Origin: Ignavibacterium sp.
GTDB taxonomy: Bacteria > Zixibacteria > MSB-5A5 > GN15 > PGXB01
DNA: 54,358 nt
Direction of reading: 5' to 3'
Assembly (NCBI GenBank): GCA_020724775.1
Contig: DYGG01000009.1
Coordinates: 17,881-72,238, forward strand
The notes beneath the pieces were generated by a model. That model worked only from the letters and a program-made list of their open reading frames with translations, did no database searches and was not told the DNA's origin. The position numbers were made by a program, and so were the translations under genes. Below are positions 1 to 54,358 of this stretch, one piece after another. Positions within the stretch are counted from its first letter, which is position 1, and every line of letters starts with the position of its first letter.

Positions 1-907
1 TCAGAATGACGCTGAAGTTGATACTGAAGTCACTGAAGGTATGGTATCGAATGAAAGGCTCAAACTCTTTTATGCCGCCTTCCACCGCCTGCTCCGCTTC
101 TTTGGCAACTTCTATCGTAACCTTTTCCACCTTCACCAGGTCACTGTTGTATGCCACCCCCATTTGCACGATGACCGACATCTCCGTTTCCGGCAGGTGA
201 TAATTGTTCGTGATTGTGGTCGCCAATTTGGAATTGGGGATTATGATGAAATTGTTCGCAAGTTGTCTGATTGTGGTGCTGCGCCAGGTTATGTCGGTGA
301 TATACCCCTCCTGGTTGTTCTCCAATTTTACATAATCTCCGACTTTCAGTTTCCCCGCCAGCAGAATATTCAACCCCGCGAAAAGATTGGAGAGGGTATC
401 CTGAAGCGCCAGCGCTACCGCCAGACCGCCTACACCGAGGGCGGTCAAAAGCGGCGTTATCGAAATATTCAGAGTCTGCAGGATAATCATCAACCCGATC
501 GACATCACCACAATTTTGGCGAGAATCGAAAATATCGACGTTGCAAATATTTCTCCTTTGACCTCGGAGGAATATATCCCTATGAAACCGCTGATCATTG
601 AGGATACCGCAAAAGTGACTGACAGTATCACCAGCACCAGAAGAACTTTCTGAGCAATGGCGTGGTACTCCGGCGAGAGATGCAGCAAAGGCAGGGCGGC
701 GTAGAGTCCGATTATCACCGCCCAGATTATTATCTTACCGCGGAGTCCCTCAACGATAACATTGTCCCCTTTCCAATGGGTTTTCTCCACCATTTTCCGC
801 AGACGGGTATTGATGAAGGTCTGGACAATCAATCCGATAAGCACGGCGACGCCGAATGTAATTGCCGGCGCTATGAATTTTTCGAGTCCTTTAAGTTCTG
901 GATTCAT
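1..907 (-). CDS. MscS-family mechanosensitive ion channel (C-terminus beyond window)
   Basis: Reading the minus strand from the ATG at 907 gives 302 residues open to the window edge, so the C-terminus is missing. It begins MNPELKGLEKFIAP and has a first membrane helix at about residues 12-30, further helices near 55-75 and 85-110, and one near 130-150. The Gly/Ala-rich pore helix (GVGGLAVALALQDTLSNL, about residues 160-180) and the following beta domain (VGDYVKLENNQEGYI) are hallmarks of the MscS family. Such channels sit in the inner membrane and release solutes on osmotic downshock. It is divergent from the small membrane protein at 1074, with 166 bp between them. The family call is firm; ion selectivity cannot be read. 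Confidence 0.93.
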   Translation of the reverse strand, partial: MNPELKGLEKFIAPAITFGVAVLIGLIVQTFINTRLRKMVEKTHWKGDNVIVEGLRGKIIIWAVIIGLYAALPLLHLSPEYHAIAQKVLLVLVILSVTFAVSSMISGFIGIYSSEVKGEIFATSIFSILAKIVVMSIGLMIILQTLNISITPLLTALGVGGLAVALALQDTLSNLFAGLNILLAGKLKVGDYVKLENNQEGYITDITWRSTTIRQLANNFIIIPNSKLATTITNNYHLPETEMSVIVQMGVAYNSDLVKVEKVTIEVAKEAEQAVEGGIKEFEPFIRYHTFSDFSINFSVIL

Positions 908-1073
908 GTTTTCTCCAAATAAAATAAGCGTGGAAAAACCTTGCCCGCAAAATAAGCGGTTATCTCGATATGTCAAGCGGTAACGGTTTTCCCTGAATCA
1001 ACGCGCGCTTGCTTCGGCCGTAGTCAGAAAAAATCGATTTGGCATCGGTTTGAGAATTTGATATTATTAGACC

Positions 1074-1262
1074 ATGATGCCACATTTGTCACTATCTTTT
1101 CTCGGCTGGCTCTTCTTGGGCTTCTTCGTGCTTCTTATCCTGTTAATAGCCGGCTGGGTTATTTTCGAGATGCTGGACCTGTTCGGCTATATCAAGAAAA
1201 GTTTTGATTATGACCTGAAACGTCGTCGGAAAAAGGAGAGCGACAACGATTCCGAATCATAA
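1074..1262 (+). CDS. small single-pass membrane protein, unknown function
   Basis: An ORF of 62 residues starting at one of two adjacent ATGs (MM). Residues 7-33 form one strongly hydrophobic helix, followed by an amphipathic stretch and a charged tail (KRRRKKESDNDSES) that the positive-inside rule places in the cytoplasm. I see no clear ribosome site. It lies 69 bp upstream of the beta-CASP gene on the same strand, but nothing ties the functions together. The composition (helix plus basic tail) is unlike a chance ORF, yet the gene remains hypothetical and no family is recognised. Confidence 0.5.
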   Translation: MMPHLSLSFLGWLFLGFFVLLILLIAGWVIFEMLDLFGYIKKSFDYDLKRRRKKESDNDSES

Positions 1263-1331
1263 TCTGCCGGATAATCGGTTGCATCAGCCTGCACTCTTCA
1301 TTACCTTCAGGGAAAAACAGCAAGGTACGCA

Positions 1332-2720
1332 TTGATTACAGTTGCTTTCCTCGGCGCCGCCGGCACTGTGACCGGCTCCAAGTATCTGGTGACTGTAAAC
1401 GAGCAGAGAGTTCTGGTCGACTGTGGCATGTTCCAAGGCGCCAAAGCGCTCCGTCAGCGAAACTGGGAGCCGCTGCCGTTTACTCCCGGCGAAATCGACG
1501 CTGTCATTCTGACCCACTGCCATATCGACCATGTGGGATATCTGCCGCGAATGGTCAAAGCCGGATTCGAGGGACCGGTTTATTGTACGCCACCGACGGT
1601 CGAACTGAGTAGTATCGCTCTCCTTGACACGGCTCATCTGCAGATGGAAGATGCCGAGTACCGCAATAAGAAAAAACTGTCCAGCCATCCGGTGGCGTTG
1701 CCGCTGTTCACCGATGTTGATGCCGAGGCCGCTATCCGGCTACTCCGGTCGGTTGAATATGATAATTGGTTCGAGGTTGCGCCGGGGATTCGTTTCCGTT
1801 TCCATGACGCCGGCCATCTCCTCGGAGCCGCGGGTGTCGAGTTGATCCTCAACGACGGCACTAAAGAACGAACTATCTATTTCTCAGGCGATGTCGGGCG
1901 ATACGGCAATCCCCTGACCACCAATCCCTCCCAGCCACCCGAAACCGATTACCTCGTTTGTGAATCGACGTACGGCGGTAAAATGCACCCACCTGAAGAC
2001 CCCGCTTTTGAAATCATGAATCTTGTTAAAGAGACCTTCGAGCGGAAGACGGTGCTTCTGATTCCGGCATTTGCTGTTGGTCGAACCCAGCAGTTGATCT
2101 ATCTGATAAACGACCTGGCGCGCAATAACCTGGTTCCGACGATTGAGATTCATGTCGATTCCCCGATGGCTATAGAGGCGACCGATATTTATTCCAAGTA
2201 CAAGTCGTACCATGTCATCCCCTCCCGGAATCTGGAAGGGGCGAATAACATGCTCAAGGGTCCCAATGTCTTTTTTCATAAAGATAAGAATTCATCGCAG
2301 ACTCTCAACCGTCTCCGCGGACCGGCGGTGATAATCTCGGCGAGCGGGATGCTTGCCGGCGGAAGAATTCTGCATCATCTGCTCAACCGCCTTATCGACC
2401 CTAACGTCATCGTGGCGCTGGTAGGTTTTATGGCGGAGGGGACGCTGGGACGAAAACTTCTGGATGGAGAGAAAGAGATTTATATCCATAAGACTCTGGT
2501 GCCGGTCCGCTCGAAGATGGTGACAATTCAAAGTCTCTCCGGGCATGCCGATTATTATGAAATTCTGCACTGGCTTGAAGGGTATAAAATGAAACCGCGG
2601 AAAGTATTTGTAACGCACGGCGAAATTACCCAGTCGGAAGGAATGGCGAAGCATTTGAAGGAAGAAAAAGGGTGGGACTGCGTGATACCGTCACTGGATA
2701 ATGTTTTCAGTCTGGAATAG
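1332..2720 (+). CDS. MBL-fold metallo-hydrolase with beta-CASP/RNA-specificity domains
   Basis: 462 residues from a TTG start preceded by AAGGT. The metallo-beta-lactamase signature THCHIDH is at residues 61-67, with later metal-binding elements GH (near 160), SGDVG and ESTYG in the first 220 residues. The middle part matches the beta-CASP insertion, and the C-terminal SGHADYYE and VTHGE motifs complete the RNA-specificity metallo-hydrolase fold. Relatives include the archaeal and bacterial CPSF-like/YsgA-type ribonucleases; no KH domain is present, and length is typical for the bacterial single-chain form. The likely role is metal-dependent cleavage of RNA in the cytoplasm, though substrates are unknown. 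No operon partner is evident. Confidence 0.9.
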   Translation: MITVAFLGAAGTVTGSKYLVTVNEQRVLVDCGMFQGAKALRQRNWEPLPFTPGEIDAVILTHCHIDHVGYLPRMVKAGFEGPVYCTPPTVELSSIALLDTAHLQMEDAEYRNKKKLSSHPVALPLFTDVDAEAAIRLLRSVEYDNWFEVAPGIRFRFHDAGHLLGAAGVELILNDGTKERTIYFSGDVGRYGNPLTTNPSQPPETDYLVCESTYGGKMHPPEDPAFEIMNLVKETFERKTVLLIPAFAVGRTQQLIYLINDLARNNLVPTIEIHVDSPMAIEATDIYSKYKSYHVIPSRNLEGANNMLKGPNVFFHKDKNSSQTLNRLRGPAVIISASGMLAGGRILHHLLNRLIDPNVIVALVGFMAEGTLGRKLLDGEKEIYIHKTLVPVRSKMVTIQSLSGHADYYEILHWLEGYKMKPRKVFVTHGEITQSEGMAKHLKEEKGWDCVIPSLDNVFSLE

Positions 2721-2741
2721 GTTTGAGTAGGGCAGGATCCC

Positions 2742-2777
2742 TGTGACCCTGCCAGTTCAAGAACGGCAGTGTGACCC
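2742..2777. repeat. short inverted repeat flanked by TGTGACCC direct repeats
   Basis: TGTGACCC occurs at 2742-2749 and again at 2770-2777. Between them CTGCC (2749-2753) pairs with GGCAG near 2765-2769. A second short inverted pair, GGCAGG/CCTGCC, starts at 2731. The arrangement resembles a worn miniature element, but it is small enough to be chance. It lies in the gap upstream of the haem protein gene. Confidence 0.3.
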
Positions 2778-2836
2778 CGAATTTTCCGATGAAAGCGGGA
2801 ACGAGTTGGGATTGGACAAACTTTGCTGGAGGTACT

Positions 2837-3493
2837 ATGAAGAAGACTTTATTCGCGGCAATTATAATTTTCGGAATTTCTTTTCCGCTTGCGGGGGACG
2901 ATATCTCCCAACCCTCACTGAGGGGTTCTTCGTCTCCTGCAATTACAGCGGAGGCGAAGCAAACAAAGATAGCGGAAGCGTCATCGCGTTTCATTCAGCG
3001 CTTCCAATCGGCTCTAAAAGGGGAACTGATGGCTGGAATGAAAGCGGGCGGGCCTGTCGGAGCGCTTGATATCTGCAAAATTAAAGCCCCCAAAATCGCC
3101 GCCGCCCATACCCACTCCGGATGGAGTATCAAACGAGTCAGCGACCGCAATCGCAATCCCCAGAACATCCCCGACTCAGTGGAAGCCGATATTCTCAACC
3201 GATTCGTAGAAGGAAAAGCGACTCCGGCCGCTTTTGGTCACTGGGTCAAGCCGGACAGTTTGTATCACTATTATGCCCCTATTGTTACCGGCAAACTCTG
3301 CCTCAACTGTCATGGTGATGCCGCTTCTCTGGCATCGGGCGTGCCGGAAAAATTGAAAGAACTTTATCCTGATGACCGGGCGGTCGGTTATAAGGAAGGG
3401 GATATCCGGGGGCTGTTTGTGGTTACGGTCAGATGGCCCGAAGGGGAAGAATTGATGCGGCAACTTCTGGCTGACTCGACTCTTGCCGAATAG
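2837..3493 (+). CDS. periplasmic DUF3365 (Tll0287-like) c-type haem protein
   Basis: I place the start at the ATG at 2837 because a strong GGAGGT lies at 2828-2833 and the product then opens with a signal peptide (MKKTLFAAIIIFGISFPLAG). The mature part has the DUF3365 pattern: a helical segment with DICKIKAP, an alpha/beta core with SDRNRNPQN, and one haem site, CLNCH, in the second half (about residue 155). Members are periplasmic haem sensors or electron carriers, often the sensory module of two-component proteins; here the domain stands alone in 218 residues. A small HMA protein follows after 71 bp, so the two may be cotranscribed. The electron partner is unknown. Confidence 0.86.
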   Translation: MKKTLFAAIIIFGISFPLAGDDISQPSLRGSSSPAITAEAKQTKIAEASSRFIQRFQSALKGELMAGMKAGGPVGALDICKIKAPKIAAAHTHSGWSIKRVSDRNRNPQNIPDSVEADILNRFVEGKATPAAFGHWVKPDSLYHYYAPIVTGKLCLNCHGDAASLASGVPEKLKELYPDDRAVGYKEGDIRGLFVVTVRWPEGEELMRQLLADSTLAE

Positions 3494-3564
3494 CGCGGGA
3501 TTGAGAAACTCTTCGCGGATGGGACGGTTGCGGCCGTAAATTTTTGAGAACGATTGGAGAAGAA

Positions 3565-3783
3565 ATGTCTGAAAATAAACGAATGGTTCTACAAATCACC
3601 GGCATGCACTGCAGCGGGTGCGCTATGACTGTAACCCGGGCGCTGAAGAAAGTGAATGGGGTGTTAAACGTCGAGGTGCATCTCCCCTCGAACACGGCGG
3701 TGGTGGAGGCGGGTGAGGGGGTGTCGTTAGACGCCCTGACCGCGGCCGTCGAGAAGGTGGGGTACAAGGCGGAGGGGGCTTGA
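3565..3783 (+). CDS. heavy-metal-associated (HMA) domain protein
   Basis: 72 residues from the ATG at 3565, which has GGAG about 8 bases upstream; an in-frame ATG at 3544 has no comparable site. The protein is a single ferredoxin-like HMA fold with the metal-binding GMHCSGC near residues 13-19 and the usual ending VEKVGYKA. Such proteins carry Cu(I) or other soft metals in the cytoplasm as CopZ-like chaperones, or are detached N-terminal domains of P-type ATPases. No ATPase is seen nearby, so metal and client are unknown. It follows the DUF3365 haem protein on the same strand. Confidence 0.88.
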   Translation: MSENKRMVLQITGMHCSGCAMTVTRALKKVNGVLNVEVHLPSNTAVVEAGEGVSLDALTAAVEKVGYKAEGA

Positions 3784-3864
3784 GTGTTTATCACCATTAT
3801 GCGCCGCCGTGCGCCGCTTCGATATTCCGTCAGAGGGCCTCATAAGGCCGGGGGGGGCTGAGCC

Positions 3865-4067
3865 TCAGGAATCGCTCGGGTGGCTTTGCGACATCGCGCC
3901 AATGGCGGCTCCCAACGCCATCCCACCACCGACCCCTATCGCCAGCCAGACCGCCAGATTTCTTGTCATTATACCGACCACTATCCCTGAGGCGCTCCCA
4001 GGGCAAATCCTATGGTAACGCCGCATGCCATTCTGTGGCTCATGACTTCGTCAGGTCGCTTCGTCAT
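3865..4067 (-). pseudogene. glycine-zipper small membrane protein, frameshifted
   Basis: On the minus strand AAGGAG precedes an ATG at 4067 that opens MTKRPDEVMSHRMACG and continues with VTIGFALGAP, then hits a TAG. Restoring one base in the stretch around 3993 rejoins the frame to GIVVGIMTRNLAVWLAIG, followed by GGGMALGAAIGAMS, and a TGA at 3865-3867. The joined product (about 67 residues) has the repeated Gly/Ala-x3-Gly pattern of small glycine-zipper membrane proteins. A single-base deletion, real or a consensus error, explains the split. Function is unknown. Ribosome site and coding pattern on both sides of the break support a real gene. Confidence 0.6.
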
Positions 4068-4161
4068 AAGATAACTCCTTGCCATCAACCCGCGGATATG
4101 CCTTACATCGCGTAACGGTGCATACAGTAATGCCGCCGCTGTCTGAGCGAATTTGACTTCA

Positions 4162-4179
4162 TCTATCTCTTAAGATAGA
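4162..4179. terminator. AT-rich hairpin downstream of the DUF6125-like gene
   Basis: TCTATCT (4162-4168) pairs perfectly with AGATAGA (4173-4179) around a four-base loop. It lies 55 bases past the stop of the minus-strand gene at 4234. No T-run follows on either strand, so terminator function is only possible. The rest of 4068-4233 holds nothing I can identify apart from the upstream region of the glycine-zipper gene. Confidence 0.25.
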
Positions 4180-4233
4180 ACACGGGAGCGCCTGATATAG
4201 GTTCCATCGTTGCCATTAAACACCACAGAGGTA

Positions 4234-4743
4234 TCAAATCGAAAAGCGCCAGCCGCAGTAAAAGTCCCGTTCGGTTTCGTCGGGAGGACAGCCGAGGCAT
4301 TCCGTTTTGATACGGGGGTCGATGGCGCGTGCGAATTCGGTGTATTCCACGATGCCGACCGATTTACAGGGAAACAGCGGCAGGTTCTTTCGCCTACGGG
4401 CCGATTGGACACGGCAATCGACCATTTTGAAGACGAAGTAGTTTTGAGTTTCTTCGGTGATAGTCTGCTCGTTGAGGAAAGCGTACAGGCGGAAACTGAG
4501 CGCATTCTTGAGGGCGTCAAGTCCGCCGTTCTGAGGGATTTTATGCCGCTCCATGATTCTTTTGGCTTCGATACGGGTGAATTCCGCCCAGGCTTCGGTA
4601 TCGAGTTTGATGGCGGTTTTCATGTCGCATTCTTTTTCAACCGCCTGAAACCAGAGGCCATCATGGGCAAGCCAGTTTTTGGCAAAATCGACCAGCATCC
4701 CTTCGAGGGTTTCGCGGTCAACAGATTTCAAATGGGGGTTCAT
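4234..4743 (-). CDS. DUF6125-like cytosolic protein with C-terminal cysteine cluster
   Basis: 169 residues from the ATG at 4743, with GAGGAG just upstream. No signal peptide or membrane helix is visible. The opening (LEGMLVDFAKNWLAHDGLWF) and the length fit what I recall of DUF6125 / L-2-amino-thiazoline-4-carboxylate hydrolase-like proteins, a poorly characterised group; this is recognition from memory, not a search. The C-terminal third has spaced cysteines (FPCKS, TECLGCP, FYCGW) that could bind a metal. The gene is divergent from the FtsB-like gene and shows no functional link with its neighbours. No function is assigned. Confidence 0.65.
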   Translation of the reverse strand: MNPHLKSVDRETLEGMLVDFAKNWLAHDGLWFQAVEKECDMKTAIKLDTEAWAEFTRIEAKRIMERHKIPQNGGLDALKNALSFRLYAFLNEQTITEETQNYFVFKMVDCRVQSARRRKNLPLFPCKSVGIVEYTEFARAIDPRIKTECLGCPPDETERDFYCGWRFSI

Positions 4744-4881
4744 AGGCTCCTCGCCGCTTTCAATTCAATTTGGTCTGCCGGTTCTCGGTATCGCTCCGAG
4801 TCAAGGATGAGAACCGCGCAAAAAATCATCAGTATGTTGCGAGGGAATTTAGCAAAAAATCTTGTTGCATAAAAGAGGCAA

Positions 4882-5256
4882 TTGGATAAATTCTTCTCTA
4901 TGCGGAAAAAGAGCAGGTCAACCGAATATGGCGGTATCGAAATGGCGCCCTTGAGCCGTTTGTCGAACAATGAGAGACGGATGCGGCGGCTTATGTTTCG
5001 TCTGCTGCTGATAGTTTCCGTCCTCTTTATAGTCTATGCCGTTTTCGACAGCAACAGCGGCTTTATCCAGATTTACAAACTTAAGAAAGCGCAGAACGAA
5101 CTGATTGCGACCAATCACCGGTTGCTGGTCAAACTGATGAATGCCGAAATCACCAAGAGAAGACTTCAAGACGATATCGGGTATCTGGAATATATCGCCC
5201 GCAGCAAGTACAACATGTCGCTTCCCGGCGAAGTAATCTATCGCATAACTGAATAG
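4882..5256 (+). CDS. FtsB/DivIC-like septum formation initiator protein
   Basis: 124 residues with the layout of the FtsB/DivIC family: a basic cytoplasmic N-terminus, one membrane helix (about residues 37-54), then a heptad-rich coiled coil (KLKKAQNELIATNHRLLVKL) and the conserved ending IEYIARSKY-like (YLEYIARSKYNMSLPGEV). The family bridges early and late division proteins in the periplasm. The start is uncertain: the TTG at 4882 follows GAGG at 4875-4878, while ATGs at 4900 and 4942 are also in frame. It is six bases from recO and probably cotranscribed with it. Confidence 0.8.
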   Translation: MDKFFSMRKKSRSTEYGGIEMAPLSRLSNNERRMRRLMFRLLLIVSVLFIVYAVFDSNSGFIQIYKLKKAQNELIATNHRLLVKLMNAEITKRRLQDDIGYLEYIARSKYNMSLPGEVIYRITE

Positions 5257-5261
5257 AGCCG

Positions 5262-6071
5262 ATGCCCCAGGTTCGCTCCGAAGGGATCATCCTCAAAATC
5301 GTCAACTGGAAAGAGAACTCGCGGATTGTCACCTTTTTTACCGACAACGCCGGCAAACAGTCGATTATCGACCGGGGCGGGCGCTCCCTCAAGAGCAAAC
5401 GGGGGCGGCTGCAAAGTTTCAGTCTTCTGGATATCGGATATTTCAAGTCGGAAAAATCGGGGACCGGATATCTGTCCGATGTTGAGCCGCTGGAGCAGTT
5501 CTCTTTTGAAAAAGAGGGGACTTTGGGACGTCTGGCCTTTGCCTCGGCGGCTCTGGAGATATTGAATGATTTGCTGGCGGAGGATGAGCCGCATCCGGAG
5601 TTGTACGACTTAACGGTTCAGTTCCTGCGGCTGGCGGATAGAGCGCCGAAGGGGGGATTATACGGTCTTTTTATCGCCTATTTTCTTAAGACTCTCTCCT
5701 ATCTGGGGTATCGTCCGAATTTCGCCGGATGCGTTGCCTGCGGCAAAGGAAAAGAGGCGGTGTCGCTGAATAACGGCGTTACCGGTGAGCCTTTTTTTCT
5801 CTTTTCGCCGGAGCGGGGCGGGATAGTCTGCCTGTCTTGCCAAATGATGGGAGAGTATTATATTAGGCTTCAATTTGAGCATCAGGAGATGATTTACGGT
5901 CTGCAGACGGCGTCGCTGGCGGAAGCGGCGGCGGTGAAAGTACGGATGGATGACGGCGATGAGATTCTGGAGTTGTTGACGTCATTTTTCAAGTATCAGA
6001 CCGAAGCGAAGGAGTTGAAGTCGCTGAAGTTTTTGGAGAAGTTGAAGAGAGTAGGTCGAAATCCTTCTTAG
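5262..6071 (+). CDS. recO: DNA repair protein RecO
   Basis: 269 residues with the RecO layout: an N-terminal OB-fold (SEGIILKIVNWKENSRIVTF, about residues 6-80) followed by a helical domain with a zinc site formed by C157/C160 (GCVACG) and C190/C193 (VCLSCQ). RecO anneals single strands and loads RecA with RecR in RecFOR recombination repair. Length is normal (about 240-270). The ATG lies five bases after the FtsB-like stop. Unusually, the last codons and the TAG stop fall inside the first unit of the palindrome run described at 6055-6372, so the C-terminus GRNPS may have been set by insertion of that element. Confidence 0.92.
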   Translation: MPQVRSEGIILKIVNWKENSRIVTFFTDNAGKQSIIDRGGRSLKSKRGRLQSFSLLDIGYFKSEKSGTGYLSDVEPLEQFSFEKEGTLGRLAFASAALEILNDLLAEDEPHPELYDLTVQFLRLADRAPKGGLYGLFIAYFLKTLSYLGYRPNFAGCVACGKGKEAVSLNNGVTGEPFFLFSPERGGIVCLSCQMMGEYYIRLQFEHQEMIYGLQTASLAEAAAVKVRMDDGDEILELLTSFFKYQTEAKELKSLKFLEKLKRVGRNPS

Positions 6072-6372
6072 GTTTCGACATCCCTTCCGTCAGGAGTCGC
6101 CGGAGGCGGAATGGCGGCGTTAATGAGTGTCAGGAAGGGGTTCCTGACACCGCATAAATGTCAGGATCGCAGGGATTCTGACTTACAGGAGTAAAGCGAG
6201 ATAGAGCGTCAGGTCTCGCCCGCCTGCGGCGGACCAGGACCTGACGAAACGTGACAGATAGTCATTTCCTTGCGGAAATGACGGTGTCGAAACCGCGAGG
6301 GTTTCGACCTACGAAGAGACTATGTCGAAACCCCCTACATCCCGCGGAACGGTACGAAGGGGGAATTTCGAC
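6055..6372. repeat. run of seven palindromic units between recO and glyQS
   Basis: The 339-bp gap (plus the recO 3' end) is built of consecutive inverted repeats: 6055-6079 (GTCGAAATCC/GGTTTCGAC), 6127-6150 (GTGTCAGGAA-GGGG-TTCCTGACAC, perfect), 6160-6182 (GTCAGGATC/GATTCTGAC, one wobble), 6207-6246 (CGTCAGGTC/GACCTGACG), 6261-6282 (GTCATTTCC/GGAAATGAC, perfect), 6286-6308 (GTCGAAACC/GGTTTCGAC, perfect) and 6324-6372 (GTCGAAACCCCC/GGGGGAATTTCGAC). The units fall into a TCAGG class and a GTCGAAA class; the last two also share TTTCGACCTRCGAAGA on their right side. No ORF, promoter or tRNA is evident. I interpret it as a cluster of repetitive extragenic palindromes. Confidence 0.7.
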
Positions 6373-6410
6373 CTGCGAAGAATGTAATTGATTATTGTAT
6401 AGGATACTGA

Positions 6411-7730
6411 ATGGCGAAGAAAAATCCTAATGACGACAAGATGGAGCGGCTGGTTTCACTGTGCAAACGGCGCGGGTTCATATACCCATCATCCGAAATC
6501 TACGGTGGATTGAACTCCTGCTGGGATTACGGACCGCTCGGGGCGGAACTGAAACGGAATATCAAGACCTTCTGGTGGGAGGCGATGACCGCCCGCCGGG
6601 ATGATATCGAAGGGCTCGATGCCGCGATACTGATGCATCCGCAGGTCTGGGTGACCTCGGGACATGTGGCGGAATTTCATGACCCGCTGGTCGATTGCAG
6701 AAGTTGCAAAGCCCGTTTTCGCGCCGATGATGTCGCGGGGAAAAAGAATTGTCCCAATTGCGGGAATGCGACATTAACCGAGGCGCGTCAGTTCAATCTG
6801 ATGTTCAAAACCTTTATGGGACCGGTGGAAGATAATTCAGCGGTGGTCTATCTCAGACCGGAAACAGCGCAGGGGATATATGTCAATTTTCTTAATGTGA
6901 AGAATTCATCGCGGCAGAAGATACCATTTGGGATAGCCCAGATAGGGAAAGCATTCCGCAACGAAATCACGCCGGGGAATTTCATTTTCCGGACGCGCGA
7001 ATTCGAGCAGATGGAGATGTAGTTTTTCATACACCCGTCGGAAGATGAAAAGTGGTTCGAGTACTGGCGGCAGGAGCGCTGGAACTGGTATCTGGAGTTG
7101 GGGATAAAGAAGGAGAAGATTCGCTGGCATGAGCATGGGCCCGGGGAACTGGCCCATTATGCCAAGAAAGCGTACGATATCGAGTATGAGTTTCCTTTCG
7201 GCTGGAAAGAGTTAGAGGGGATTCATAATCGGACCGATTTTGACCTGTCGCGTCATCAGCAGGCGACCGGAAAAGATTTGACCTATTTCGACCAGCGGTT
7301 CACCGAGAAATTCATTCCCTATATAATCGAAACCTCGGCCGGATGCGACCGGACTCTTCTGACGGTGCTTATAGATGCCTACGACGAGGACCCCTCAAGA
7401 GGAGAGAAATCCTCCGTGCTTCGCTTCTCCCCCAAAATCGCGCCGATAAAGGCGGCGGTCTTCCCTCTTGTCAATAAGGACGGGATGCCGGAGATTGCCG
7501 AAAAGATTTTCCATGACCTCAAGAAGAAATTCAAGGTTTTCTATGATGATTCCGGGTCGGTGGGACGTCGGTACGCCCGGATGGATGAAGCCGGGTGTCC
7601 TTTCTGCATTACGGTTGACGGGCAGACGAAGGAGGATGAGACGGTGACGATTCGTGACCGGGACACGATGGTGCAGGAGCGTCACAAGATAGCGGAGTTG
7701 GAGGGGTATTTGGAAATGAAAATTGACTAA
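6411..7730 (+). pseudogene. glyQS: glycyl-tRNA synthetase (dimeric type) interrupted by an in-frame TAG
   Basis: Codons 1-203 and 205-439 are one continuous reading frame of a class II alpha2 glycyl-tRNA synthetase, broken only by TAG at 7020-7022. The N-terminal half has the family motifs ([24 protein letters not shown]), a four-cysteine zinc-like insert (CRSC...CPNC, about residues 102-123), YLRPETAQG and motif 2 (FRNEI...REFEQMEM). The next residue in the family is normally Glu, so a GAG-to-TAG change explains the break exactly. The second half carries HQQATGKDL, the class II motif 3 region and the C-terminal anticodon-binding domain (PIKAAVFPLVNKDG). It should charge tRNA-Gly. Since the gene is normally essential, consensus error or a second copy elsewhere must be considered. 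Confidence 0.9.
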
Positions 7731-7785
7731 GTCGTACGCAGATGGTGACGGTCAAGACCTTTATGTAATCTTGGAGCGAATCCAA

Positions 7786-8343
7786 ATGAACGGAAGAAGA
7801 GATGAATCACGATTGCGAAAGAAACTGCTGATTCAATTAGAACACCAATTCAAAGGTGTGAAAGTTGTTGAGAATGCTAACCTCATATACAAAGTAATTG
7901 TGCAGGAACAGAGCAAAGGTAGTCTCAGATTCGATCCAAACACCCCGAACGACCCTGGCAGAGGTCACTATGCATTTCAGACCGACCTGGCGCTGGTGAA
8001 TAGCAGGAGCGGCATCCCTTTAGTAGTCATTGAACTGAAATCGCAACACTTGTCCACTCACGACGTCCTAACTTATTCAACCAAAGCGACGAGACATAAG
8101 GAAATCTATCCGTACATTCGATATGGGTTAGTGGTTGGGGGGATGGACGAAATCAGCAAAAAGTTCTTTACACATAATATGGGATTTGACTTTGCATTCG
8201 CATTGAAGAATCATAGCGATATTAACGTAAAGAAATTGGAGAAAATCCTAAAACTCCAGTTGAGGACTGCTCGAAAACTGTTGGGAATATTCACTCTTAG
8301 GAAAAAGACCACCGAATTCAATCAAATTGCCAGATTCAAATAA
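7786..8343 (+). CDS. orphan PD-(D/E)XK-type nuclease-like protein
   Basis: 185 residues from the ATG at 7786, chosen because GGAG lies about 9 bases upstream; the frame is open back to a TTG at 7723 inside the glyQS end. The central part reads FQTDLALVNSRSG then PLVVIELKSQ: Asp, a spacer, then Glu-x-Lys, which is the core of PD-(D/E)XK nucleases such as the N-terminal domain of type I restriction HsdR. The DNA is visibly richer in A and T than its neighbours (many aaa/att codons), and no methylase, specificity subunit or toxin partner is present. This suggests lateral gain or a remnant of a restriction gene. Function is unproven. Confidence 0.6.
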   Translation: MNGRRDESRLRKKLLIQLEHQFKGVKVVENANLIYKVIVQEQSKGSLRFDPNTPNDPGRGHYAFQTDLALVNSRSGIPLVVIELKSQHLSTHDVLTYSTKATRHKEIYPYIRYGLVVGGMDEISKKFFTHNMGFDFAFALKNHSDINVKKLEKILKLQLRTARKLLGIFTLRKKTTEFNQIARFK

Positions 8344-8357
8344 AACGAAGAACACAA

Positions 8358-8391
8358 CCTACTTCATTCTTATAAATAAGAATGAAGTAGG
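8358..8391. terminator. bidirectional hairpin between convergent genes
   Basis: A perfect 15-bp stem (CCTACTTCATTCTTA / TAAGAATGAAGTAGG) with a TAAA loop lies between the plus-strand nuclease-like gene and the minus-strand M16C gene. No long T-run follows, but position and strength fit a shared terminator. It may equally be one end of whatever brought in the AT-rich gene at 7786. Confidence 0.6.
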
Positions 8392-8406
8392 AGTATTCGC
8401 CTGCTG

Positions 8407-11400
8407 TCAAATCATCAGCCAGAAATCGCGGGGGTAGAGACGGTAAATCTTGTGTTCGCCTTCGCTTGCCTTTATCAGGTTTTCCATCGAGGCAAACTGC
8501 GGCTCCGGTCCCAGAATAAAGAAGGAGCCATCGGGGGCATCGCCGGAAGGGATGCCGTACCCCACAAGAACCGGACCATAGACTTTATCGAGTCGCGCTT
8601 TCAGTTTGGTAAAGAGGTCGGGGTCGTTGCGAAGTTCCAAAACCTTTTCGCGGAATTTTCGCATTCGCTCCGGGGTATAACCATCGGCTAAATCAGCCGC
8701 CATCGCCGTGCCGCGCGACTCATAGGTCGAGGCCGCGCGGGAGCCATTGAATACCTGCGCGATGCAGTATTCCGCAATATGGGGGTTATCTTCCGGCGGT
8801 TCCAGCAGATTGACCACAAAACGCATGGTCTCGGCAATATCGGGGCAGCGCTCGGCGTAGTAGCCGACCCGTCCGCTCCGCTCACTGCAGGAGACGCCGT
8901 TGCTGTATGCCAGACCGGCGCCCCAGGTTTTCATGAAGAAAGAGTGTCCCCCGCCTCCGGAGTAGAATTTCCCCGCCAGAAGATTCAGCACCGATTCGGA
9001 GGAGGTGTCGTAAACATCGGCTATCTTTGACGAGAAAATGATAACGCCATTGCGGGTGTTGTCGTTGACCAGACCTACATAAAGCGGTTTGCCGCTTAGT
9101 TGCTCTCTCTCCTTAAGGCGGTTGATTACTCGCGGAGTCTCGGCATAACTTTGACGTACCGAACGACCGGCGCGGTCGAGTTTGGAAACCAGCAAGTTGA
9201 GTTTGTCCATGCCGGCACGACGGTCGGCGCTGTTGGAAATCATATACATTCGCGTGTTGTCGGTTTTCTGCAATGAAGCCAGAACCGATTGGAGAGCATC
9301 AAGCGTGACCTGCGGGTCAGTGAGAAGATCGCTTCTGATTTCGCGGCAGAGGTAATCCCAATCGCGGGCAAGAGTGGCATCGGGGATATCGATTAGAGAA
9401 GCGGTCAGGTTTTTCAGGATTACGGCGGATATATCCCGGAGATGCTCCGAACCGTTTAGAATTATGGAAAGAGTCCCGCCATATATTAAAGATTTCTCTT
9501 TCTGCTCCAGCGAAGTCAGCATCTTCTTAAGGTCATCACGGGACTTATCTTTTCCATAATGAGCCAGCGAGTCAAGGAGAGCGGCGAAGTCCTGACGGTC
9601 TTTTTCGGTGCCGGGGTCGGTGAGAAGCCAGCGGAGACGATGCAGGTGGTGAATCTTGGTTAAGAAGCAGTCGGCGCTCATGATAAGAGGATTATGCTGG
9701 TAGCGGTAGGCATAAGCGGGATAGTTGACCCAGTTTTCCTCGCTGCTTTTCATGGCGTTGCGGTACGACATCAGGTTCTGGTCGATGACATCAAGCATCC
9801 GCGGCAAGTTGTCTCGGCTGAGATATGGAGAATAGAGAGAAAGTTCCATCCATTTTAGGGCGTCCTGCAGTTCCCGAAAATTTCCGCCGGAGCCGGTCAG
9901 TTGCAGTTCGACCCGTCCGGTCAGATGATTGATATCGAATCCGGCGTTGAGGCGAAGGATTTCCTGGCGCTGGCGCTCTTTCATCTCATCGAACTTGACC
10001 ACTTTTCCATTCTCGATAACGCCAATCTCGGTCAGGACCGTGGGAAGGTACGGGATATAGACAAGTTGTGCTTCAGGAATGACATCAAGTCGCATTGCCA
10101 ACCCGACCGTAGCCGAAGTTATATTCTCGAAAGTGGAAGCAACCAGGGGGACATTGCCGGGAAGCATGATAGTCTCATAACTGAGTTGGTCATCGAGCGT
10201 CATGGGGGGATTTTCGATGAATTTCGGAAGAGTCGCCGAGGCTTCCAACGCCTGCAGTTCCGCGGTATTGCGGTCAAATTCTTCTTTATACTTCAGAATC
10301 GCCGCCTGCTCATCGGCAACGCCGTATTTCTTCTTAAAATCTTCAACATATCCGCTAATGCGGTCTTTTTTGGCTTCGGCTTCTTTCGCCAGAATCTCTT
10401 CGCTCGGCAGGGAACCGACCGCGAACGGCTTGACGGTCATCAGGCGCCAGCGCTCAATATACTTTTTCCAAAAATTGGCATTGCCGGCAAGAAGCGAATC
10501 GGCTAAGGCGAATTTCTCTTTCAGCACCAGCGATTTGCGGAAGCCCGGTTCTTTCTCGATAAATTCGAGATGCGAAACCCACCGTCCGCTGGGACCGCTG
10601 CGGAAACCGAACATCGGTGGAGTATTGAGATAATCCTCAATATTCCGCTTCCTTTGGCTCATCCGGCTCTTAACGCGACTGTTAAAGGCGAGCAAGGAGT
10701 CGGAATTATCGGCGAAATTGTAAATCCGCGCCGCTTCACTCATGATGATATTCCGGACGCTGTCGAGCATCTTCTCGGTGACATGTTCCGGGTTGACTCC
10801 GGCAAGGTAGAAGGCTATGGGATGCCCCGGGTCGCTGCTGGAGTATGCGGAAATGGAACTGCCGCCAATATCTATCTTCCTTTTTTCGGAACTGATGAAG
10901 TAGTCATAAAGGTTGGAGGTTGGTCCGCCGGCGAAAGTCTCCAAGAAAAGGTCGAGAAGAAAGGCTTCGCTGTTGTCATATTCGAGGTCAGCGGGCCAGG
11001 AGAACAGCATATGTGCCGGCTCTTTCGGTTTGCCGGGGCAGTTAATGACTTTTATGGCGCCGACCGGTTCGGTTTTTTGCGGCGCGGGGAAATCGTATCC
11101 GCTGATATTGGGATAGGCGCTGGAGTCGGGAAAATTTTGGCAATTCTCCAGAATTTTCGACATCTCTCTTAAAAAGAGATCAAGTGGAATATCGCTCGGG
11201 ATGGAGACAATCACACCCATATTGGACAGATGATAATTCTCTTTGATGAATTCCCGCATATCCTGCGCGGTCATTGCTCGAATATCATCGGGGTCGCCGC
11301 CTGCAATATTGGCGACGGGATGGTCCGGTCCGTAAAGCATCTCATCCATCACACGGAAGTGGTAGTACCACGGCTTCTCAAAAGCGCTGACCATCTCGGT

Positions 11401-11967
11401 GTAAACGGTCCCTTTTTCATCCAGCGAGTAGGAGCCGTCTTCATTCTCAACAACGCCGATATGGCAGACCTCGCGGCGGATTTCTTCATCGGTGAAGTCG
11501 GGATGGAGAAGGGCTTTCAGTTTGGCTTCGAATATCTGATAGAAAGTCTCCTCACCGGCGGTGGTATGGAAATGATAACAGGTGCGCAACTGTTGAGTGT
11601 AGGCGGAACTGTTGCCGAGCGCCATATCCTCGAGCGCGGAGACATATCGTCCCAGATTCCCCTTACCCAAAAGGAGATGCTCGCAAGTATGGGGCTCACC
11701 TTTGTCCCATTTCGGGGCAGATTTGACCCAGAAGAACGCCTGCGGCACCGACTGAATCTGTAAGAGGTCAACGATGAATCCGTATTTATTGGAGATGAAA
11801 CGAGCCCCCATCGCTTTGCCGACACTATTATCGTACAGGTTGGCGACTTTGAAGCCTTCGAGCGATTGCCCCGGGGAGAGTTTCTCCAGGGGGCTCTCGG
11901 CGGCGACTGCAATCGATAAGAGGATGGAGAGCGCCGCAAGGAAACGGAGATGCTTGAAAACTGACAT
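8407..11967 (-). CDS. M16C-type zinc metallopeptidase (presequence protease-like), exported
   Basis: 1186 residues from the ATG at 11967, preferred over a TTG at 11991 because GGAAAGGA lies just upstream and the product opens with a signal peptide (FLAALSILLSIAVAAES). The inverted zinc motif HTCEH is at residues 93-97, and EEIRREV near residue 166 is a plausible source of the third ligand Glu. Two long halves of M16 type follow, as in presequence protease/falcilysin-like M16C enzymes, which form a clam-shell that degrades peptides. It is longer than the usual 950-1000 residues. The signal peptide places it in the periplasm or cell surface. It is divergent from the KamA-family gene. Substrates are unknown. 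Confidence 0.87.
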   Translation of the reverse strand: MSVFKHLRFLAALSILLSIAVAAESPLEKLSPGQSLEGFKVANLYDNSVGKAMGARFISNKYGFIVDLLQIQSVPQAFFWVKSAPKWDKGEPHTCEHLLLGKGNLGRYVSALEDMALGNSSAYTQQLRTCYHFHTTAGEETFYQIFEAKLKALLHPDFTDEEIRREVCHIGVVENEDGSYSLDEKGTVYTEMVSAFEKPWYYHFRVMDEMLYGPDHPVANIAGGDPDDIRAMTAQDMREFIKENYHLSNMGVIVSIPSDIPLDLFLREMSKILENCQNFPDSSAYPNISGYDFPAPQKTEPVGAIKVINCPGKPKEPAHMLFSWPADLEYDNSEAFLLDLFLETFAGGPTSNLYDYFISSEKRKIDIGGSSISAYSSSDPGHPIAFYLAGVNPEHVTEKMLDSVRNIIMSEAARIYNFADNSDSLLAFNSRVKSRMSQRKRNIEDYLNTPPMFGFRSGPSGRWVSHLEFIEKEPGFRKSLVLKEKFALADSLLAGNANFWKKYIERWRLMTVKPFAVGSLPSEEILAKEAEAKKDRISGYVEDFKKKYGVADEQAAILKYKEEFDRNTAELQALEASATLPKFIENPPMTLDDQLSYETIMLPGNVPLVASTFENITSATVGLAMRLDVIPEAQLVYIPYLPTVLTEIGVIENGKVVKFDEMKERQRQEILRLNAGFDINHLTGRVELQLTGSGGNFRELQDALKWMELSLYSPYLSRDNLPRMLDVIDQNLMSYRNAMKSSEENWVNYPAYAYRYQHNPLIMSADCFLTKIHHLHRLRWLLTDPGTEKDRQDFAALLDSLAHYGKDKSRDDLKKMLTSLEQKEKSLIYGGTLSIILNGSEHLRDISAVILKNLTASLIDIPDATLARDWDYLCREIRSDLLTDPQVTLDALQSVLASLQKTDNTRMYMISNSADRRAGMDKLNLLVSKLDRAGRSVRQSYAETPRVINRLKEREQLSGKPLYVGLVNDNTRNGVIIFSSKIADVYDTSSESVLNLLAGKFYSGGGGHSFFMKTWGAGLAYSNGVSCSERSGRVGYYAERCPDIAETMRFVVNLLEPPEDNPHIAEYCIAQVFNGSRAASTYESRGTAMAADLADGYTPERMRKFREKVLELRNDPDLFTKLKARLDKVYGPVLVGYGIPSGDAPDGSFFILGPEPQFASMENLIKASEGEHKIYRLYPRDFWLMI

Positions 11968-12095
11968 TTTGCCGATGATCCTTTCCTGCAAATTAAACTT
12001 GCTTGATAATAATACATTAATTTACGGATGGCGCAACCGGTTGATTCAAAATAATCACAGGGGTAGAGATATAGAATAGTTGCATTCGATTCTGC

Positions 12096-12123
12096 TTGCC
12101 TAATCGGGATTAATATATATTAT
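12096..12123 (+). promoter_or_regulatory. candidate sigma-70-type promoter for the KamA-family gene
   Basis: TTGCCT (12096-12101) and TATTAT (12118-12123) are 16 bases apart, in an AT-rich stretch 21 bases before the TTG start at 12144. Hexamer quality is moderate and the phylum's promoter consensus is unknown, so this is a suggestion from position and pattern only. Confidence 0.35.
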
Positions 12124-12143
12124 AAAAATTAGAGGAGCTAATT

Positions 12144-13949
12144 TTGGATTCCGGCTTCGGGGGCAAGAGATGGAGGAATATGGATTATACTCGAGATAGA
12201 TTGCTTCGGGAAGCGGAAGAATTTATGGCGCTCGCCGGCTCATCAAGCAGCCTGGAGGTTGTGCGCGAACGGCTTTTCAGCCGGGTTACGCGATATCAAT
12301 TCGATGTTTTTGACGAGAGACATCTTCCGACAATAAACAATATCGTTCGGGTTCGCGACTGCGCCCGGGCGATGCGCTCCATACTGAGGATTCAGTCAGA
12401 CCGCATGGCCGGTTTCAGTGTCACGCGGGCACTCATGGATATCAGCAACGGCAAGCCGCGTCCCGACCTGGGGCCGGGATTTTATGCCGAGTTGATTCAT
12501 ATGGTGCAAGGGATGCAGGGACGCGGCCCGGGACGGGCGCCGTCAGACTTTGTCCGTCGGCAGAAATTGGCCGGGCAACGCGCCGCTATCGCCCGCTCCC
12601 GCGAACTTGACCGAGTCTGGAAAAAGGTCGAGGCTTTCATGGCGCGGTACCATCATGGGCTGGAAGAATCCACTATTGAAGTACGGAACAACCGGAGAGA
12701 TAAGATTCGCGCGACTCTGGGCGGAACTCTAAAGGAATGGTATGACTGGCGCTGGCAGGTGAAGAAGGTCGTCAAGGATATTGGTCTTCTCCGGAAACTG
12801 GTTCCGCTGAGTGAAGAAGAAGAGGTGAACATCGCAGCGGCTTTGAAGGCTCGTCTTCCCTTCGGAGTAACTCCTTATTATCTATCTCTGATGGACAATC
12901 GGGGATTTGACCGCGCCGTTCGCGCGCAGGTTTTTCCGCCATCGGATTATGTCGAGATAATGGGGGCAAACCGGGGCAAAAGAGAGTGCGCTTTTGATTT
13001 CATGCTGGAGCAGGATACGTCTCCAGTGGATTTAGTAACGCGGCGGTATCCTTCCATCGTGATATTGAAACCGTATAATACCTGCCCGCAAATATGCGTT
13101 TACTGCCAGCGGAATTGGGAGATCGATAGCGCCATGGCGCCCGGTTCGCTGGCGCCGTCACAGAAAATCAAGCGGGCGCTGCGATGGATTAAGGGGCATC
13201 CGGCAATTAACGAAGTCTTAATAACCGGCGGGGATCCGCTGGCGCTAAACGACCGGACAATCGAGGCAATTCTCAAACAGGTGTCGAAGATTGATTCGAT
13301 TGAGCACATTCGTATCGGCTCGCGCACTCCCGTGACCATACCGATGCGCATCACCCCGCAACTGATGGCTATGCTCAGGAAATATATTTTCCCTCTGAGG
13401 CGAACGATTTCGCTGGTAACCCATATTGAACACCCCTATGAGATAACGCCGGAACTGGCGACGGCGGTGAATATCTTGCGCAATGCGGGAATCCCCATCT
13501 ATAATCAGCAGGTGTTTACTTTTTACAATTCCAGGCGATTCGAGACCGCACTTTTGAGAAGGCTGCTGCGAAGTATCGGAGTGGAGCCTTATTATCTTTT
13601 CAACACCAAAGGCAAGAGTGAGACTCGTCAATATATCGTGCCGATAGCGCGGCTGCTTCAGGAGGTGAACGAAGAAGCCCGTCTTCTGCCGGGCCTGAGC
13701 CGGACCGATGAGCCGGTATATAATGTTCCGGGACTGGGGAAAAATTATCTGCGGGCAAGGCAGCATCGCGACCTGGTTTCGATTCTGCCGGACGGCTCCC
13801 GGGTATATGAATTTCATCTCTGGGACCGGAATCTGGCGGAAAGGAAAAATTATGTCGGTATTGACGCCTCCATATTTTCCTATCTGGAACGTCTGAAGGA
13901 GACAGGCGAGGATATCGAGGAGTACGAGACCATCTGGTATTATTATTGA
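12144..13949 (+). CDS. KamA-family radical SAM aminomutase-like enzyme, substrate unknown
   Basis: 601 residues from a TTG with GAGGAG six bases upstream; an ATG at 12180 has its site too close. The radical SAM cluster motif is C314-x3-C318-x2-C321 (NTCPQICVYC), followed by ITGGDPL near 360. The C-terminal part keeps a PLP-type lysine, K533, in PGLGK, so this is a PLP plus SAM enzyme like lysine 2,3-aminomutase. It differs in two ways: about 200 extra N-terminal residues, and replacement of the two aspartates that hold the lysine side chain (the VLLRGVND segment is VFTFYNSR here, residues 457-464, and the Asp before PGGGGK is N527). A non-lysine substrate is therefore inferred. It is monocistronic as far as seen. 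Confidence 0.85.
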   Translation: MDSGFGGKRWRNMDYTRDRLLREAEEFMALAGSSSSLEVVRERLFSRVTRYQFDVFDERHLPTINNIVRVRDCARAMRSILRIQSDRMAGFSVTRALMDISNGKPRPDLGPGFYAELIHMVQGMQGRGPGRAPSDFVRRQKLAGQRAAIARSRELDRVWKKVEAFMARYHHGLEESTIEVRNNRRDKIRATLGGTLKEWYDWRWQVKKVVKDIGLLRKLVPLSEEEEVNIAAALKARLPFGVTPYYLSLMDNRGFDRAVRAQVFPPSDYVEIMGANRGKRECAFDFMLEQDTSPVDLVTRRYPSIVILKPYNTCPQICVYCQRNWEIDSAMAPGSLAPSQKIKRALRWIKGHPAINEVLITGGDPLALNDRTIEAILKQVSKIDSIEHIRIGSRTPVTIPMRITPQLMAMLRKYIFPLRRTISLVTHIEHPYEITPELATAVNILRNAGIPIYNQQVFTFYNSRRFETALLRRLLRSIGVEPYYLFNTKGKSETRQYIVPIARLLQEVNEEARLLPGLSRTDEPVYNVPGLGKNYLRARQHRDLVSILPDGSRVYEFHLWDRNLAERKNYVGIDASIFSYLERLKETGEDIEEYETIWYYY

Positions 13950-14074
13950 CCATGTCCCCGCGCGGTCAGACGGCGCCACTATCCTGAACCCTAATCTGAT
14001 AACTTTCAACAAAATACGCCATTCTTTCTGAAGAAAGTTCAATAATATTTCGCCTCAAATCTGCCGATAATCTT

Positions 14075-15958
14075 ATGGTACAAGCGTACCATTTGGTTTT
14101 TGTTATGCAGGAAAATCTTTCAGAAGAACTGATTCAGGAAATTTCCCGTATCCTTTTGGATTTGACCAAGATAGTCAAAATCGTCTCAGTCTATCCGGAA
14201 AATAATCCAATTCCGACTAAACTCAAAGAATCATTCAGCGAGCGGTTTTCTGACCTGATAAAAGATAATCGGGGGCTACATTTCCTTATTCAGCAGGGGG
14301 AAATCAGATTCGGCAGTCAGGTGGTCTATAAGGATAATTCCCCCGAGGACTCCTTGGCGGCGATTTTTCATAATTCGGGGATAACCGAGATTTCCTTCTC
14401 CCCTCCCTTCGGATACGACGAAAGCAACCGTTTCTTCCGGGTGATGAAAGCCTTTATTAACCGGGAGAAAGGAGCCGGCGACCTGGTGACTCTGTTCTGG
14501 CAGGAGAATATCCCCGGGTTTGACTATGCCACGGTTGAAGATGTCATCCTCAGGGAATATGATGGCGGAATGCTGGTGCAGACCTCAATGGAGAGAGAGG
14601 AGACGTTTGTCCGCGGCGGCGCCGATGATGAATCGGGGAAAGTTATCTACGGCAGGATTTTTTTGCCGGATGACTCCGGGGAAATACCTCTTTCAGGTGA
14701 CAAGTCATCTGATACCGGTCAGACAGCGGTCGCGACCGGGCGGAAAAAAGCGGGTGGTTTCGCCTTCACGGATATGCTGGCGGAGAAAAGGATGGGGCTT
14801 TCCCCTCTGCCGGCAGCGAAGAAAAGCCCCCTTCCCGACACTGCCTTGATTTTGAATGATGCCTTTACATTGGGGGAATCGGAGCGGGAGAGAATCAACG
14901 AGATTCTTCGGAGCGACGGAGAATCTGACGAATTTGGCTCCACGATAGAACTGATAAAGGAGATAAATCGCCAAGAGACAGAATTCCAGGAATTCAATGA
15001 AGCGGTCACACTGGTGGAAAAACTTCAGTCGGAATTTCTGCAACTGGGGAATCTGAAAGCGGCGGGGGAACTTCTGAATTATATGCGGGAGTTAGCCGAG
15101 GTTGCTTCGGACGAGCGGCGTCGGGAACGATTGCGGCGGGCGCTGGCGCTGGCGGCAAGCAAAGAATCACTCAGCGGTTTGGCTGAGGCGTTGAATCAAG
15201 CGCCCGATATCGCCCTGGAGGATGTGGAGAATTATCTGAACCTGTTCGGTTGGGAGGTGCTCGCGGCGGTCACTGACCTGCTGGGAGAACTGGAGCATCG
15301 CCATCATCGAGAAGCGCTCTGCAACTACCTGACTCGAACCGGCGCGGAGCATATCGACCTGATTTCGCGCGGGATATTTGATCGACGCTGGTTCGTGGTG
15401 CGCAACACGGTTTCCATCATGGCCGGCATCGGGAGCGACCGGGCTTTTTCCTATCTGGAAAAGGCGATTAATCACGAAGAGAAGCGCGTGCGGCAGGAAG
15501 TGATAAAGGGGCTGGCGCGTCATTCAAATAAGAAGGCGATAGGGCTTCTCTTGAAAATGGTCTGGGATAAGGATTCAGTGGTTGCTCAGGAGGCGCTGGA
15601 AGCGGTCATTGCCCGCGGGGAAGAAGCTCTGGACGCCGTTACCAGCATGATAAATGATGACCGCTTCAGCAGTCTTCCCGAGGGAGTCCAGGAGAATCTG
15701 TTCATCATATTCTCGCAATTGGGAGGGGAAAATGCGGTATCATATCTCGCCACGTTGATACCCCGCTGGGGGCTGGCTTCAAACCAGTCAAAGCAGTATT
15801 ACATGCAACTGGCGTTCAAGGCGCTGGGATACAACAGTTCCGAAAAGGCGGAAAAGATTCTCCTGGGGTACAGCCATTCCTGGAATAAACGAGTGCGATA
15901 TCTGGCAAAAGAGGCGCTGGTGAATAGACGTCAGGTCAAGTACGGAGGCAACCTATGA
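14075..15958 (+). CDS. HEAT-repeat protein coupled to the HD-GYP gene
   Basis: 627 residues from the ATG at 14075, with an alternative ATG at 14105 (MQENLSEELIQ); neither has a clear ribosome site. Residues 11-170 form a mixed alpha/beta N-terminal region starting with a helix (EELIQEISRILLDLTKIVKI); residues 190-280 are low-complexity and probably flexible; from about 330 to the end the chain is alpha-helical with HEAT-like repeats (RWFVVRNTVSIMAGIG, EKRVRQEVIKGLARH, DSVVAQEALEAVIARG). No signal peptide is seen. The stop overlaps the next start (ATGA), so it is translationally coupled to the HD-GYP protein and likely forms a scaffold or sensor partner for it. Confidence 0.82.
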   Translation: MVQAYHLVFVMQENLSEELIQEISRILLDLTKIVKIVSVYPENNPIPTKLKESFSERFSDLIKDNRGLHFLIQQGEIRFGSQVVYKDNSPEDSLAAIFHNSGITEISFSPPFGYDESNRFFRVMKAFINREKGAGDLVTLFWQENIPGFDYATVEDVILREYDGGMLVQTSMEREETFVRGGADDESGKVIYGRIFLPDDSGEIPLSGDKSSDTGQTAVATGRKKAGGFAFTDMLAEKRMGLSPLPAAKKSPLPDTALILNDAFTLGESERERINEILRSDGESDEFGSTIELIKEINRQETEFQEFNEAVTLVEKLQSEFLQLGNLKAAGELLNYMRELAEVASDERRRERLRRALALAASKESLSGLAEALNQAPDIALEDVENYLNLFGWEVLAAVTDLLGELEHRHHREALCNYLTRTGAEHIDLISRGIFDRRWFVVRNTVSIMAGIGSDRAFSYLEKAINHEEKRVRQEVIKGLARHSNKKAIGLLLKMVWDKDSVVAQEALEAVIARGEEALDAVTSMINDDRFSSLPEGVQENLFIIFSQLGGENAVSYLATLIPRWGLASNQSKQYYMQLAFKALGYNSSEKAEKILLGYSHSWNKRVRYLAKEALVNRRQVKYGGNL

Positions 15959-17403
15959 CGACCAAACCCATGGTATCGGAGAAGGAACGTCTCGAACTGG
16001 CCGGACCCGAAGAACTGGCGCTGGTCAATGCCTTTTTCGTGATGTTAAAGACGGCCCAATATGTTGACAGCAATAATGCCACTTTTCAGACACAATCGGC
16101 TAAATTCTATTTGGCATTCCGCCGGATGGCCGATGAACGGGGGCGAGTATCGATTAAGATAAGCGACGGCAGAATATTTGTCTGCGATAGACTGGTCAGA
16201 TTTGACAGTGACGGACTGGTGCGGGCAAGGATTGTCAGCGATGTCTGGCAGAGTCTGGGGATTGGCGGGGTCGCCTTTGATGATTCCCTGGATAACCGTC
16301 AGATCGACAAGTTCGTGCATCTGGTGGCAACGATAAAGTTGACCGAGCGCGACCATAACCGGATTGCGGAGAGGCTGCGGGAACTGGGTATCGAAGGGAT
16401 TACACTTTTCGGAATGGAGCAGAAAACACCGCAGCCGCTTCTGACGGCGGAGAAGCGGTCGTTTCTGCGCCGGGCTGCCCGCGCAACGTTTTTCCGGGCT
16501 ATTTCCGTGGTCGAAGATGTCATGGCGCAGGCGGCCGAGGACAAAGAAGTTGACCTGAGCAAAGCCCGCCGCGTGGTGCATTCTTTAATCGACCAGATTG
16601 CCGAGGATGAATCATCCCTGATAGAACTGACCTCCATCAGAGATTTTGATGAATATACTTTCGCCCATTCAACCAATGTATGCGTCTACGCCCTGACCAT
16701 GGGGGTGCGGCTGGGAATGGACCGGCAGCGGCTTTCTGATCTCGGCTTTGCCGCCCTGTTCCATGACATCGGCAAAATCAAACTGCCGGGAGATTTGATT
16801 CGCAAACCGGATGCCTTTGACGAAAACGACTGGGCTCAGATGCAGCGACATCCGTTACTTGGCGCCAAGACGATTCTGAGGAATCTGAAATTCGACAGAA
16901 ATGTGGCGCGAGCGGCATTGGTGGCGTTTGAGCATCATATCAATGAAGATTTCACCGGTTATCCGGCATTGACGGCGCGCCGGCCGACTAACTTCTTTTC
17001 CAAGATTATCGCTCTGGTGGACACCTTTGACGCCCTTACATCGGGACGAGTCTATATGAAAAAGGCAATTCCGCCCGATGAAGTGCTCCGCAAGATGATG
17101 TACCAGATGAACATCAAGTTCGACGCCTTTCTGCTCAAGATGTTTGTCAGCATTATCGGGATTTACCCTGCCGGCACCCTGATTCTTCTTTCAACGGAAG
17201 AGTTAGCGGTGGTGGTGCAGAATAATCCCGAAAATCTGGCGCGTCCGGTGGTCAAGACTGTCGGCGACCGTAAGGGACCGCATACGGAGTATTTGACAGT
17301 GAATCTGATGCTGGTGGAAAACGCCGAGCGGAAGATAGTCCGGATTATTGACCCAAAGAAATACGGCATTGATATAAAGAGCATTCTTCTTTCCGACAGG
17401 TAG
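15955..17403 (+). CDS. HD-GYP domain protein (c-di-GMP phosphodiesterase family)
   Basis: 482 residues, overlapping the HEAT-repeat gene by ATGA. The N-terminal 200 residues are an unnamed alpha/beta region. The HD-GYP domain spans about 220-420: H270-D271 in FHDIGKIKLP, then HHINEDFTGYP at 327-337, and VDTFDALTSGR at 354-364. Canonical enzymes have HHExxDGxGYP; here the Glu is Ile329 and the Gly is Phe333, while both His, the Asp and GYP remain. Members hydrolyse cyclic di-GMP; these substitutions may lower activity or change specificity. There is no receiver domain, so input may come through the HEAT partner. It ends 50 bases before a convergent gene, with a GC hairpin between. Confidence 0.9.
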   Translation: MTTKPMVSEKERLELAGPEELALVNAFFVMLKTAQYVDSNNATFQTQSAKFYLAFRRMADERGRVSIKISDGRIFVCDRLVRFDSDGLVRARIVSDVWQSLGIGGVAFDDSLDNRQIDKFVHLVATIKLTERDHNRIAERLRELGIEGITLFGMEQKTPQPLLTAEKRSFLRRAARATFFRAISVVEDVMAQAAEDKEVDLSKARRVVHSLIDQIAEDESSLIELTSIRDFDEYTFAHSTNVCVYALTMGVRLGMDRQRLSDLGFAALFHDIGKIKLPGDLIRKPDAFDENDWAQMQRHPLLGAKTILRNLKFDRNVARAALVAFEHHINEDFTGYPALTARRPTNFFSKIIALVDTFDALTSGRVYMKKAIPPDEVLRKMMYQMNIKFDAFLLKMFVSIIGIYPAGTLILLSTEELAVVVQNNPENLARPVVKTVGDRKGPHTEYLTVNLMLVENAERKIVRIIDPKKYGIDIKSILLSDR

Positions 17404-17412
17404 AACTGGCCA

Positions 17413-17433
17413 CCCCGGCAGTCTCCCCCGGGG
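17413..17433. terminator. GC-rich hairpin between convergent genes
   Basis: CCCCGG (17413-17418) pairs with CCGGGG (17428-17433) across a nine-base loop, 10 bases after the HD-GYP stop and 23 bases before the DUF5683 stop. It is short and has no T-run, so termination strength is uncertain, but the position is right. Confidence 0.45.
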
Positions 17434-17455
17434 CGCCTTATAATCATATTGATTC

Positions 17456-18004
17456 TCAGAAATTCAGTTGCAGGTTGGCGGCTATGCCGCCGTCAGGATG
17501 GGGCACAAGGTCAAACGAGATACGTTTTTCGTACTGGGGGAATTTCGCCAGATGGGCATCAACATAGGCATCAAACATGGAAAGAAAAATGGTTGTTCCG
17601 AGATACCACGAAAAGCGGTTGCGCTCGTTTTTGGCTTCCAGGAACTTGTTGAAGTAATATTCTTTAACGACAGTATTGGCGGCGGCATCAAACTTCTCCC
17701 GGGCGGCGGAAGTTTTCTGCGAGTAATGAATCAGGGTAACGACAAGGGAGCCTTCCAGCGCCATAAAGATTCCGGCTTTGACATATTTTTTATTTCCCAA
17801 CTGCCCCCAGCCGGGCACAAACATTGATTTGAAGAGAGCCACAGTTGGGTTCTGGGTCCGGCCGCTGTCCACCGGGAGATTGACATAATATCCGCCGCTC
17901 TGGAAGTCGCGCACTGCCGGCTGTTCCGGTTTTTCCTGAGATTTTAGATGTCCGGGAGTAAGGAAAGCGATTAGAAGAAGCGATATTGAAAACAGACGCC
18001 GCAC
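17456..18004 (-). CDS. DUF5683 family exported/membrane protein
   Basis: 182 residues with an N-terminal signal sequence (FSISLLLIAFLTPGHLKS) and the signature of DUF5683, SMFVPGWGQLGNKKYVKAG, near residues 59-77. Two further hydrophobic helices follow (about 78-95 and 135-155). Proteins of this family are common in FCB-group genomes and are predicted to be envelope proteins of unknown role. The gene begins seven bases after the end of the diacylglycerol-kinase-fold gene and is probably cotranscribed with it, so an envelope-lipid link is possible but not shown. Confidence 0.82.
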   Translation of the reverse strand: MRRLFSISLLLIAFLTPGHLKSQEKPEQPAVRDFQSGGYYVNLPVDSGRTQNPTVALFKSMFVPGWGQLGNKKYVKAGIFMALEGSLVVTLIHYSQKTSAAREKFDAAANTVVKEYYFNKFLEAKNERNRFSWYLGTTIFLSMFDAYVDAHLAKFPQYEKRISFDLVPHPDGGIAANLQLNF

Positions 18005-18010
18005 AGCATT

Positions 18011-18964
18011 TCACTCGTCAACAGCCGACTCTTTTGCCGGTCGCGCCTCCAGGTCAAAGAGCCTGATTTTCTTCTCAAAAACTTCAATGGCGAGCGACTC
18101 CGATTTTACCGGGAAAATTTCGCCGTCCAGGTAGAGATTTTTCCCCTGCATTGGAGTCAACAGAATCTTGTGGCCACGATAAATTCTGATTTCATCGGAG
18201 TAGATATATTTCTTTTTGAATATCATTCTGATATAACCGGAGAGAATCGCTTTGCCGTCGCCGACATCAAAGATAACTTCGGCCTTCCCGTCATCATCAA
18301 GGGAGGCGCCGGTCATAGGCAGACCGAGAGTGTAGGTCAGGAGGTTAATATTAAGAAGCCGGGGAGCGATGTCGAACTGGAAGGCATCCATCTTAATCGA
18401 AATGGGGGTCTGCTGAACCCGCGCCGCCGCCTGGGAAGCATAGCGGGACCAGGTGATTCCAAAACGGGGGATTCGCCTGGTCCCGATTATTTCATTAAGT
18501 TCCGGAATCAAGCCGAGGGCAAGCGAACCGAGGACCAATTTGCCGTCAACCAGGGCATGGTCAATGCGGCGGGCTTTTCCGGACAAGATATGTTTAATCG
18601 CCCTGTCGCTGTCCGGCTCTCCGTAAAGGGACTTATATATATTGTTGAATTTCCCCAGCGGATAGATTCCAAGGATGGGGGAAAGTCGGGCAAGATGCTG
18701 CGCCACCAGGTTAACGGTGCCGTCGCCGCCGCAGGCAATTACTCCCTCCGGATGACGGTTCACCGCCTGACGGACTTGCGCCGAGGCATTGGCTGGAGAA
18801 TCGGCATCGATAAGATGATATTCCCGATTCGCCTTTTTAAGGTCGGCGATAAGGCTGTCGATTTTCCTGGGGTGGTAACCGAAGGCGGCTTTGTTGACGA
18901 CCAGATAAAGAGTGTTTCGGTTCGCCGGGCGAAAACGCTGATATTGGTGCCGTCGGTATGTCAT
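18011..18964 (-). CDS. diacylglycerol kinase-fold lipid/sphingosine kinase family protein
   Basis: 317 residues. The catalytic domain opens with LYLVVNKAAFG (near 20-29) and has the nucleotide-binding GGDGTVN at residues 79-85, then a LGKFNNIYKSL element matching the LGTANDFA region of YegS/DgkB. The second half is the beta-sandwich typical of soluble bacterial DAGK-fold enzymes, including LYLDGEIF near the end. Relatives phosphorylate diacylglycerol or similar lipids with ATP at the inner membrane. Replacement of the usual GT by GK in the LGTxNDFA element is notable. DUF5683 follows in tandem. Confidence 0.88.
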   Translation of the reverse strand: MTYRRHQYQRFRPANRNTLYLVVNKAAFGYHPRKIDSLIADLKKANREYHLIDADSPANASAQVRQAVNRHPEGVIACGGDGTVNLVAQHLARLSPILGIYPLGKFNNIYKSLYGEPDSDRAIKHILSGKARRIDHALVDGKLVLGSLALGLIPELNEIIGTRRIPRFGITWSRYASQAAARVQQTPISIKMDAFQFDIAPRLLNINLLTYTLGLPMTGASLDDDGKAEVIFDVGDGKAILSGYIRMIFKKKYIYSDEIRIYRGHKILLTPMQGKNLYLDGEIFPVKSESLAIEVFEKKIRLFDLEARPAKESAVDE

Positions 18965-19009
18965 CTATCCCGCTATCAGTTTGACTTTCCTGTCCACAGG
19001 TTTACTATT

Positions 19010-19765
19010 TTACTCGAATTTCTGCAGTTCCATTCTGACCACTTTCATGGTGTCGGCGGCGCGGAAGATCTCAAAAAGGACCGGCAGATGTCTTTCATCT
19101 TTGCTGAAGTATGTATAGGAGATGGCGGTGGGGTCGCTGCTAACCAGTTGGTAGCAGGAAAATGTTCCGGCGGCGACGGTTACATCCTGCTCGGCGGCTA
19201 CGGAGTCGATATCTTCGACGGCGTTGAAAGGCATCCCGTTGAAAGTCAGCAGGTCAACCTCATTATATTTCTTGACGGCGCCCAGTTTGAAATCGAAGTC
19301 ACGGGCGGCAAGAATGGTGCCGACGCTGGTGGTGAGATTGTCACTCATCGGGATTTTCCCGGGCGGGGCGTAGCGGGGAACATTGGAACTGATATCAACG
19401 GAATCGCCCCGGGCAACAGCGCTGAGACGAACGGTATCGGTACCAAGTTGCGCTTTGGCTTGCTCCGGAAATTTCAGCAGGTTTTCCGAGGAGGCGAAAC
19501 GAAGGCTATTGCCGTTGTATTTCTCCTGTGAATTGATAGTAATCTGCTGCATCGGGATTTCGAAAGTCTGGTTGACGCTGAAGACCGGACTGGCACCGCC
19601 GGACTTGCTAATCTCGACTGTGGTTGAGGCTTTCATTTCAACCGGGACATAGGTGGTGACTTCGTAATAGAGTTTTTCCGATTTGCCGTCGGGCCAGGCC
19701 GCCAGAAAATCGCCCGCGGCGGCCGAAAGAGCAAGAAGCATTATACAGGCAAGCCTGATGAACAT
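19010..19765 (-). CDS. DUF3108-like exported protein
   Basis: 251 residues with a short signal peptide (CIMLLALSAAAG). The mature part is rich in beta strands and carries the DUF3108-type segment VAAGTFSCYQLVSS near residues 195-208, followed by ISYTYFSKDERHLPV, which matches the pattern of that periplasmic family. DUF3108 proteins are thought to be beta-barrel-like or lipid-binding envelope proteins; function is unknown. It lies 45 bases upstream of the DAGK-fold gene on the same strand and may belong to the same transcript. GGAGGA lies just upstream of the ATG. Confidence 0.72.
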   Translation of the reverse strand: MFIRLACIMLLALSAAAGDFLAAWPDGKSEKLYYEVTTYVPVEMKASTTVEISKSGGASPVFSVNQTFEIPMQQITINSQEKYNGNSLRFASSENLLKFPEQAKAQLGTDTVRLSAVARGDSVDISSNVPRYAPPGKIPMSDNLTTSVGTILAARDFDFKLGAVKKYNEVDLLTFNGMPFNAVEDIDSVAAEQDVTVAAGTFSCYQLVSSDPTAISYTYFSKDERHLPVLFEIFRAADTMKVVRMELQKFE

Positions 19766-19831
19766 TTATCCTCCTTGGGAGTTGTTGGTTCTGACGGTAA
19801 ATACCGAAATAACCGCCAATTTGCAAGCGGT

Positions 19832-20734
19832 TTATTGAAAGGAGCCGACCCAGGAAGCCAGAAATTCGGTGTGAGCCGGGCTGTAGCCGACCATCCCGAT
19901 AAGTTTTCCCTGTCTTAAACCGACGGCGGCGCGGCCGTAAAAGTCATCATATATGACAAAAGAAAGTCCGCTGTCGTACGGAATCGTATCCGGCGCCGCC
20001 TCAAAACTCCCGATGGCTCTGGCATATTCCGACCAGCGAAGAAACTTTCCACCCGATTCGTCGGTGGTCAAAAATAAGATCGCGGTATCCGGCTCCAAAA
20101 AGAAGTCGAGAGCGTACACTTTCGGCAGGAATTTATGACCGAGGAAATCGGCGGCGTAATATCTGTCAGTCAAGCCGATACGATTAGGCACCGGGAATAG
20201 AAGGAAAGGATTGGGACGGCTGGTGGCGCCGGGAAGAGTATCATTTATAGCCCGTGCAACCCGCGCCAGCGCATCGGCGGTCATCTCTGATTCATTGTAA
20301 CCCATCAGGTCCACCAAATAGACTCCCTTGACAAAAGTCAACTTCATTGGCGTTGAATATCCCTCTACACCCAGAGTTACCAAGGTTGGATTCTCCGGTC
20401 GGCGGACAGAGTAGATACCGTAGGCGTCGGTCGGCGTGGCGAAGCGATAGATATCGGCGACCAGGTGAAAGGTGTCCCGGGCATATTCCATTGATGCCAG
20501 TTCAACGAAATTGTAACTTTGGTACAACTCGGCCCCGCCGGGGATATATTCCCAGAGAGCATTGCCCTTATATATCCGGGGCTGGTCGTTCCGGACCAGA
20601 TCTGTTGCAGGAATGGAATCGGGCAGGAAATTGGCTGCCCGGATGGCAGGGTCATCAGATTCGTCATCGGAGCAATTGAAAGCCACCGGTAAAAGAGCCG
20701 TTAAGATGAGTATCAGCATTAACCCTTTTTTCAT
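19832..20734 (-). CDS. DUF6599 family probable lipoprotein
   Basis: 300 residues beginning with a lipoprotein-like signal (ILTALLPVAFNC, Cys21, although Asn at -1 is unusual). The body begins LPDSIPATDLV and YIPGGAELYQSYNFV, a pattern I associate with DUF6599, found near polyferredoxin and DUF362 genes. It has no cysteine-rich or membrane segment in the mature part. Its ATG overlaps the stop of the NapH-NapG fusion by four bases (ATGA), which strongly suggests translational coupling and a shared task in envelope redox chemistry, perhaps as a substrate or assembly factor. The mechanism is unknown. Confidence 0.75.
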   Translation of the reverse strand: MKKGLMLILILTALLPVAFNCSDDESDDPAIRAANFLPDSIPATDLVRNDQPRIYKGNALWEYIPGGAELYQSYNFVELASMEYARDTFHLVADIYRFATPTDAYGIYSVRRPENPTLVTLGVEGYSTPMKLTFVKGVYLVDLMGYNESEMTADALARVARAINDTLPGATSRPNPFLLFPVPNRIGLTDRYYAADFLGHKFLPKVYALDFFLEPDTAILFLTTDESGGKFLRWSEYARAIGSFEAAPDTIPYDSGLSFVIYDDFYGRAAVGLRQGKLIGMVGYSPAHTEFLASWVGSFQ

Positions 20735-22425
20735 ACATTTCCTCGCAAATTGTACTGCGGAATCTCTTTTTTCTTCTTTAGCAACATCTGGTTATCAGAG
20801 GAACGAGACTCGCCGACCGAAGTGATATAGATTGCCGCTTTATCTTTGACCGGGCAGGCAAACTCACAGGCACCGCACCCGGTGCAATGCTCCGGGTCAA
20901 CATACGGCTGCTTTACAGTCACCGCTTCACCGCGACTATTATACACTGTTTCCTCACGAAGGTAAATAGACTTCGGGGAGGTCGGGCACCACTCCTCACA
21001 TACGATGCAGGGGCGGGCCATCGCCCAAGGGAGGCATCTCCCCCGGTCGATAAAAGCGGTGCCAAGACGGTTGGGGGGCGTTTCTTTATCTCCTACCTTT
21101 TCTTTGAGGGTCAACTCCACAATGGCGCCGGTGGGGCAGACCTGTCCGCAGAGCGTGCAGGAGGGCTCGCAGTAGCCGATGCGGGCGATAAGCAGAGGCG
21201 ACCAGATACCCTCCAGTCCCGATTCCATAAAAGTGGGGTGCAGGGCGTTATTGGGGCAGACTCGCATACACTGACCGCAACGAATGCAGCGGGCAAGGAA
21301 GTCGCTTTCGGAGACCGAGCCGGGAGGTCGAATCAGATAAGGATTGGTATTGGCGGCAAAGGCATCGCCGGAGCGAAAGAGAGGATATAGGGCCGCTCCC
21401 CCCGCAAGGGAGGCAACCACTTTCCGGCGGGAGATATCAATTTTAGCGGTGCCCGCAGGATTGGATTTGGAGACCTCCTGCGAGGGGAAGAATTTGAATG
21501 ACAACGCCTGGGTGGGACAGACACCCTGACAGTTGAGACAGAGATGGCATTCCGATTGGCGCCAGACCGCGCCGATATCGGGGTTGTCCGCTCCTTGACA
21601 ATGAAGCAGACACTCGTTGCAGTGATTGCAGGCCGATTCTTTCTTCTCCAGACCAAAAAGGGCAAACCGTGAGAATATCCCCAGCATGGCGCCGAGGGGG
21701 CATATCCCGCGGCACCAGAAGCGGGTAAAAATCCGATTGAGAACTATGATAGCGATAAAGAAACTACCGATGGTCAGGATAGTGTGAAAGTGCATTTTTC
21801 TAAAAGTAAGAAGGAGAGGAGCAAGAAGGTCGTAAAGGAACTGGGCGGCCGCTGTCAATGGGGGGACGCCCAATGATTTTATCCACCCTGTGACGCCATC
21901 GGCAGAGGTATGTATGACCGGAAGAATCACGGTGCCGATAGAGCGCGCCAGAAGCGGCAGCGGGTCAAGCAATCCCACCTGCAGAGTGCCCATCAAAGCG
22001 GCGGTAAGGAAAAAGAAGAGTATGTAATATTTGATTCGCTGGTACCTCTTGTAGCGATTGGAATCCATCTTCTGTTTTCCTTTGCGCTTAATTCTTTCGG
22101 AGGGGATTTCCGAAATCCAGTGGTTGAGCGTTCCCAGCGGGCAGACCCAACCGCAGAAGAAGCGACCGATGAAAATGGTGGGAATCAGGATGACCAGTGA
22201 CCAGAGTAGCCCTTTATAGACGGTGCCATTTGCCAGAAGAGTTCCCAGCGCCGTCAGCGGATCGAACTCAAGAGCGATAGAAACGGGGTATGGCAGACGA
22301 ATTTCATGAGGGTCAGCGGGATTGAAATTAGCCGAAAAATTGGTCTTAAGAATCAACCAGAAGAAGACGACAAAGAAAATTATTTGCGATGCCCGGCGGA
22401 GGTTTCTGACAGTCGCAATAGTCAT
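20731..22425 (-). CDS. NapH-NapG-like fused membrane polyferredoxin
   Basis: 564 residues. The first 300 resemble NapH/YccM: membrane helices near 12-30, 70-90, 132-150, 190-210 and 213-232, two CxxxCP motifs (C91/C95 and C238/C242) and two [4Fe-4S] groups (CNHCNECLLHC at 266-276, CHLCLNCQGVC at 293-303). At 332 comes an internal twin-arginine-like signal (SRRKVVASLAGGAALYP) followed by a NapG/MauM-type ferredoxin with four more clusters (CIRCGQCMRVC 380-390, CTLCGQVC 423-430, CIVCEEWC 473-480, CTGCGACEFAC 514-524). The inferred role is to pass electrons from membrane quinol to periplasmic ferredoxin centres. It overlaps DUF362 by one base and DUF6599 by four. Confidence 0.88.
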   Translation of the reverse strand: MTIATVRNLRRASQIIFFVVFFWLILKTNFSANFNPADPHEIRLPYPVSIALEFDPLTALGTLLANGTVYKGLLWSLVILIPTIFIGRFFCGWVCPLGTLNHWISEIPSERIKRKGKQKMDSNRYKRYQRIKYYILFFFLTAALMGTLQVGLLDPLPLLARSIGTVILPVIHTSADGVTGWIKSLGVPPLTAAAQFLYDLLAPLLLTFRKMHFHTILTIGSFFIAIIVLNRIFTRFWCRGICPLGAMLGIFSRFALFGLEKKESACNHCNECLLHCQGADNPDIGAVWRQSECHLCLNCQGVCPTQALSFKFFPSQEVSKSNPAGTAKIDISRRKVVASLAGGAALYPLFRSGDAFAANTNPYLIRPPGSVSESDFLARCIRCGQCMRVCPNNALHPTFMESGLEGIWSPLLIARIGYCEPSCTLCGQVCPTGAIVELTLKEKVGDKETPPNRLGTAFIDRGRCLPWAMARPCIVCEEWCPTSPKSIYLREETVYNSRGEAVTVKQPYVDPEHCTGCGACEFACPVKDKAAIYITSVGESRSSDNQMLLKKKKEIPQYNLRGNV

Positions 22426-23378
22426 CAGAGGATTTCTTTATAGCCGGCAGAACGGTAATCGATTTTACCCAGACCTCTTTTCTCGGCAAGAACAATATGC
22501 CCCACTTTTTCTCCGGTAAGCGACATAAATTCGGCGCCCCGGGAATCGGCGGCGACCTGGTCGGTAGAGCAGATGACGGAATCGGCAATAAGGACGTCAT
22601 CCAGCGACCCGCCGGTGGGACCGTTGCGAAAGAGAACGCGGGTGGCATCGACCACGATCAGGGTAGGACGGAAATAGGCGGCTAAATCGACTATCGACTG
22701 GTCAATACTTTGATGCAACTGATGTCGTCGTCCGCCCAAAACGCCGTAGAGGTTTTTCATTCCGATGGTGCAGGCTGAGAGGGAATGATGTTTCACGATC
22801 GGCATATTGATGAATCGGTCGGTTTCGATAAAGTATTTCAGCACAGGCCATTCGGTCAGAAGTTCCCCCTGAAGGTCGATATTGAGCAGGTCCTTGTCGT
22901 CTGGCAGAATAACTTCGGCGCCCGCTTTTTCCGCGCTATCTCTTATGCCGGAACGGAGGAAGCAGCGCCGCGGGTCATGACAGGTAATATCGGTAACAAT
23001 AACCCGGGAGGCGTTGGCTTCTTTGCAGAGACGAACCATCTCTCCGACCAGAAGGGGATTGGTGTCGGCGGCCTGTTCGGGAGTCCGGTCCCATCCGATA
23101 TTCGGTTTTATGGTCACCCTCTCCCCCGGCTTGACAAACCTCTTGATTCCCCCGATGGCATCGAGCGCTTTATTCAAAGCGGCGACATGATCGCTGTCTT
23201 TCGCCAGAGTTAATCCGGGGTAGGTTGAATCGGCGGCGATGCCAAACTCGGTTGTGCCGGAAAGATGAGGATGATAATTGAAGGGGTCACGATTATGGAA
23301 AAAGGCTCCGACCGCGCCGGTTGCCGCCGCAAAGGTGAGCGCCTGCCCGGACTTTTTTAAGAACTCGCGACGTTTCAT
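22425..23378 (-). CDS. DUF362 protein with twin-arginine signal
   Basis: The ATG at 23378 gives 317 residues starting MKRREFLKKSGQALTF, a clear Tat signal (R3-R4, F6-L7-K8); a frame extension to 23438 would run into the UbiA gene. AAGG lies upstream. The mature protein matches DUF362: PGERVTIKPNIGWDR, then a segment with TDITCHDPRRCF, NMPIVKHHSLSACTIGMKN and NLYGVLGG. DUF362 proteins often accompany ferredoxins, and Tat export implies folding with a cofactor before export. The stop shares one base with the start of the NapH-NapG gene, so the two are coupled. The reaction is not known. Confidence 0.88.
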   Translation of the reverse strand: MKRREFLKKSGQALTFAAATGAVGAFFHNRDPFNYHPHLSGTTEFGIAADSTYPGLTLAKDSDHVAALNKALDAIGGIKRFVKPGERVTIKPNIGWDRTPEQAADTNPLLVGEMVRLCKEANASRVIVTDITCHDPRRCFLRSGIRDSAEKAGAEVILPDDKDLLNIDLQGELLTEWPVLKYFIETDRFINMPIVKHHSLSACTIGMKNLYGVLGGRRHQLHQSIDQSIVDLAAYFRPTLIVVDATRVLFRNGPTGGSLDDVLIADSVICSTDQVAADSRGAEFMSLTGEKVGHIVLAEKRGLGKIDYRSAGYKEIL

Positions 23379-23385
23379 ACAGACC

Positions 23386-24258
23386 TTATAAAATATACAG
23401 GATGATGATAACGGAGGCAAGCCAAAGAAGAACGTCAATCAAAAGCGGCAGGTCGGTCAGAAGCAGAGTTGTCGGGGAACCGCCCTGTTCTTCTTTGTGC
23501 ACCAGATAGAGGTAGCGGAAAATTCCATAAATTACAAAGGGAATAGTGACAAAGAGGTACGGGGTATGCAACTTATCCTGTACTTCATGGGACATGGTAT
23601 AGAAGAGGTAAGTGACGACCGTGGAAGCGGTAACGACGCCGATAAGTTGGTCCAGGAGGTAGGGGGAGTATTTCTCAAGAATTTGGCGGTGTGAAATAGC
23701 GCTATCCTGCAGAAAGGTTAGTTCATGGCGGCGTTTGCCAAGCCCGAGGAAAAGGGCGAGGACAAAAGTAGTAATCAGGAGCCATTCGGAAAAGACAACC
23801 TGAATGGCAACTACCCCGCCATAAGCGCGCAGGACAAAACCGGCAGCGATAGTCATGACGTCAATTATGACAACATTCTTCAAAATAACGGTATAGAGGA
23901 TATTAAGGGCCAGGAAAGCCAGGGAGACCGTTAAGAACGGTTGACTGATAACAAGAGCGAGCACGACCCCGGCTCCGGCAAGAATAAAGGCAGCGATGAT
24001 TGCCGTTGCCGACGAGACTTTACCGGAAGCAATGGGGCGGTTTTTCTTGAGAGGATGTATTTGGTCGCGTTTCCGGTCTATCAAATCGTTAAAGACATAG
24101 ACCGCCGAGGAAAGCAGACAGAACGTTACAAAAGCCAGCAGGGCGTTCTGCAAGAGCGGCGGAGTTTCCGCCTTGCCGGCGAAGATGAGACCGGCGAGAA
24201 CGACACCGTTTTTAATCCAGTGCGAAGGGCGAATCAGTTTTATTATGTCAGCAATCAT
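23386..24258 (-). CDS. UbiA-family prenyltransferase (decaprenyl-phosphate phosphoribosyltransferase-like)
   Basis: 290 residues with about eight or nine membrane helices. The first Asp-rich motif is N57-D58-x2-D61-x3-D65 followed by HPLKKNRPIASG, the pattern of UbiA relatives that act on polyprenyl phosphate (Rv3806c type, 5-phosphoribosyl donor). The second motif region reads LYTVILKNVVIIDVMTIAAG near residues 121-140. By family knowledge it would transfer a phosphoribosyl or similar group to a polyprenyl phosphate in the inner membrane; quinone-type prenyl transfer is the alternative. It lies eight bases before DUF362 and 48 bases after exosortase, all on the minus strand. Confidence 0.85.
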   Translation of the reverse strand: MIADIIKLIRPSHWIKNGVVLAGLIFAGKAETPPLLQNALLAFVTFCLLSSAVYVFNDLIDRKRDQIHPLKKNRPIASGKVSSATAIIAAFILAGAGVVLALVISQPFLTVSLAFLALNILYTVILKNVVIIDVMTIAAGFVLRAYGGVVAIQVVFSEWLLITTFVLALFLGLGKRRHELTFLQDSAISHRQILEKYSPYLLDQLIGVVTASTVVTYLFYTMSHEVQDKLHTPYLFVTIPFVIYGIFRYLYLVHKEEQGGSPTTLLLTDLPLLIDVLLWLASVIIILYIL

Positions 24259-24306
24259 TTGACGCCCATTTCTTGCCGAGTATCGGTCGCGCCCGGGAGA
24301 AGTTTG

Positions 24307-25191
24307 CTAAGTGGCCCTGTTATGAGGGGGCGAGTTGCTGGCGGCTGCGGCTTTTCCCTCGAAAATTCGCTTGAGGATTATCCCGAAGAGAAATAGGAGA
24401 ATAAAGGCGACCATAAAAACAGAAGCGCCCATGATGGAATGGAGCGGCTCGGCGGTGACATTGGCATCGGAAACATAGACAATAATGCCGGTGGCAAAGA
24501 CGCGGAAGACGTTGCCGCAGACCGCAATCGGGATGGTGGAGGCAAACAGAATGACCTTGGCAAGGAGAGATTTTTGTGTCATATAGGCATAAATCGCGCC
24601 CAGCGCCAGAAGCGACATCATGGAGCGCATCCCAGAACAGGCTTCGGCCACTTCCAGGGATTGATTGGGCAGATGAATCATATTCCCCTGACGGATAGCC
24701 GGCATCCCGATTAAATTGAGAATCGTACCGGTAACTTTGCTTGCCAGAAGTTGCATGGGGAAGGTCGCGGAATAATAGAGAACGTATGGTATCGGAATCA
24801 TGAAAACCAGAAAGAGAATCTCAAACCAGGCGCGGCGAATAATGTTATTACCAAAGAAGTACAGGGTCATTCCGAATATGGTGACCACCAGAGAAAAGCG
24901 AACCGTGAAATACTCCGAAGCCCCGTTGCCAACGACAAAAAGAATAATACCGGCAAGAATGAAGAAAATGCCGAGTCTGTTGGGGGTGACGTCAAGCGCC
25001 GCCAGTTCCTGACGTTTTCTCCAGAGCAGATAACCGGAGATTACGGGGATGAGAAAGCCATGGGAATAATTGCCGTCACTGCTCCAGTCTTTGACCAGGT
25101 CTATGATGACGGGAAGATATATAAGCAGCAGGACGGCCGCCGCTACCAGAAAGAGAGTCTTGTTTACAGTTCCCGGAGGTTTTGTTTCCAT
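24307..25191 (-). CDS. exosortase (EpsH/XrtA-like)
   Basis: 294 residues with about eight membrane helices. The family's catalytic residues are present: Cys185 in EACSGMRSM, Arg230 in GNVFRVFATG and His251 in EPLHSIMG; NYSHGFLIP near 41-49 is also typical. Exosortases are cysteine transpeptidases that cut PEP-CTERM-type sorting tails in the inner membrane. There is no fused EpsI domain and no separate epsI gene here, and none of the proteins in the window has an obvious VPEP-type C-terminal tail. It heads the block with UbiA, DUF362 and NapH-NapG and may be cotranscribed with them. The first 253 bp upstream hold no gene I can support. Confidence 0.9.
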   Translation of the reverse strand: METKPPGTVNKTLFLVAAAVLLLIYLPVIIDLVKDWSSDGNYSHGFLIPVISGYLLWRKRQELAALDVTPNRLGIFFILAGIILFVVGNGASEYFTVRFSLVVTIFGMTLYFFGNNIIRRAWFEILFLVFMIPIPYVLYYSATFPMQLLASKVTGTILNLIGMPAIRQGNMIHLPNQSLEVAEACSGMRSMMSLLALGAIYAYMTQKSLLAKVILFASTIPIAVCGNVFRVFATGIIVYVSDANVTAEPLHSIMGASVFMVAFILLFLFGIILKRIFEGKAAAASNSPPHNRAT

Positions 25192-25444
25192 CTTTGCCTG
25201 AATATAATTTAAACCGGTAGTTTTAAGTAATATATTTTTGGGGCGCTTTTTAATCTATTTTCGGCGAAATGCGGCGACATTTTACATCCAATTACGGCAG
25301 TGATGATGGGCCTGGTCGCGACCGGCTCGAGATTATACGGCGACAATATATGGTGACATAGAGAGGCGACTTTAGTACCTTGTCGGCGTGATTCAGAATA
25401 ATGTATCATTTTACTTTAGGTGACGTATTACTGGGAAGCGACCT

Positions 25445-25870
25445 ATGAAAAAAATCCTCTTTGTTTGCACCGGCAATTCCTGTCGCAGCCAGATGGCGGA
25501 AGGATTTGCACGACATTTTGCCAACGGCAGGTTTGAAGTTCGTTCGGCAGGGATATTCCCGACCGGTATTCATCCGATGACCATCGAGACGATGAAAGAG
25601 GTGGCGATAGATATATCGGGGCACTCCTCCACTATGCTATCATCGAGTCTGTTGGAGTGGACGGATTATCTGGTCACATTATGCGGTTCCGCCCGGGAGC
25701 GGATACCGCCGGTGCCGCCGCATGTGACCGACCTTCACTGGGATATCGAAAACCCGGACATACTTTATACTTCAGATGAAGACCGGCGGCGGGAGTTTGC
25801 CCGAATTCGAGATGAAATAGGTCGGCGGGTGGCTAACTTGCTGGAGAAAATTGAAATAGGAGAGATATGA
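25445..25870 (+). CDS. arsC: ArsC-like low-molecular-weight phosphatase-fold protein lacking the third cysteine
   Basis: 141 residues of the thioredoxin-coupled arsenate reductase/LMW-PTP fold. The P-loop C8-TGNSC-R14 (CX5R, followed by SQMAEG) is intact and TLCGSARERIPPV carries C80, the second redox cysteine. In the S. aureus enzyme the third cysteine is seven residues later; here that position is Ile87, so the classic Cys82-Cys89 disulfide cannot form. It could use another reductant or act as a phosphatase. Stop and start overlap (ATGA) with the M16 gene, which is unusual for arsC. No ArsR, ArsB or Acr3 is near. The name is a family label; arsenate reduction is unproven. Confidence 0.85.
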   Translation: MKKILFVCTGNSCRSQMAEGFARHFANGRFEVRSAGIFPTGIHPMTIETMKEVAIDISGHSSTMLSSSLLEWTDYLVTLCGSARERIPPVPPHVTDLHWDIENPDILYTSDEDRRREFARIRDEIGRRVANLLEKIEIGEI

Positions 25871-27405
25871 AGAAGCGGATGATTATCAACTGGTTTTTGG
25901 CATGGGCGCTGGTGGCGACCGGGGCGTCGGCGCAAACGGAAATGCAGATTCCGGTTCAGCAATTCACTCTGGAGAACGGGTTAACCTTTCTGGTTGTGGA
26001 GCGTTCCACGGCGCCGGTCTTTTCGGGGTTTATTTGTGTTTCGGTGGGCTCGGCTCACGAGATAACCGGCAACATCGGCACGGCTCATCTCTTGGAGCAT
26101 ATGATGTTCAAGGGTTCCCAGAATATCGGCACCACCGATTTTGAATCGGAAAAAGTTCTTATGGCGAAGGAAGATTCCGTCTGGGTAAGAATAGACGAAG
26201 CGCGACGTCAGTTGCCGTATCTGAGGATAAACCACCCGGAGAAGGTTGCCGAGCAGGAGAGATACATTGAGACGCTGCAGTTGCTTCTTGATTCCCTGGC
26301 TCAAGCCAGTTCGCAATATGTTATACAGAATGAATTTGACGGGATATATACCCGTCATGGCGCCGCGGAATTTAACGCCAGCACCGGCTACGACCAGACC
26401 AACTATTACGTATCATTGCCGTCCAATCGCCTCGAACTCTGGTTTGCGATGGAATCGGACCGGCTGAAGAATCCGGCTTTCCGGGAGTTTTTCACGGAGC
26501 GCTCCGTGGTGAGCGAAGAAAGGCGTCTTTCCGTGGAAAACAATCCCGACACGAAATTGTATGAGCAGGTAATCGGAGCGGCATATATGGCGCATCCTTA
26601 CAAGATATTCTGGGAGTGGCAGTCGGAAGTGAACAATCTGACCCGTCAGGACCTCCAGAACTTCTTCCGCAAATACTACATCCCGCAAGAAATGACGGTG
26701 GCGATTGTCGGCAATGTCAAACTGGCGGAAGTAAAAAGGCTGGCGGAGAAATATTTCGGCGTTATCCCGCGGGGGACTCTGCCGGAACCGATTTATACTG
26801 AGGAGCCGCCGCAGACCGGCGAGCGGAGAATCGATGTGAACTATGAGTCCTCGCCGGCGCTATATATCGCCTTTCATAAAACGGCATTTGATTCGCCGGA
26901 GGAACCGGTTTTTCAGATTATCCAGCGGTTGCTCGGAGACGGCCGGACGTCGCGTCTATATAAAGCACTGGTGCTTGACAAGCAGGTCTGTCTCGATATT
27001 TCCGTGGGGGAATTTCCCGGCGGTGAATTGGGAAGCGAAGACCCCGGTCTATTCCTGATATTCGCCTATCCCAAAGAAGGGGTCAGCACGGCGGAAGTGG
27101 AAAAAGGGGTGTACGAGGAGTTGGAAAAACTCGCCGCGACTCCGGTGGAGGAAAAAGAACTGACCAAGATAAAGAACCGGATAGACGCCGATTTTATTTG
27201 GGGCTTGCAGTCCAATATTGGGCTGGCGGGTAGGCTGGCATCGACAAAACTTCAAGCGCAGGACTGGCAATATCTGCTCCGTTTTCGCGACAAACTGAAG
27301 CAGGTAACATCGGATGACATAATGGCAACAGCAAAGAAATATCTTACCAGGGAGAATCGCACGGTGGCGACTTTGATTCCCAAGATGACCGGGGAGGAAA
27401 AATGA
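25867..27405 (+). CDS. M16 zinc metallopeptidase, catalytic member of a pair
   Basis: 512 residues with a signal peptide (WFLAWALVATGASA). The inverted zinc motif H74-LLE-H78 is intact (GTAHLLEHMMFKG) and SVVSEERR after residue 210 supplies the third ligand Glu. Between them lies an insertion of about 75 residues with a long charged helix (residues 98-150) before NASTGYDQTNYY. It is coupled by ATGA overlap both to the ArsC-like gene upstream and to the M16 gene downstream. By family knowledge such pairs form an active/inactive heterodimer that degrades peptides; the signal peptide places it in the periplasm. Substrate unknown. Confidence 0.92.
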   Translation: MKKRMIINWFLAWALVATGASAQTEMQIPVQQFTLENGLTFLVVERSTAPVFSGFICVSVGSAHEITGNIGTAHLLEHMMFKGSQNIGTTDFESEKVLMAKEDSVWVRIDEARRQLPYLRINHPEKVAEQERYIETLQLLLDSLAQASSQYVIQNEFDGIYTRHGAAEFNASTGYDQTNYYVSLPSNRLELWFAMESDRLKNPAFREFFTERSVVSEERRLSVENNPDTKLYEQVIGAAYMAHPYKIFWEWQSEVNNLTRQDLQNFFRKYYIPQEMTVAIVGNVKLAEVKRLAEKYFGVIPRGTLPEPIYTEEPPQTGERRIDVNYESSPALYIAFHKTAFDSPEEPVFQIIQRLLGDGRTSRLYKALVLDKQVCLDISVGEFPGGELGSEDPGLFLIFAYPKEGVSTAEVEKGVYEELEKLAATPVEEKELTKIKNRIDADFIWGLQSNIGLAGRLASTKLQAQDWQYLLRFRDKLKQVTSDDIMATAKKYLTRENRTVATLIPKMTGEEK

Positions 27406-28805
27406 AACGGCTTATACTTTTGTATTTGGTATCAGCAGTTCTGTTGACCGTGAGCGCTACGGCGGAGAACCCGCGCGATATGCGTTTTCCCCCGCTCAAA
27501 TTTGAGCCGCCGGAGCCGGCGCGGTTTGTAACCGATAACGGCATAATTGTCTATTTTCTCGAGGACCATCAACTTCCGGTCATTACTGTCGCGGCCCTGT
27601 TCAAAGGAGGAAGCGCCTATGACCTGTCGGATATCTCCGGTCTGGCGGAGATAACAGCGACGGTGCTTCGCACCGGAGGCGCCGGGAAACGGAATCCGGA
27701 AGAGGTTGATGCCGCGCTCGATTTTGTGGGGGAGTCGATATCCAGTGTCGCTCTCAATGATTACCTGATGCTCGATTTGCGCACCCTGAAGAAAGATGCC
27801 GAACTCGGCTTTGAGATACTTGCCGATATTCTGCAGCGGCCGATGATGGATACAGCCAAGATTGCGCTGGAAAAATCGAATCGGCAGGACGCCATTCGTC
27901 GTCAGAACGATGAGCCGGGCGGTATCACTCGTCGGGTCTTTTACCAGACCGTATATTCGGGGCATCCGTACGGTGTCTTTCCCACGTTGGAGTCGGTCGG
28001 CAAAATCAATCTTGAGAAAATAAGAGAGCAGCACAAGAAATATTACAACCCGGACAACTGCATTATAGCGATTTCGGGCGACCTGTCGGCAGAAGAATTA
28101 AGAGCGCTTCTGAGCAAGTATTTCGGGCAATGGCCGCGGGGGAATATGACGGTACCGGAGTTGCCGCGGGCGACCATGACTTACAAGCCGGGGGTGTATT
28201 TTGCTCCCAAAGATATCAATCAGGCGCATATTCGTCTCGGTCATCTCGGAATCGACAATAAGAATCCGGACCGCTTCGCACTGGAGGTGCTCAATTTTGC
28301 GCTCGGGGGCGGCGGTTTTACCTCCCGCCTGACCGGCCAGGTGCGAACGACCGCCGGATTGGCATATTCGGTGGGGAGTTATCTTCTGAATAGACCGCTG
28401 GTGGGAAGTTTCTTTGCATATTGCCAGACAAAGGCGGAATCGATGTCACAGGCGATAAACATGATACTCGACATAATCGGCAAAGTGAAAGATTCCGGAA
28501 TCATTATGGACGAGATGAATATGGCAAAGGAGTCTATCATAAACAGTTACATATTCAACTATGCCACCTCGGAGCAGATGGTCAACGCGCGAGCCTTACT
28601 GGAATTTAGTGGATTTCCTCCGGACCAGTTGAAAAGAGACCTGGAAGCATACCAGGGGGTCACCCTTCAGGACTGCAATCGGGTGGCATCGCTCTATCTG
28701 GATACCGCCAAAATCGCCCTGATTGTCACCGGCAATAAAGCCCTTTTTGATAAGCCTCTTGACAGTTTCGGAGCGGTAACGGAGGTCTCATCGGAAATCA
28801 AGTGA
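27402..28805 (+). CDS. M16 family protein, non-catalytic partner
   Basis: 467 residues with a signal peptide (LYLVSAVLLTVSATA). The M16 fold is clear (ARFVTDNGIIVYFLEDHQLP, SGHPYGVFPT, NPDNCIIAISGDLS, FTSRLTGQVRTTAGLAYSVG), but the zinc motif is gone: the GLAEITAT segment (80-87) has Glu, Ala and Thr where His, Glu and His are needed. This is the usual sign of the beta-like subunit that supplies the Arg/Tyr substrate-binding residues to an active partner. It overlaps the active M16 gene by four bases and converges on the patatin gene; a weak TTTCTAA/TTAGAAA hairpin at 28808-28830 lies between. Confidence 0.92.
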   Translation: MKRLILLYLVSAVLLTVSATAENPRDMRFPPLKFEPPEPARFVTDNGIIVYFLEDHQLPVITVAALFKGGSAYDLSDISGLAEITATVLRTGGAGKRNPEEVDAALDFVGESISSVALNDYLMLDLRTLKKDAELGFEILADILQRPMMDTAKIALEKSNRQDAIRRQNDEPGGITRRVFYQTVYSGHPYGVFPTLESVGKINLEKIREQHKKYYNPDNCIIAISGDLSAEELRALLSKYFGQWPRGNMTVPELPRATMTYKPGVYFAPKDINQAHIRLGHLGIDNKNPDRFALEVLNFALGGGGFTSRLTGQVRTTAGLAYSVGSYLLNRPLVGSFFAYCQTKAESMSQAINMILDIIGKVKDSGIIMDEMNMAKESIINSYIFNYATSEQMVNARALLEFSGFPPDQLKRDLEAYQGVTLQDCNRVASLYLDTAKIALIVTGNKALFDKPLDSFGAVTEVSSEIK

Positions 28806-28823
28806 ATTTTCTAAGACTGCGAA

Positions 28824-31433
28824 TTAGAAATTGAAGCCGACATTGATATAGTACCGGTCGGTGCGGTCTTTGGCTTTGCCATAGGTAAATTCGACCGGTC
28901 CTATGGGGGAATCATAGGCAAGCGAAGCGCCGTATCCGAATCGAAGATTATCCAGTTTGATATCGTCAACTGACCGGTAAATCTCTCCCAAATCATACCG
29001 GGCGGTCATATAAAACCGATACGGAAGACGATAGCGAAGTTCCAAATTAGCCAGAATCATCTTATCGCCGGCGAGTTCATCGGTTCTGAACCCGATAAAA
29101 GAGTGCGCACCGCCGAGGTAAAATTTCTCGGAGAGGGGAACTTTGTAGTCGGTTTCCATCCATCCGACGGCGAAGCGGGGATGAAAATTGAGGTGGCGCG
29201 AAAGCGGAAAATATGATTCAAGAGAACTGAATACTTTAGTGTATTCGGTTTCGCCGCCTAAAATGTCGGCGGCGTATTCAAGGGAAAACTGATGTTTTTT
29301 CCCGGCGGTCGGAAAGGAGCGTCGGTTGAAGGTCTCCACCAGGGAGCGAATAGTAATTGCCCGCAGACGGATTTCTTCTTCTGTCCCTCCGGGGCGGAAT
29401 CTGTTTTTAACCTGTTCCCATTTTATTTCGCCGGTGACAGTTCCCAGACGGGCTATCTGCTGGCCGAGCAGAAATTCGAATCCGTATCTTTTTTCGAGGA
29501 CGCGCCGGCTCGATTTCCCCCGCTCATCATACAGTTTGCGCTCCAGCAGTCCGTAGTATCCTCGGGCGCGGTAGGTGAGATAAGTGGAGAAAAAGCGGTC
29601 GGCTTTAAGGGACAAATCGTACCGCTGCCGGCGCGGCGCATAGCGGGCATGCAAGAGTATTTCCTGCCCGGTTCCAAAGAGGTTATCGTCAAGAATTTCG
29701 GCGAACTCCTCGCTGCGATATTCATCATCCCAGCGCCATCCAAACCGCGCCTGAGTATACTTTTTCTCCGCCACATTGAGAGTAATGACAGCGCCGGAAT
29801 CTCCCAGAGTCAGGAACATGGAAACACGCTCGAACAGCCCGGTGGCATAGATATTGGTAATTCCGACGGCGGCTCGGGAGGAACGAAACGGCTCCCCTTC
29901 CCGCAGCGGAAAATTGGCGGTAACCAGCCATTTCTTGGTCCGCTCGCGTCCGGTGACCTCGATTTTTTCTACCAGCCCTTCATCGATATCGATGATAATT
30001 GCATTTTGCGTGGGGTCAAATCTGACCGTGCGCAGATGGGCCAGGTCATGGCCCCGCTTGCGGTAGAGCGATTCCAGCGCACGGGCGAATTTCTCAATAT
30101 CTTCAGAAGAAACAGTTTTTCTGCCATCGGTCAAGAGCGCCGTAATGGCGGAACACTCAAAGACAGTATTGCCGCGGCAAATGATTTGGAGACTGTCAAC
30201 AGCCGGGCGCGGGACGGTCTGCACCCGGAGGTTTAAAATGTTATATGAGCCGAATTTGAAGCCGGTTTCGCTGACGGCACCGTTAACAGAATAATGGAGT
30301 TGCGAACGGTACAGGTTGGAGAGGGCGGCGGCAATATCGGTGCGGCGGACAATCGCTCCCGCCTTGAGCGGAAAGACGGCGTCAAAGAGAGAGTCCGGCA
30401 TTCCTGTCTGGACTATCGATTCCAGGCAGACCGTATCGCGGTCGCAGTTCAATTGCAGCCGTTTGTTTATCTCCGGGGCGGCGCGTAAGCCCGCCTGATA
30501 GCCGCTGTCAATCAATTCCGCCGCCGACTGAAAGTCGCTTGAATATATGCCGGCGATGGCGGGGGTGATTACCCAATCGGCCTGCTTGAGACCCCTCTCT
30601 TTCTCATCCAGCGACATAATCGTGGTGACCTGGTCGGCAATATCAATCGGGTCCCTGATTTTGTTTTTAGGAAGCAGGTCGCTGGTGGTATTGACCGCCA
30701 CCACAAACTGGCTGCCGAGGGAGCGGACGACATCCACCGGTATCGGATTGACCAGTCCCCCATCCATAAGAATCATATCCTCTTTTTCCACGCCGGTAAA
30801 AGCCAGAGGAAATGCCATAGTGGCGCGGATGGCGTCAGCGAGATTACCCTTGCCAATAACGGTCTCCTTTCCGGATACAATGTCGGTGGTGACGGCGCGA
30901 AAGGGGATTCTCATTCGCGAGAAATCGGTTCCGGAGATGTAATTGGATTGTAATGTCAGGCTGGAGATGAGGTCAGTCAGCCTTTGACCGGCCGTAAGCG
31001 CCTGCGGAATATGAGGCATGATGCCGTCAAAGCGAATGGAAAGCAGATAGCGCTCTTTCTCGGAACGCTGGGTGGTCAGAAGGGATGTCCGTGAGGGTCG
31101 GTCGCGAAAAAGGCTGGGAAAATTTATACTCAAAATAATCTCTTTCAGACTGTCGGCATCATAACCGGATGCATAAAGCCCGCCGACAATTCCTCCAATG
31201 GAGGTTCCGGCGATGGCGGAAATCTTCAAGCCCGATTCTTCGAGTGCTTTGATGACACCGACCTGGGCAATGCCGCGCGCTCCCCCGCCCGAAAGCGCCA
31301 GTCCGATATGTCGGTCCGAAACGGGAGTCTGTAAGCGGTACCCGTCCCAGCCGATATAGATAATTGTCGAATCGGCAGCAAATAGAAGCGGTGCGGCAAG
31401 AATTAAAGCGACGAATATGCCCAGAGTTTTCAC
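28824..31433 (-). CDS. patatin-like phospholipase fused to POTRA and Omp85 barrel (type Vd secretion type)
   Basis: 869 residues with a signal peptide (FVALILAAPLLFAA). The patatin domain (about 42-320) has GGGARG at 49-54, nucleophile Ser78 in GTSIG and Asp224 in DGG, giving the Ser-Asp dyad. Around 400-560 lie POTRA-type domains (VEKIEVTGRERTKKWLV), and 570-869 is a 16-strand Omp85-like barrel ending in Phe (YINVGFNF), the outer-membrane sorting signal. The layout matches PlpD-like autotransporters that export their own lipase domain. It acts at the outer membrane or beyond. Genes on either side are on the opposite strand, so it is likely monocistronic. Confidence 0.93.
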   Translation of the reverse strand: MKTLGIFVALILAAPLLFAADSTIIYIGWDGYRLQTPVSDRHIGLALSGGGARGIAQVGVIKALEESGLKISAIAGTSIGGIVGGLYASGYDADSLKEIILSINFPSLFRDRPSRTSLLTTQRSEKERYLLSIRFDGIMPHIPQALTAGQRLTDLISSLTLQSNYISGTDFSRMRIPFRAVTTDIVSGKETVIGKGNLADAIRATMAFPLAFTGVEKEDMILMDGGLVNPIPVDVVRSLGSQFVVAVNTTSDLLPKNKIRDPIDIADQVTTIMSLDEKERGLKQADWVITPAIAGIYSSDFQSAAELIDSGYQAGLRAAPEINKRLQLNCDRDTVCLESIVQTGMPDSLFDAVFPLKAGAIVRRTDIAAALSNLYRSQLHYSVNGAVSETGFKFGSYNILNLRVQTVPRPAVDSLQIICRGNTVFECSAITALLTDGRKTVSSEDIEKFARALESLYRKRGHDLAHLRTVRFDPTQNAIIIDIDEGLVEKIEVTGRERTKKWLVTANFPLREGEPFRSSRAAVGITNIYATGLFERVSMFLTLGDSGAVITLNVAEKKYTQARFGWRWDDEYRSEEFAEILDDNLFGTGQEILLHARYAPRRQRYDLSLKADRFFSTYLTYRARGYYGLLERKLYDERGKSSRRVLEKRYGFEFLLGQQIARLGTVTGEIKWEQVKNRFRPGGTEEEIRLRAITIRSLVETFNRRSFPTAGKKHQFSLEYAADILGGETEYTKVFSSLESYFPLSRHLNFHPRFAVGWMETDYKVPLSEKFYLGGAHSFIGFRTDELAGDKMILANLELRYRLPYRFYMTARYDLGEIYRSVDDIKLDNLRFGYGASLAYDSPIGPVEFTYGKAKDRTDRYYINVGFNF

Positions 31434-31500
31434 TTGCTAATGACCGTCAGAGTTTCGTTTAATGGAATAATCGCAATTTGACACCGGAAAGCAAGGATAT

Positions 31501-32298
31501 TTGTCAATCTTGACAGAGCGTGAAAAGCGCCGGATTAAGTCGCTGCTGACCAAGAAGGGACGTCGTCAGCATCGGCAGTTCTTAGCCGAAGGAGTTCGCC
31601 TTCTGGAGGAGTCCCTGCGGCACAACTTCCTGCCGGTCACCGTATTTTTCTCGCCGGCGGAACTGAACGAGAGAGGACAGAGCCTTATGGGACGCTTCCG
31701 TGAGTCCGGAGTCTCGGTGCAGTCGATTTCCCGCAAAGAACTGTTCCAACTGGCCGATACGGAAACCTCTCAGGGGCTTATTGCCATATTCGATGAACCA
31801 GAACATTCGATTAGTCAATATCTGACCAGAAAACATTTCCGGGCGCTGCTTCTGGATAATATCGCCGACCCGGGTAATGCCGGCACTCTCCTCCGCTCCG
31901 CACTGGCTTTCGGTTTTGACCTGGCACTTTCGGGACCCGGGACGGTTGACGAATTCAGCCCCAAAACGATACGGGCATCGTCAGGAGCGGTCTTTGGTCT
32001 GCCGATAACAAAGATAGAGCCGGAAAGTTTGAATCGACTTAAGGAAAGCGAGCAGACCGTGTTGATGGCAGCCGACCTTAACGGAATAAATCTGAATCTG
32101 ATTAAGACGGAACGGTTCCGGGCGGCACGGTTGATTCTGGCGGTCGGCTCGGAAGCAACCGGTCTTTCGGAATATGTACGGAAGGAAGTCGATGAACTGG
32201 TGCGGATTCCGCATCGGGATACAACCGAATCATTGAATGCGGCTGTTGCCGGGTCGATTATAATGAAAGCGATTTACGATGCCGGCAGGCAGGTGTAG
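31501..32298 (+). CDS. SpoU/TrmH-family RNA 2'-O-ribose methyltransferase
   Basis: 265 residues from a TTG preceded by AAGGA. The N-terminal substrate-binding domain has RRQHRQFLAEGVRLLEE, and the SPOUT domain shows all three motifs: LDNIADPGNAGTLLRSA (about 118-134), LAVGSEATGLSE (near 215-226) and IPHRDTTESLNAAVAGS (near 236-252). It would methylate rRNA or tRNA ribose with SAM in the cytoplasm; which nucleotide cannot be told. The DUF4097 gene starts at the base after its stop, so the two share a transcript, although no functional link is obvious. Confidence 0.9.
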   Translation: MSILTEREKRRIKSLLTKKGRRQHRQFLAEGVRLLEESLRHNFLPVTVFFSPAELNERGQSLMGRFRESGVSVQSISRKELFQLADTETSQGLIAIFDEPEHSISQYLTRKHFRALLLDNIADPGNAGTLLRSALAFGFDLALSGPGTVDEFSPKTIRASSGAVFGLPITKIEPESLNRLKESEQTVLMAADLNGINLNLIKTERFRAARLILAVGSEATGLSEYVRKEVDELVRIPHRDTTESLNAAVAGSIIMKAIYDAGRQV

Positions 32299-33354
32299 AT
32301 GTTTAGATTCCGAATCGTCCTGATATTGATTCTCCTTTGCTCCCCTTTGCTGTCTGCGTGGGGTGATGAATTAACGTCGCTTGAGGAAGGCCGGTTTGCC
32401 ACTAATTTGAATCACTTAAGAACGACGGTTTCTTCCAGAAAGCGGATTATTATCAATTCAGCGGTTAATCTGAAGGGGAAGATTACCGTGCGGGCGGAAA
32501 ATATTGCCGAGGCGATTCTGGAATACCGCAAGATAATCAAGACCACGAGTCAGTCGGAAGCGATTGATTTTGCTGCCGCCATTAATATAACTTTGGATAA
32601 GAGCCCTTCGGGAACGCGCCTTCTTCTGCAGGCGCCCAACCCTGCCCCCTGGACCGGCACCACCCGCGATGGACTGGTAGAAGCGACCTTGCGGCTGCCG
32701 GAAGACTGCCGGATAGAAATCGATGCCCTCTATTTCGATTTTGATATCGTGGGGCCGTTCCGGAGTCTGGTCAACAAGTCGTCTCTGGGGCGGCTGGTTG
32801 TTAAGAATATTACGGAGCGACTGGAACTGGGAACATCCAACCGTGATATCTTCGCCGAGCAGATCACCGGCGCCATCAGTATCTCCACGGCTCATGCCGA
32901 TATCCGCATTAACGACCTGGTCTCGGATAAAACGGCGGCTCAGATTAAAAACGACAAGGGGAATATTTTCATTGAGAATGCCTCCGGGATGCTTGACGTT
33001 CAGAATTCTTACGGCAAAATAAGGCTGGAGGAGATGATTTTTCGGGGCGGCAACAGCCGGATTATGGGGCAGTACAGCCCGATTCGCCTCAAATTGGCGA
33101 ATATGGAGAAGGGGTATTTGACTGTCAGCAATAATAACAGCGACATTGAGATACTGATGCCCGACTCGATATCGGTCAAATGTTTGCTGTCGGTGGGACC
33201 GGAAGGGGAAATCAGCGTGGAGAGGCTTCCGGCAATCCCGACCTATGTAAGCAGCAATAGCCTCGGCTTTATCTCGGCGGAAGGGACGTCTCGGGCCGAT
33301 ATCAGTATTGCCGGTGACGGGAATATCTATCTGAAAGGGACCGGAGCCGAATGA
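32299..33354 (+). CDS. DUF4097-like exported protein
   Basis: 351 residues with a signal peptide (IVLILILLCSPLLSAW). After residue 130 the sequence is a series of short repeated beta strands (GAISISTAHADIRINDL, KNDKGNIFIENASG, NSYGKIRLEEM, GYLTVSNNNSDIEI) typical of the DUF4097 right-handed beta solenoid. Such proteins are exported putative adhesin or scaffold proteins of unknown function. The gene follows the methyltransferase with no gap and overlaps the barrel gene by four bases (ATGA), so the DUF4097 and barrel proteins probably act together in the envelope. Confidence 0.78.
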   Translation: MFRFRIVLILILLCSPLLSAWGDELTSLEEGRFATNLNHLRTTVSSRKRIIINSAVNLKGKITVRAENIAEAILEYRKIIKTTSQSEAIDFAAAINITLDKSPSGTRLLLQAPNPAPWTGTTRDGLVEATLRLPEDCRIEIDALYFDFDIVGPFRSLVNKSSLGRLVVKNITERLELGTSNRDIFAEQITGAISISTAHADIRINDLVSDKTAAQIKNDKGNIFIENASGMLDVQNSYGKIRLEEMIFRGGNSRIMGQYSPIRLKLANMEKGYLTVSNNNSDIEILMPDSISVKCLLSVGPEGEISVERLPAIPTYVSSNSLGFISAEGTSRADISIAGDGNIYLKGTGAE

Positions 33355-34220
33355 GGAGAAGAATAAAAGAGATAATCATTGCCGCCGTTGTAATACTTAT
33401 TCTGAGCGGCACAGGCGCTTCGGGAGCGGCGCCGGTATTCCTGCCCGAAGGGATTCAGTACCATTATTTTCCCTCACTGGTGACCGGATATGAATCGATC
33501 TGGAGCAATCCGGCCGCTCTCGGATTAGATCGGATCACCCGGATAGTGGTATCCGGGGACTGGCGCGAGGAAAGTCAATTCGAGAACTGGGGAGGGGCTG
33601 TCCTGGGGGATGGGCTGGGAATATCGTATCGCAGTCTGGACGACTTTCAGGGGAAGAATTACAACGAATATATATTCGCTGCCGGCGCCGAACTGGGAAC
33701 GGGGCTGGCTTGGGGATTATCGTACATTTATGTAAGCGAAGGTCCCGGTCATTATAACCATCGGCATCTCTGGAACCTGGGAATCGTATTCAATCGCGGC
33801 TCGCAGTACACGGTGGGGGTTGTCCTAATGAATCTGAACCGGGGCAGAATTGACGGAGAACGCACCGCTGTCAGCCATCGCTACGGCATATCTTATTTCC
33901 CCTTTAATGAAAAATTGGCGCTTTCGCTGGAAATGACCCTCCCGACCGGCGAATTTTCTGAGAAGGAATATCGCTACGGCTTGTGCGTGAGGCCATCCCC
34001 TGAACTCGAGATATATTCCGTACTGGATGGGCATCGGAATTTTCAGTTCGGTATCAGGTTTTTCCTGGACAAATATTTCAGCGCCGTCAGGAGTCATCTT
34101 AGTTCCGGCCAGTATGGTTACACCACGGTTGCGGCCGGCATGGCGCCCTTTGAGCAGAGAGGTAATTCCGGCCGGCGAACCCCAATCATCACCGACCGAC
34201 CCCGGCAACCGCGCGAATAG
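33351..34220 (+). CDS. small outer-membrane beta-barrel protein, function unknown
   Basis: 289 residues with a basic N-terminus and signal helix (IIIAAVVILILSGTGASG). The mature part alternates hydrophobic and polar residues in amphipathic strands and has the phrase SIWSNPAALGL-like (ESIWSNPAALGLDR) near residues 46-59, seen in PorV/UPF0164-type barrels. The last 40 residues are polar and proline/arginine-rich rather than an aromatic barrel end, so the tail may be disordered or the end altered. It is translationally coupled to the DUF4097 gene. Family recognition is only approximate. Confidence 0.65.
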   Translation: MRRRIKEIIIAAVVILILSGTGASGAAPVFLPEGIQYHYFPSLVTGYESIWSNPAALGLDRITRIVVSGDWREESQFENWGGAVLGDGLGISYRSLDDFQGKNYNEYIFAAGAELGTGLAWGLSYIYVSEGPGHYNHRHLWNLGIVFNRGSQYTVGVVLMNLNRGRIDGERTAVSHRYGISYFPFNEKLALSLEMTLPTGEFSEKEYRYGLCVRPSPELEIYSVLDGHRNFQFGIRFFLDKYFSAVRSHLSSGQYGYTTVAAGMAPFEQRGNSGRRTPIITDRPRQPRE

Positions 34221-34332
34221 GGGCGCCAACCGGAATGACACTAGGGGATTTCAGCCGAAACATCACCACCCCATAGCCGTCTAATAAAATGAAAAACCTA
34301 CCGCCGGTTTATATTTGCAAATGTGAAGGCTG

Positions 34333-35727
34333 TTGATTATTTTGATGCCCATGATACGCCGACAGTTCTGTATCAGATCTCTCTTACTTCTGTTTATTAT
34401 ATCATCGGAGGTATTTTCCCAGGGCGCCCCACCAAACCGCTCTCCCGAAGCGCAGAACTCCAGGAGAGAGGTCGTTTTTCCCAACGGTTTGACGCTGCTG
34501 ACGATGGAGGACCATTCTACACCGCTGGTCGCGGTGATAGTGGCGTATCGAACGGGCAATAAGAACGAAATTCCGGGGCTAACCGGAATAACGCGCGTCT
34601 GCGAGAGATTGATGCAGATGGGAACTCCGCGCTTCGAAGCCGGGGTCATGAATCGGATAATCCAATCAGCGGGAGGGTTCAGCCGTTCCTTTGCCGACCT
34701 GGATTTGACTCGATTTGTAAGCAAAGTGTCGTCACGGCTTCTGGATACCGTGCTCCTTCTGGAAGCCGACCGGATGCAGAATGTGGAAGTAACCTATGAA
34801 AAACTTCTCCTGGCGCGCGAGGCTGTGCGCAAAGACCGGCTGACCAACGTGGAGAGTTTCATTTACGGTCCTTTTAATGAAGAATATCTCAATCTCGCCT
34901 ATCGTGCGCACCCCTACCGACACCCGCGCTACGGCTGGCCCGGAGACTTAAATAATATCGGACTGAAGGAAGTGAAGGAATACTTCGAGAAGAATTTCCA
35001 GCCGGCGAATGCGACCATAGTAGTAGCCGGGGATTTCAGAGCCGAAAGAGTGACTGCCCTGGTCGATTCGCTGTTCAGCCCTATCGTTTCGTATCCGCCG
35101 CCTCCTGCAATAAGAATAACGGAGCCGGAGCAGCGCGCCGAGAGACGGGCGCTTCTGGAAAGCGCTTCCGGCATTCCGGTATTTCTGGTCGGGTATCATA
35201 TTCCGCCCGCTTCCCACCCCGATATCGCCGCCCTCAGGGTACTGCGCCGAATCATGGTGGGCGGAGAATCATCTCGGCTTTATGAACGGATGGTTCTGAC
35301 GGAGGAGACAGCCCTCTCGGTCGGCGGCGACCTTCTCGAACTGGAAGACCCCGGGCAGATTTTTTTCTACAGCATTCTCAATTACGACACGCCGCTGGAA
35401 GTGGGGGAGGAGGCCATTCTCGATGAAATTGAGCGGTTGAAAGTGGAGTATGTTACCTCCGCCGAACTGGAGAAGGCAAAGAACCGCTTTGAAGCCGATT
35501 TCTATCGAAACACCCGCGCCCTCGATTTCCGAGCGGCAAGATGGGGATTTTATCATCTGATTGTCGGCAACAAGGATGGTCTCAAGAACGAGATATCATC
35601 CGCTCGGGCGGTCACCAAAGAAGATATAATGGAAGTGGCGACCAGGTATTTCGGCAGAAATAATCGCACCATTATCACTCTGACCCCGACAGAACTTCAA
35701 TCTGATGAACAGGAAATTCTGGAATGA
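34333..35727 (+). CDS. M16 family protein with zinc motif replaced by RxxER
   Basis: 464 residues from a TTG at 34333 (GAAGG three bases upstream); ATGs at 34345 and 34351 also fit, and a signal helix follows (CIRSLLLLFIISSEVFS). The M16 scaffold is preserved (VVFPNGLTLLTMEDHSTPLV, AHPYRHPRYGWPGDL, NATIVVAGDF, GESSRLYERMVLT). The zinc motif HxxEH is R88-VC-E91-R92, so both His ligands are lost while the Glu stays. In the usual pair the first gene is active; here it is not by this criterion. The gene overlaps the next M16 gene by four bases. Role may be a binding or chaperone function, which is inference. Confidence 0.88.
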   Translation: MIILMPMIRRQFCIRSLLLLFIISSEVFSQGAPPNRSPEAQNSRREVVFPNGLTLLTMEDHSTPLVAVIVAYRTGNKNEIPGLTGITRVCERLMQMGTPRFEAGVMNRIIQSAGGFSRSFADLDLTRFVSKVSSRLLDTVLLLEADRMQNVEVTYEKLLLAREAVRKDRLTNVESFIYGPFNEEYLNLAYRAHPYRHPRYGWPGDLNNIGLKEVKEYFEKNFQPANATIVVAGDFRAERVTALVDSLFSPIVSYPPPPAIRITEPEQRAERRALLESASGIPVFLVGYHIPPASHPDIAALRVLRRIMVGGESSRLYERMVLTEETALSVGGDLLELEDPGQIFFYSILNYDTPLEVGEEAILDEIERLKVEYVTSAELEKAKNRFEADFYRNTRALDFRAARWGFYHLIVGNKDGLKNEISSARAVTKEDIMEVATRYFGRNNRTIITLTPTELQSDEQEILE

Positions 35728-37103
35728 CTAAATCGACCCTGGCAATCACAATCGGTCTTCTCCTGACATTGTCAGTCGCCTCTGCCGATGAGGTATTTCC
35801 CCAATATACCGAATTCACCCTTGCCAACGGTTTGAGAACCATATTGATAGAAGACCATCGCCAGCCGACAGTCTCCATCGCTATTCTGTTCAAGACCGGG
35901 GCGTCATCGGACCCGCCGGAATTAGCCGGAAGAGCCATCCTTACCGGTCATATGATGAAGGAGAACACCCGGAATTTCCCCGGCAATGAACTGCTTGAGG
36001 CGATTGATTCGGTCGGCGGTATTGTCGAAATCTCGGTATTGACCAAAGACGGCATGTCGTTTGATGCCGATTTTCTTTCGCGGGATATATCTCTGGCACT
36101 GAGAATAGTCTCGGATATCGTCATAAATCCGGTTTTCACGGAAGAAGCGCTGGAGCGGATGTCACGACGGCTGATATCGATTAATTTTCAGACCCGTTCG
36201 GTAGCGCAATATCGCTTGATGGATGCTCTCTACAATGAAATATTCAGGGAATGCGGTTACGGCCGGGCGGCTCTGGGCACTCGCACCTCCCTTTCCGGCA
36301 TCACTCTCGATGATATCAACGTTTATTTTGTCAATCATATCCGGCCGGAAAACGCCATTCTTCTGGTTGGCGGCGATATCAATCCGCCCCAGATTCAGAA
36401 AGTGGTCAGCGGCTATTTCAGCGGCTGGATAAAGGGAGGAAATCGTCCGGCTGCAAAATATGAACCGGCTTTTCGGGATACACTTCAGATAATTCTAATC
36501 GATAATCCGACCGTTCCCAGCGCTGACTTTATGATAGGACTTCCGACCGCGCCGGTCGGGTCGCCCGATTTTCCGGCGATGCTAACCCTGAACTATGTAA
36601 TCGGCGGCGGTGGAAGGGTCTCCCGGCTGTATCGCTCACTGGTGGAGGAAAAAGGACTGGCCAGCATAGTCACATCGGAGTTGGATTGGGCGCGAAATCA
36701 CGGGATGCTTCGTATCTGGGGCGCGGCTCCGGCTGAAATCGCCACCGAGGCGATCGTGCAGGCGATGAGCGTTCTGGAAGAGTTGAGTTCCCTCCGCGTG
36801 CCGCAGAAAGAACTGGATGAGACCCGCAATTATTTCCGGGGTTATGCGCCGATGCTCTACGAAAATGTCTCCTCCTCGATGGACCAGTTTGTCAAGTTCC
36901 TCAGCACCGGCGTCGATTTGCCGTATCAGGCAGAACTCCTGAAGGAAATCGATATGCTTACCCCGGTCTCGCTGCAGAGCGCGGCAAGAAAGTATATAAG
37001 CCGGGATAAGATGACGCTGGCGGTGATAGGCCCCAAGAGTTCGCTTCTTCCCTCGCTTTCGACGCTGGGGATGGTGACCGTGATCAAACTCGAAGAAGAA
37101 TAA
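35724..37103 (+). CDS. M16 family protein, non-catalytic, partner of the preceding gene
   Basis: 459 residues with a signal peptide (LAITIGLLLTLSVASA). The fold features are present (EFTLANGLRTILIEDHRQPT, NAILLVGGDINP, GRVSRLYRSLVEEKGLASI), but at the zinc motif GRAILTGHMM (69-78) only His76 remains, with Ile72 and Gly75 in place of His and Glu. Together with its upstream neighbour this makes a pair in which neither chain can bind zinc in the known way. It overlaps the preceding gene by ATGA and ends 16 bases before a hairpin at 37120-37145. Confidence 0.9.
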   Translation: MTKSTLAITIGLLLTLSVASADEVFPQYTEFTLANGLRTILIEDHRQPTVSIAILFKTGASSDPPELAGRAILTGHMMKENTRNFPGNELLEAIDSVGGIVEISVLTKDGMSFDADFLSRDISLALRIVSDIVINPVFTEEALERMSRRLISINFQTRSVAQYRLMDALYNEIFRECGYGRAALGTRTSLSGITLDDINVYFVNHIRPENAILLVGGDINPPQIQKVVSGYFSGWIKGGNRPAAKYEPAFRDTLQIILIDNPTVPSADFMIGLPTAPVGSPDFPAMLTLNYVIGGGGRVSRLYRSLVEEKGLASIVTSELDWARNHGMLRIWGAAPAEIATEAIVQAMSVLEELSSLRVPQKELDETRNYFRGYAPMLYENVSSSMDQFVKFLSTGVDLPYQAELLKEIDMLTPVSLQSAARKYISRDKMTLAVIGPKSSLLPSLSTLGMVTVIKLEEE

Positions 37104-37119
37104 GGTCTGTCAAAAAATA

Positions 37120-37145
37120 AACCCCGAAGGGGTTGCTTCGGGGTT
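37120..37145 (-). terminator. intrinsic terminator for the pilin operon
   Basis: A perfect 10-bp stem (AACCCCGAAG / CTTCGGGGTT) with loop GGGTTG. Read on the minus strand it is followed by TATTTTTTG, a good U-tract, just after the PilX-type gene. On the plus strand no T-run follows, so it would work weakly for the M16 pair. Confidence 0.8.
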
Positions 37146-37168
37146 CGTCGGTACTACTTCAATCAGGG

Positions 37169-38791
37169 CTAATCACTATATCCGACAAATTCCTGCTGCC
37201 AGCCGGTCCGCTGGAAGACACGAACGCGGGGGGTTTCGGGAGGCAGTTTGGAGGGGTCGTCAAGGTCGGTATCATACGCCCAGTCGCGAATCGGCGGGTC
37301 GTAATAGACACCGCTCCAGTCCCCATCAGCCTGCAGCGAGTTCCAGAGATTAATCATCGAGCCGCGCCAGATGAATCTCTTGCTGGACCAGGTCTCCAGG
37401 AAGCGCGGCAGGTTCTCCACGCCACCGTTATAGACGGTGCTGGTGGTATTGGTATTACCGCTCAGAAAGGAACAGTTGGCAACGGTCTCTGAGGCCACCC
37501 GGCTGGCTTTGGTCAGCGTCGAGTTGGCGTCATTCCAGCTGTTAGATAGAAAGGTAACCGCATCGCCTGCCACAAACGCCGGCTTCTTATCAATCTTGTT
37601 GAAGTCGCCCTGAATATAGAGCGGATTCTCGCTGACAACCGATGTGGCGTAATCGAGTTCGGAGCCATTGACCAATCGTGTCGCATTAAAAGTGCCGGCA
37701 CGCTGGTCGGAGGTATAGACAACGCCGTTTGACGGGAAATAGGAACTCGACTGCAGTTTATCCATATCGATTTCCACAGTGTTGACGTTGGTCAGTTCCC
37801 GAGCATCATAGAATATCTTGGTGGTGACAGTGCCGGCCGGAAGCAGGGCGCTGACGTTGACCCAGACGCCTCCTATTTTTGAGTACGGGACGCCATCAAG
37901 GACCTTGAATTGCGCCAGGTGCTCATAGGAGTCGGGATTGCCGGAACCGCGCTCGATCAATTTGTGCGGGTCACTGGCGTTAGTCAGAGGGAGTTTCAAC
38001 TCGCCCTGACCGAAAGCCGAGTCCTGGACTCGTCCATCCCAGCGCACTACGGCTGAGTCATACCAGTACGGGTCGCTCGATTCCAGCCAGTCTCCGTTCT
38101 TCAACATATTCTGGTAATTGCCATCAGCGTCTTTTATGAAGACGTTTCCGGGACTGGTGCCCCCCGGTCCTTTTCTGCCGTGGATAACGTTTCCGGAAGC
38201 GGTCACATAACTGTCCATATAAAGGTTATTATTGGACTGCAGATACAGGTTTCCGTTGCTATGAATACGGCCGACGATGGTCATATCCGGTCCGGGGGCT
38301 ATCTCCAGGTCGTTGCCATAGAAGATTGCGAACTGAAAGATAGGCACCAGGGCTACCTCAAAATTCTGGTTCAGGACGACCTGGCTTTGGTCAACGCCGG
38401 AGGTACCTGTAGAGGTCACGGTGAAGGTTTTCACCAGGGCATGAAGACCGGCCAGCGCCCCCTGACTCAACTCTCTCTGGATGGCGGCGCCATTATCGAC
38501 CGTCGTGTAGGCGGCGACGCAGTTATTGACCGTTTCGCTTCCCTGAGGCATGGTACTCGGGGGAAGTCCGGTCGCTTCGTACTGGGTCTGAATAGCGGCC
38601 GAAGCTTTTTCCAGACCCGCTTCCGCCGCATAGAAAGCCGCCATTTCGTTCAGTTCGTTGCCGGCGATAGTGACTTCGTCATTCGACAGCCGCACTACCG
38701 CCAGACCGATCATGGTCATCATCACCATAACCATCAGCGCAATCAACGTGGCGACCCCTTTCTCATCTATTAAGAACTTGCGCATAAACAT
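37169..38791 (-). CDS. PilX-type minor pilin / pilus assembly protein
   Basis: 540 residues from the ATG at 38791, which has GTAGGTG upstream; the frame is open to 38833. The N-terminus MFMRKFLIDEKG-VATLIALM is a prepilin leader ending in Gly, followed by a membrane helix and the PilX_N-like segment VVRLSNDEVTIAGNELNEM with AAFYAAEAGLEKA. It lacks Glu at mature position 5 (Ile instead), as in PilX and GspK proteins. The long C-terminal part (residues 100-540) is polar and beta-rich with a region of repeats rich in Asn, Ser and Asp. It ends the pilin operon and would sit at the pilus tip. Function in pilus assembly is inferred. Confidence 0.82.
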   Translation of the reverse strand: MFMRKFLIDEKGVATLIALMVMVMMTMIGLAVVRLSNDEVTIAGNELNEMAAFYAAEAGLEKASAAIQTQYEATGLPPSTMPQGSETVNNCVAAYTTVDNGAAIQRELSQGALAGLHALVKTFTVTSTGTSGVDQSQVVLNQNFEVALVPIFQFAIFYGNDLEIAPGPDMTIVGRIHSNGNLYLQSNNNLYMDSYVTASGNVIHGRKGPGGTSPGNVFIKDADGNYQNMLKNGDWLESSDPYWYDSAVVRWDGRVQDSAFGQGELKLPLTNASDPHKLIERGSGNPDSYEHLAQFKVLDGVPYSKIGGVWVNVSALLPAGTVTTKIFYDARELTNVNTVEIDMDKLQSSSYFPSNGVVYTSDQRAGTFNATRLVNGSELDYATSVVSENPLYIQGDFNKIDKKPAFVAGDAVTFLSNSWNDANSTLTKASRVASETVANCSFLSGNTNTTSTVYNGGVENLPRFLETWSSKRFIWRGSMINLWNSLQADGDWSGVYYDPPIRDWAYDTDLDDPSKLPPETPRVRVFQRTGWQQEFVGYSD

Positions 38792-38819
38792 AAAGCACCT
38801 ACCTTCTGCGAAATAATTA

Positions 38820-39641
38820 TTACCAAACATCAAGGTTCCTCAAGTTGACCTTGGATGCATATGAAGTTCTTCGATACGGATTGCCTTCAAAATCAGGGTC
38901 ACACATGGCGGTGCGCGCCACCACCGTCATCATCACCTCGCGCGTCTCCACCGGAATCGGAGGAACATCCACCACCATTCCGTTTTTCATTCTAAATTTG
39001 AACTGCAGGTCATCGACATATTCGGCATACACCACCGGGTCTTCCCCGAGAATCTGCATCATCAAATTGGGGTGGGTAGTGTCGCTATTGTCCACATAGT
39101 ACTTAATTCGCTGAAGCGCCATTATCTGGCTTCCCTTGCGGTATCTCTTAGTCAGCATATATGTATTCAAAGCAATCTGCTTGGGTGAGTCCTGGACTTC
39201 ACCGATTCTGAAAAACTCTCCGCCGCCGGAATCAGGGTCGAAGATATAGCCTATGGAGTAGCCGTTCAGAAACGATAGTTCTTCGCCATCACAGCGAAGC
39301 GGTCCGGATTCGCTAACCATGTCGTACTGCAATGTTGCCGTGCGGTCGTCAATCGCGAAAGTGATTTCTATAGTATCCGGATTGGCGTTCACGGACGTAA
39401 TCGGGTCCACCCCGAGCGGCACGAAATGTCCCGCCATCCGAATGAATCGCGCTAATTCGTCGATAGCAGCGCGGGCATTCTGCTGCATATTAATGATTCC
39501 ATCCTGTATCATCATATTCTTATGCTGATTAATGTAAGCGCCGAAGACGGCGGCGACCACCAGCCCGGTCAGGAAGAGGGCGGTCATCGCTTCCATTAAT
39601 GAAACGCCGGCTTCCGCTCTGATTTTTCGATACCTTGCCAT
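38820..39641 (-). CDS. PilW-type minor prepilin (copy 1)
   Basis: 273 residues from the ATG at 39641, with AGGATA upstream; the frame extends to 39716 but the leader then would be too long. The cleavage site is AEAG-VSLMEAM with Glu5 present and a hydrophobic helix to about residue 40. The body contains IDELARFIRMAGHFVPLG, PDSGGGEFFRIGEV and YVDDLQFKFRMKNGMVVDVP. It is about 50 percent like the neighbouring PilW gene by eye, including the spacing of all those motifs, so the two arose by tandem duplication. It is the third gene of the minor pilin operon transcribed on the minus strand. Confidence 0.88.
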   Translation of the reverse strand: MARYRKIRAEAGVSLMEAMTALFLTGLVVAAVFGAYINQHKNMMIQDGIINMQQNARAAIDELARFIRMAGHFVPLGVDPITSVNANPDTIEITFAIDDRTATLQYDMVSESGPLRCDGEELSFLNGYSIGYIFDPDSGGGEFFRIGEVQDSPKQIALNTYMLTKRYRKGSQIMALQRIKYYVDNSDTTHPNLMMQILGEDPVVYAEYVDDLQFKFRMKNGMVVDVPPIPVETREVMMTVVARTAMCDPDFEGNPYRRTSYASKVNLRNLDVW

Positions 39642-39738
39642 AACAATATCCTGAGTATTTGTGCGCTGTGCTCTGTTCCGGGTGCGGATATGGGGCGCAA
39701 AGGTTTCGAGTTTCATTATCTACCTGCTCATTCAGATT

Positions 39739-40560
39739 CTATATGTCAAAATTTCTCAAATTGACTTCGGAAGCAAAGGTGCGGCGACGATAAGGGTCGG
39801 CCGGGAAGTCAGGGTCAGGCCGCGCCGAACGCCCTGTTAACGATATCCGCACGGAACGGATATCGGCGGTCGATACCGGCACATCCACCACCGCCGAATT
39901 TTTCATCACATAACGGAACTGCAGGTCTTCTATATTTTCCGCATAAACCTGGGGGGTTTGCCCCAGAAGTTGCATCATCAGTTTCGGGCGTAGAGTATCG
40001 GTGCGGTCGATATAGTATTTCACTCGTTCCAGCGACAGGAGGATTGACCCTTTGGGATAAGCCTTCGACAACGGCATGGTATTATGCTGAATATGCGAAG
40101 AACCGGTCTGCACATGGGTAATCAAGAAGAATTCTCCGCCGCCTGAGTCAGGGCTGAAAATGTACGCCCACTGATCGTCCTGGAAACAGGAAACATCATG
40201 CCCATCGCAACGGAGTTCTGCCGACGGGCGCGGCATGGCATGCTCCAGAGGGGCATCACAGCTGTTAGCCTGGTAGGTAATGACGATGGTATCCGGATTG
40301 GTATTATAAGCCTCAAGGCCCGGTAAGCCAAGCGGCAGACCATGCCCGGCCATCCGGACCTGGCGGGTTAACTCGTCGATAACGGCGCGGGCGCTCTGCT
40401 GCATTTCGGTGACATCTTCCTGTATCATCCAGTTCTTATGGTGATTGATGTAGACTCCGAAAACTGAGGCTACCACCAGACCGGTCATAAAAAGACCGAT
40501 GAGAACTTCCACCAGCGAAACACCGCTATTATTTCTGAGAAATGTTTTGAGATTTTTCAT
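39739..40560 (-). CDS. PilW-type minor prepilin (copy 2)
   Basis: 273 residues with leader MKNLKTFLRNNSG, cleavage before VSLVEVLIGLFMTG and Glu5 present. Shared landmarks with copy 1 are IDELTRQVRMAGHGLPLG, SPDSGGGEFFLITH and AENIEDLQFRYVMKN. The equal length and matching motifs show a tandem duplication. It has more Cys residues (SCDAP, DVSCF) than copy 1, which could form disulfides. It begins eight bases after the PilV-type gene. Role as a minor pilin in a type IV pilus or pseudopilus is by family. Confidence 0.88.
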   Translation of the reverse strand: MKNLKTFLRNNSGVSLVEVLIGLFMTGLVVASVFGVYINHHKNWMIQEDVTEMQQSARAVIDELTRQVRMAGHGLPLGLPGLEAYNTNPDTIVITYQANSCDAPLEHAMPRPSAELRCDGHDVSCFQDDQWAYIFSPDSGGGEFFLITHVQTGSSHIQHNTMPLSKAYPKGSILLSLERVKYYIDRTDTLRPKLMMQLLGQTPQVYAENIEDLQFRYVMKNSAVVDVPVSTADIRSVRISLTGRSARPDPDFPADPYRRRTFASEVNLRNFDI

Positions 40561-40568
40561 GGCATCAC

Positions 40569-40928
40569 CTATATGCTATCTGACCTGATGTACGAGGTCA
40601 TGCTGTTTTGAAGAATCACGCCGCGGCGGTTGTGCCACGATGCGGTAATATCAACCCGGCGCAGATGACTGGAGGGGTTGCTGACAGTCCAGGCTCGCTG
40701 AATGCTATTAACCGAATCGACCCCGCTGACAAAATTCTTGCTGGTGCGCAACTCCTCTATCTTCTGCTGAATCAACTGCGTTGAGCGAGTCGCCTGATTA
40801 GACCAGTCGTTACCATCGAGTGCGATCATAGCCATGTTGAGAAGCATCAGGAGCGAGAGAGTCAGGATGATAACAGAGACCAGCACTTCGATGATGGTAA
40901 ATCCGTTATTCCTAAAGACTTTTTTCAT
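40569..40928 (-). CDS. PilV-type minor prepilin
   Basis: 119 residues with leader MKKVFRNNG, cleavage before FTIIEVLVSVIILTLSLL and Glu5. The short body with RSTQLIQQKIEELRTSK and a few beta strands matches PilV/GspI-like minor pilins. It is the first gene of the operon PilV-PilW-PilW-PilX on the minus strand. There is no major pilin, PilB, PilC or PilQ in the window, so the assembly machinery must be encoded elsewhere. Confidence 0.85.
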   Translation of the reverse strand: MKKVFRNNGFTIIEVLVSVIILTLSLLMLLNMAMIALDGNDWSNQATRSTQLIQQKIEELRTSKNFVSGVDSVNSIQRAWTVSNPSSHLRRVDITASWHNRRGVILQNSMTSYIRSDSI

Positions 40929-41299
40929 ATTATCACATCCTTCATGGTTTGCTTTTTCTGCCTATTGTGTTTGAAAAAGTTCTGCCAACTGAAGCCATAT
41001 TTTAGCCGTCCCGGAAAAAAATTACACGCAGTTGCTCGCGTAAACCGTAACATATTAGTAATTTTGGAGTTAGGCGCTTACGGAAAGAGACTGGCAGATA
41101 CCTTTAAGGATTCTTTTCTTTATCGTTCCGGGGGCTGGGAGGCTGTTTTTTCCCCACGGCCGCTTGAAGAATATGGGATTTTCCCCATACTGAGTGGTAT
41201 ATTGGCAGGTGGCATCTGGGTGACGAAATATCCTTGAAGATTCCGCCCGGTTGCTTTATAAATGAGATTAAATCAGAGATAGAGGTATGTGAGGAGAAG
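40929..41299. other. 371-bp divergent intergenic region
   Basis: This gap separates the minus-strand pilin operon from the plus-strand aldehyde dehydrogenase gene. It contains two hydrophobic-rich short frames that I do not accept as genes. A TATGGG-ATTTTC-CCCATA hairpin lies near 41172-41189. It should hold both promoters, but no hexamer pair stands out. Confidence 0.5.
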
Positions 41300-42724
41300 A
41301 TGGCACAACATTATAAATTATATCTGGCGGGAAAATGGGTTGACCGCGAACGGAAAATCGAAGTTCGCTCGCCGTTTGACGACTCCCTGGTCGGCACGGT
41401 AGCGGCGGCATCGGTGTCCGATTATGCCGCAGCCATAGAATCGGCGCAGAAGGCGTTTGCGGTGACGCGAGAATTGCCCTCCTTCCGGAGGGAGGAAGCC
41501 TGCCTCTTTATAGCGCAGGGGCTGGAGAAGGAGATTGACCGTTTCGCCCGCATGATGTGCCTGGAGGTGGGAAAAGTGTACCGCGATGCCGTTGGTGAAG
41601 TTAAGCGGGCAATCGGAGTATTTCGAACGGCGGCGGAAGAAGCAAAACGAATCGGCGGTGAAATAATCGACCTCGACTGGGCCGCCGGTTCCGAAGAGCG
41701 GGTGGGCCTGGTGCGGCGGTTTCCTCTGGGAGTTACCGCCGGAATCTCCCCTTTCAATTTTCCGCTAAATCTGGTGGCTCATAAAATAGCGCCGGTGCTC
41801 GCCAGCGGGAACGGCATGGTTCTCAAGCCGGCCTCCAAGACCCCTATTATTGCCCTGATGCTGGCGGAGTTGATTGAAAAATCGGGATATCCGCCGGAAG
41901 CGATATCGGTTCTTCCCGGGTCATCAAAGGATGCCACTCCTCTTATAGAAGATGAGCGAATTAAACTGATAACTTTTACCGGCTCGCCTGAAGTCGGCTG
42001 GTGGATAAAGGAAAAGGCTAAAGATAAGAAGGTAGTGCTGGAGTTAGGAGGGAACGCCGGTGTCGCCGTGGCGGATGACTCCGACCTGGAATTTGCCGCC
42101 CATCGCCTTCTCTATGGCGCCTTTGGACAGGCCGGGCAATCATGCATATCGGTACAGAGGATTTATCTTCATGAAAAGATTTCAGACTCCTTCCTGTCGA
42201 TTTTCACGGAGAAAATCAAGAGCCTGAAAGTCGGCGACCCACTCAAACCGGAGACCGATTTGGGTCCGATGGTTGACAATGAATCGGCCGAACGGGTGGA
42301 GCAGTGGATTGCCGAGGCGGTCAAAGGCGGGGCAAAGATTATTGTCGGCGGCAGAAGAAACGGTCGTTTCCTGGAACCGACTCTTCTGGGCAACGTGCGA
42401 AAAGATATGAAAGTATGCTTCAAAGAGGTTTTTGCCCCGCTGGCAATCATATTCGAGTACTCCGATTTCCGAGAGATGGTCTCGGAGATTAATGACTCGG
42501 TTTACGGACTGCAGGCGGGAATTTTCACCCAGCGGGTGAAAGATATCTTCTACGCCTACAAACATCTCGAAGTCGGCGGAGTAATAATAAACGATATCTC
42601 TACCTATCGCGCCGACCATCAGCCGTACGGAGGGGTCAAGCAGTCGGGTACAGGCCGGGAAGGAGTGAAATATGCGATAGAGGATATGACGGAACTGAAA
42701 TTTTTGGGGCTGAATCTGAAATGA
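41300..42724 (+). CDS. NAD(P)-dependent aldehyde dehydrogenase
   Basis: 474 residues from the ATG at 41300, with GAGGAG upstream; the in-frame ATG-less extension to 41234 is not needed. It has the ALDH landmarks: catalytic Cys282 (GQAGQSC), general base Glu248 (LELGGN), Asn153 (PFNFP) and the nucleotide-site FTGS (226-229). The C-terminal part (QPYGGVKQSGTGREGVKYA) is closest, from memory, to lactaldehyde/phosphonoacetaldehyde and non-phosphorylating glyceraldehyde-3-phosphate dehydrogenases, but the substrate is not certain. It would oxidise an aldehyde to an acid in the cytoplasm. No operon partner is obvious; endonuclease IV follows after 50 bases. Confidence 0.9.
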   Translation: MAQHYKLYLAGKWVDRERKIEVRSPFDDSLVGTVAAASVSDYAAAIESAQKAFAVTRELPSFRREEACLFIAQGLEKEIDRFARMMCLEVGKVYRDAVGEVKRAIGVFRTAAEEAKRIGGEIIDLDWAAGSEERVGLVRRFPLGVTAGISPFNFPLNLVAHKIAPVLASGNGMVLKPASKTPIIALMLAELIEKSGYPPEAISVLPGSSKDATPLIEDERIKLITFTGSPEVGWWIKEKAKDKKVVLELGGNAGVAVADDSDLEFAAHRLLYGAFGQAGQSCISVQRIYLHEKISDSFLSIFTEKIKSLKVGDPLKPETDLGPMVDNESAERVEQWIAEAVKGGAKIIVGGRRNGRFLEPTLLGNVRKDMKVCFKEVFAPLAIIFEYSDFREMVSEINDSVYGLQAGIFTQRVKDIFYAYKHLEVGGVIINDISTYRADHQPYGGVKQSGTGREGVKYAIEDMTELKFLGLNLK

Positions 42725-42774
42725 CGGCGAGGACGGACGCGGATGGAACAATACTGCTGAGGAGATAGAAAATA

Positions 42775-43623
42775 ATGTTGCTGGGCGCTCATATGTCGAT
42801 AGCGGGAGGAGTGTACAACGCCGTGCTGGACGGCAAAAAGGCAACCTGTGACACGATTCAGATATTTACCAAGTCCTCGAATCAATGGCGCGCCAAGCCG
42901 CTGACCGATGAGGAAGTGGAGCGCTTCTTTGCCGAGCAGAAAAATACCGGCGTAACGGTCTCCTGCGCTCACGACAGTTATCTGATTAATCTTGGCTCCC
43001 CCGATGAAGAACTCTACAAGAAATCGTTTGAGGCGTTCACGGTCGAATTGGAGCGTTGCGACATTCTGAAAGTTCCCAATCTGGTGATGCATCCCGGCTC
43101 ACATGTCGGCAGCGGCGAAGAGGTCGGGCTGAAGAGAATCGCCAATGCCTTCAATATGTTGTTCGAGAAACTCCCTGACAATAAGACTACTGTCTGTCTT
43201 GAGACTACGGCGGGGCAGGGTTCTAATCTCGGCTACAAATTTGAGCAACTGGCGGAGATAATCGAAATGGTGGAGGATAAAGAAAGGATCGGTATCTGCC
43301 TTGATACCTGCCATATCTTCGCCGCCGGCTACCCGATTCAGAAAGAAGAGGAGTATAAGGCGACCATGAAGGAGTTTGACCGGATACTGGGGCTGGTGCG
43401 TTTGAGAGTCATACACTTCAACGATTCAAAAAAAGGACTCGGCTCAAAGGTAGACCGACATACACATATCGGGCAGGGAGAACTGGGGCTGGAGCCGTTT
43501 CGTCATATTATGAATGATAAACGGCTGCAGAAAATCCCGAAGATACTGGAGACACCGAAAGGGGATGAATTGCTGGAGGATATTGAGAATCTGAAAGTTC
43601 TTCGTTCACTGGTGAAAAAGTAA
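42775..43623 (+). CDS. nfo: endonuclease IV
   Basis: 282 residues with all the metal-binding blocks of Nfo: GAHMSIAGG, CAHDSYLINLGS, VMHPGSHVGSG, CLETTAGQGSNLG, CLDTCHIFAAGY, VIHFNDSKKGLGS with RHTHIGQGELG, and LETPKGDE. The fold is a TIM barrel with three zinc ions that cleaves DNA at abasic sites during base-excision repair. Length is normal. It lies 50 bases after the aldehyde dehydrogenase and may share its transcript. A hairpin 22 bases after the stop is a plausible terminator. Confidence 0.97.
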   Translation: MLLGAHMSIAGGVYNAVLDGKKATCDTIQIFTKSSNQWRAKPLTDEEVERFFAEQKNTGVTVSCAHDSYLINLGSPDEELYKKSFEAFTVELERCDILKVPNLVMHPGSHVGSGEEVGLKRIANAFNMLFEKLPDNKTTVCLETTAGQGSNLGYKFEQLAEIIEMVEDKERIGICLDTCHIFAAGYPIQKEEEYKATMKEFDRILGLVRLRVIHFNDSKKGLGSKVDRHTHIGQGELGLEPFRHIMNDKRLQKIPKILETPKGDELLEDIENLKVLRSLVKK

Positions 43624-43645
43624 GGGTTCCGCTTTTGGGGGCGAA

Positions 43646-43669
43646 GGCTGCTTTTATAAGAAAGCGGCT
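43646..43669 (+). terminator. hairpin after endonuclease IV
   Basis: GGCTGCTTT (43646-43654) pairs with AAAGCGGCT (43661-43669) with two wobble pairs and loop TATAAG. No T-run follows, so only position and stem support it. The remaining bases to 43829 hold no feature I can name. Confidence 0.4.
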
Positions 43670-43829
43670 GGGAATGAGTCTGTTCCGGCGACACAGGGTG
43701 CCTTCTATCCATAAATGATTCATATCTTTAACACTCCGGCGGGGCGGACGCCGTTTTCCGTTGCGATATCCACTCAAAAGTTGTATAATACCGGCAATTC
43801 TTTATTAACATTATATAATTATTGGAATT

Positions 43830-45692
43830 ATGAGTAATAGGACTGGACAGATTATTCTGATTGGAATGCTTGCCGGGGTGGTTCTTGGTGTGCTGGGCGG
43901 TTATTTTCTGGGCGAACAGATGCTCCAGATTAAGTTTTTGGGGGTAATTTTTCTCAATGCTTTGAAACTGATTGTTGTCCCGCTGATTATCCTTTCAATG
44001 ATTGTCGGAGTTACTTCACTGGGAGATATCCGGAAACTGGGAAGGACGGCGGGAAAGACACTCCTTTATTTCCTTGCCACCACCACCATCGCGGTGATTC
44101 TGGGACTTATTCTGGTTAACATTATTCGCCCCGGAGTCGGGGCGCCTATGTTCAGCGCTGCGGCACCCGAGATTGTCAGGGAGTCGGGGCCGATGTCGCT
44201 GATTGATATTGTTGTCAGTATGGTGCCCGAGAATTTCTTCAAAGCGGCCTCCGAAGGACAGGTTTTGGGACTGATTATCTTTGCCCTCATTTTTGGCGGC
44301 GCTTTGACAACGCTTGGCTCGGCAGCAAAAGGCCTGATAGAGTTGCTGGAAACAATGAACCGCGCCATAATGAAGATAGTCGAATTGATAATATATTTCG
44401 CACCGATCGGCGTTTTTGCTCTGATTGGAGGGATTGTGGCGGAGAACCGGGAATCGCTGGGTCAGTTGACCTCCGGTTTAGGCTGGTATACTCTGACTGT
44501 TACAGCCGGGCTCGTTATCCATGGCGTGATTATCCTTCCTCTAATCCTGAGCATATGGGGGAAACGGAACCCCTGGAAATATCTGATGAATATGGGGCAG
44601 GTTTTTGCAACGTCATTCACGACTTCTTCCTCATCGGCGACTCTTCCGGTCAATATGACCGCGGTCATCGAGAAGAACAAAGTAGATAAGCGTGCCGGCT
44701 CCTTCGTTCTTCCGCTGGGCGCTACTATTAATATGGATGGGACAGCGCTGTATGAAGCGGTGGCAGCGATTTTCATCGCCCAGATGTATGGCATAGACCT
44801 GACCATTAGCCAGCAACTGATAATTTTCATCACGGCAACTCTCGCTTCAATCGGAGCGGCGGGAATTCCGCATGCCGGTACGGTCACCATGGTCTTTGTC
44901 CTTTCGGCGGTCGGACTTCCCATTGAAGGTATCGGTTTGATCTGGGCCGTCGATTGGTTTCTGGACCGCTGCCGAACGACAGTCAATGTCTGGGGAGATG
45001 CGGTCGGGGCGGCGGTTATCTCTGAAACCGGCGAAATAAAAGGCGGCGAGGCGGTCTTGCCGAGAATAAGCCCCGCGGCAGAAGCCCGGACGGAGAGAAC
45101 ATATGTCCGTCGTGACCGGCAGGAGCGCCCCGAGCGAGCCGAACGGCGCGAGCGTCCCGAACGCGGCGAAAGACCGGACCGGAGGGACCGTCCCGAGAGG
45201 GGGATACGCCAGGGTCGATTCGATGATAGACAGCGGGATCAGAGACGTCGCGATTATCCGCCCAAAGGAAGACGCGGCGACCAGCGGGGGGGATTCCGCA
45301 AGGAGCGCGGTGATGAATCTCGTAAGCAGAGCCCGTCACCCGACTATATAAAGAAAGAACTGGAGGAGATACGCAAACAGAAGTCGCCGGTAATGCCGGT
45401 GGCAGGATTCTCTCAGGAGAGCGAGAATATCGAGGCGGTCTCTCAGGAAGCCAGTGACAAAGATTCCTTTTTTGATATTGATGTTTCTAAGATAGACTTT
45501 TTCCCGGGAGACAAGAAGGAGCCGGACGAAGATCGGAAGGTACAAGAAGCGCCCGAGCCGGATATGCCGCCGGACAGAGAGCCGGAGCCGGCTTCAGAAC
45601 CTCAAGTGAAACAAGAAATTACTGAGAAGGATGACGCGGAAGAGGAAGAAGACTCCTGGGGTAGAATCAAAAAGAAACATCCCAGCCGCTAA
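43830..45692 (+). CDS. dicarboxylate/amino acid:cation symporter with long charged C-terminal tail
   Basis: 620 residues. Residues 1-410 are a normal DAACS/GltP-type transporter: eight membrane helices and two re-entrant loops, the TSSSSATLP loop (about 265-273), NMDGT (301-305) and DRCRTTVNVWGD (379-390), which bind sodium and the carboxylate substrate. From about 412 a 208-residue tail follows that is not part of the family: residues 421-500 are very rich in Arg with Glu, Asp and Pro (RRERPERGERPDRR), then a linker with KKELEEIRKQK, and an acidic end (EEEEDSW) closing with KKKHPSR. The tail should be cytoplasmic and disordered. Substrate and role are inferred. Confidence 0.92.
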   Translation: MSNRTGQIILIGMLAGVVLGVLGGYFLGEQMLQIKFLGVIFLNALKLIVVPLIILSMIVGVTSLGDIRKLGRTAGKTLLYFLATTTIAVILGLILVNIIRPGVGAPMFSAAAPEIVRESGPMSLIDIVVSMVPENFFKAASEGQVLGLIIFALIFGGALTTLGSAAKGLIELLETMNRAIMKIVELIIYFAPIGVFALIGGIVAENRESLGQLTSGLGWYTLTVTAGLVIHGVIILPLILSIWGKRNPWKYLMNMGQVFATSFTTSSSSATLPVNMTAVIEKNKVDKRAGSFVLPLGATINMDGTALYEAVAAIFIAQMYGIDLTISQQLIIFITATLASIGAAGIPHAGTVTMVFVLSAVGLPIEGIGLIWAVDWFLDRCRTTVNVWGDAVGAAVISETGEIKGGEAVLPRISPAAEARTERTYVRRDRQERPERAERRERPERGERPDRRDRPERGIRQGRFDDRQRDQRRRDYPPKGRRGDQRGGFRKERGDESRKQSPSPDYIKKELEEIRKQKSPVMPVAGFSQESENIEAVSQEASDKDSFFDIDVSKIDFFPGDKKEPDEDRKVQEAPEPDMPPDREPEPASEPQVKQEITEKDDAEEEEDSWGRIKKKHPSR

Positions 45693-45711
45693 GATATTTT
45701 GAGAACTGCTT

Positions 45712-45729
45712 GGGGACAGTCCGATTTTT
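45712..45729. repeat. GGGGACAGTCC extragenic repeat-like element
   Basis: GGGGACAGTCCGATTTTT lies in the gap after the symporter gene. The core GGACAGTCC recurs, inverted, near the right end of the window (54340-54349). Such a core is familiar from REP-like elements next to REP-associated tyrosine transposases in other genomes, by memory only. No such transposase is present here. Confidence 0.35.
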
Positions 45730-45822
45730 AAAACTTTTTCTGGATTTTGTAGTTTAATTCAGTGAAAGTCGAATATTAATAGTTGTGCCTGTCAGTTCTG
45801 ATAATGAAAGAGGTGTATTGAA

Positions 45823-46680
45823 GTGAATAGCCTAAAAGTAACTTTCCTGTTTCTCTTGCTGACTATGCTTTTTATGGCGGTCGGTTTTGCTTTGGGCGGC
45901 AGGAATGGCATGATAATGGCATTTGCCATTGCGGCGGTAATGAATTTTATCACTTATTGGTTTTCTGACAAGATTGTTTTGAAGATGTATCGTGCCCGCG
46001 AAGTTACCGAAGCGACCAATCGGAGACTCTGGCGGGTGGTGAGTCATGCCTCGCAGAAGGCGATGATTCCGATGCCGAAAGTCTATATAATTCCTTCCAA
46101 AGCCCCTAACGCTTTCGCCACCGGTCGCAGTGTCAATCATGCGGCGGTGGCGGCAACCGAAGGACTTCTCGAGATGCTGAACGATAGCGAACTGGAAGGG
46201 GTCATAGGCCATGAACTGGCGCATATCATCAATAAAGATATGCTGGTCGGGACGATGGCGGCGACCATCGCCGGCGCTATCGGCATTCTGGCATCGATTG
46301 CGCGCTGGTCGATGATATTCGGGGGGTACTCGCGTGACGATAATCGGGGAAGCAACCCGATTGTCCTTCTTATTGCGCTGATAGTTGCTCCTATTGCGGC
46401 GATGCTAATACAGATGGCAATCTCGCGTTCGCGCGAGTATAAGGCTGACGCCGAAGGAGGACGGATAACCGGTCAATATTTGCCGCTGGCATCGGCCCTG
46501 GAGAAACTTCACAAGGCGCCGGTGCGAATGAACCTGGATGAGCGTCCGGCTACGGCACATCTGTTTATCGCTAATCCCCTTTCGGGGAAGGGATTTGCCT
46601 CCCTCTTTTCGACCCATCCGCCGGTTGAAGAACGAGTGAAACGTCTTCAGAAACTGGCTACGGGCGGCTACCCCTTCTGA
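45823..46680 (+). CDS. htpX: M48 zinc metalloprotease HtpX
   Basis: 285 residues from a GTG with AGAGGTG upstream. Two N-terminal membrane helices (about 5-23 and 29-48), then the active-site H130-ELA-H134 (GHELAHIINKD), two more helices (about 145-195) and SRSREYKADAEG carrying the third zinc ligand. This is the order of HtpX, which degrades damaged inner-membrane proteins, with the active site in the cytoplasm. Length is usual. The CNNM-like gene follows 23 bases later. Confidence 0.95.
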   Translation: MNSLKVTFLFLLLTMLFMAVGFALGGRNGMIMAFAIAAVMNFITYWFSDKIVLKMYRAREVTEATNRRLWRVVSHASQKAMIPMPKVYIIPSKAPNAFATGRSVNHAAVAATEGLLEMLNDSELEGVIGHELAHIINKDMLVGTMAATIAGAIGILASIARWSMIFGGYSRDDNRGSNPIVLLIALIVAPIAAMLIQMAISRSREYKADAEGGRITGQYLPLASALEKLHKAPVRMNLDERPATAHLFIANPLSGKGFASLFSTHPPVEERVKRLQKLATGGYPF

Positions 46681-46703
46681 AATCGACCCAATCCTGATAA
46701 AGG

Positions 46704-48023
46704 ATGGAAAGTAGAATATATCTGGAGATAATAGCCATTTTGGCGCTGATAGGCGCCAATGGCTTCTTTGCTCTCTCGGAATTCTCAATAATTGCCAGCC
46801 GTCGAAGTAAATTGAAGCGGATGGCAAAAAGCGGCAACAGGTCTGCCGCCCGCGCGGGAAAACTCCACTCCCGACCCGAAGCGTTCCTTGCCACCGTTCA
46901 GGTCGGGATTACTTTTGTCGGCACCCTCGCCGGCGTATTCAGCGGCATGACCATCGTCAACTCCCTGACCCCCTACATCGAAAAAATTCCCAACGAAACT
47001 ATTTCCGGGGCGGCGCGCTCTATCGCCTTCCTTATGATTGTTCTGGCTATTTCATTTCTGTCGGTGGTAATGGGGGAACTGGTGCCTAAATATATTGCCC
47101 TGTCACGTCCCGAGAAAATCGCCGCCGCCGTCTCGTCACCTATGACTCTATTCATGAAATTGACGTTCTTTTTTGTCCGACTTCTTTCCGGCGCAGCCCG
47201 AGGCATAATCCGTCTGTTGGGAATCAGAGTCGGTTCCGAGGCGAGCAGTATCACCGAAGACGAAATAAACATAATCATCGCCGAGGGGCTGGAGAAGGGG
47301 ATATTTGACGTCACCGAGCAGGAACTGATAACCTCGGTCTTCGATTTTTCCGACCGCACCGCCCGTCACGCTATGACCCCTCGCACCGAAATAGTCGGGG
47401 TTGATATCAACTGGGCCACCGATAAGGCGCTCCAGTTCATTACCGAGAACGGCTTTTCGCGCTATCCCGTTTATGACCGCTCCCTCGATAATATCATCGG
47501 GTTGATTTATACCAAAGATGTCATCCGGGTCATGCAACACTCGGCGCTGATAATAATCAGGGATATCATCCGCAAGCCGATATTTGTCCCGGACTCAATG
47601 AAACTGAATATCCTTTTGGGGGCTTTTAAGAAGAAACGGGTCCATGCCGCCATAGTCCTGGATGAATACGGCGGCACCGCCGGATTAATCACCCTGGAAG
47701 ACCTGCTGGAAGAGATTGTCGGAGAGATTCAGGATGAGCACGACACCGAGCCGCGGGAATTTGTGAAACGGTCGGAAAATCTCGCTTATGCCGCCGGCGG
47801 ATTTCGGGTAGATGAATTGAATGATGAATTCCACACGGAACTTCCCGAAGACGGTCCCACCACTCTGGCCGGGCTGGTGGTGGAACATTTGGGGCGTCCC
47901 GCCGAAAAGGGGGAAGAAGTAGCTATAAAAAATCTAAAATTTGTCGTTCTTGAGGCAGACGGAAACCGCCTGAAACGGCTCAAAATAGAAAGGCTGCCCC
48001 AGGATGAGAGTTATTCTATCTGA
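46704..48023 (+). CDS. CNNM/CorC-HlyC-type hemolysin family membrane protein
   Basis: 439 residues: a DUF21 (CNNM) membrane domain with helices near 4-25, 65-85, 105-130 and 140-160, two CBS domains from about 215 to 340 (MTPRTEIVGVDIN, FSRYPVYD, VLDEYGGTAGLITLEDLLEEIVGEIQDEHD), and a C-terminal CorC_HlyC domain (LPEDGPTTLAGLVVEHLG). Such proteins are linked to magnesium and cobalt export or resistance; the old hemolysin name is misleading. It follows HtpX closely and precedes DedA after 59 bases, so a membrane-stress operon is plausible. Confidence 0.94.
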   Translation: MESRIYLEIIAILALIGANGFFALSEFSIIASRRSKLKRMAKSGNRSAARAGKLHSRPEAFLATVQVGITFVGTLAGVFSGMTIVNSLTPYIEKIPNETISGAARSIAFLMIVLAISFLSVVMGELVPKYIALSRPEKIAAAVSSPMTLFMKLTFFFVRLLSGAARGIIRLLGIRVGSEASSITEDEINIIIAEGLEKGIFDVTEQELITSVFDFSDRTARHAMTPRTEIVGVDINWATDKALQFITENGFSRYPVYDRSLDNIIGLIYTKDVIRVMQHSALIIIRDIIRKPIFVPDSMKLNILLGAFKKKRVHAAIVLDEYGGTAGLITLEDLLEEIVGEIQDEHDTEPREFVKRSENLAYAAGGFRVDELNDEFHTELPEDGPTTLAGLVVEHLGRPAEKGEEVAIKNLKFVVLEADGNRLKRLKIERLPQDESYSI

Positions 48024-48082
48024 CGTCGCCACTGGGTCAGGTAGCGGCGCTTATCAACCCAATTGAAGAAAGGAAAATTATT

Positions 48083-48691
48083 GTGTTTGAAGCGATCATA
48101 CAACCGATAGCGCAATGGATTATCAACGTCATTTCCGACATGGGATATCTCGGGATTGTCCTGACGATGGGGATTGAATCGGCATGTATCCCTCTTCCAT
48201 CGGAAATCATCATGCCGTTTTCAGGATATCTGGTTTCGACCGGACGATTCACCATGCTGGGAGTGTCGCTGGCTGGCGCTTTTGGATGTGTGGTCGGCTC
48301 CGTAGCGGCGTACATCGCCGGTTACTACGGAGGAAGGCCGTTTCTTGAAAAATACGGAAAATATATTCTCCTCTCGAAAAAAGAGATTGATTATGCCGAG
48401 CGGTGGACGGTGAAATATGGCGATGCCGCCATCTTTGTTTCCCGCCTTCTCCCGGTAATCCGGACCTTTATCTCCCTTCCAGCAGGAATTGCCCGGATGA
48501 ATTTCATCAAGTTCATCATCTATACCTTTCTGGGCTCGCTTCCCTGGTGCTGGGCGCTGGCTTATATCGGCAAGGTCCTCGGCGATAACTGGAATACCAT
48601 CGGCAAGTATTTTCACCAGGTGGATATCGTTATCGGAATCCTGATTGTTGCCGGTATCGCTTTTTTCATCTGGCACAAATTCAAGAAGTAG
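48083..48691 (+). CDS. DedA/VTT-family membrane protein
   Basis: 202 residues from a GTG. The DedA pattern is clear: ESACIPLPSEIIMPFSGYL near residues 31-49, GSVAAYIAGYYGGRPFLEKYGKY near 68-90, and VSRLLPVIRTFISLPAGIARM near 115-135 with the conserved Arg pair. The C-terminal helix ends in a basic KFKK. DedA proteins are inner-membrane scramblases or flippases for undecaprenyl phosphate and phospholipids. It is the last plus-strand gene before a strong convergent hairpin. Confidence 0.94.
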   Translation: MFEAIIQPIAQWIINVISDMGYLGIVLTMGIESACIPLPSEIIMPFSGYLVSTGRFTMLGVSLAGAFGCVVGSVAAYIAGYYGGRPFLEKYGKYILLSKKEIDYAERWTVKYGDAAIFVSRLLPVIRTFISLPAGIARMNFIKFIIYTFLGSLPWCWALAYIGKVLGDNWNTIGKYFHQVDIVIGILIVAGIAFFIWHKFKK

Positions 48692-48742
48692 ATGAGATTC
48701 GAAATCGCGGGAAAATGGGGGCAAAAGCATATCAATTGAAAA

Positions 48743-48784
48743 GCGCCGGGTCGATTCCGCGACTGAAAGGAATCGATCCGACGC
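48743..48784. terminator. long bidirectional hairpin between DedA and gdhA
   Basis: Two 16-base arms, GCGCCGGGTCGATTCC and GGAATCGATCCGACGC, pair with one mismatch and one wobble around a ten-base loop. It lies between two convergent stops (48691 and 48818). No T-run follows, but stem length and position support a shared terminator. Confidence 0.65.
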
Positions 48785-48817
48785 CGATTATCGCGCCGAC
48801 TTAATGTCGCTCAAAGG

Positions 48818-50176
<1,359 letters not shown>

Positions 50177-50215
50177 TTAGTTGAATAGTCTGGCAACTTT
50201 TTCACAAACTGTTTT

Positions 50216-50243
50216 AATTTACTGGCGGTGGTGCAAAAGTCAA
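50216..50243 (-). promoter_or_regulatory. candidate promoter for gdhA
   Basis: On the minus strand TTGACT (50243-50238) is followed after 16 bases by TAAATT (50221-50216), about 55 bases before the gdhA ATG. The -35 box is good, the -10 box fair. No experimental basis. Confidence 0.4.
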
Positions 50244-50422
50244 CAGCATTCTCCACTTTCGGTTCTTTTTTGCGGAGAAATGTCGCATTCTCGGGGAATT
50301 AACGAGGCGTTTTTACCCACACATCGCTCGAACTGGTCAACACAAAGCATGGTAATGCGGAGGACAAAGCGAACCGAATTTGTCTTGTTATCCCAGATTT
50401 TTTGAATTGTCGGGATTTTTTA

Positions 50423-50467
50423 TTGACTTGACCGTCAACAATTATTTAGTTAGTAAGTGTTAACTAA
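50423..50467 (+). promoter_or_regulatory. promoter/operator region of the TetR-cytochrome genes
   Basis: TTGACT at 50423-50428 looks like a -35 box. Overlapping and following it are two inverted repeats: TTGACCGTCAA (50428-50438) and TTAGTTA-N8-TAACTAA (50446-50467). The second covers the place of a -10 box and ends 16 bases before the GTG start at 50484. Palindromes of this size at a tetR promoter usually bind the regulator itself, so autorepression is inferred. Confidence 0.55.
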
Positions 50468-50483
50468 CCAGCAGGAGTTCGGA

Positions 50484-51098
50484 GTGACATTAAAATTGAC
50501 CGCTGCTCAAAGGCGACGTCAGATTATTGAGAAAGCGACCGAACTTTTCTCCGCTCACGGATTTGAGAAAATGACAGTTCGCCGGCTTGCCGAGACCTGT
50601 CATATCACGGAAGCGGCCCTGTACAGATATTTCCCCTCCAAAGAGGACATCTACAGCGAGGTCCTGGAATCATTGCGGGAAAAAATCAATCTGGGGGAAC
50701 TGAAGAGTCGAGTTGGGGAAAGCGACGACATAGAAGAAGTGCTGTTTGCCATCGCCCGGAATATAATCAAAACATTCAGCGGCAATAAGGAACTTTATCG
50801 TCTGCTGCTGTTCGCGTCACTCGAGGGACACTCCCTGGCCGGAAAGGTTTTCACAACTATTCGGGGTCCCTATGTCACCATTTTTGTCGGCGCACTTAAG
50901 AGGCTGCAGGAAGCGGGGAAAATCCAGCCGGTCAATCCTCTCATTACCGCGCGTTGCTTTGTGGGGATGGTGATGGATTGCGCCCTGGGGCTTCACTTGT
51001 GGAAGCGAATGCAGAAGGAGAATTTTGACCCGGAAATTATCATCGAAAATAACGTCCCGATCTACATTCGAGGACTTAAATTTGTACAGAAGTCTTAG
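50484..51098 (+). CDS. TetR-family transcriptional regulator
   Basis: 204 residues from the GTG at 50484, chosen because CAGGAG lies just upstream; a GTG at 50457 falls inside the palindrome. The N-terminal HTH reads KATELFSAHGFEKMTVRRLA then HITEAALYRYFPSKEDIYSEV, typical of TetR. The C-terminal ligand domain is all-helical with few charged clusters, and its effector is unknown. It precedes the decaheme cytochrome by 31 bases on the same strand, so it likely controls the cytochrome-porin pair and itself through the palindromes at 50428-50467. Confidence 0.93.
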   Translation: MTLKLTAAQRRRQIIEKATELFSAHGFEKMTVRRLAETCHITEAALYRYFPSKEDIYSEVLESLREKINLGELKSRVGESDDIEEVLFAIARNIIKTFSGNKELYRLLLFASLEGHSLAGKVFTTIRGPYVTIFVGALKRLQEAGKIQPVNPLITARCFVGMVMDCALGLHLWKRMQKENFDPEIIIENNVPIYIRGLKFVQKS

Positions 51099-51129
51099 CC
51101 ATAAATCGCTTAAATGAGAAAGGAGTGGA

Positions 51130-52092
51130 ATGAACCCGCGAGCGCTAAAGTTGCCGTATCAGCCGAGCGCAGGGTTGCTTTTGATCCTGTGTCTGCTGGT
51201 CGGCCTTTTAGTTAAGAATGGCGCGGCATCGCCGATTCCGCCGGGGGCGGTCCTGGTCGGAAATGAAACTTGCGCCAGTTGCCATACCGAAATTAGTGAA
51301 AAATTTCACAAGACCAATCATGGGGCCGGCTACACTTCCCGCACCAGTGATAATGTCGTCGGCTGTGAATCGTGTCACGGACCCGGGTCCGCCCATGTTG
51401 ACGGCGGCGATCCGGCGCTGATTCTGAATCCTGCCAGAGATGATGCCGGAGAATCGTCCGAATGGTGTCGCAGTTGTCACGGCGGCAGGAGCGGCTTCTC
51501 GTCGCCGGCGCACCACGAAATCGAGGGGAACTGCGCCACCTGTCATTTGGTGCATGTCGATGCCCCTCAGTCACTGAAAAAAGAGAGCCCGGCCCTTTGT
51601 TATGACTGTCACGGCGATATCAAATCAAAGTTGGCATTGCCGTCACGCCACCCGGTAGGACAGGGTTTGCTCAACTGCCTCGACTGCCATGATATTCACG
51701 GCACCAATAACACCCGAACGGTGGATGAAAGTTCGGCTGAACTTTGTATCACCTGTCATACCGCCAAGCAGGGACCTTTTGTTTTCGAGCATGCGCCGGT
51801 TACGGAAGATTGCGGAATCTGTCATGACCCGCACGGCACGATAGCCGATAATCTCCTGAAGCAGAATGAGCCGTTTCTCTGCCTATCCTGTCATCCCGCA
51901 CATTTCCATACCACCATTGCCGCGCTGGAAGGAGATTTTGTGACTCCGCTGAACTCGACACGCACCGGCGTTTCCACCCATGATGGCTTCAAGAAGGGGA
52001 TGCTCACCAAGTGTACACAGTGCCATTCCGATATTCATGGCACCGATATGCCGGCGCAATCTATAACCGGAAGCGGCGCGCTTACCAGATAA
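51130..52092 (+). CDS. periplasmic decaheme c-type cytochrome (DmsE/MtrA-type)
   Basis: 320 residues with AAAGGAG upstream and a signal peptide (LLLILCLLVGLLVKNGAA). There are ten CXXCH sites: CASCH, CESCH, CRSCH, CATCH, CYDCH, CLDCH, CITCH, CGICH, CLSCH and CTQCH, spaced as in DmsE/MtrA, with repeated Pro-rich turns (CHDPHGT, CHDIHGT). MtrA-type cytochromes carry electrons across the outer membrane inside an MtrB porin. The MtrB-type gene follows with four bases between them, so this is a porin-cytochrome conduit. No outer-surface MtrC-like cytochrome is in the window. Confidence 0.95.
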   Translation: MNPRALKLPYQPSAGLLLILCLLVGLLVKNGAASPIPPGAVLVGNETCASCHTEISEKFHKTNHGAGYTSRTSDNVVGCESCHGPGSAHVDGGDPALILNPARDDAGESSEWCRSCHGGRSGFSSPAHHEIEGNCATCHLVHVDAPQSLKKESPALCYDCHGDIKSKLALPSRHPVGQGLLNCLDCHDIHGTNNTRTVDESSAELCITCHTAKQGPFVFEHAPVTEDCGICHDPHGTIADNLLKQNEPFLCLSCHPAHFHTTIAALEGDFVTPLNSTRTGVSTHDGFKKGMLTKCTQCHSDIHGTDMPAQSITGSGALTR

Positions 52093-52105
52093 GGAGATGA
52101 AGAGA

Positions 52106-54268
52106 ATGAGAAGACATATTGTAATGAAAGTACTTCTAATGGCTCTCCTTGTCGCCGGCGGCGGGATTTCCGCTCAGGATTCGGAACCGGATTACCGTGG
52201 CGAGTTGCGTCTGGGGAGTCATTACACCGGAGTGAGTGATTATTACAAGAAGGTTGCCGAGTATGACCGTGGCAAAGATGGGATGCTTCCCGATTTCGGC
52301 TTCAGATTCGACAGCCGCTATCGCTCCGGATATCTGGGTCTGTCCGGCGACTACTTTGACCCGCGACGGCATAATTTCCAACTGGTTTCACGATACCAGG
52401 ACCGGTTCCGGTTCAGCGGCGAATATCGTTCTTTTTTCCGTAATCAGGCGACCGATAATCTGAACAATATCGCGGCGCGCGAAGCGCTGGATACCGCTTG
52501 GACGGTTCCGGGCGGAAAAATGCTGACCCATGAAGACAAAAATCCCGGCATCGATTACGGCCTGACCCGACGGGAGATAAATGCCTCGATAGAAGTTCGT
52601 CCGACCACCAAATGGGATTTGCGCATGGTGGCGGCGCACCGGACTATAATTGAAAAAGGAGCGGAGCAGGCGACGGCGACCAATCACTGCTTCTCCTGTC
52701 ATATAACTTCGCAGGCGGTTGCGGCGGAACGGCGGACTCATTTCTATAGCGGCGGTATCGAAGTCAGCCCGGGACCGGTCACTCTCGGCTATGACTACCG
52801 GTATCGCACTTTCAAGTCCCTGGTGCCGGGTGCTACCGTTCTTTACGACCAGGCGCGGCATCCGGTAACAGGAGCGATGGTGGCAGAATTCGGTTCGCGC
52901 GTCGCTTTCGACAACCGGGAAATTGAATATTACGTTTTTCCCGAGGTCAACAAGACGGCGCATACGTTCAAAGCCAGCACCGATATTCTCGGAGGATGGC
53001 TCAGCGGAAGTTTCACCACCAGCAAAGCCAAGAACAATGACGCCGGCTTGGAACTGACCGGTAATGGCGGTGTGGTGCGATATTTTGTTCGCCCCGGCAA
53101 GAGGTCATCTCTCAGCATTACGGCGTCAATTCATCGGCTTGAGAACGACACGGTCTTTATTGATTTACCTAACTGGCGCGAGGGGCGACCCGGCGGCGGA
53201 CAGAATTTCGATTATACCCGGTACTCCTCCCTGACCCGAACGGTAGGTAAAGGGATGGTACAATGGAAATACCGTCCCAGCCGGAAATATAATATCGCCC
53301 TGATGGCGGGGCTGGAATCGGTCAAGCGGGATGACTATCCGTACCGCGGCGCGGACTATGAGACAAAGACCTACAGTTTTGAAGGTTCTCTTAAATATCG
53401 TCCGGAGTCACGATATCAGATAGGGCTCAAGTATCATCTCGACAAGACCAGCGACCCGTTTATCAGTTTTGGAAGACTTCTGGAGCGCAACGGAAGCGCC
53501 ACCCTGACGCCGCTTCCGGGCAATACTCAGGTATTTTATTTCCAGCGGGACGCCCTTCGCTACGGCAATATTTCCAACCAGGCGGAGCTGTCGCACCAGG
53601 CGGATATTTCCCTGGCATACCGGATAAGCGAAAGAGCGTCACTTTCGGCCGGCGTGAAACTTCTGCTTGAGAAAAATAACAATCTGGACAGTCTCGAGTA
53701 TGAGCATGAGATGTTCCAGCCGAATTTCAACCTGAGCCTGACACCGCATCCGCGCTGGGCGATAAGCGCCGGTTACGCGTACTATTCGGACAGGTCGAAC
53801 GGTCCGCTGGCGGTGGCAATGATGGATGGCTGAGCGGGACATCTTAACGGCACAGTTGGTGCCATCGACCATTTCGGTTCCCTGTACGGTGAAACCGATT
53901 ATCATTCCCGGGCTCACTATCTTTCGCTTAATATCAATTATGCCGCCACTGAGAAATTGAATCTCTTGTTCACCGGCGGGTATGTTAAATCGAAAGCCTA
54001 TTTCGATAAGATTATGATGCCGGAAGTACCGGAAGTGGAAGCGGAAATTGCGCCCGGTTATTACTCCTTTGATATGATTGACGAATACTCCGACCTGGCA
54101 TACTCGCAGATGGAACTGGAGTTCGGCGGAGAATTTCGCCTGGCGGAGAAGGTAACTTTGAACGGAAGGCTTAGTTATATTGATTTGAGTGATGATGAGG
54201 GGTATGTCTATGGCGTGGAATCCGGTTCGCTGACTGTGGTGCGGACCTGGATTAATATCGGATTCTGA
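52106..54268 (+). pseudogene. MtrB/PioB-type outer-membrane barrel, interrupted by an in-frame TGA
   Basis: The ATG at 52106 is preferred over 52097, which would place AAGGAG directly against the start. The frame runs 720 codons, broken only by TGA at codon 576 (53831-53833); the 145 codons after it continue the same barrel pattern and end in INIGF with the outer-membrane Phe. After a signal peptide (VLLMALLVAGGGISAQ) come paired amphipathic strands throughout (for example RFRFSGEYRSFF, YNIALMAGLESV, YQIGLKYHLDKT). Unusually, a haem-type CFSCH lies at 195-199. MtrB proteins form a 26-strand barrel around an MtrA cytochrome. Read error, strain variation or true nonsense are all possible. Confidence 0.85.
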
Positions 54269-54293
54269 GTTAGCCTCCTTTCTATAAAAGGCG

Positions 54294-54311
54294 GCCCCGC
54301 TTCTGCGGGGC
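54294..54311 (+). terminator. GC-rich hairpin after the MtrB-type gene
   Basis: GCCCCGC (54294-54300) pairs with GCGGGGC (54305-54311) around TTCT, 25 bases after the stop. No T-run follows, so a second hairpin further on probably completes termination. Confidence 0.5.
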
Positions 54312-54322
54312 TCAGACTGATG

Positions 54323-54358
54323 ACAAAGGGCAGTTTTTCGGGACTGTCCTTTGTTTTT
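54323..54358 (+). terminator. intrinsic terminator at the right edge
   Basis: ACAAAGGGCAG (54323-54333) pairs with CTGTCCTTTGT (54344-54354) with one wobble, around a ten-base loop, and is followed by a T-run to the end of the window. This is the better terminator of the cytochrome-porin genes. Confidence 0.7.

Follow-up and report, generated by a model that had tools for sequence, protein, structure and literature searches.

Bacterial M16B heterodimers (Sph2681/Sph2682, PDB 3amj; PA0371/PA0372; TTHA1264/TTHA1265; PttP1/PttP2) are encoded as tandem chains of ~450 aa, and an active pair combines the motif HxxEHx76E in one chain with an R/Y pair in the partner chain. The R/Y pair is a substrate-binding and transition-state motif (PMC12731061), and the NAxT strand is described as part of the substrate-binding cavity (PMC9291397). 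The α and β subunits of mitochondrial processing peptidase share this family and pair architecture; the β subunit is active, and the α subunit has a glycine-rich loop instead of R/Y. Core I and Core II of the bc1 complex lack R/Y, their HxxEH motif is missing or degraded, and a structural role is ascribed to them (PMC11266112; PMC12731061).

Here we describe a tandem pair, chains A and B, encoded in a window of 54,358 nucleotides (the whole stretch of DNA analysed). Unlike the bacterial heterodimers it resembles, the pair has lost HxxEH from A and R/Y from B, so that neither half-site is left. The nearest parallel is Core I/Core II, likewise an M16B pair retained (within a membrane complex) after losing these motifs. 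In contrast to the core proteins, A-B is presumed to act in the bacterial envelope, is encoded in an operon without bc1 genes and does not belong to complex III; its loss is separate from theirs, lying inside a bacterial clade with intact close relatives. A described bacterial M16B pair with both half-sites dead was not found in the open-access literature, which is weak evidence of absence.

Results

An M16B pair with an intact predicted fold

The first-pass annotation had reported two open reading frames with a four-base overlap and signal peptides, and this arrangement was confirmed: the stop codon of A and the start codon of B share ATGA at 35724-35727, and both N-termini are signal-peptide-like, judged by sequence likeness. 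Chain A begins at a TTG codon, with possible alternative ATG starts at 34345 and 34351. Like the described bacterial heterodimers, A and B each contain both M16 domains (Peptidase_M16, PF00675; Peptidase_M16_C, PF05193) above the Pfam gathering cut-offs, and by homology both are members of the M16B family. The solved sequences nearest to A are catalytic-type M16B subunits (5euf, 3amj_C, 3ami and 4nnz; E 1e-42 to 1e-44), and the one nearest to B is the inactive subunit 3amj_B (E 5.6e-25). An AlphaFold2 model of A (pLDDT 87.5, pTM 0.83) predicts an intact fold whose top structural match is 3ami (TM 0.85). The proposal that the M16 fold was otherwise kept is therefore borne out by the domains of each chain and by the model of A; for B the fold assignment is sequence-based.

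Table 1. Features of the A-B locus and its surroundings (window coordinates).
Feature	Position	Strand	Details
Active M16B pair, in-genome control	25867..28805	+	HLLEH chain 25867-27405; R/Y chain 27402-28805
Patatin-POTRA-Omp85 protein, divergent conserved neighbour	28824..31433	-	
SpoU-family rRNA methyltransferase, first gene of conserved block	31501..32298	+	
DUF4097-like ("toastrack") envelope protein	32299..33354	+	351 aa; Pfam match on orthologues, not on the window copy
PorV-like 14-strand barrel (P0006)	33351..34220	+	289 aa; structure prediction
Chain A, degenerate orthologue of catalytic M16B subunit	34333..35727	+	464 aa
RVCER (R88, E91, R92) replacing HxxEH in A	34594..34608	+	alignment
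R118-S119 replacing invariant Asn-Ala of substrate-binding strand (NAxT) in A	34684..34689	+	
A161 replacing conserved Glu at +69 in A	34813..34815	+	
D168 at third zinc-ligand position (+76; Glu in active chains) of A	34834..34836	+	
Chain B, orthologue of non-catalytic M16B subunit	35724..37103	+	459 aa
ILTGH (I72-H76) at HxxEH-equivalent position of B	35937..35951	+	alignment
V307 replacing Arg of R/Y pair in B	36642..36644	+	
S314 replacing Tyr of R/Y pair in B	36663..36665	+	

The window also encodes the control pair, which, as previously annotated, combines one active and one inactive chain. A simple pattern scan returned A-B as the sole M16 pair in the genome with neither HxxEH nor R/Y; seven other M16 proteins in the genome have HxxEH. 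A further protein of 1194 aa (8407-11991, - strand) contains HTCEH and matches Peptidase_M16_C weakly; it resembles a long M16 peptidase made of a single chain. Four consecutive M16 chains lie on another contig of the window's genome (G000 contig C60, L127:2060-8566, + strand), the second of which (L127:3316-4713, a 466 aa frame) lacks both HxxEH and a strict R/Y pattern and sits beside an HLLEH chain. The window additionally carries an exosortase gene (24307-25191, - strand; PF09721, E 2.5e-75), which suggests that the organism has sorted surface proteins.

The pair occupies a conserved operon position

Orthologous pairs were gathered by searching 132 genomes of the window's phylum, many of them fragmentary, and aligned. 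The window's own family is denoted f1 and a related family f4; the 31 active A chains came from families f2, f3, f5, f6, f8-f10, f13 and f15-f17. Family f1 conserves the gene order SpoU, DUF4097-like, PorV-like barrel, A, B, flanked by the divergent patatin-Omp85 gene, and the order from SpoU to A-B recurs in whole or in part in f4 and in the active families f5, f6, f9, f10 and f13, as established from mechanically called reading frames and BLAST rather than curated annotation. This shared position makes A-B the positional orthologue of the active pairs. The DUF4097-like and barrel genes overlap by 4 bases. The divergent neighbour, found beside the SpoU operon in several families, joins a patatin phospholipase, POTRA and an Omp85 barrel in one protein. 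Convergent with B lie PilX-like and PilW-like genes (37169-40560, - strand), which form the junction of the A-B deletion in genomes G079, G080 and G085.

The barrel is modelled with 14 strands (pLDDT 78), and its top Foldseek matches are 8gl6_F and 6h3i_F, the best being PorV of the T9SS (TM 0.61, ~11% identity), which suggests a FadL/PorV-type barrel. It differs from such proteins in being smaller and in having no Pfam or NCBIfam match above cut-off. We read the fold as PorV-like and do not take the protein to be a T9SS component.

The barrel gene of f4 and of the active families is longer, at ~800 aa, and its C-terminal part is a tandem S49/SppA region (PF01343, E 1e-67 to 1e-77). The operon-bearing f1 genomes have a barrel-only frame of ~270-320 aa, and S49 is absent from the operon. 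Complete loss of S49 from f1 genomes was rejected, as most encode a stand-alone SppA and, at another locus, a full-length barrel-S49. The barrel-S49 proteins encoded elsewhere form a lineage separate from the operon's short barrel; the window's genome has one such gene (contig C14, L118:4990-7617, - strand), and its barrel is likewise separate from the window's short barrel.

Both half-sites of the composite active site are replaced

In chain A, RVCER aligns with HxxEH and both histidines are gone, in agreement with the earlier proposal that this chain lacks the zinc site. While 31/31 A orthologues outside f1/f4 retained HxxEHx76E together with a Glu at +69 (pattern HEHEE), both histidines and the +69 Glu were gone from 13/13 A chains of f1 and f4 (10 and 3, respectively); none of the 31 others lacked both histidines. 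The f1 and f4 chains instead show RERAD-type patterns, with D, E, A, K or V at +76. Several f1 A chains, including that of the window, retain E91 and have Asp or Glu at +76. By its spacing the third zinc ligand is the residue at +76, and the Glu at +69, which was rejected for this role, is a separate conserved residue. Columns conserved in active A chains (at least 90%) and lost in f1 include T87, R88, R92, Q95, R118, S119, L160 and A161, where active chains have S, H, H, F, N, A, S and E, respectively. Some further lost columns fall outside the active site, and 44/71 active-conserved columns are still kept in f1. In a scan of genome contigs, the A-like chains of the distant relatives TA06, Saprospiraceae and Melioribacter all had HxxEH; a scan of viral contigs gave no match. 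In each A chain of f1 and f4, Lys or Arg occupies one or more of the five positions that were once catalytic (34594-34836), as though a positive side chain stood in for zinc; we note this as an observation only.

In chain B, ILTGH was found to align with HxxEH, as had been noted, and the zinc motif is absent. This absence is not the telling loss it was taken for: none of the B orthologues in any family aligned has HxxEH, so an inactive subunit ordinarily lacks it. In the alignment, the informative loss in B is that of the R/Y pair, which completes the active site of the partner. Both residues were lost in 12/12 B chains of f1 and f4 and kept in every other B chain readable at those columns. 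The split between families, in A as in B, goes beyond chance. Active-conserved B columns lost in f1 include N261, T263, P265, S266, R298, V307 and S314, where active pairs have K, D, T, Q, F, R and Y, respectively, and 26/60 such columns are still kept. In the alignments of both chains, the lost columns centre on the composite active site.

The window's pair therefore has HxxEHx76E in neither chain (R88, R92 and D168 in A; I72, G75 and H76 in B) and no R/Y in B (V307 and S314), and by these tested catalytic features A-B is not an active M16B peptidase. In another bacterial M16B pair, replacing the HxxEH and R/Y residues together with alanine abolished product formation (PMC8960859), which makes catalytic loss in A-B a strong inference; we regard it as very probable. 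The earlier suggestion of a non-proteolytic pair is thus strongly supported by the loss from A of both histidines, the +69 Glu and the Asn-Ala pair, and from B of R/Y. It is highly improbable that the pair is still an enzyme, using another metal site or nucleophile or with A or B joined to an active M16 chain encoded elsewhere. Such activity might be read from C90, which is invariant in f1 A chains, from the frequent retention of E91 and from the other HxxEH proteins of the genome. However, C90 is present in active HLCEH orthologues too, the ortholog alignment held no new conserved His/Asp/Glu set among the f1 chains that could serve as an alternative ligand set, and the A and B genes, which overlap, are co-inherited.

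A mutation or assembly artefact confined to one genome can be regarded as refuted. No support for it was found, and the same state recurs across 13 genomes from 9 genera, among them that of a sister species at 88% identity. Orthologues with intact HxxEH, which had been put forward as a sign of local mutation, occur in other families only and instead date the loss.

The first-pass annotation had described the pair as peptide-binding or scaffold. A closed chamber that holds peptides or barrel precursors uncut would suit the intact predicted fold, and M16 chambers can hold an uncut peptide, as with bovine subunit 9, which occupies the cavity enclosed between the two core proteins (PMC12731061). 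However, the substrate strand (N118R, A119S) and R/Y were lost in the same clade, which makes peptide binding in the usual mode less likely. A role as peptide receptor or chaperone of this kind is consequently improbable, and the scaffold half of the earlier description fits better.

The loss looks ancient and the pair remains under selection

With the catalytic columns excluded, f1 and f4 formed one clade in the tree of A (SH-aLRT 100), with one change of state, and in the tree of B (SH-aLRT 99); they were also joined in the tree of the adjacent barrel (support 100/100). Because all 13 disarmed chains fall within one clade, they count as approximately one event, not 13. The stem of f1 and f4 is long (0.9 in A), and the disarming of A-B looks like one ancient loss, with some room for an attraction artefact. 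Independent losses in f1 and f4 were rejected on the single change in the trees, with the proviso that attraction is possible with such a stem.

For A and B, dN/dS between the window's genome and that of sister species G077 was 0.095 and 0.118, respectively, which shows purifying selection between these two species; the active pair of both genomes gave 0.073 and 0.114 (Nei-Gojobori counts from this one species pair). Across f1, A-B diverges faster than the active pair, with family-level identities of ~50% (A) and ~40% (B) versus 62-71% and 57-64%. Stop-free A-B frames were nevertheless found in the 13 genomes of 9 genera, seven of the sampled genera belonging to f1. With both half-sites gone and the pair kept under selection, A-B in this respect behaves as a pseudopeptidase pair of the bc1 core type.

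In three f1 genomes of two genera (G079, G080 and G085) A-B is cleanly missing and the barrel is kept, the operon running from SpoU, DUF4097-like and barrel straight into the convergent PilX gene. As these genomes deleted the pair and kept the barrel, some lineages manage without the role of A-B, and the barrel is not in every case reliant on the pair. The main rival to a retained function is that A-B is a slow relict: having lost catalysis, it would serve no essential purpose and be on its way to deletion by drift. This clean absence between barrel and PilX and the lower family-level identity are what such a relict would leave. Against it stand the open frames, a dN/dS of ~0.1 between sister species and the active-conserved columns still kept in both chains, and we consider it unlikely, if somewhat less so than a peptide-holding chamber. 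The simplest way to arrange these states is active, disarmed, deleted; this is not a series demonstrated in one lineage.

Discussion

These results are best explained by a model in which catalysis was lost once, in the common ancestor of f1 and f4, and the pair was retained as a non-proteolytic scaffold or chaperone for the barrel/DUF4097 module (probability roughly 0.6). The ancestor of A-B would have been an ordinary active M16B heterodimer in a class-wide operon comprising SpoU, the DUF4097-like gene, a PorV-like barrel-S49 fusion, A and B. In the f1 and f4 ancestor, A would have lost the zinc-binding, catalytic half and B the R/Y half. Thereafter A-B may have been kept as a clam-shell pseudopeptidase in the periplasm, where it would most likely serve the PorV-like barrel/DUF4097 module as a chaperone or structural subunit, and S49 would additionally have been lost from the operon in f1.

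Within this model, gene order and family precedent, and for the two chains also the four-base overlap of their genes, suggest that A and B form a heterodimer that contacts the barrel; a periplasmic location and a scaffold role are likewise presumed. The conserved operon with its barrel gene points to A-B being a structural subunit of a membrane complex, and such a structural job is probable because selection keeps the disarmed pair next to an outer-membrane barrel gene. A broader version, to which we give slightly less than even odds, is that an envelope proteolytic module turned non-proteolytic: the pair was disarmed and would now serve as a scaffold for the barrel, which then shed its S49 domain, with barrel-S49 encoded elsewhere.

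For annotation, proteins labelled "peptidase M16" in f1 and f4 should not be presumed to be peptidases. The two half-sites lie on different genes and were lost together. For the paired M16B pseudopeptidases known from complex III, both the active ancestor and the steps in between lie far back. At the conserved operon position of A-B, by contrast, a single bacterial phylum shows active, disarmed and deleted states, and the reason for keeping a disarmed peptidase therefore becomes testable by comparison. If true, the conversion of this module would give the complex III core proteins a counterpart in bacteria, with all stages present in living relatives.
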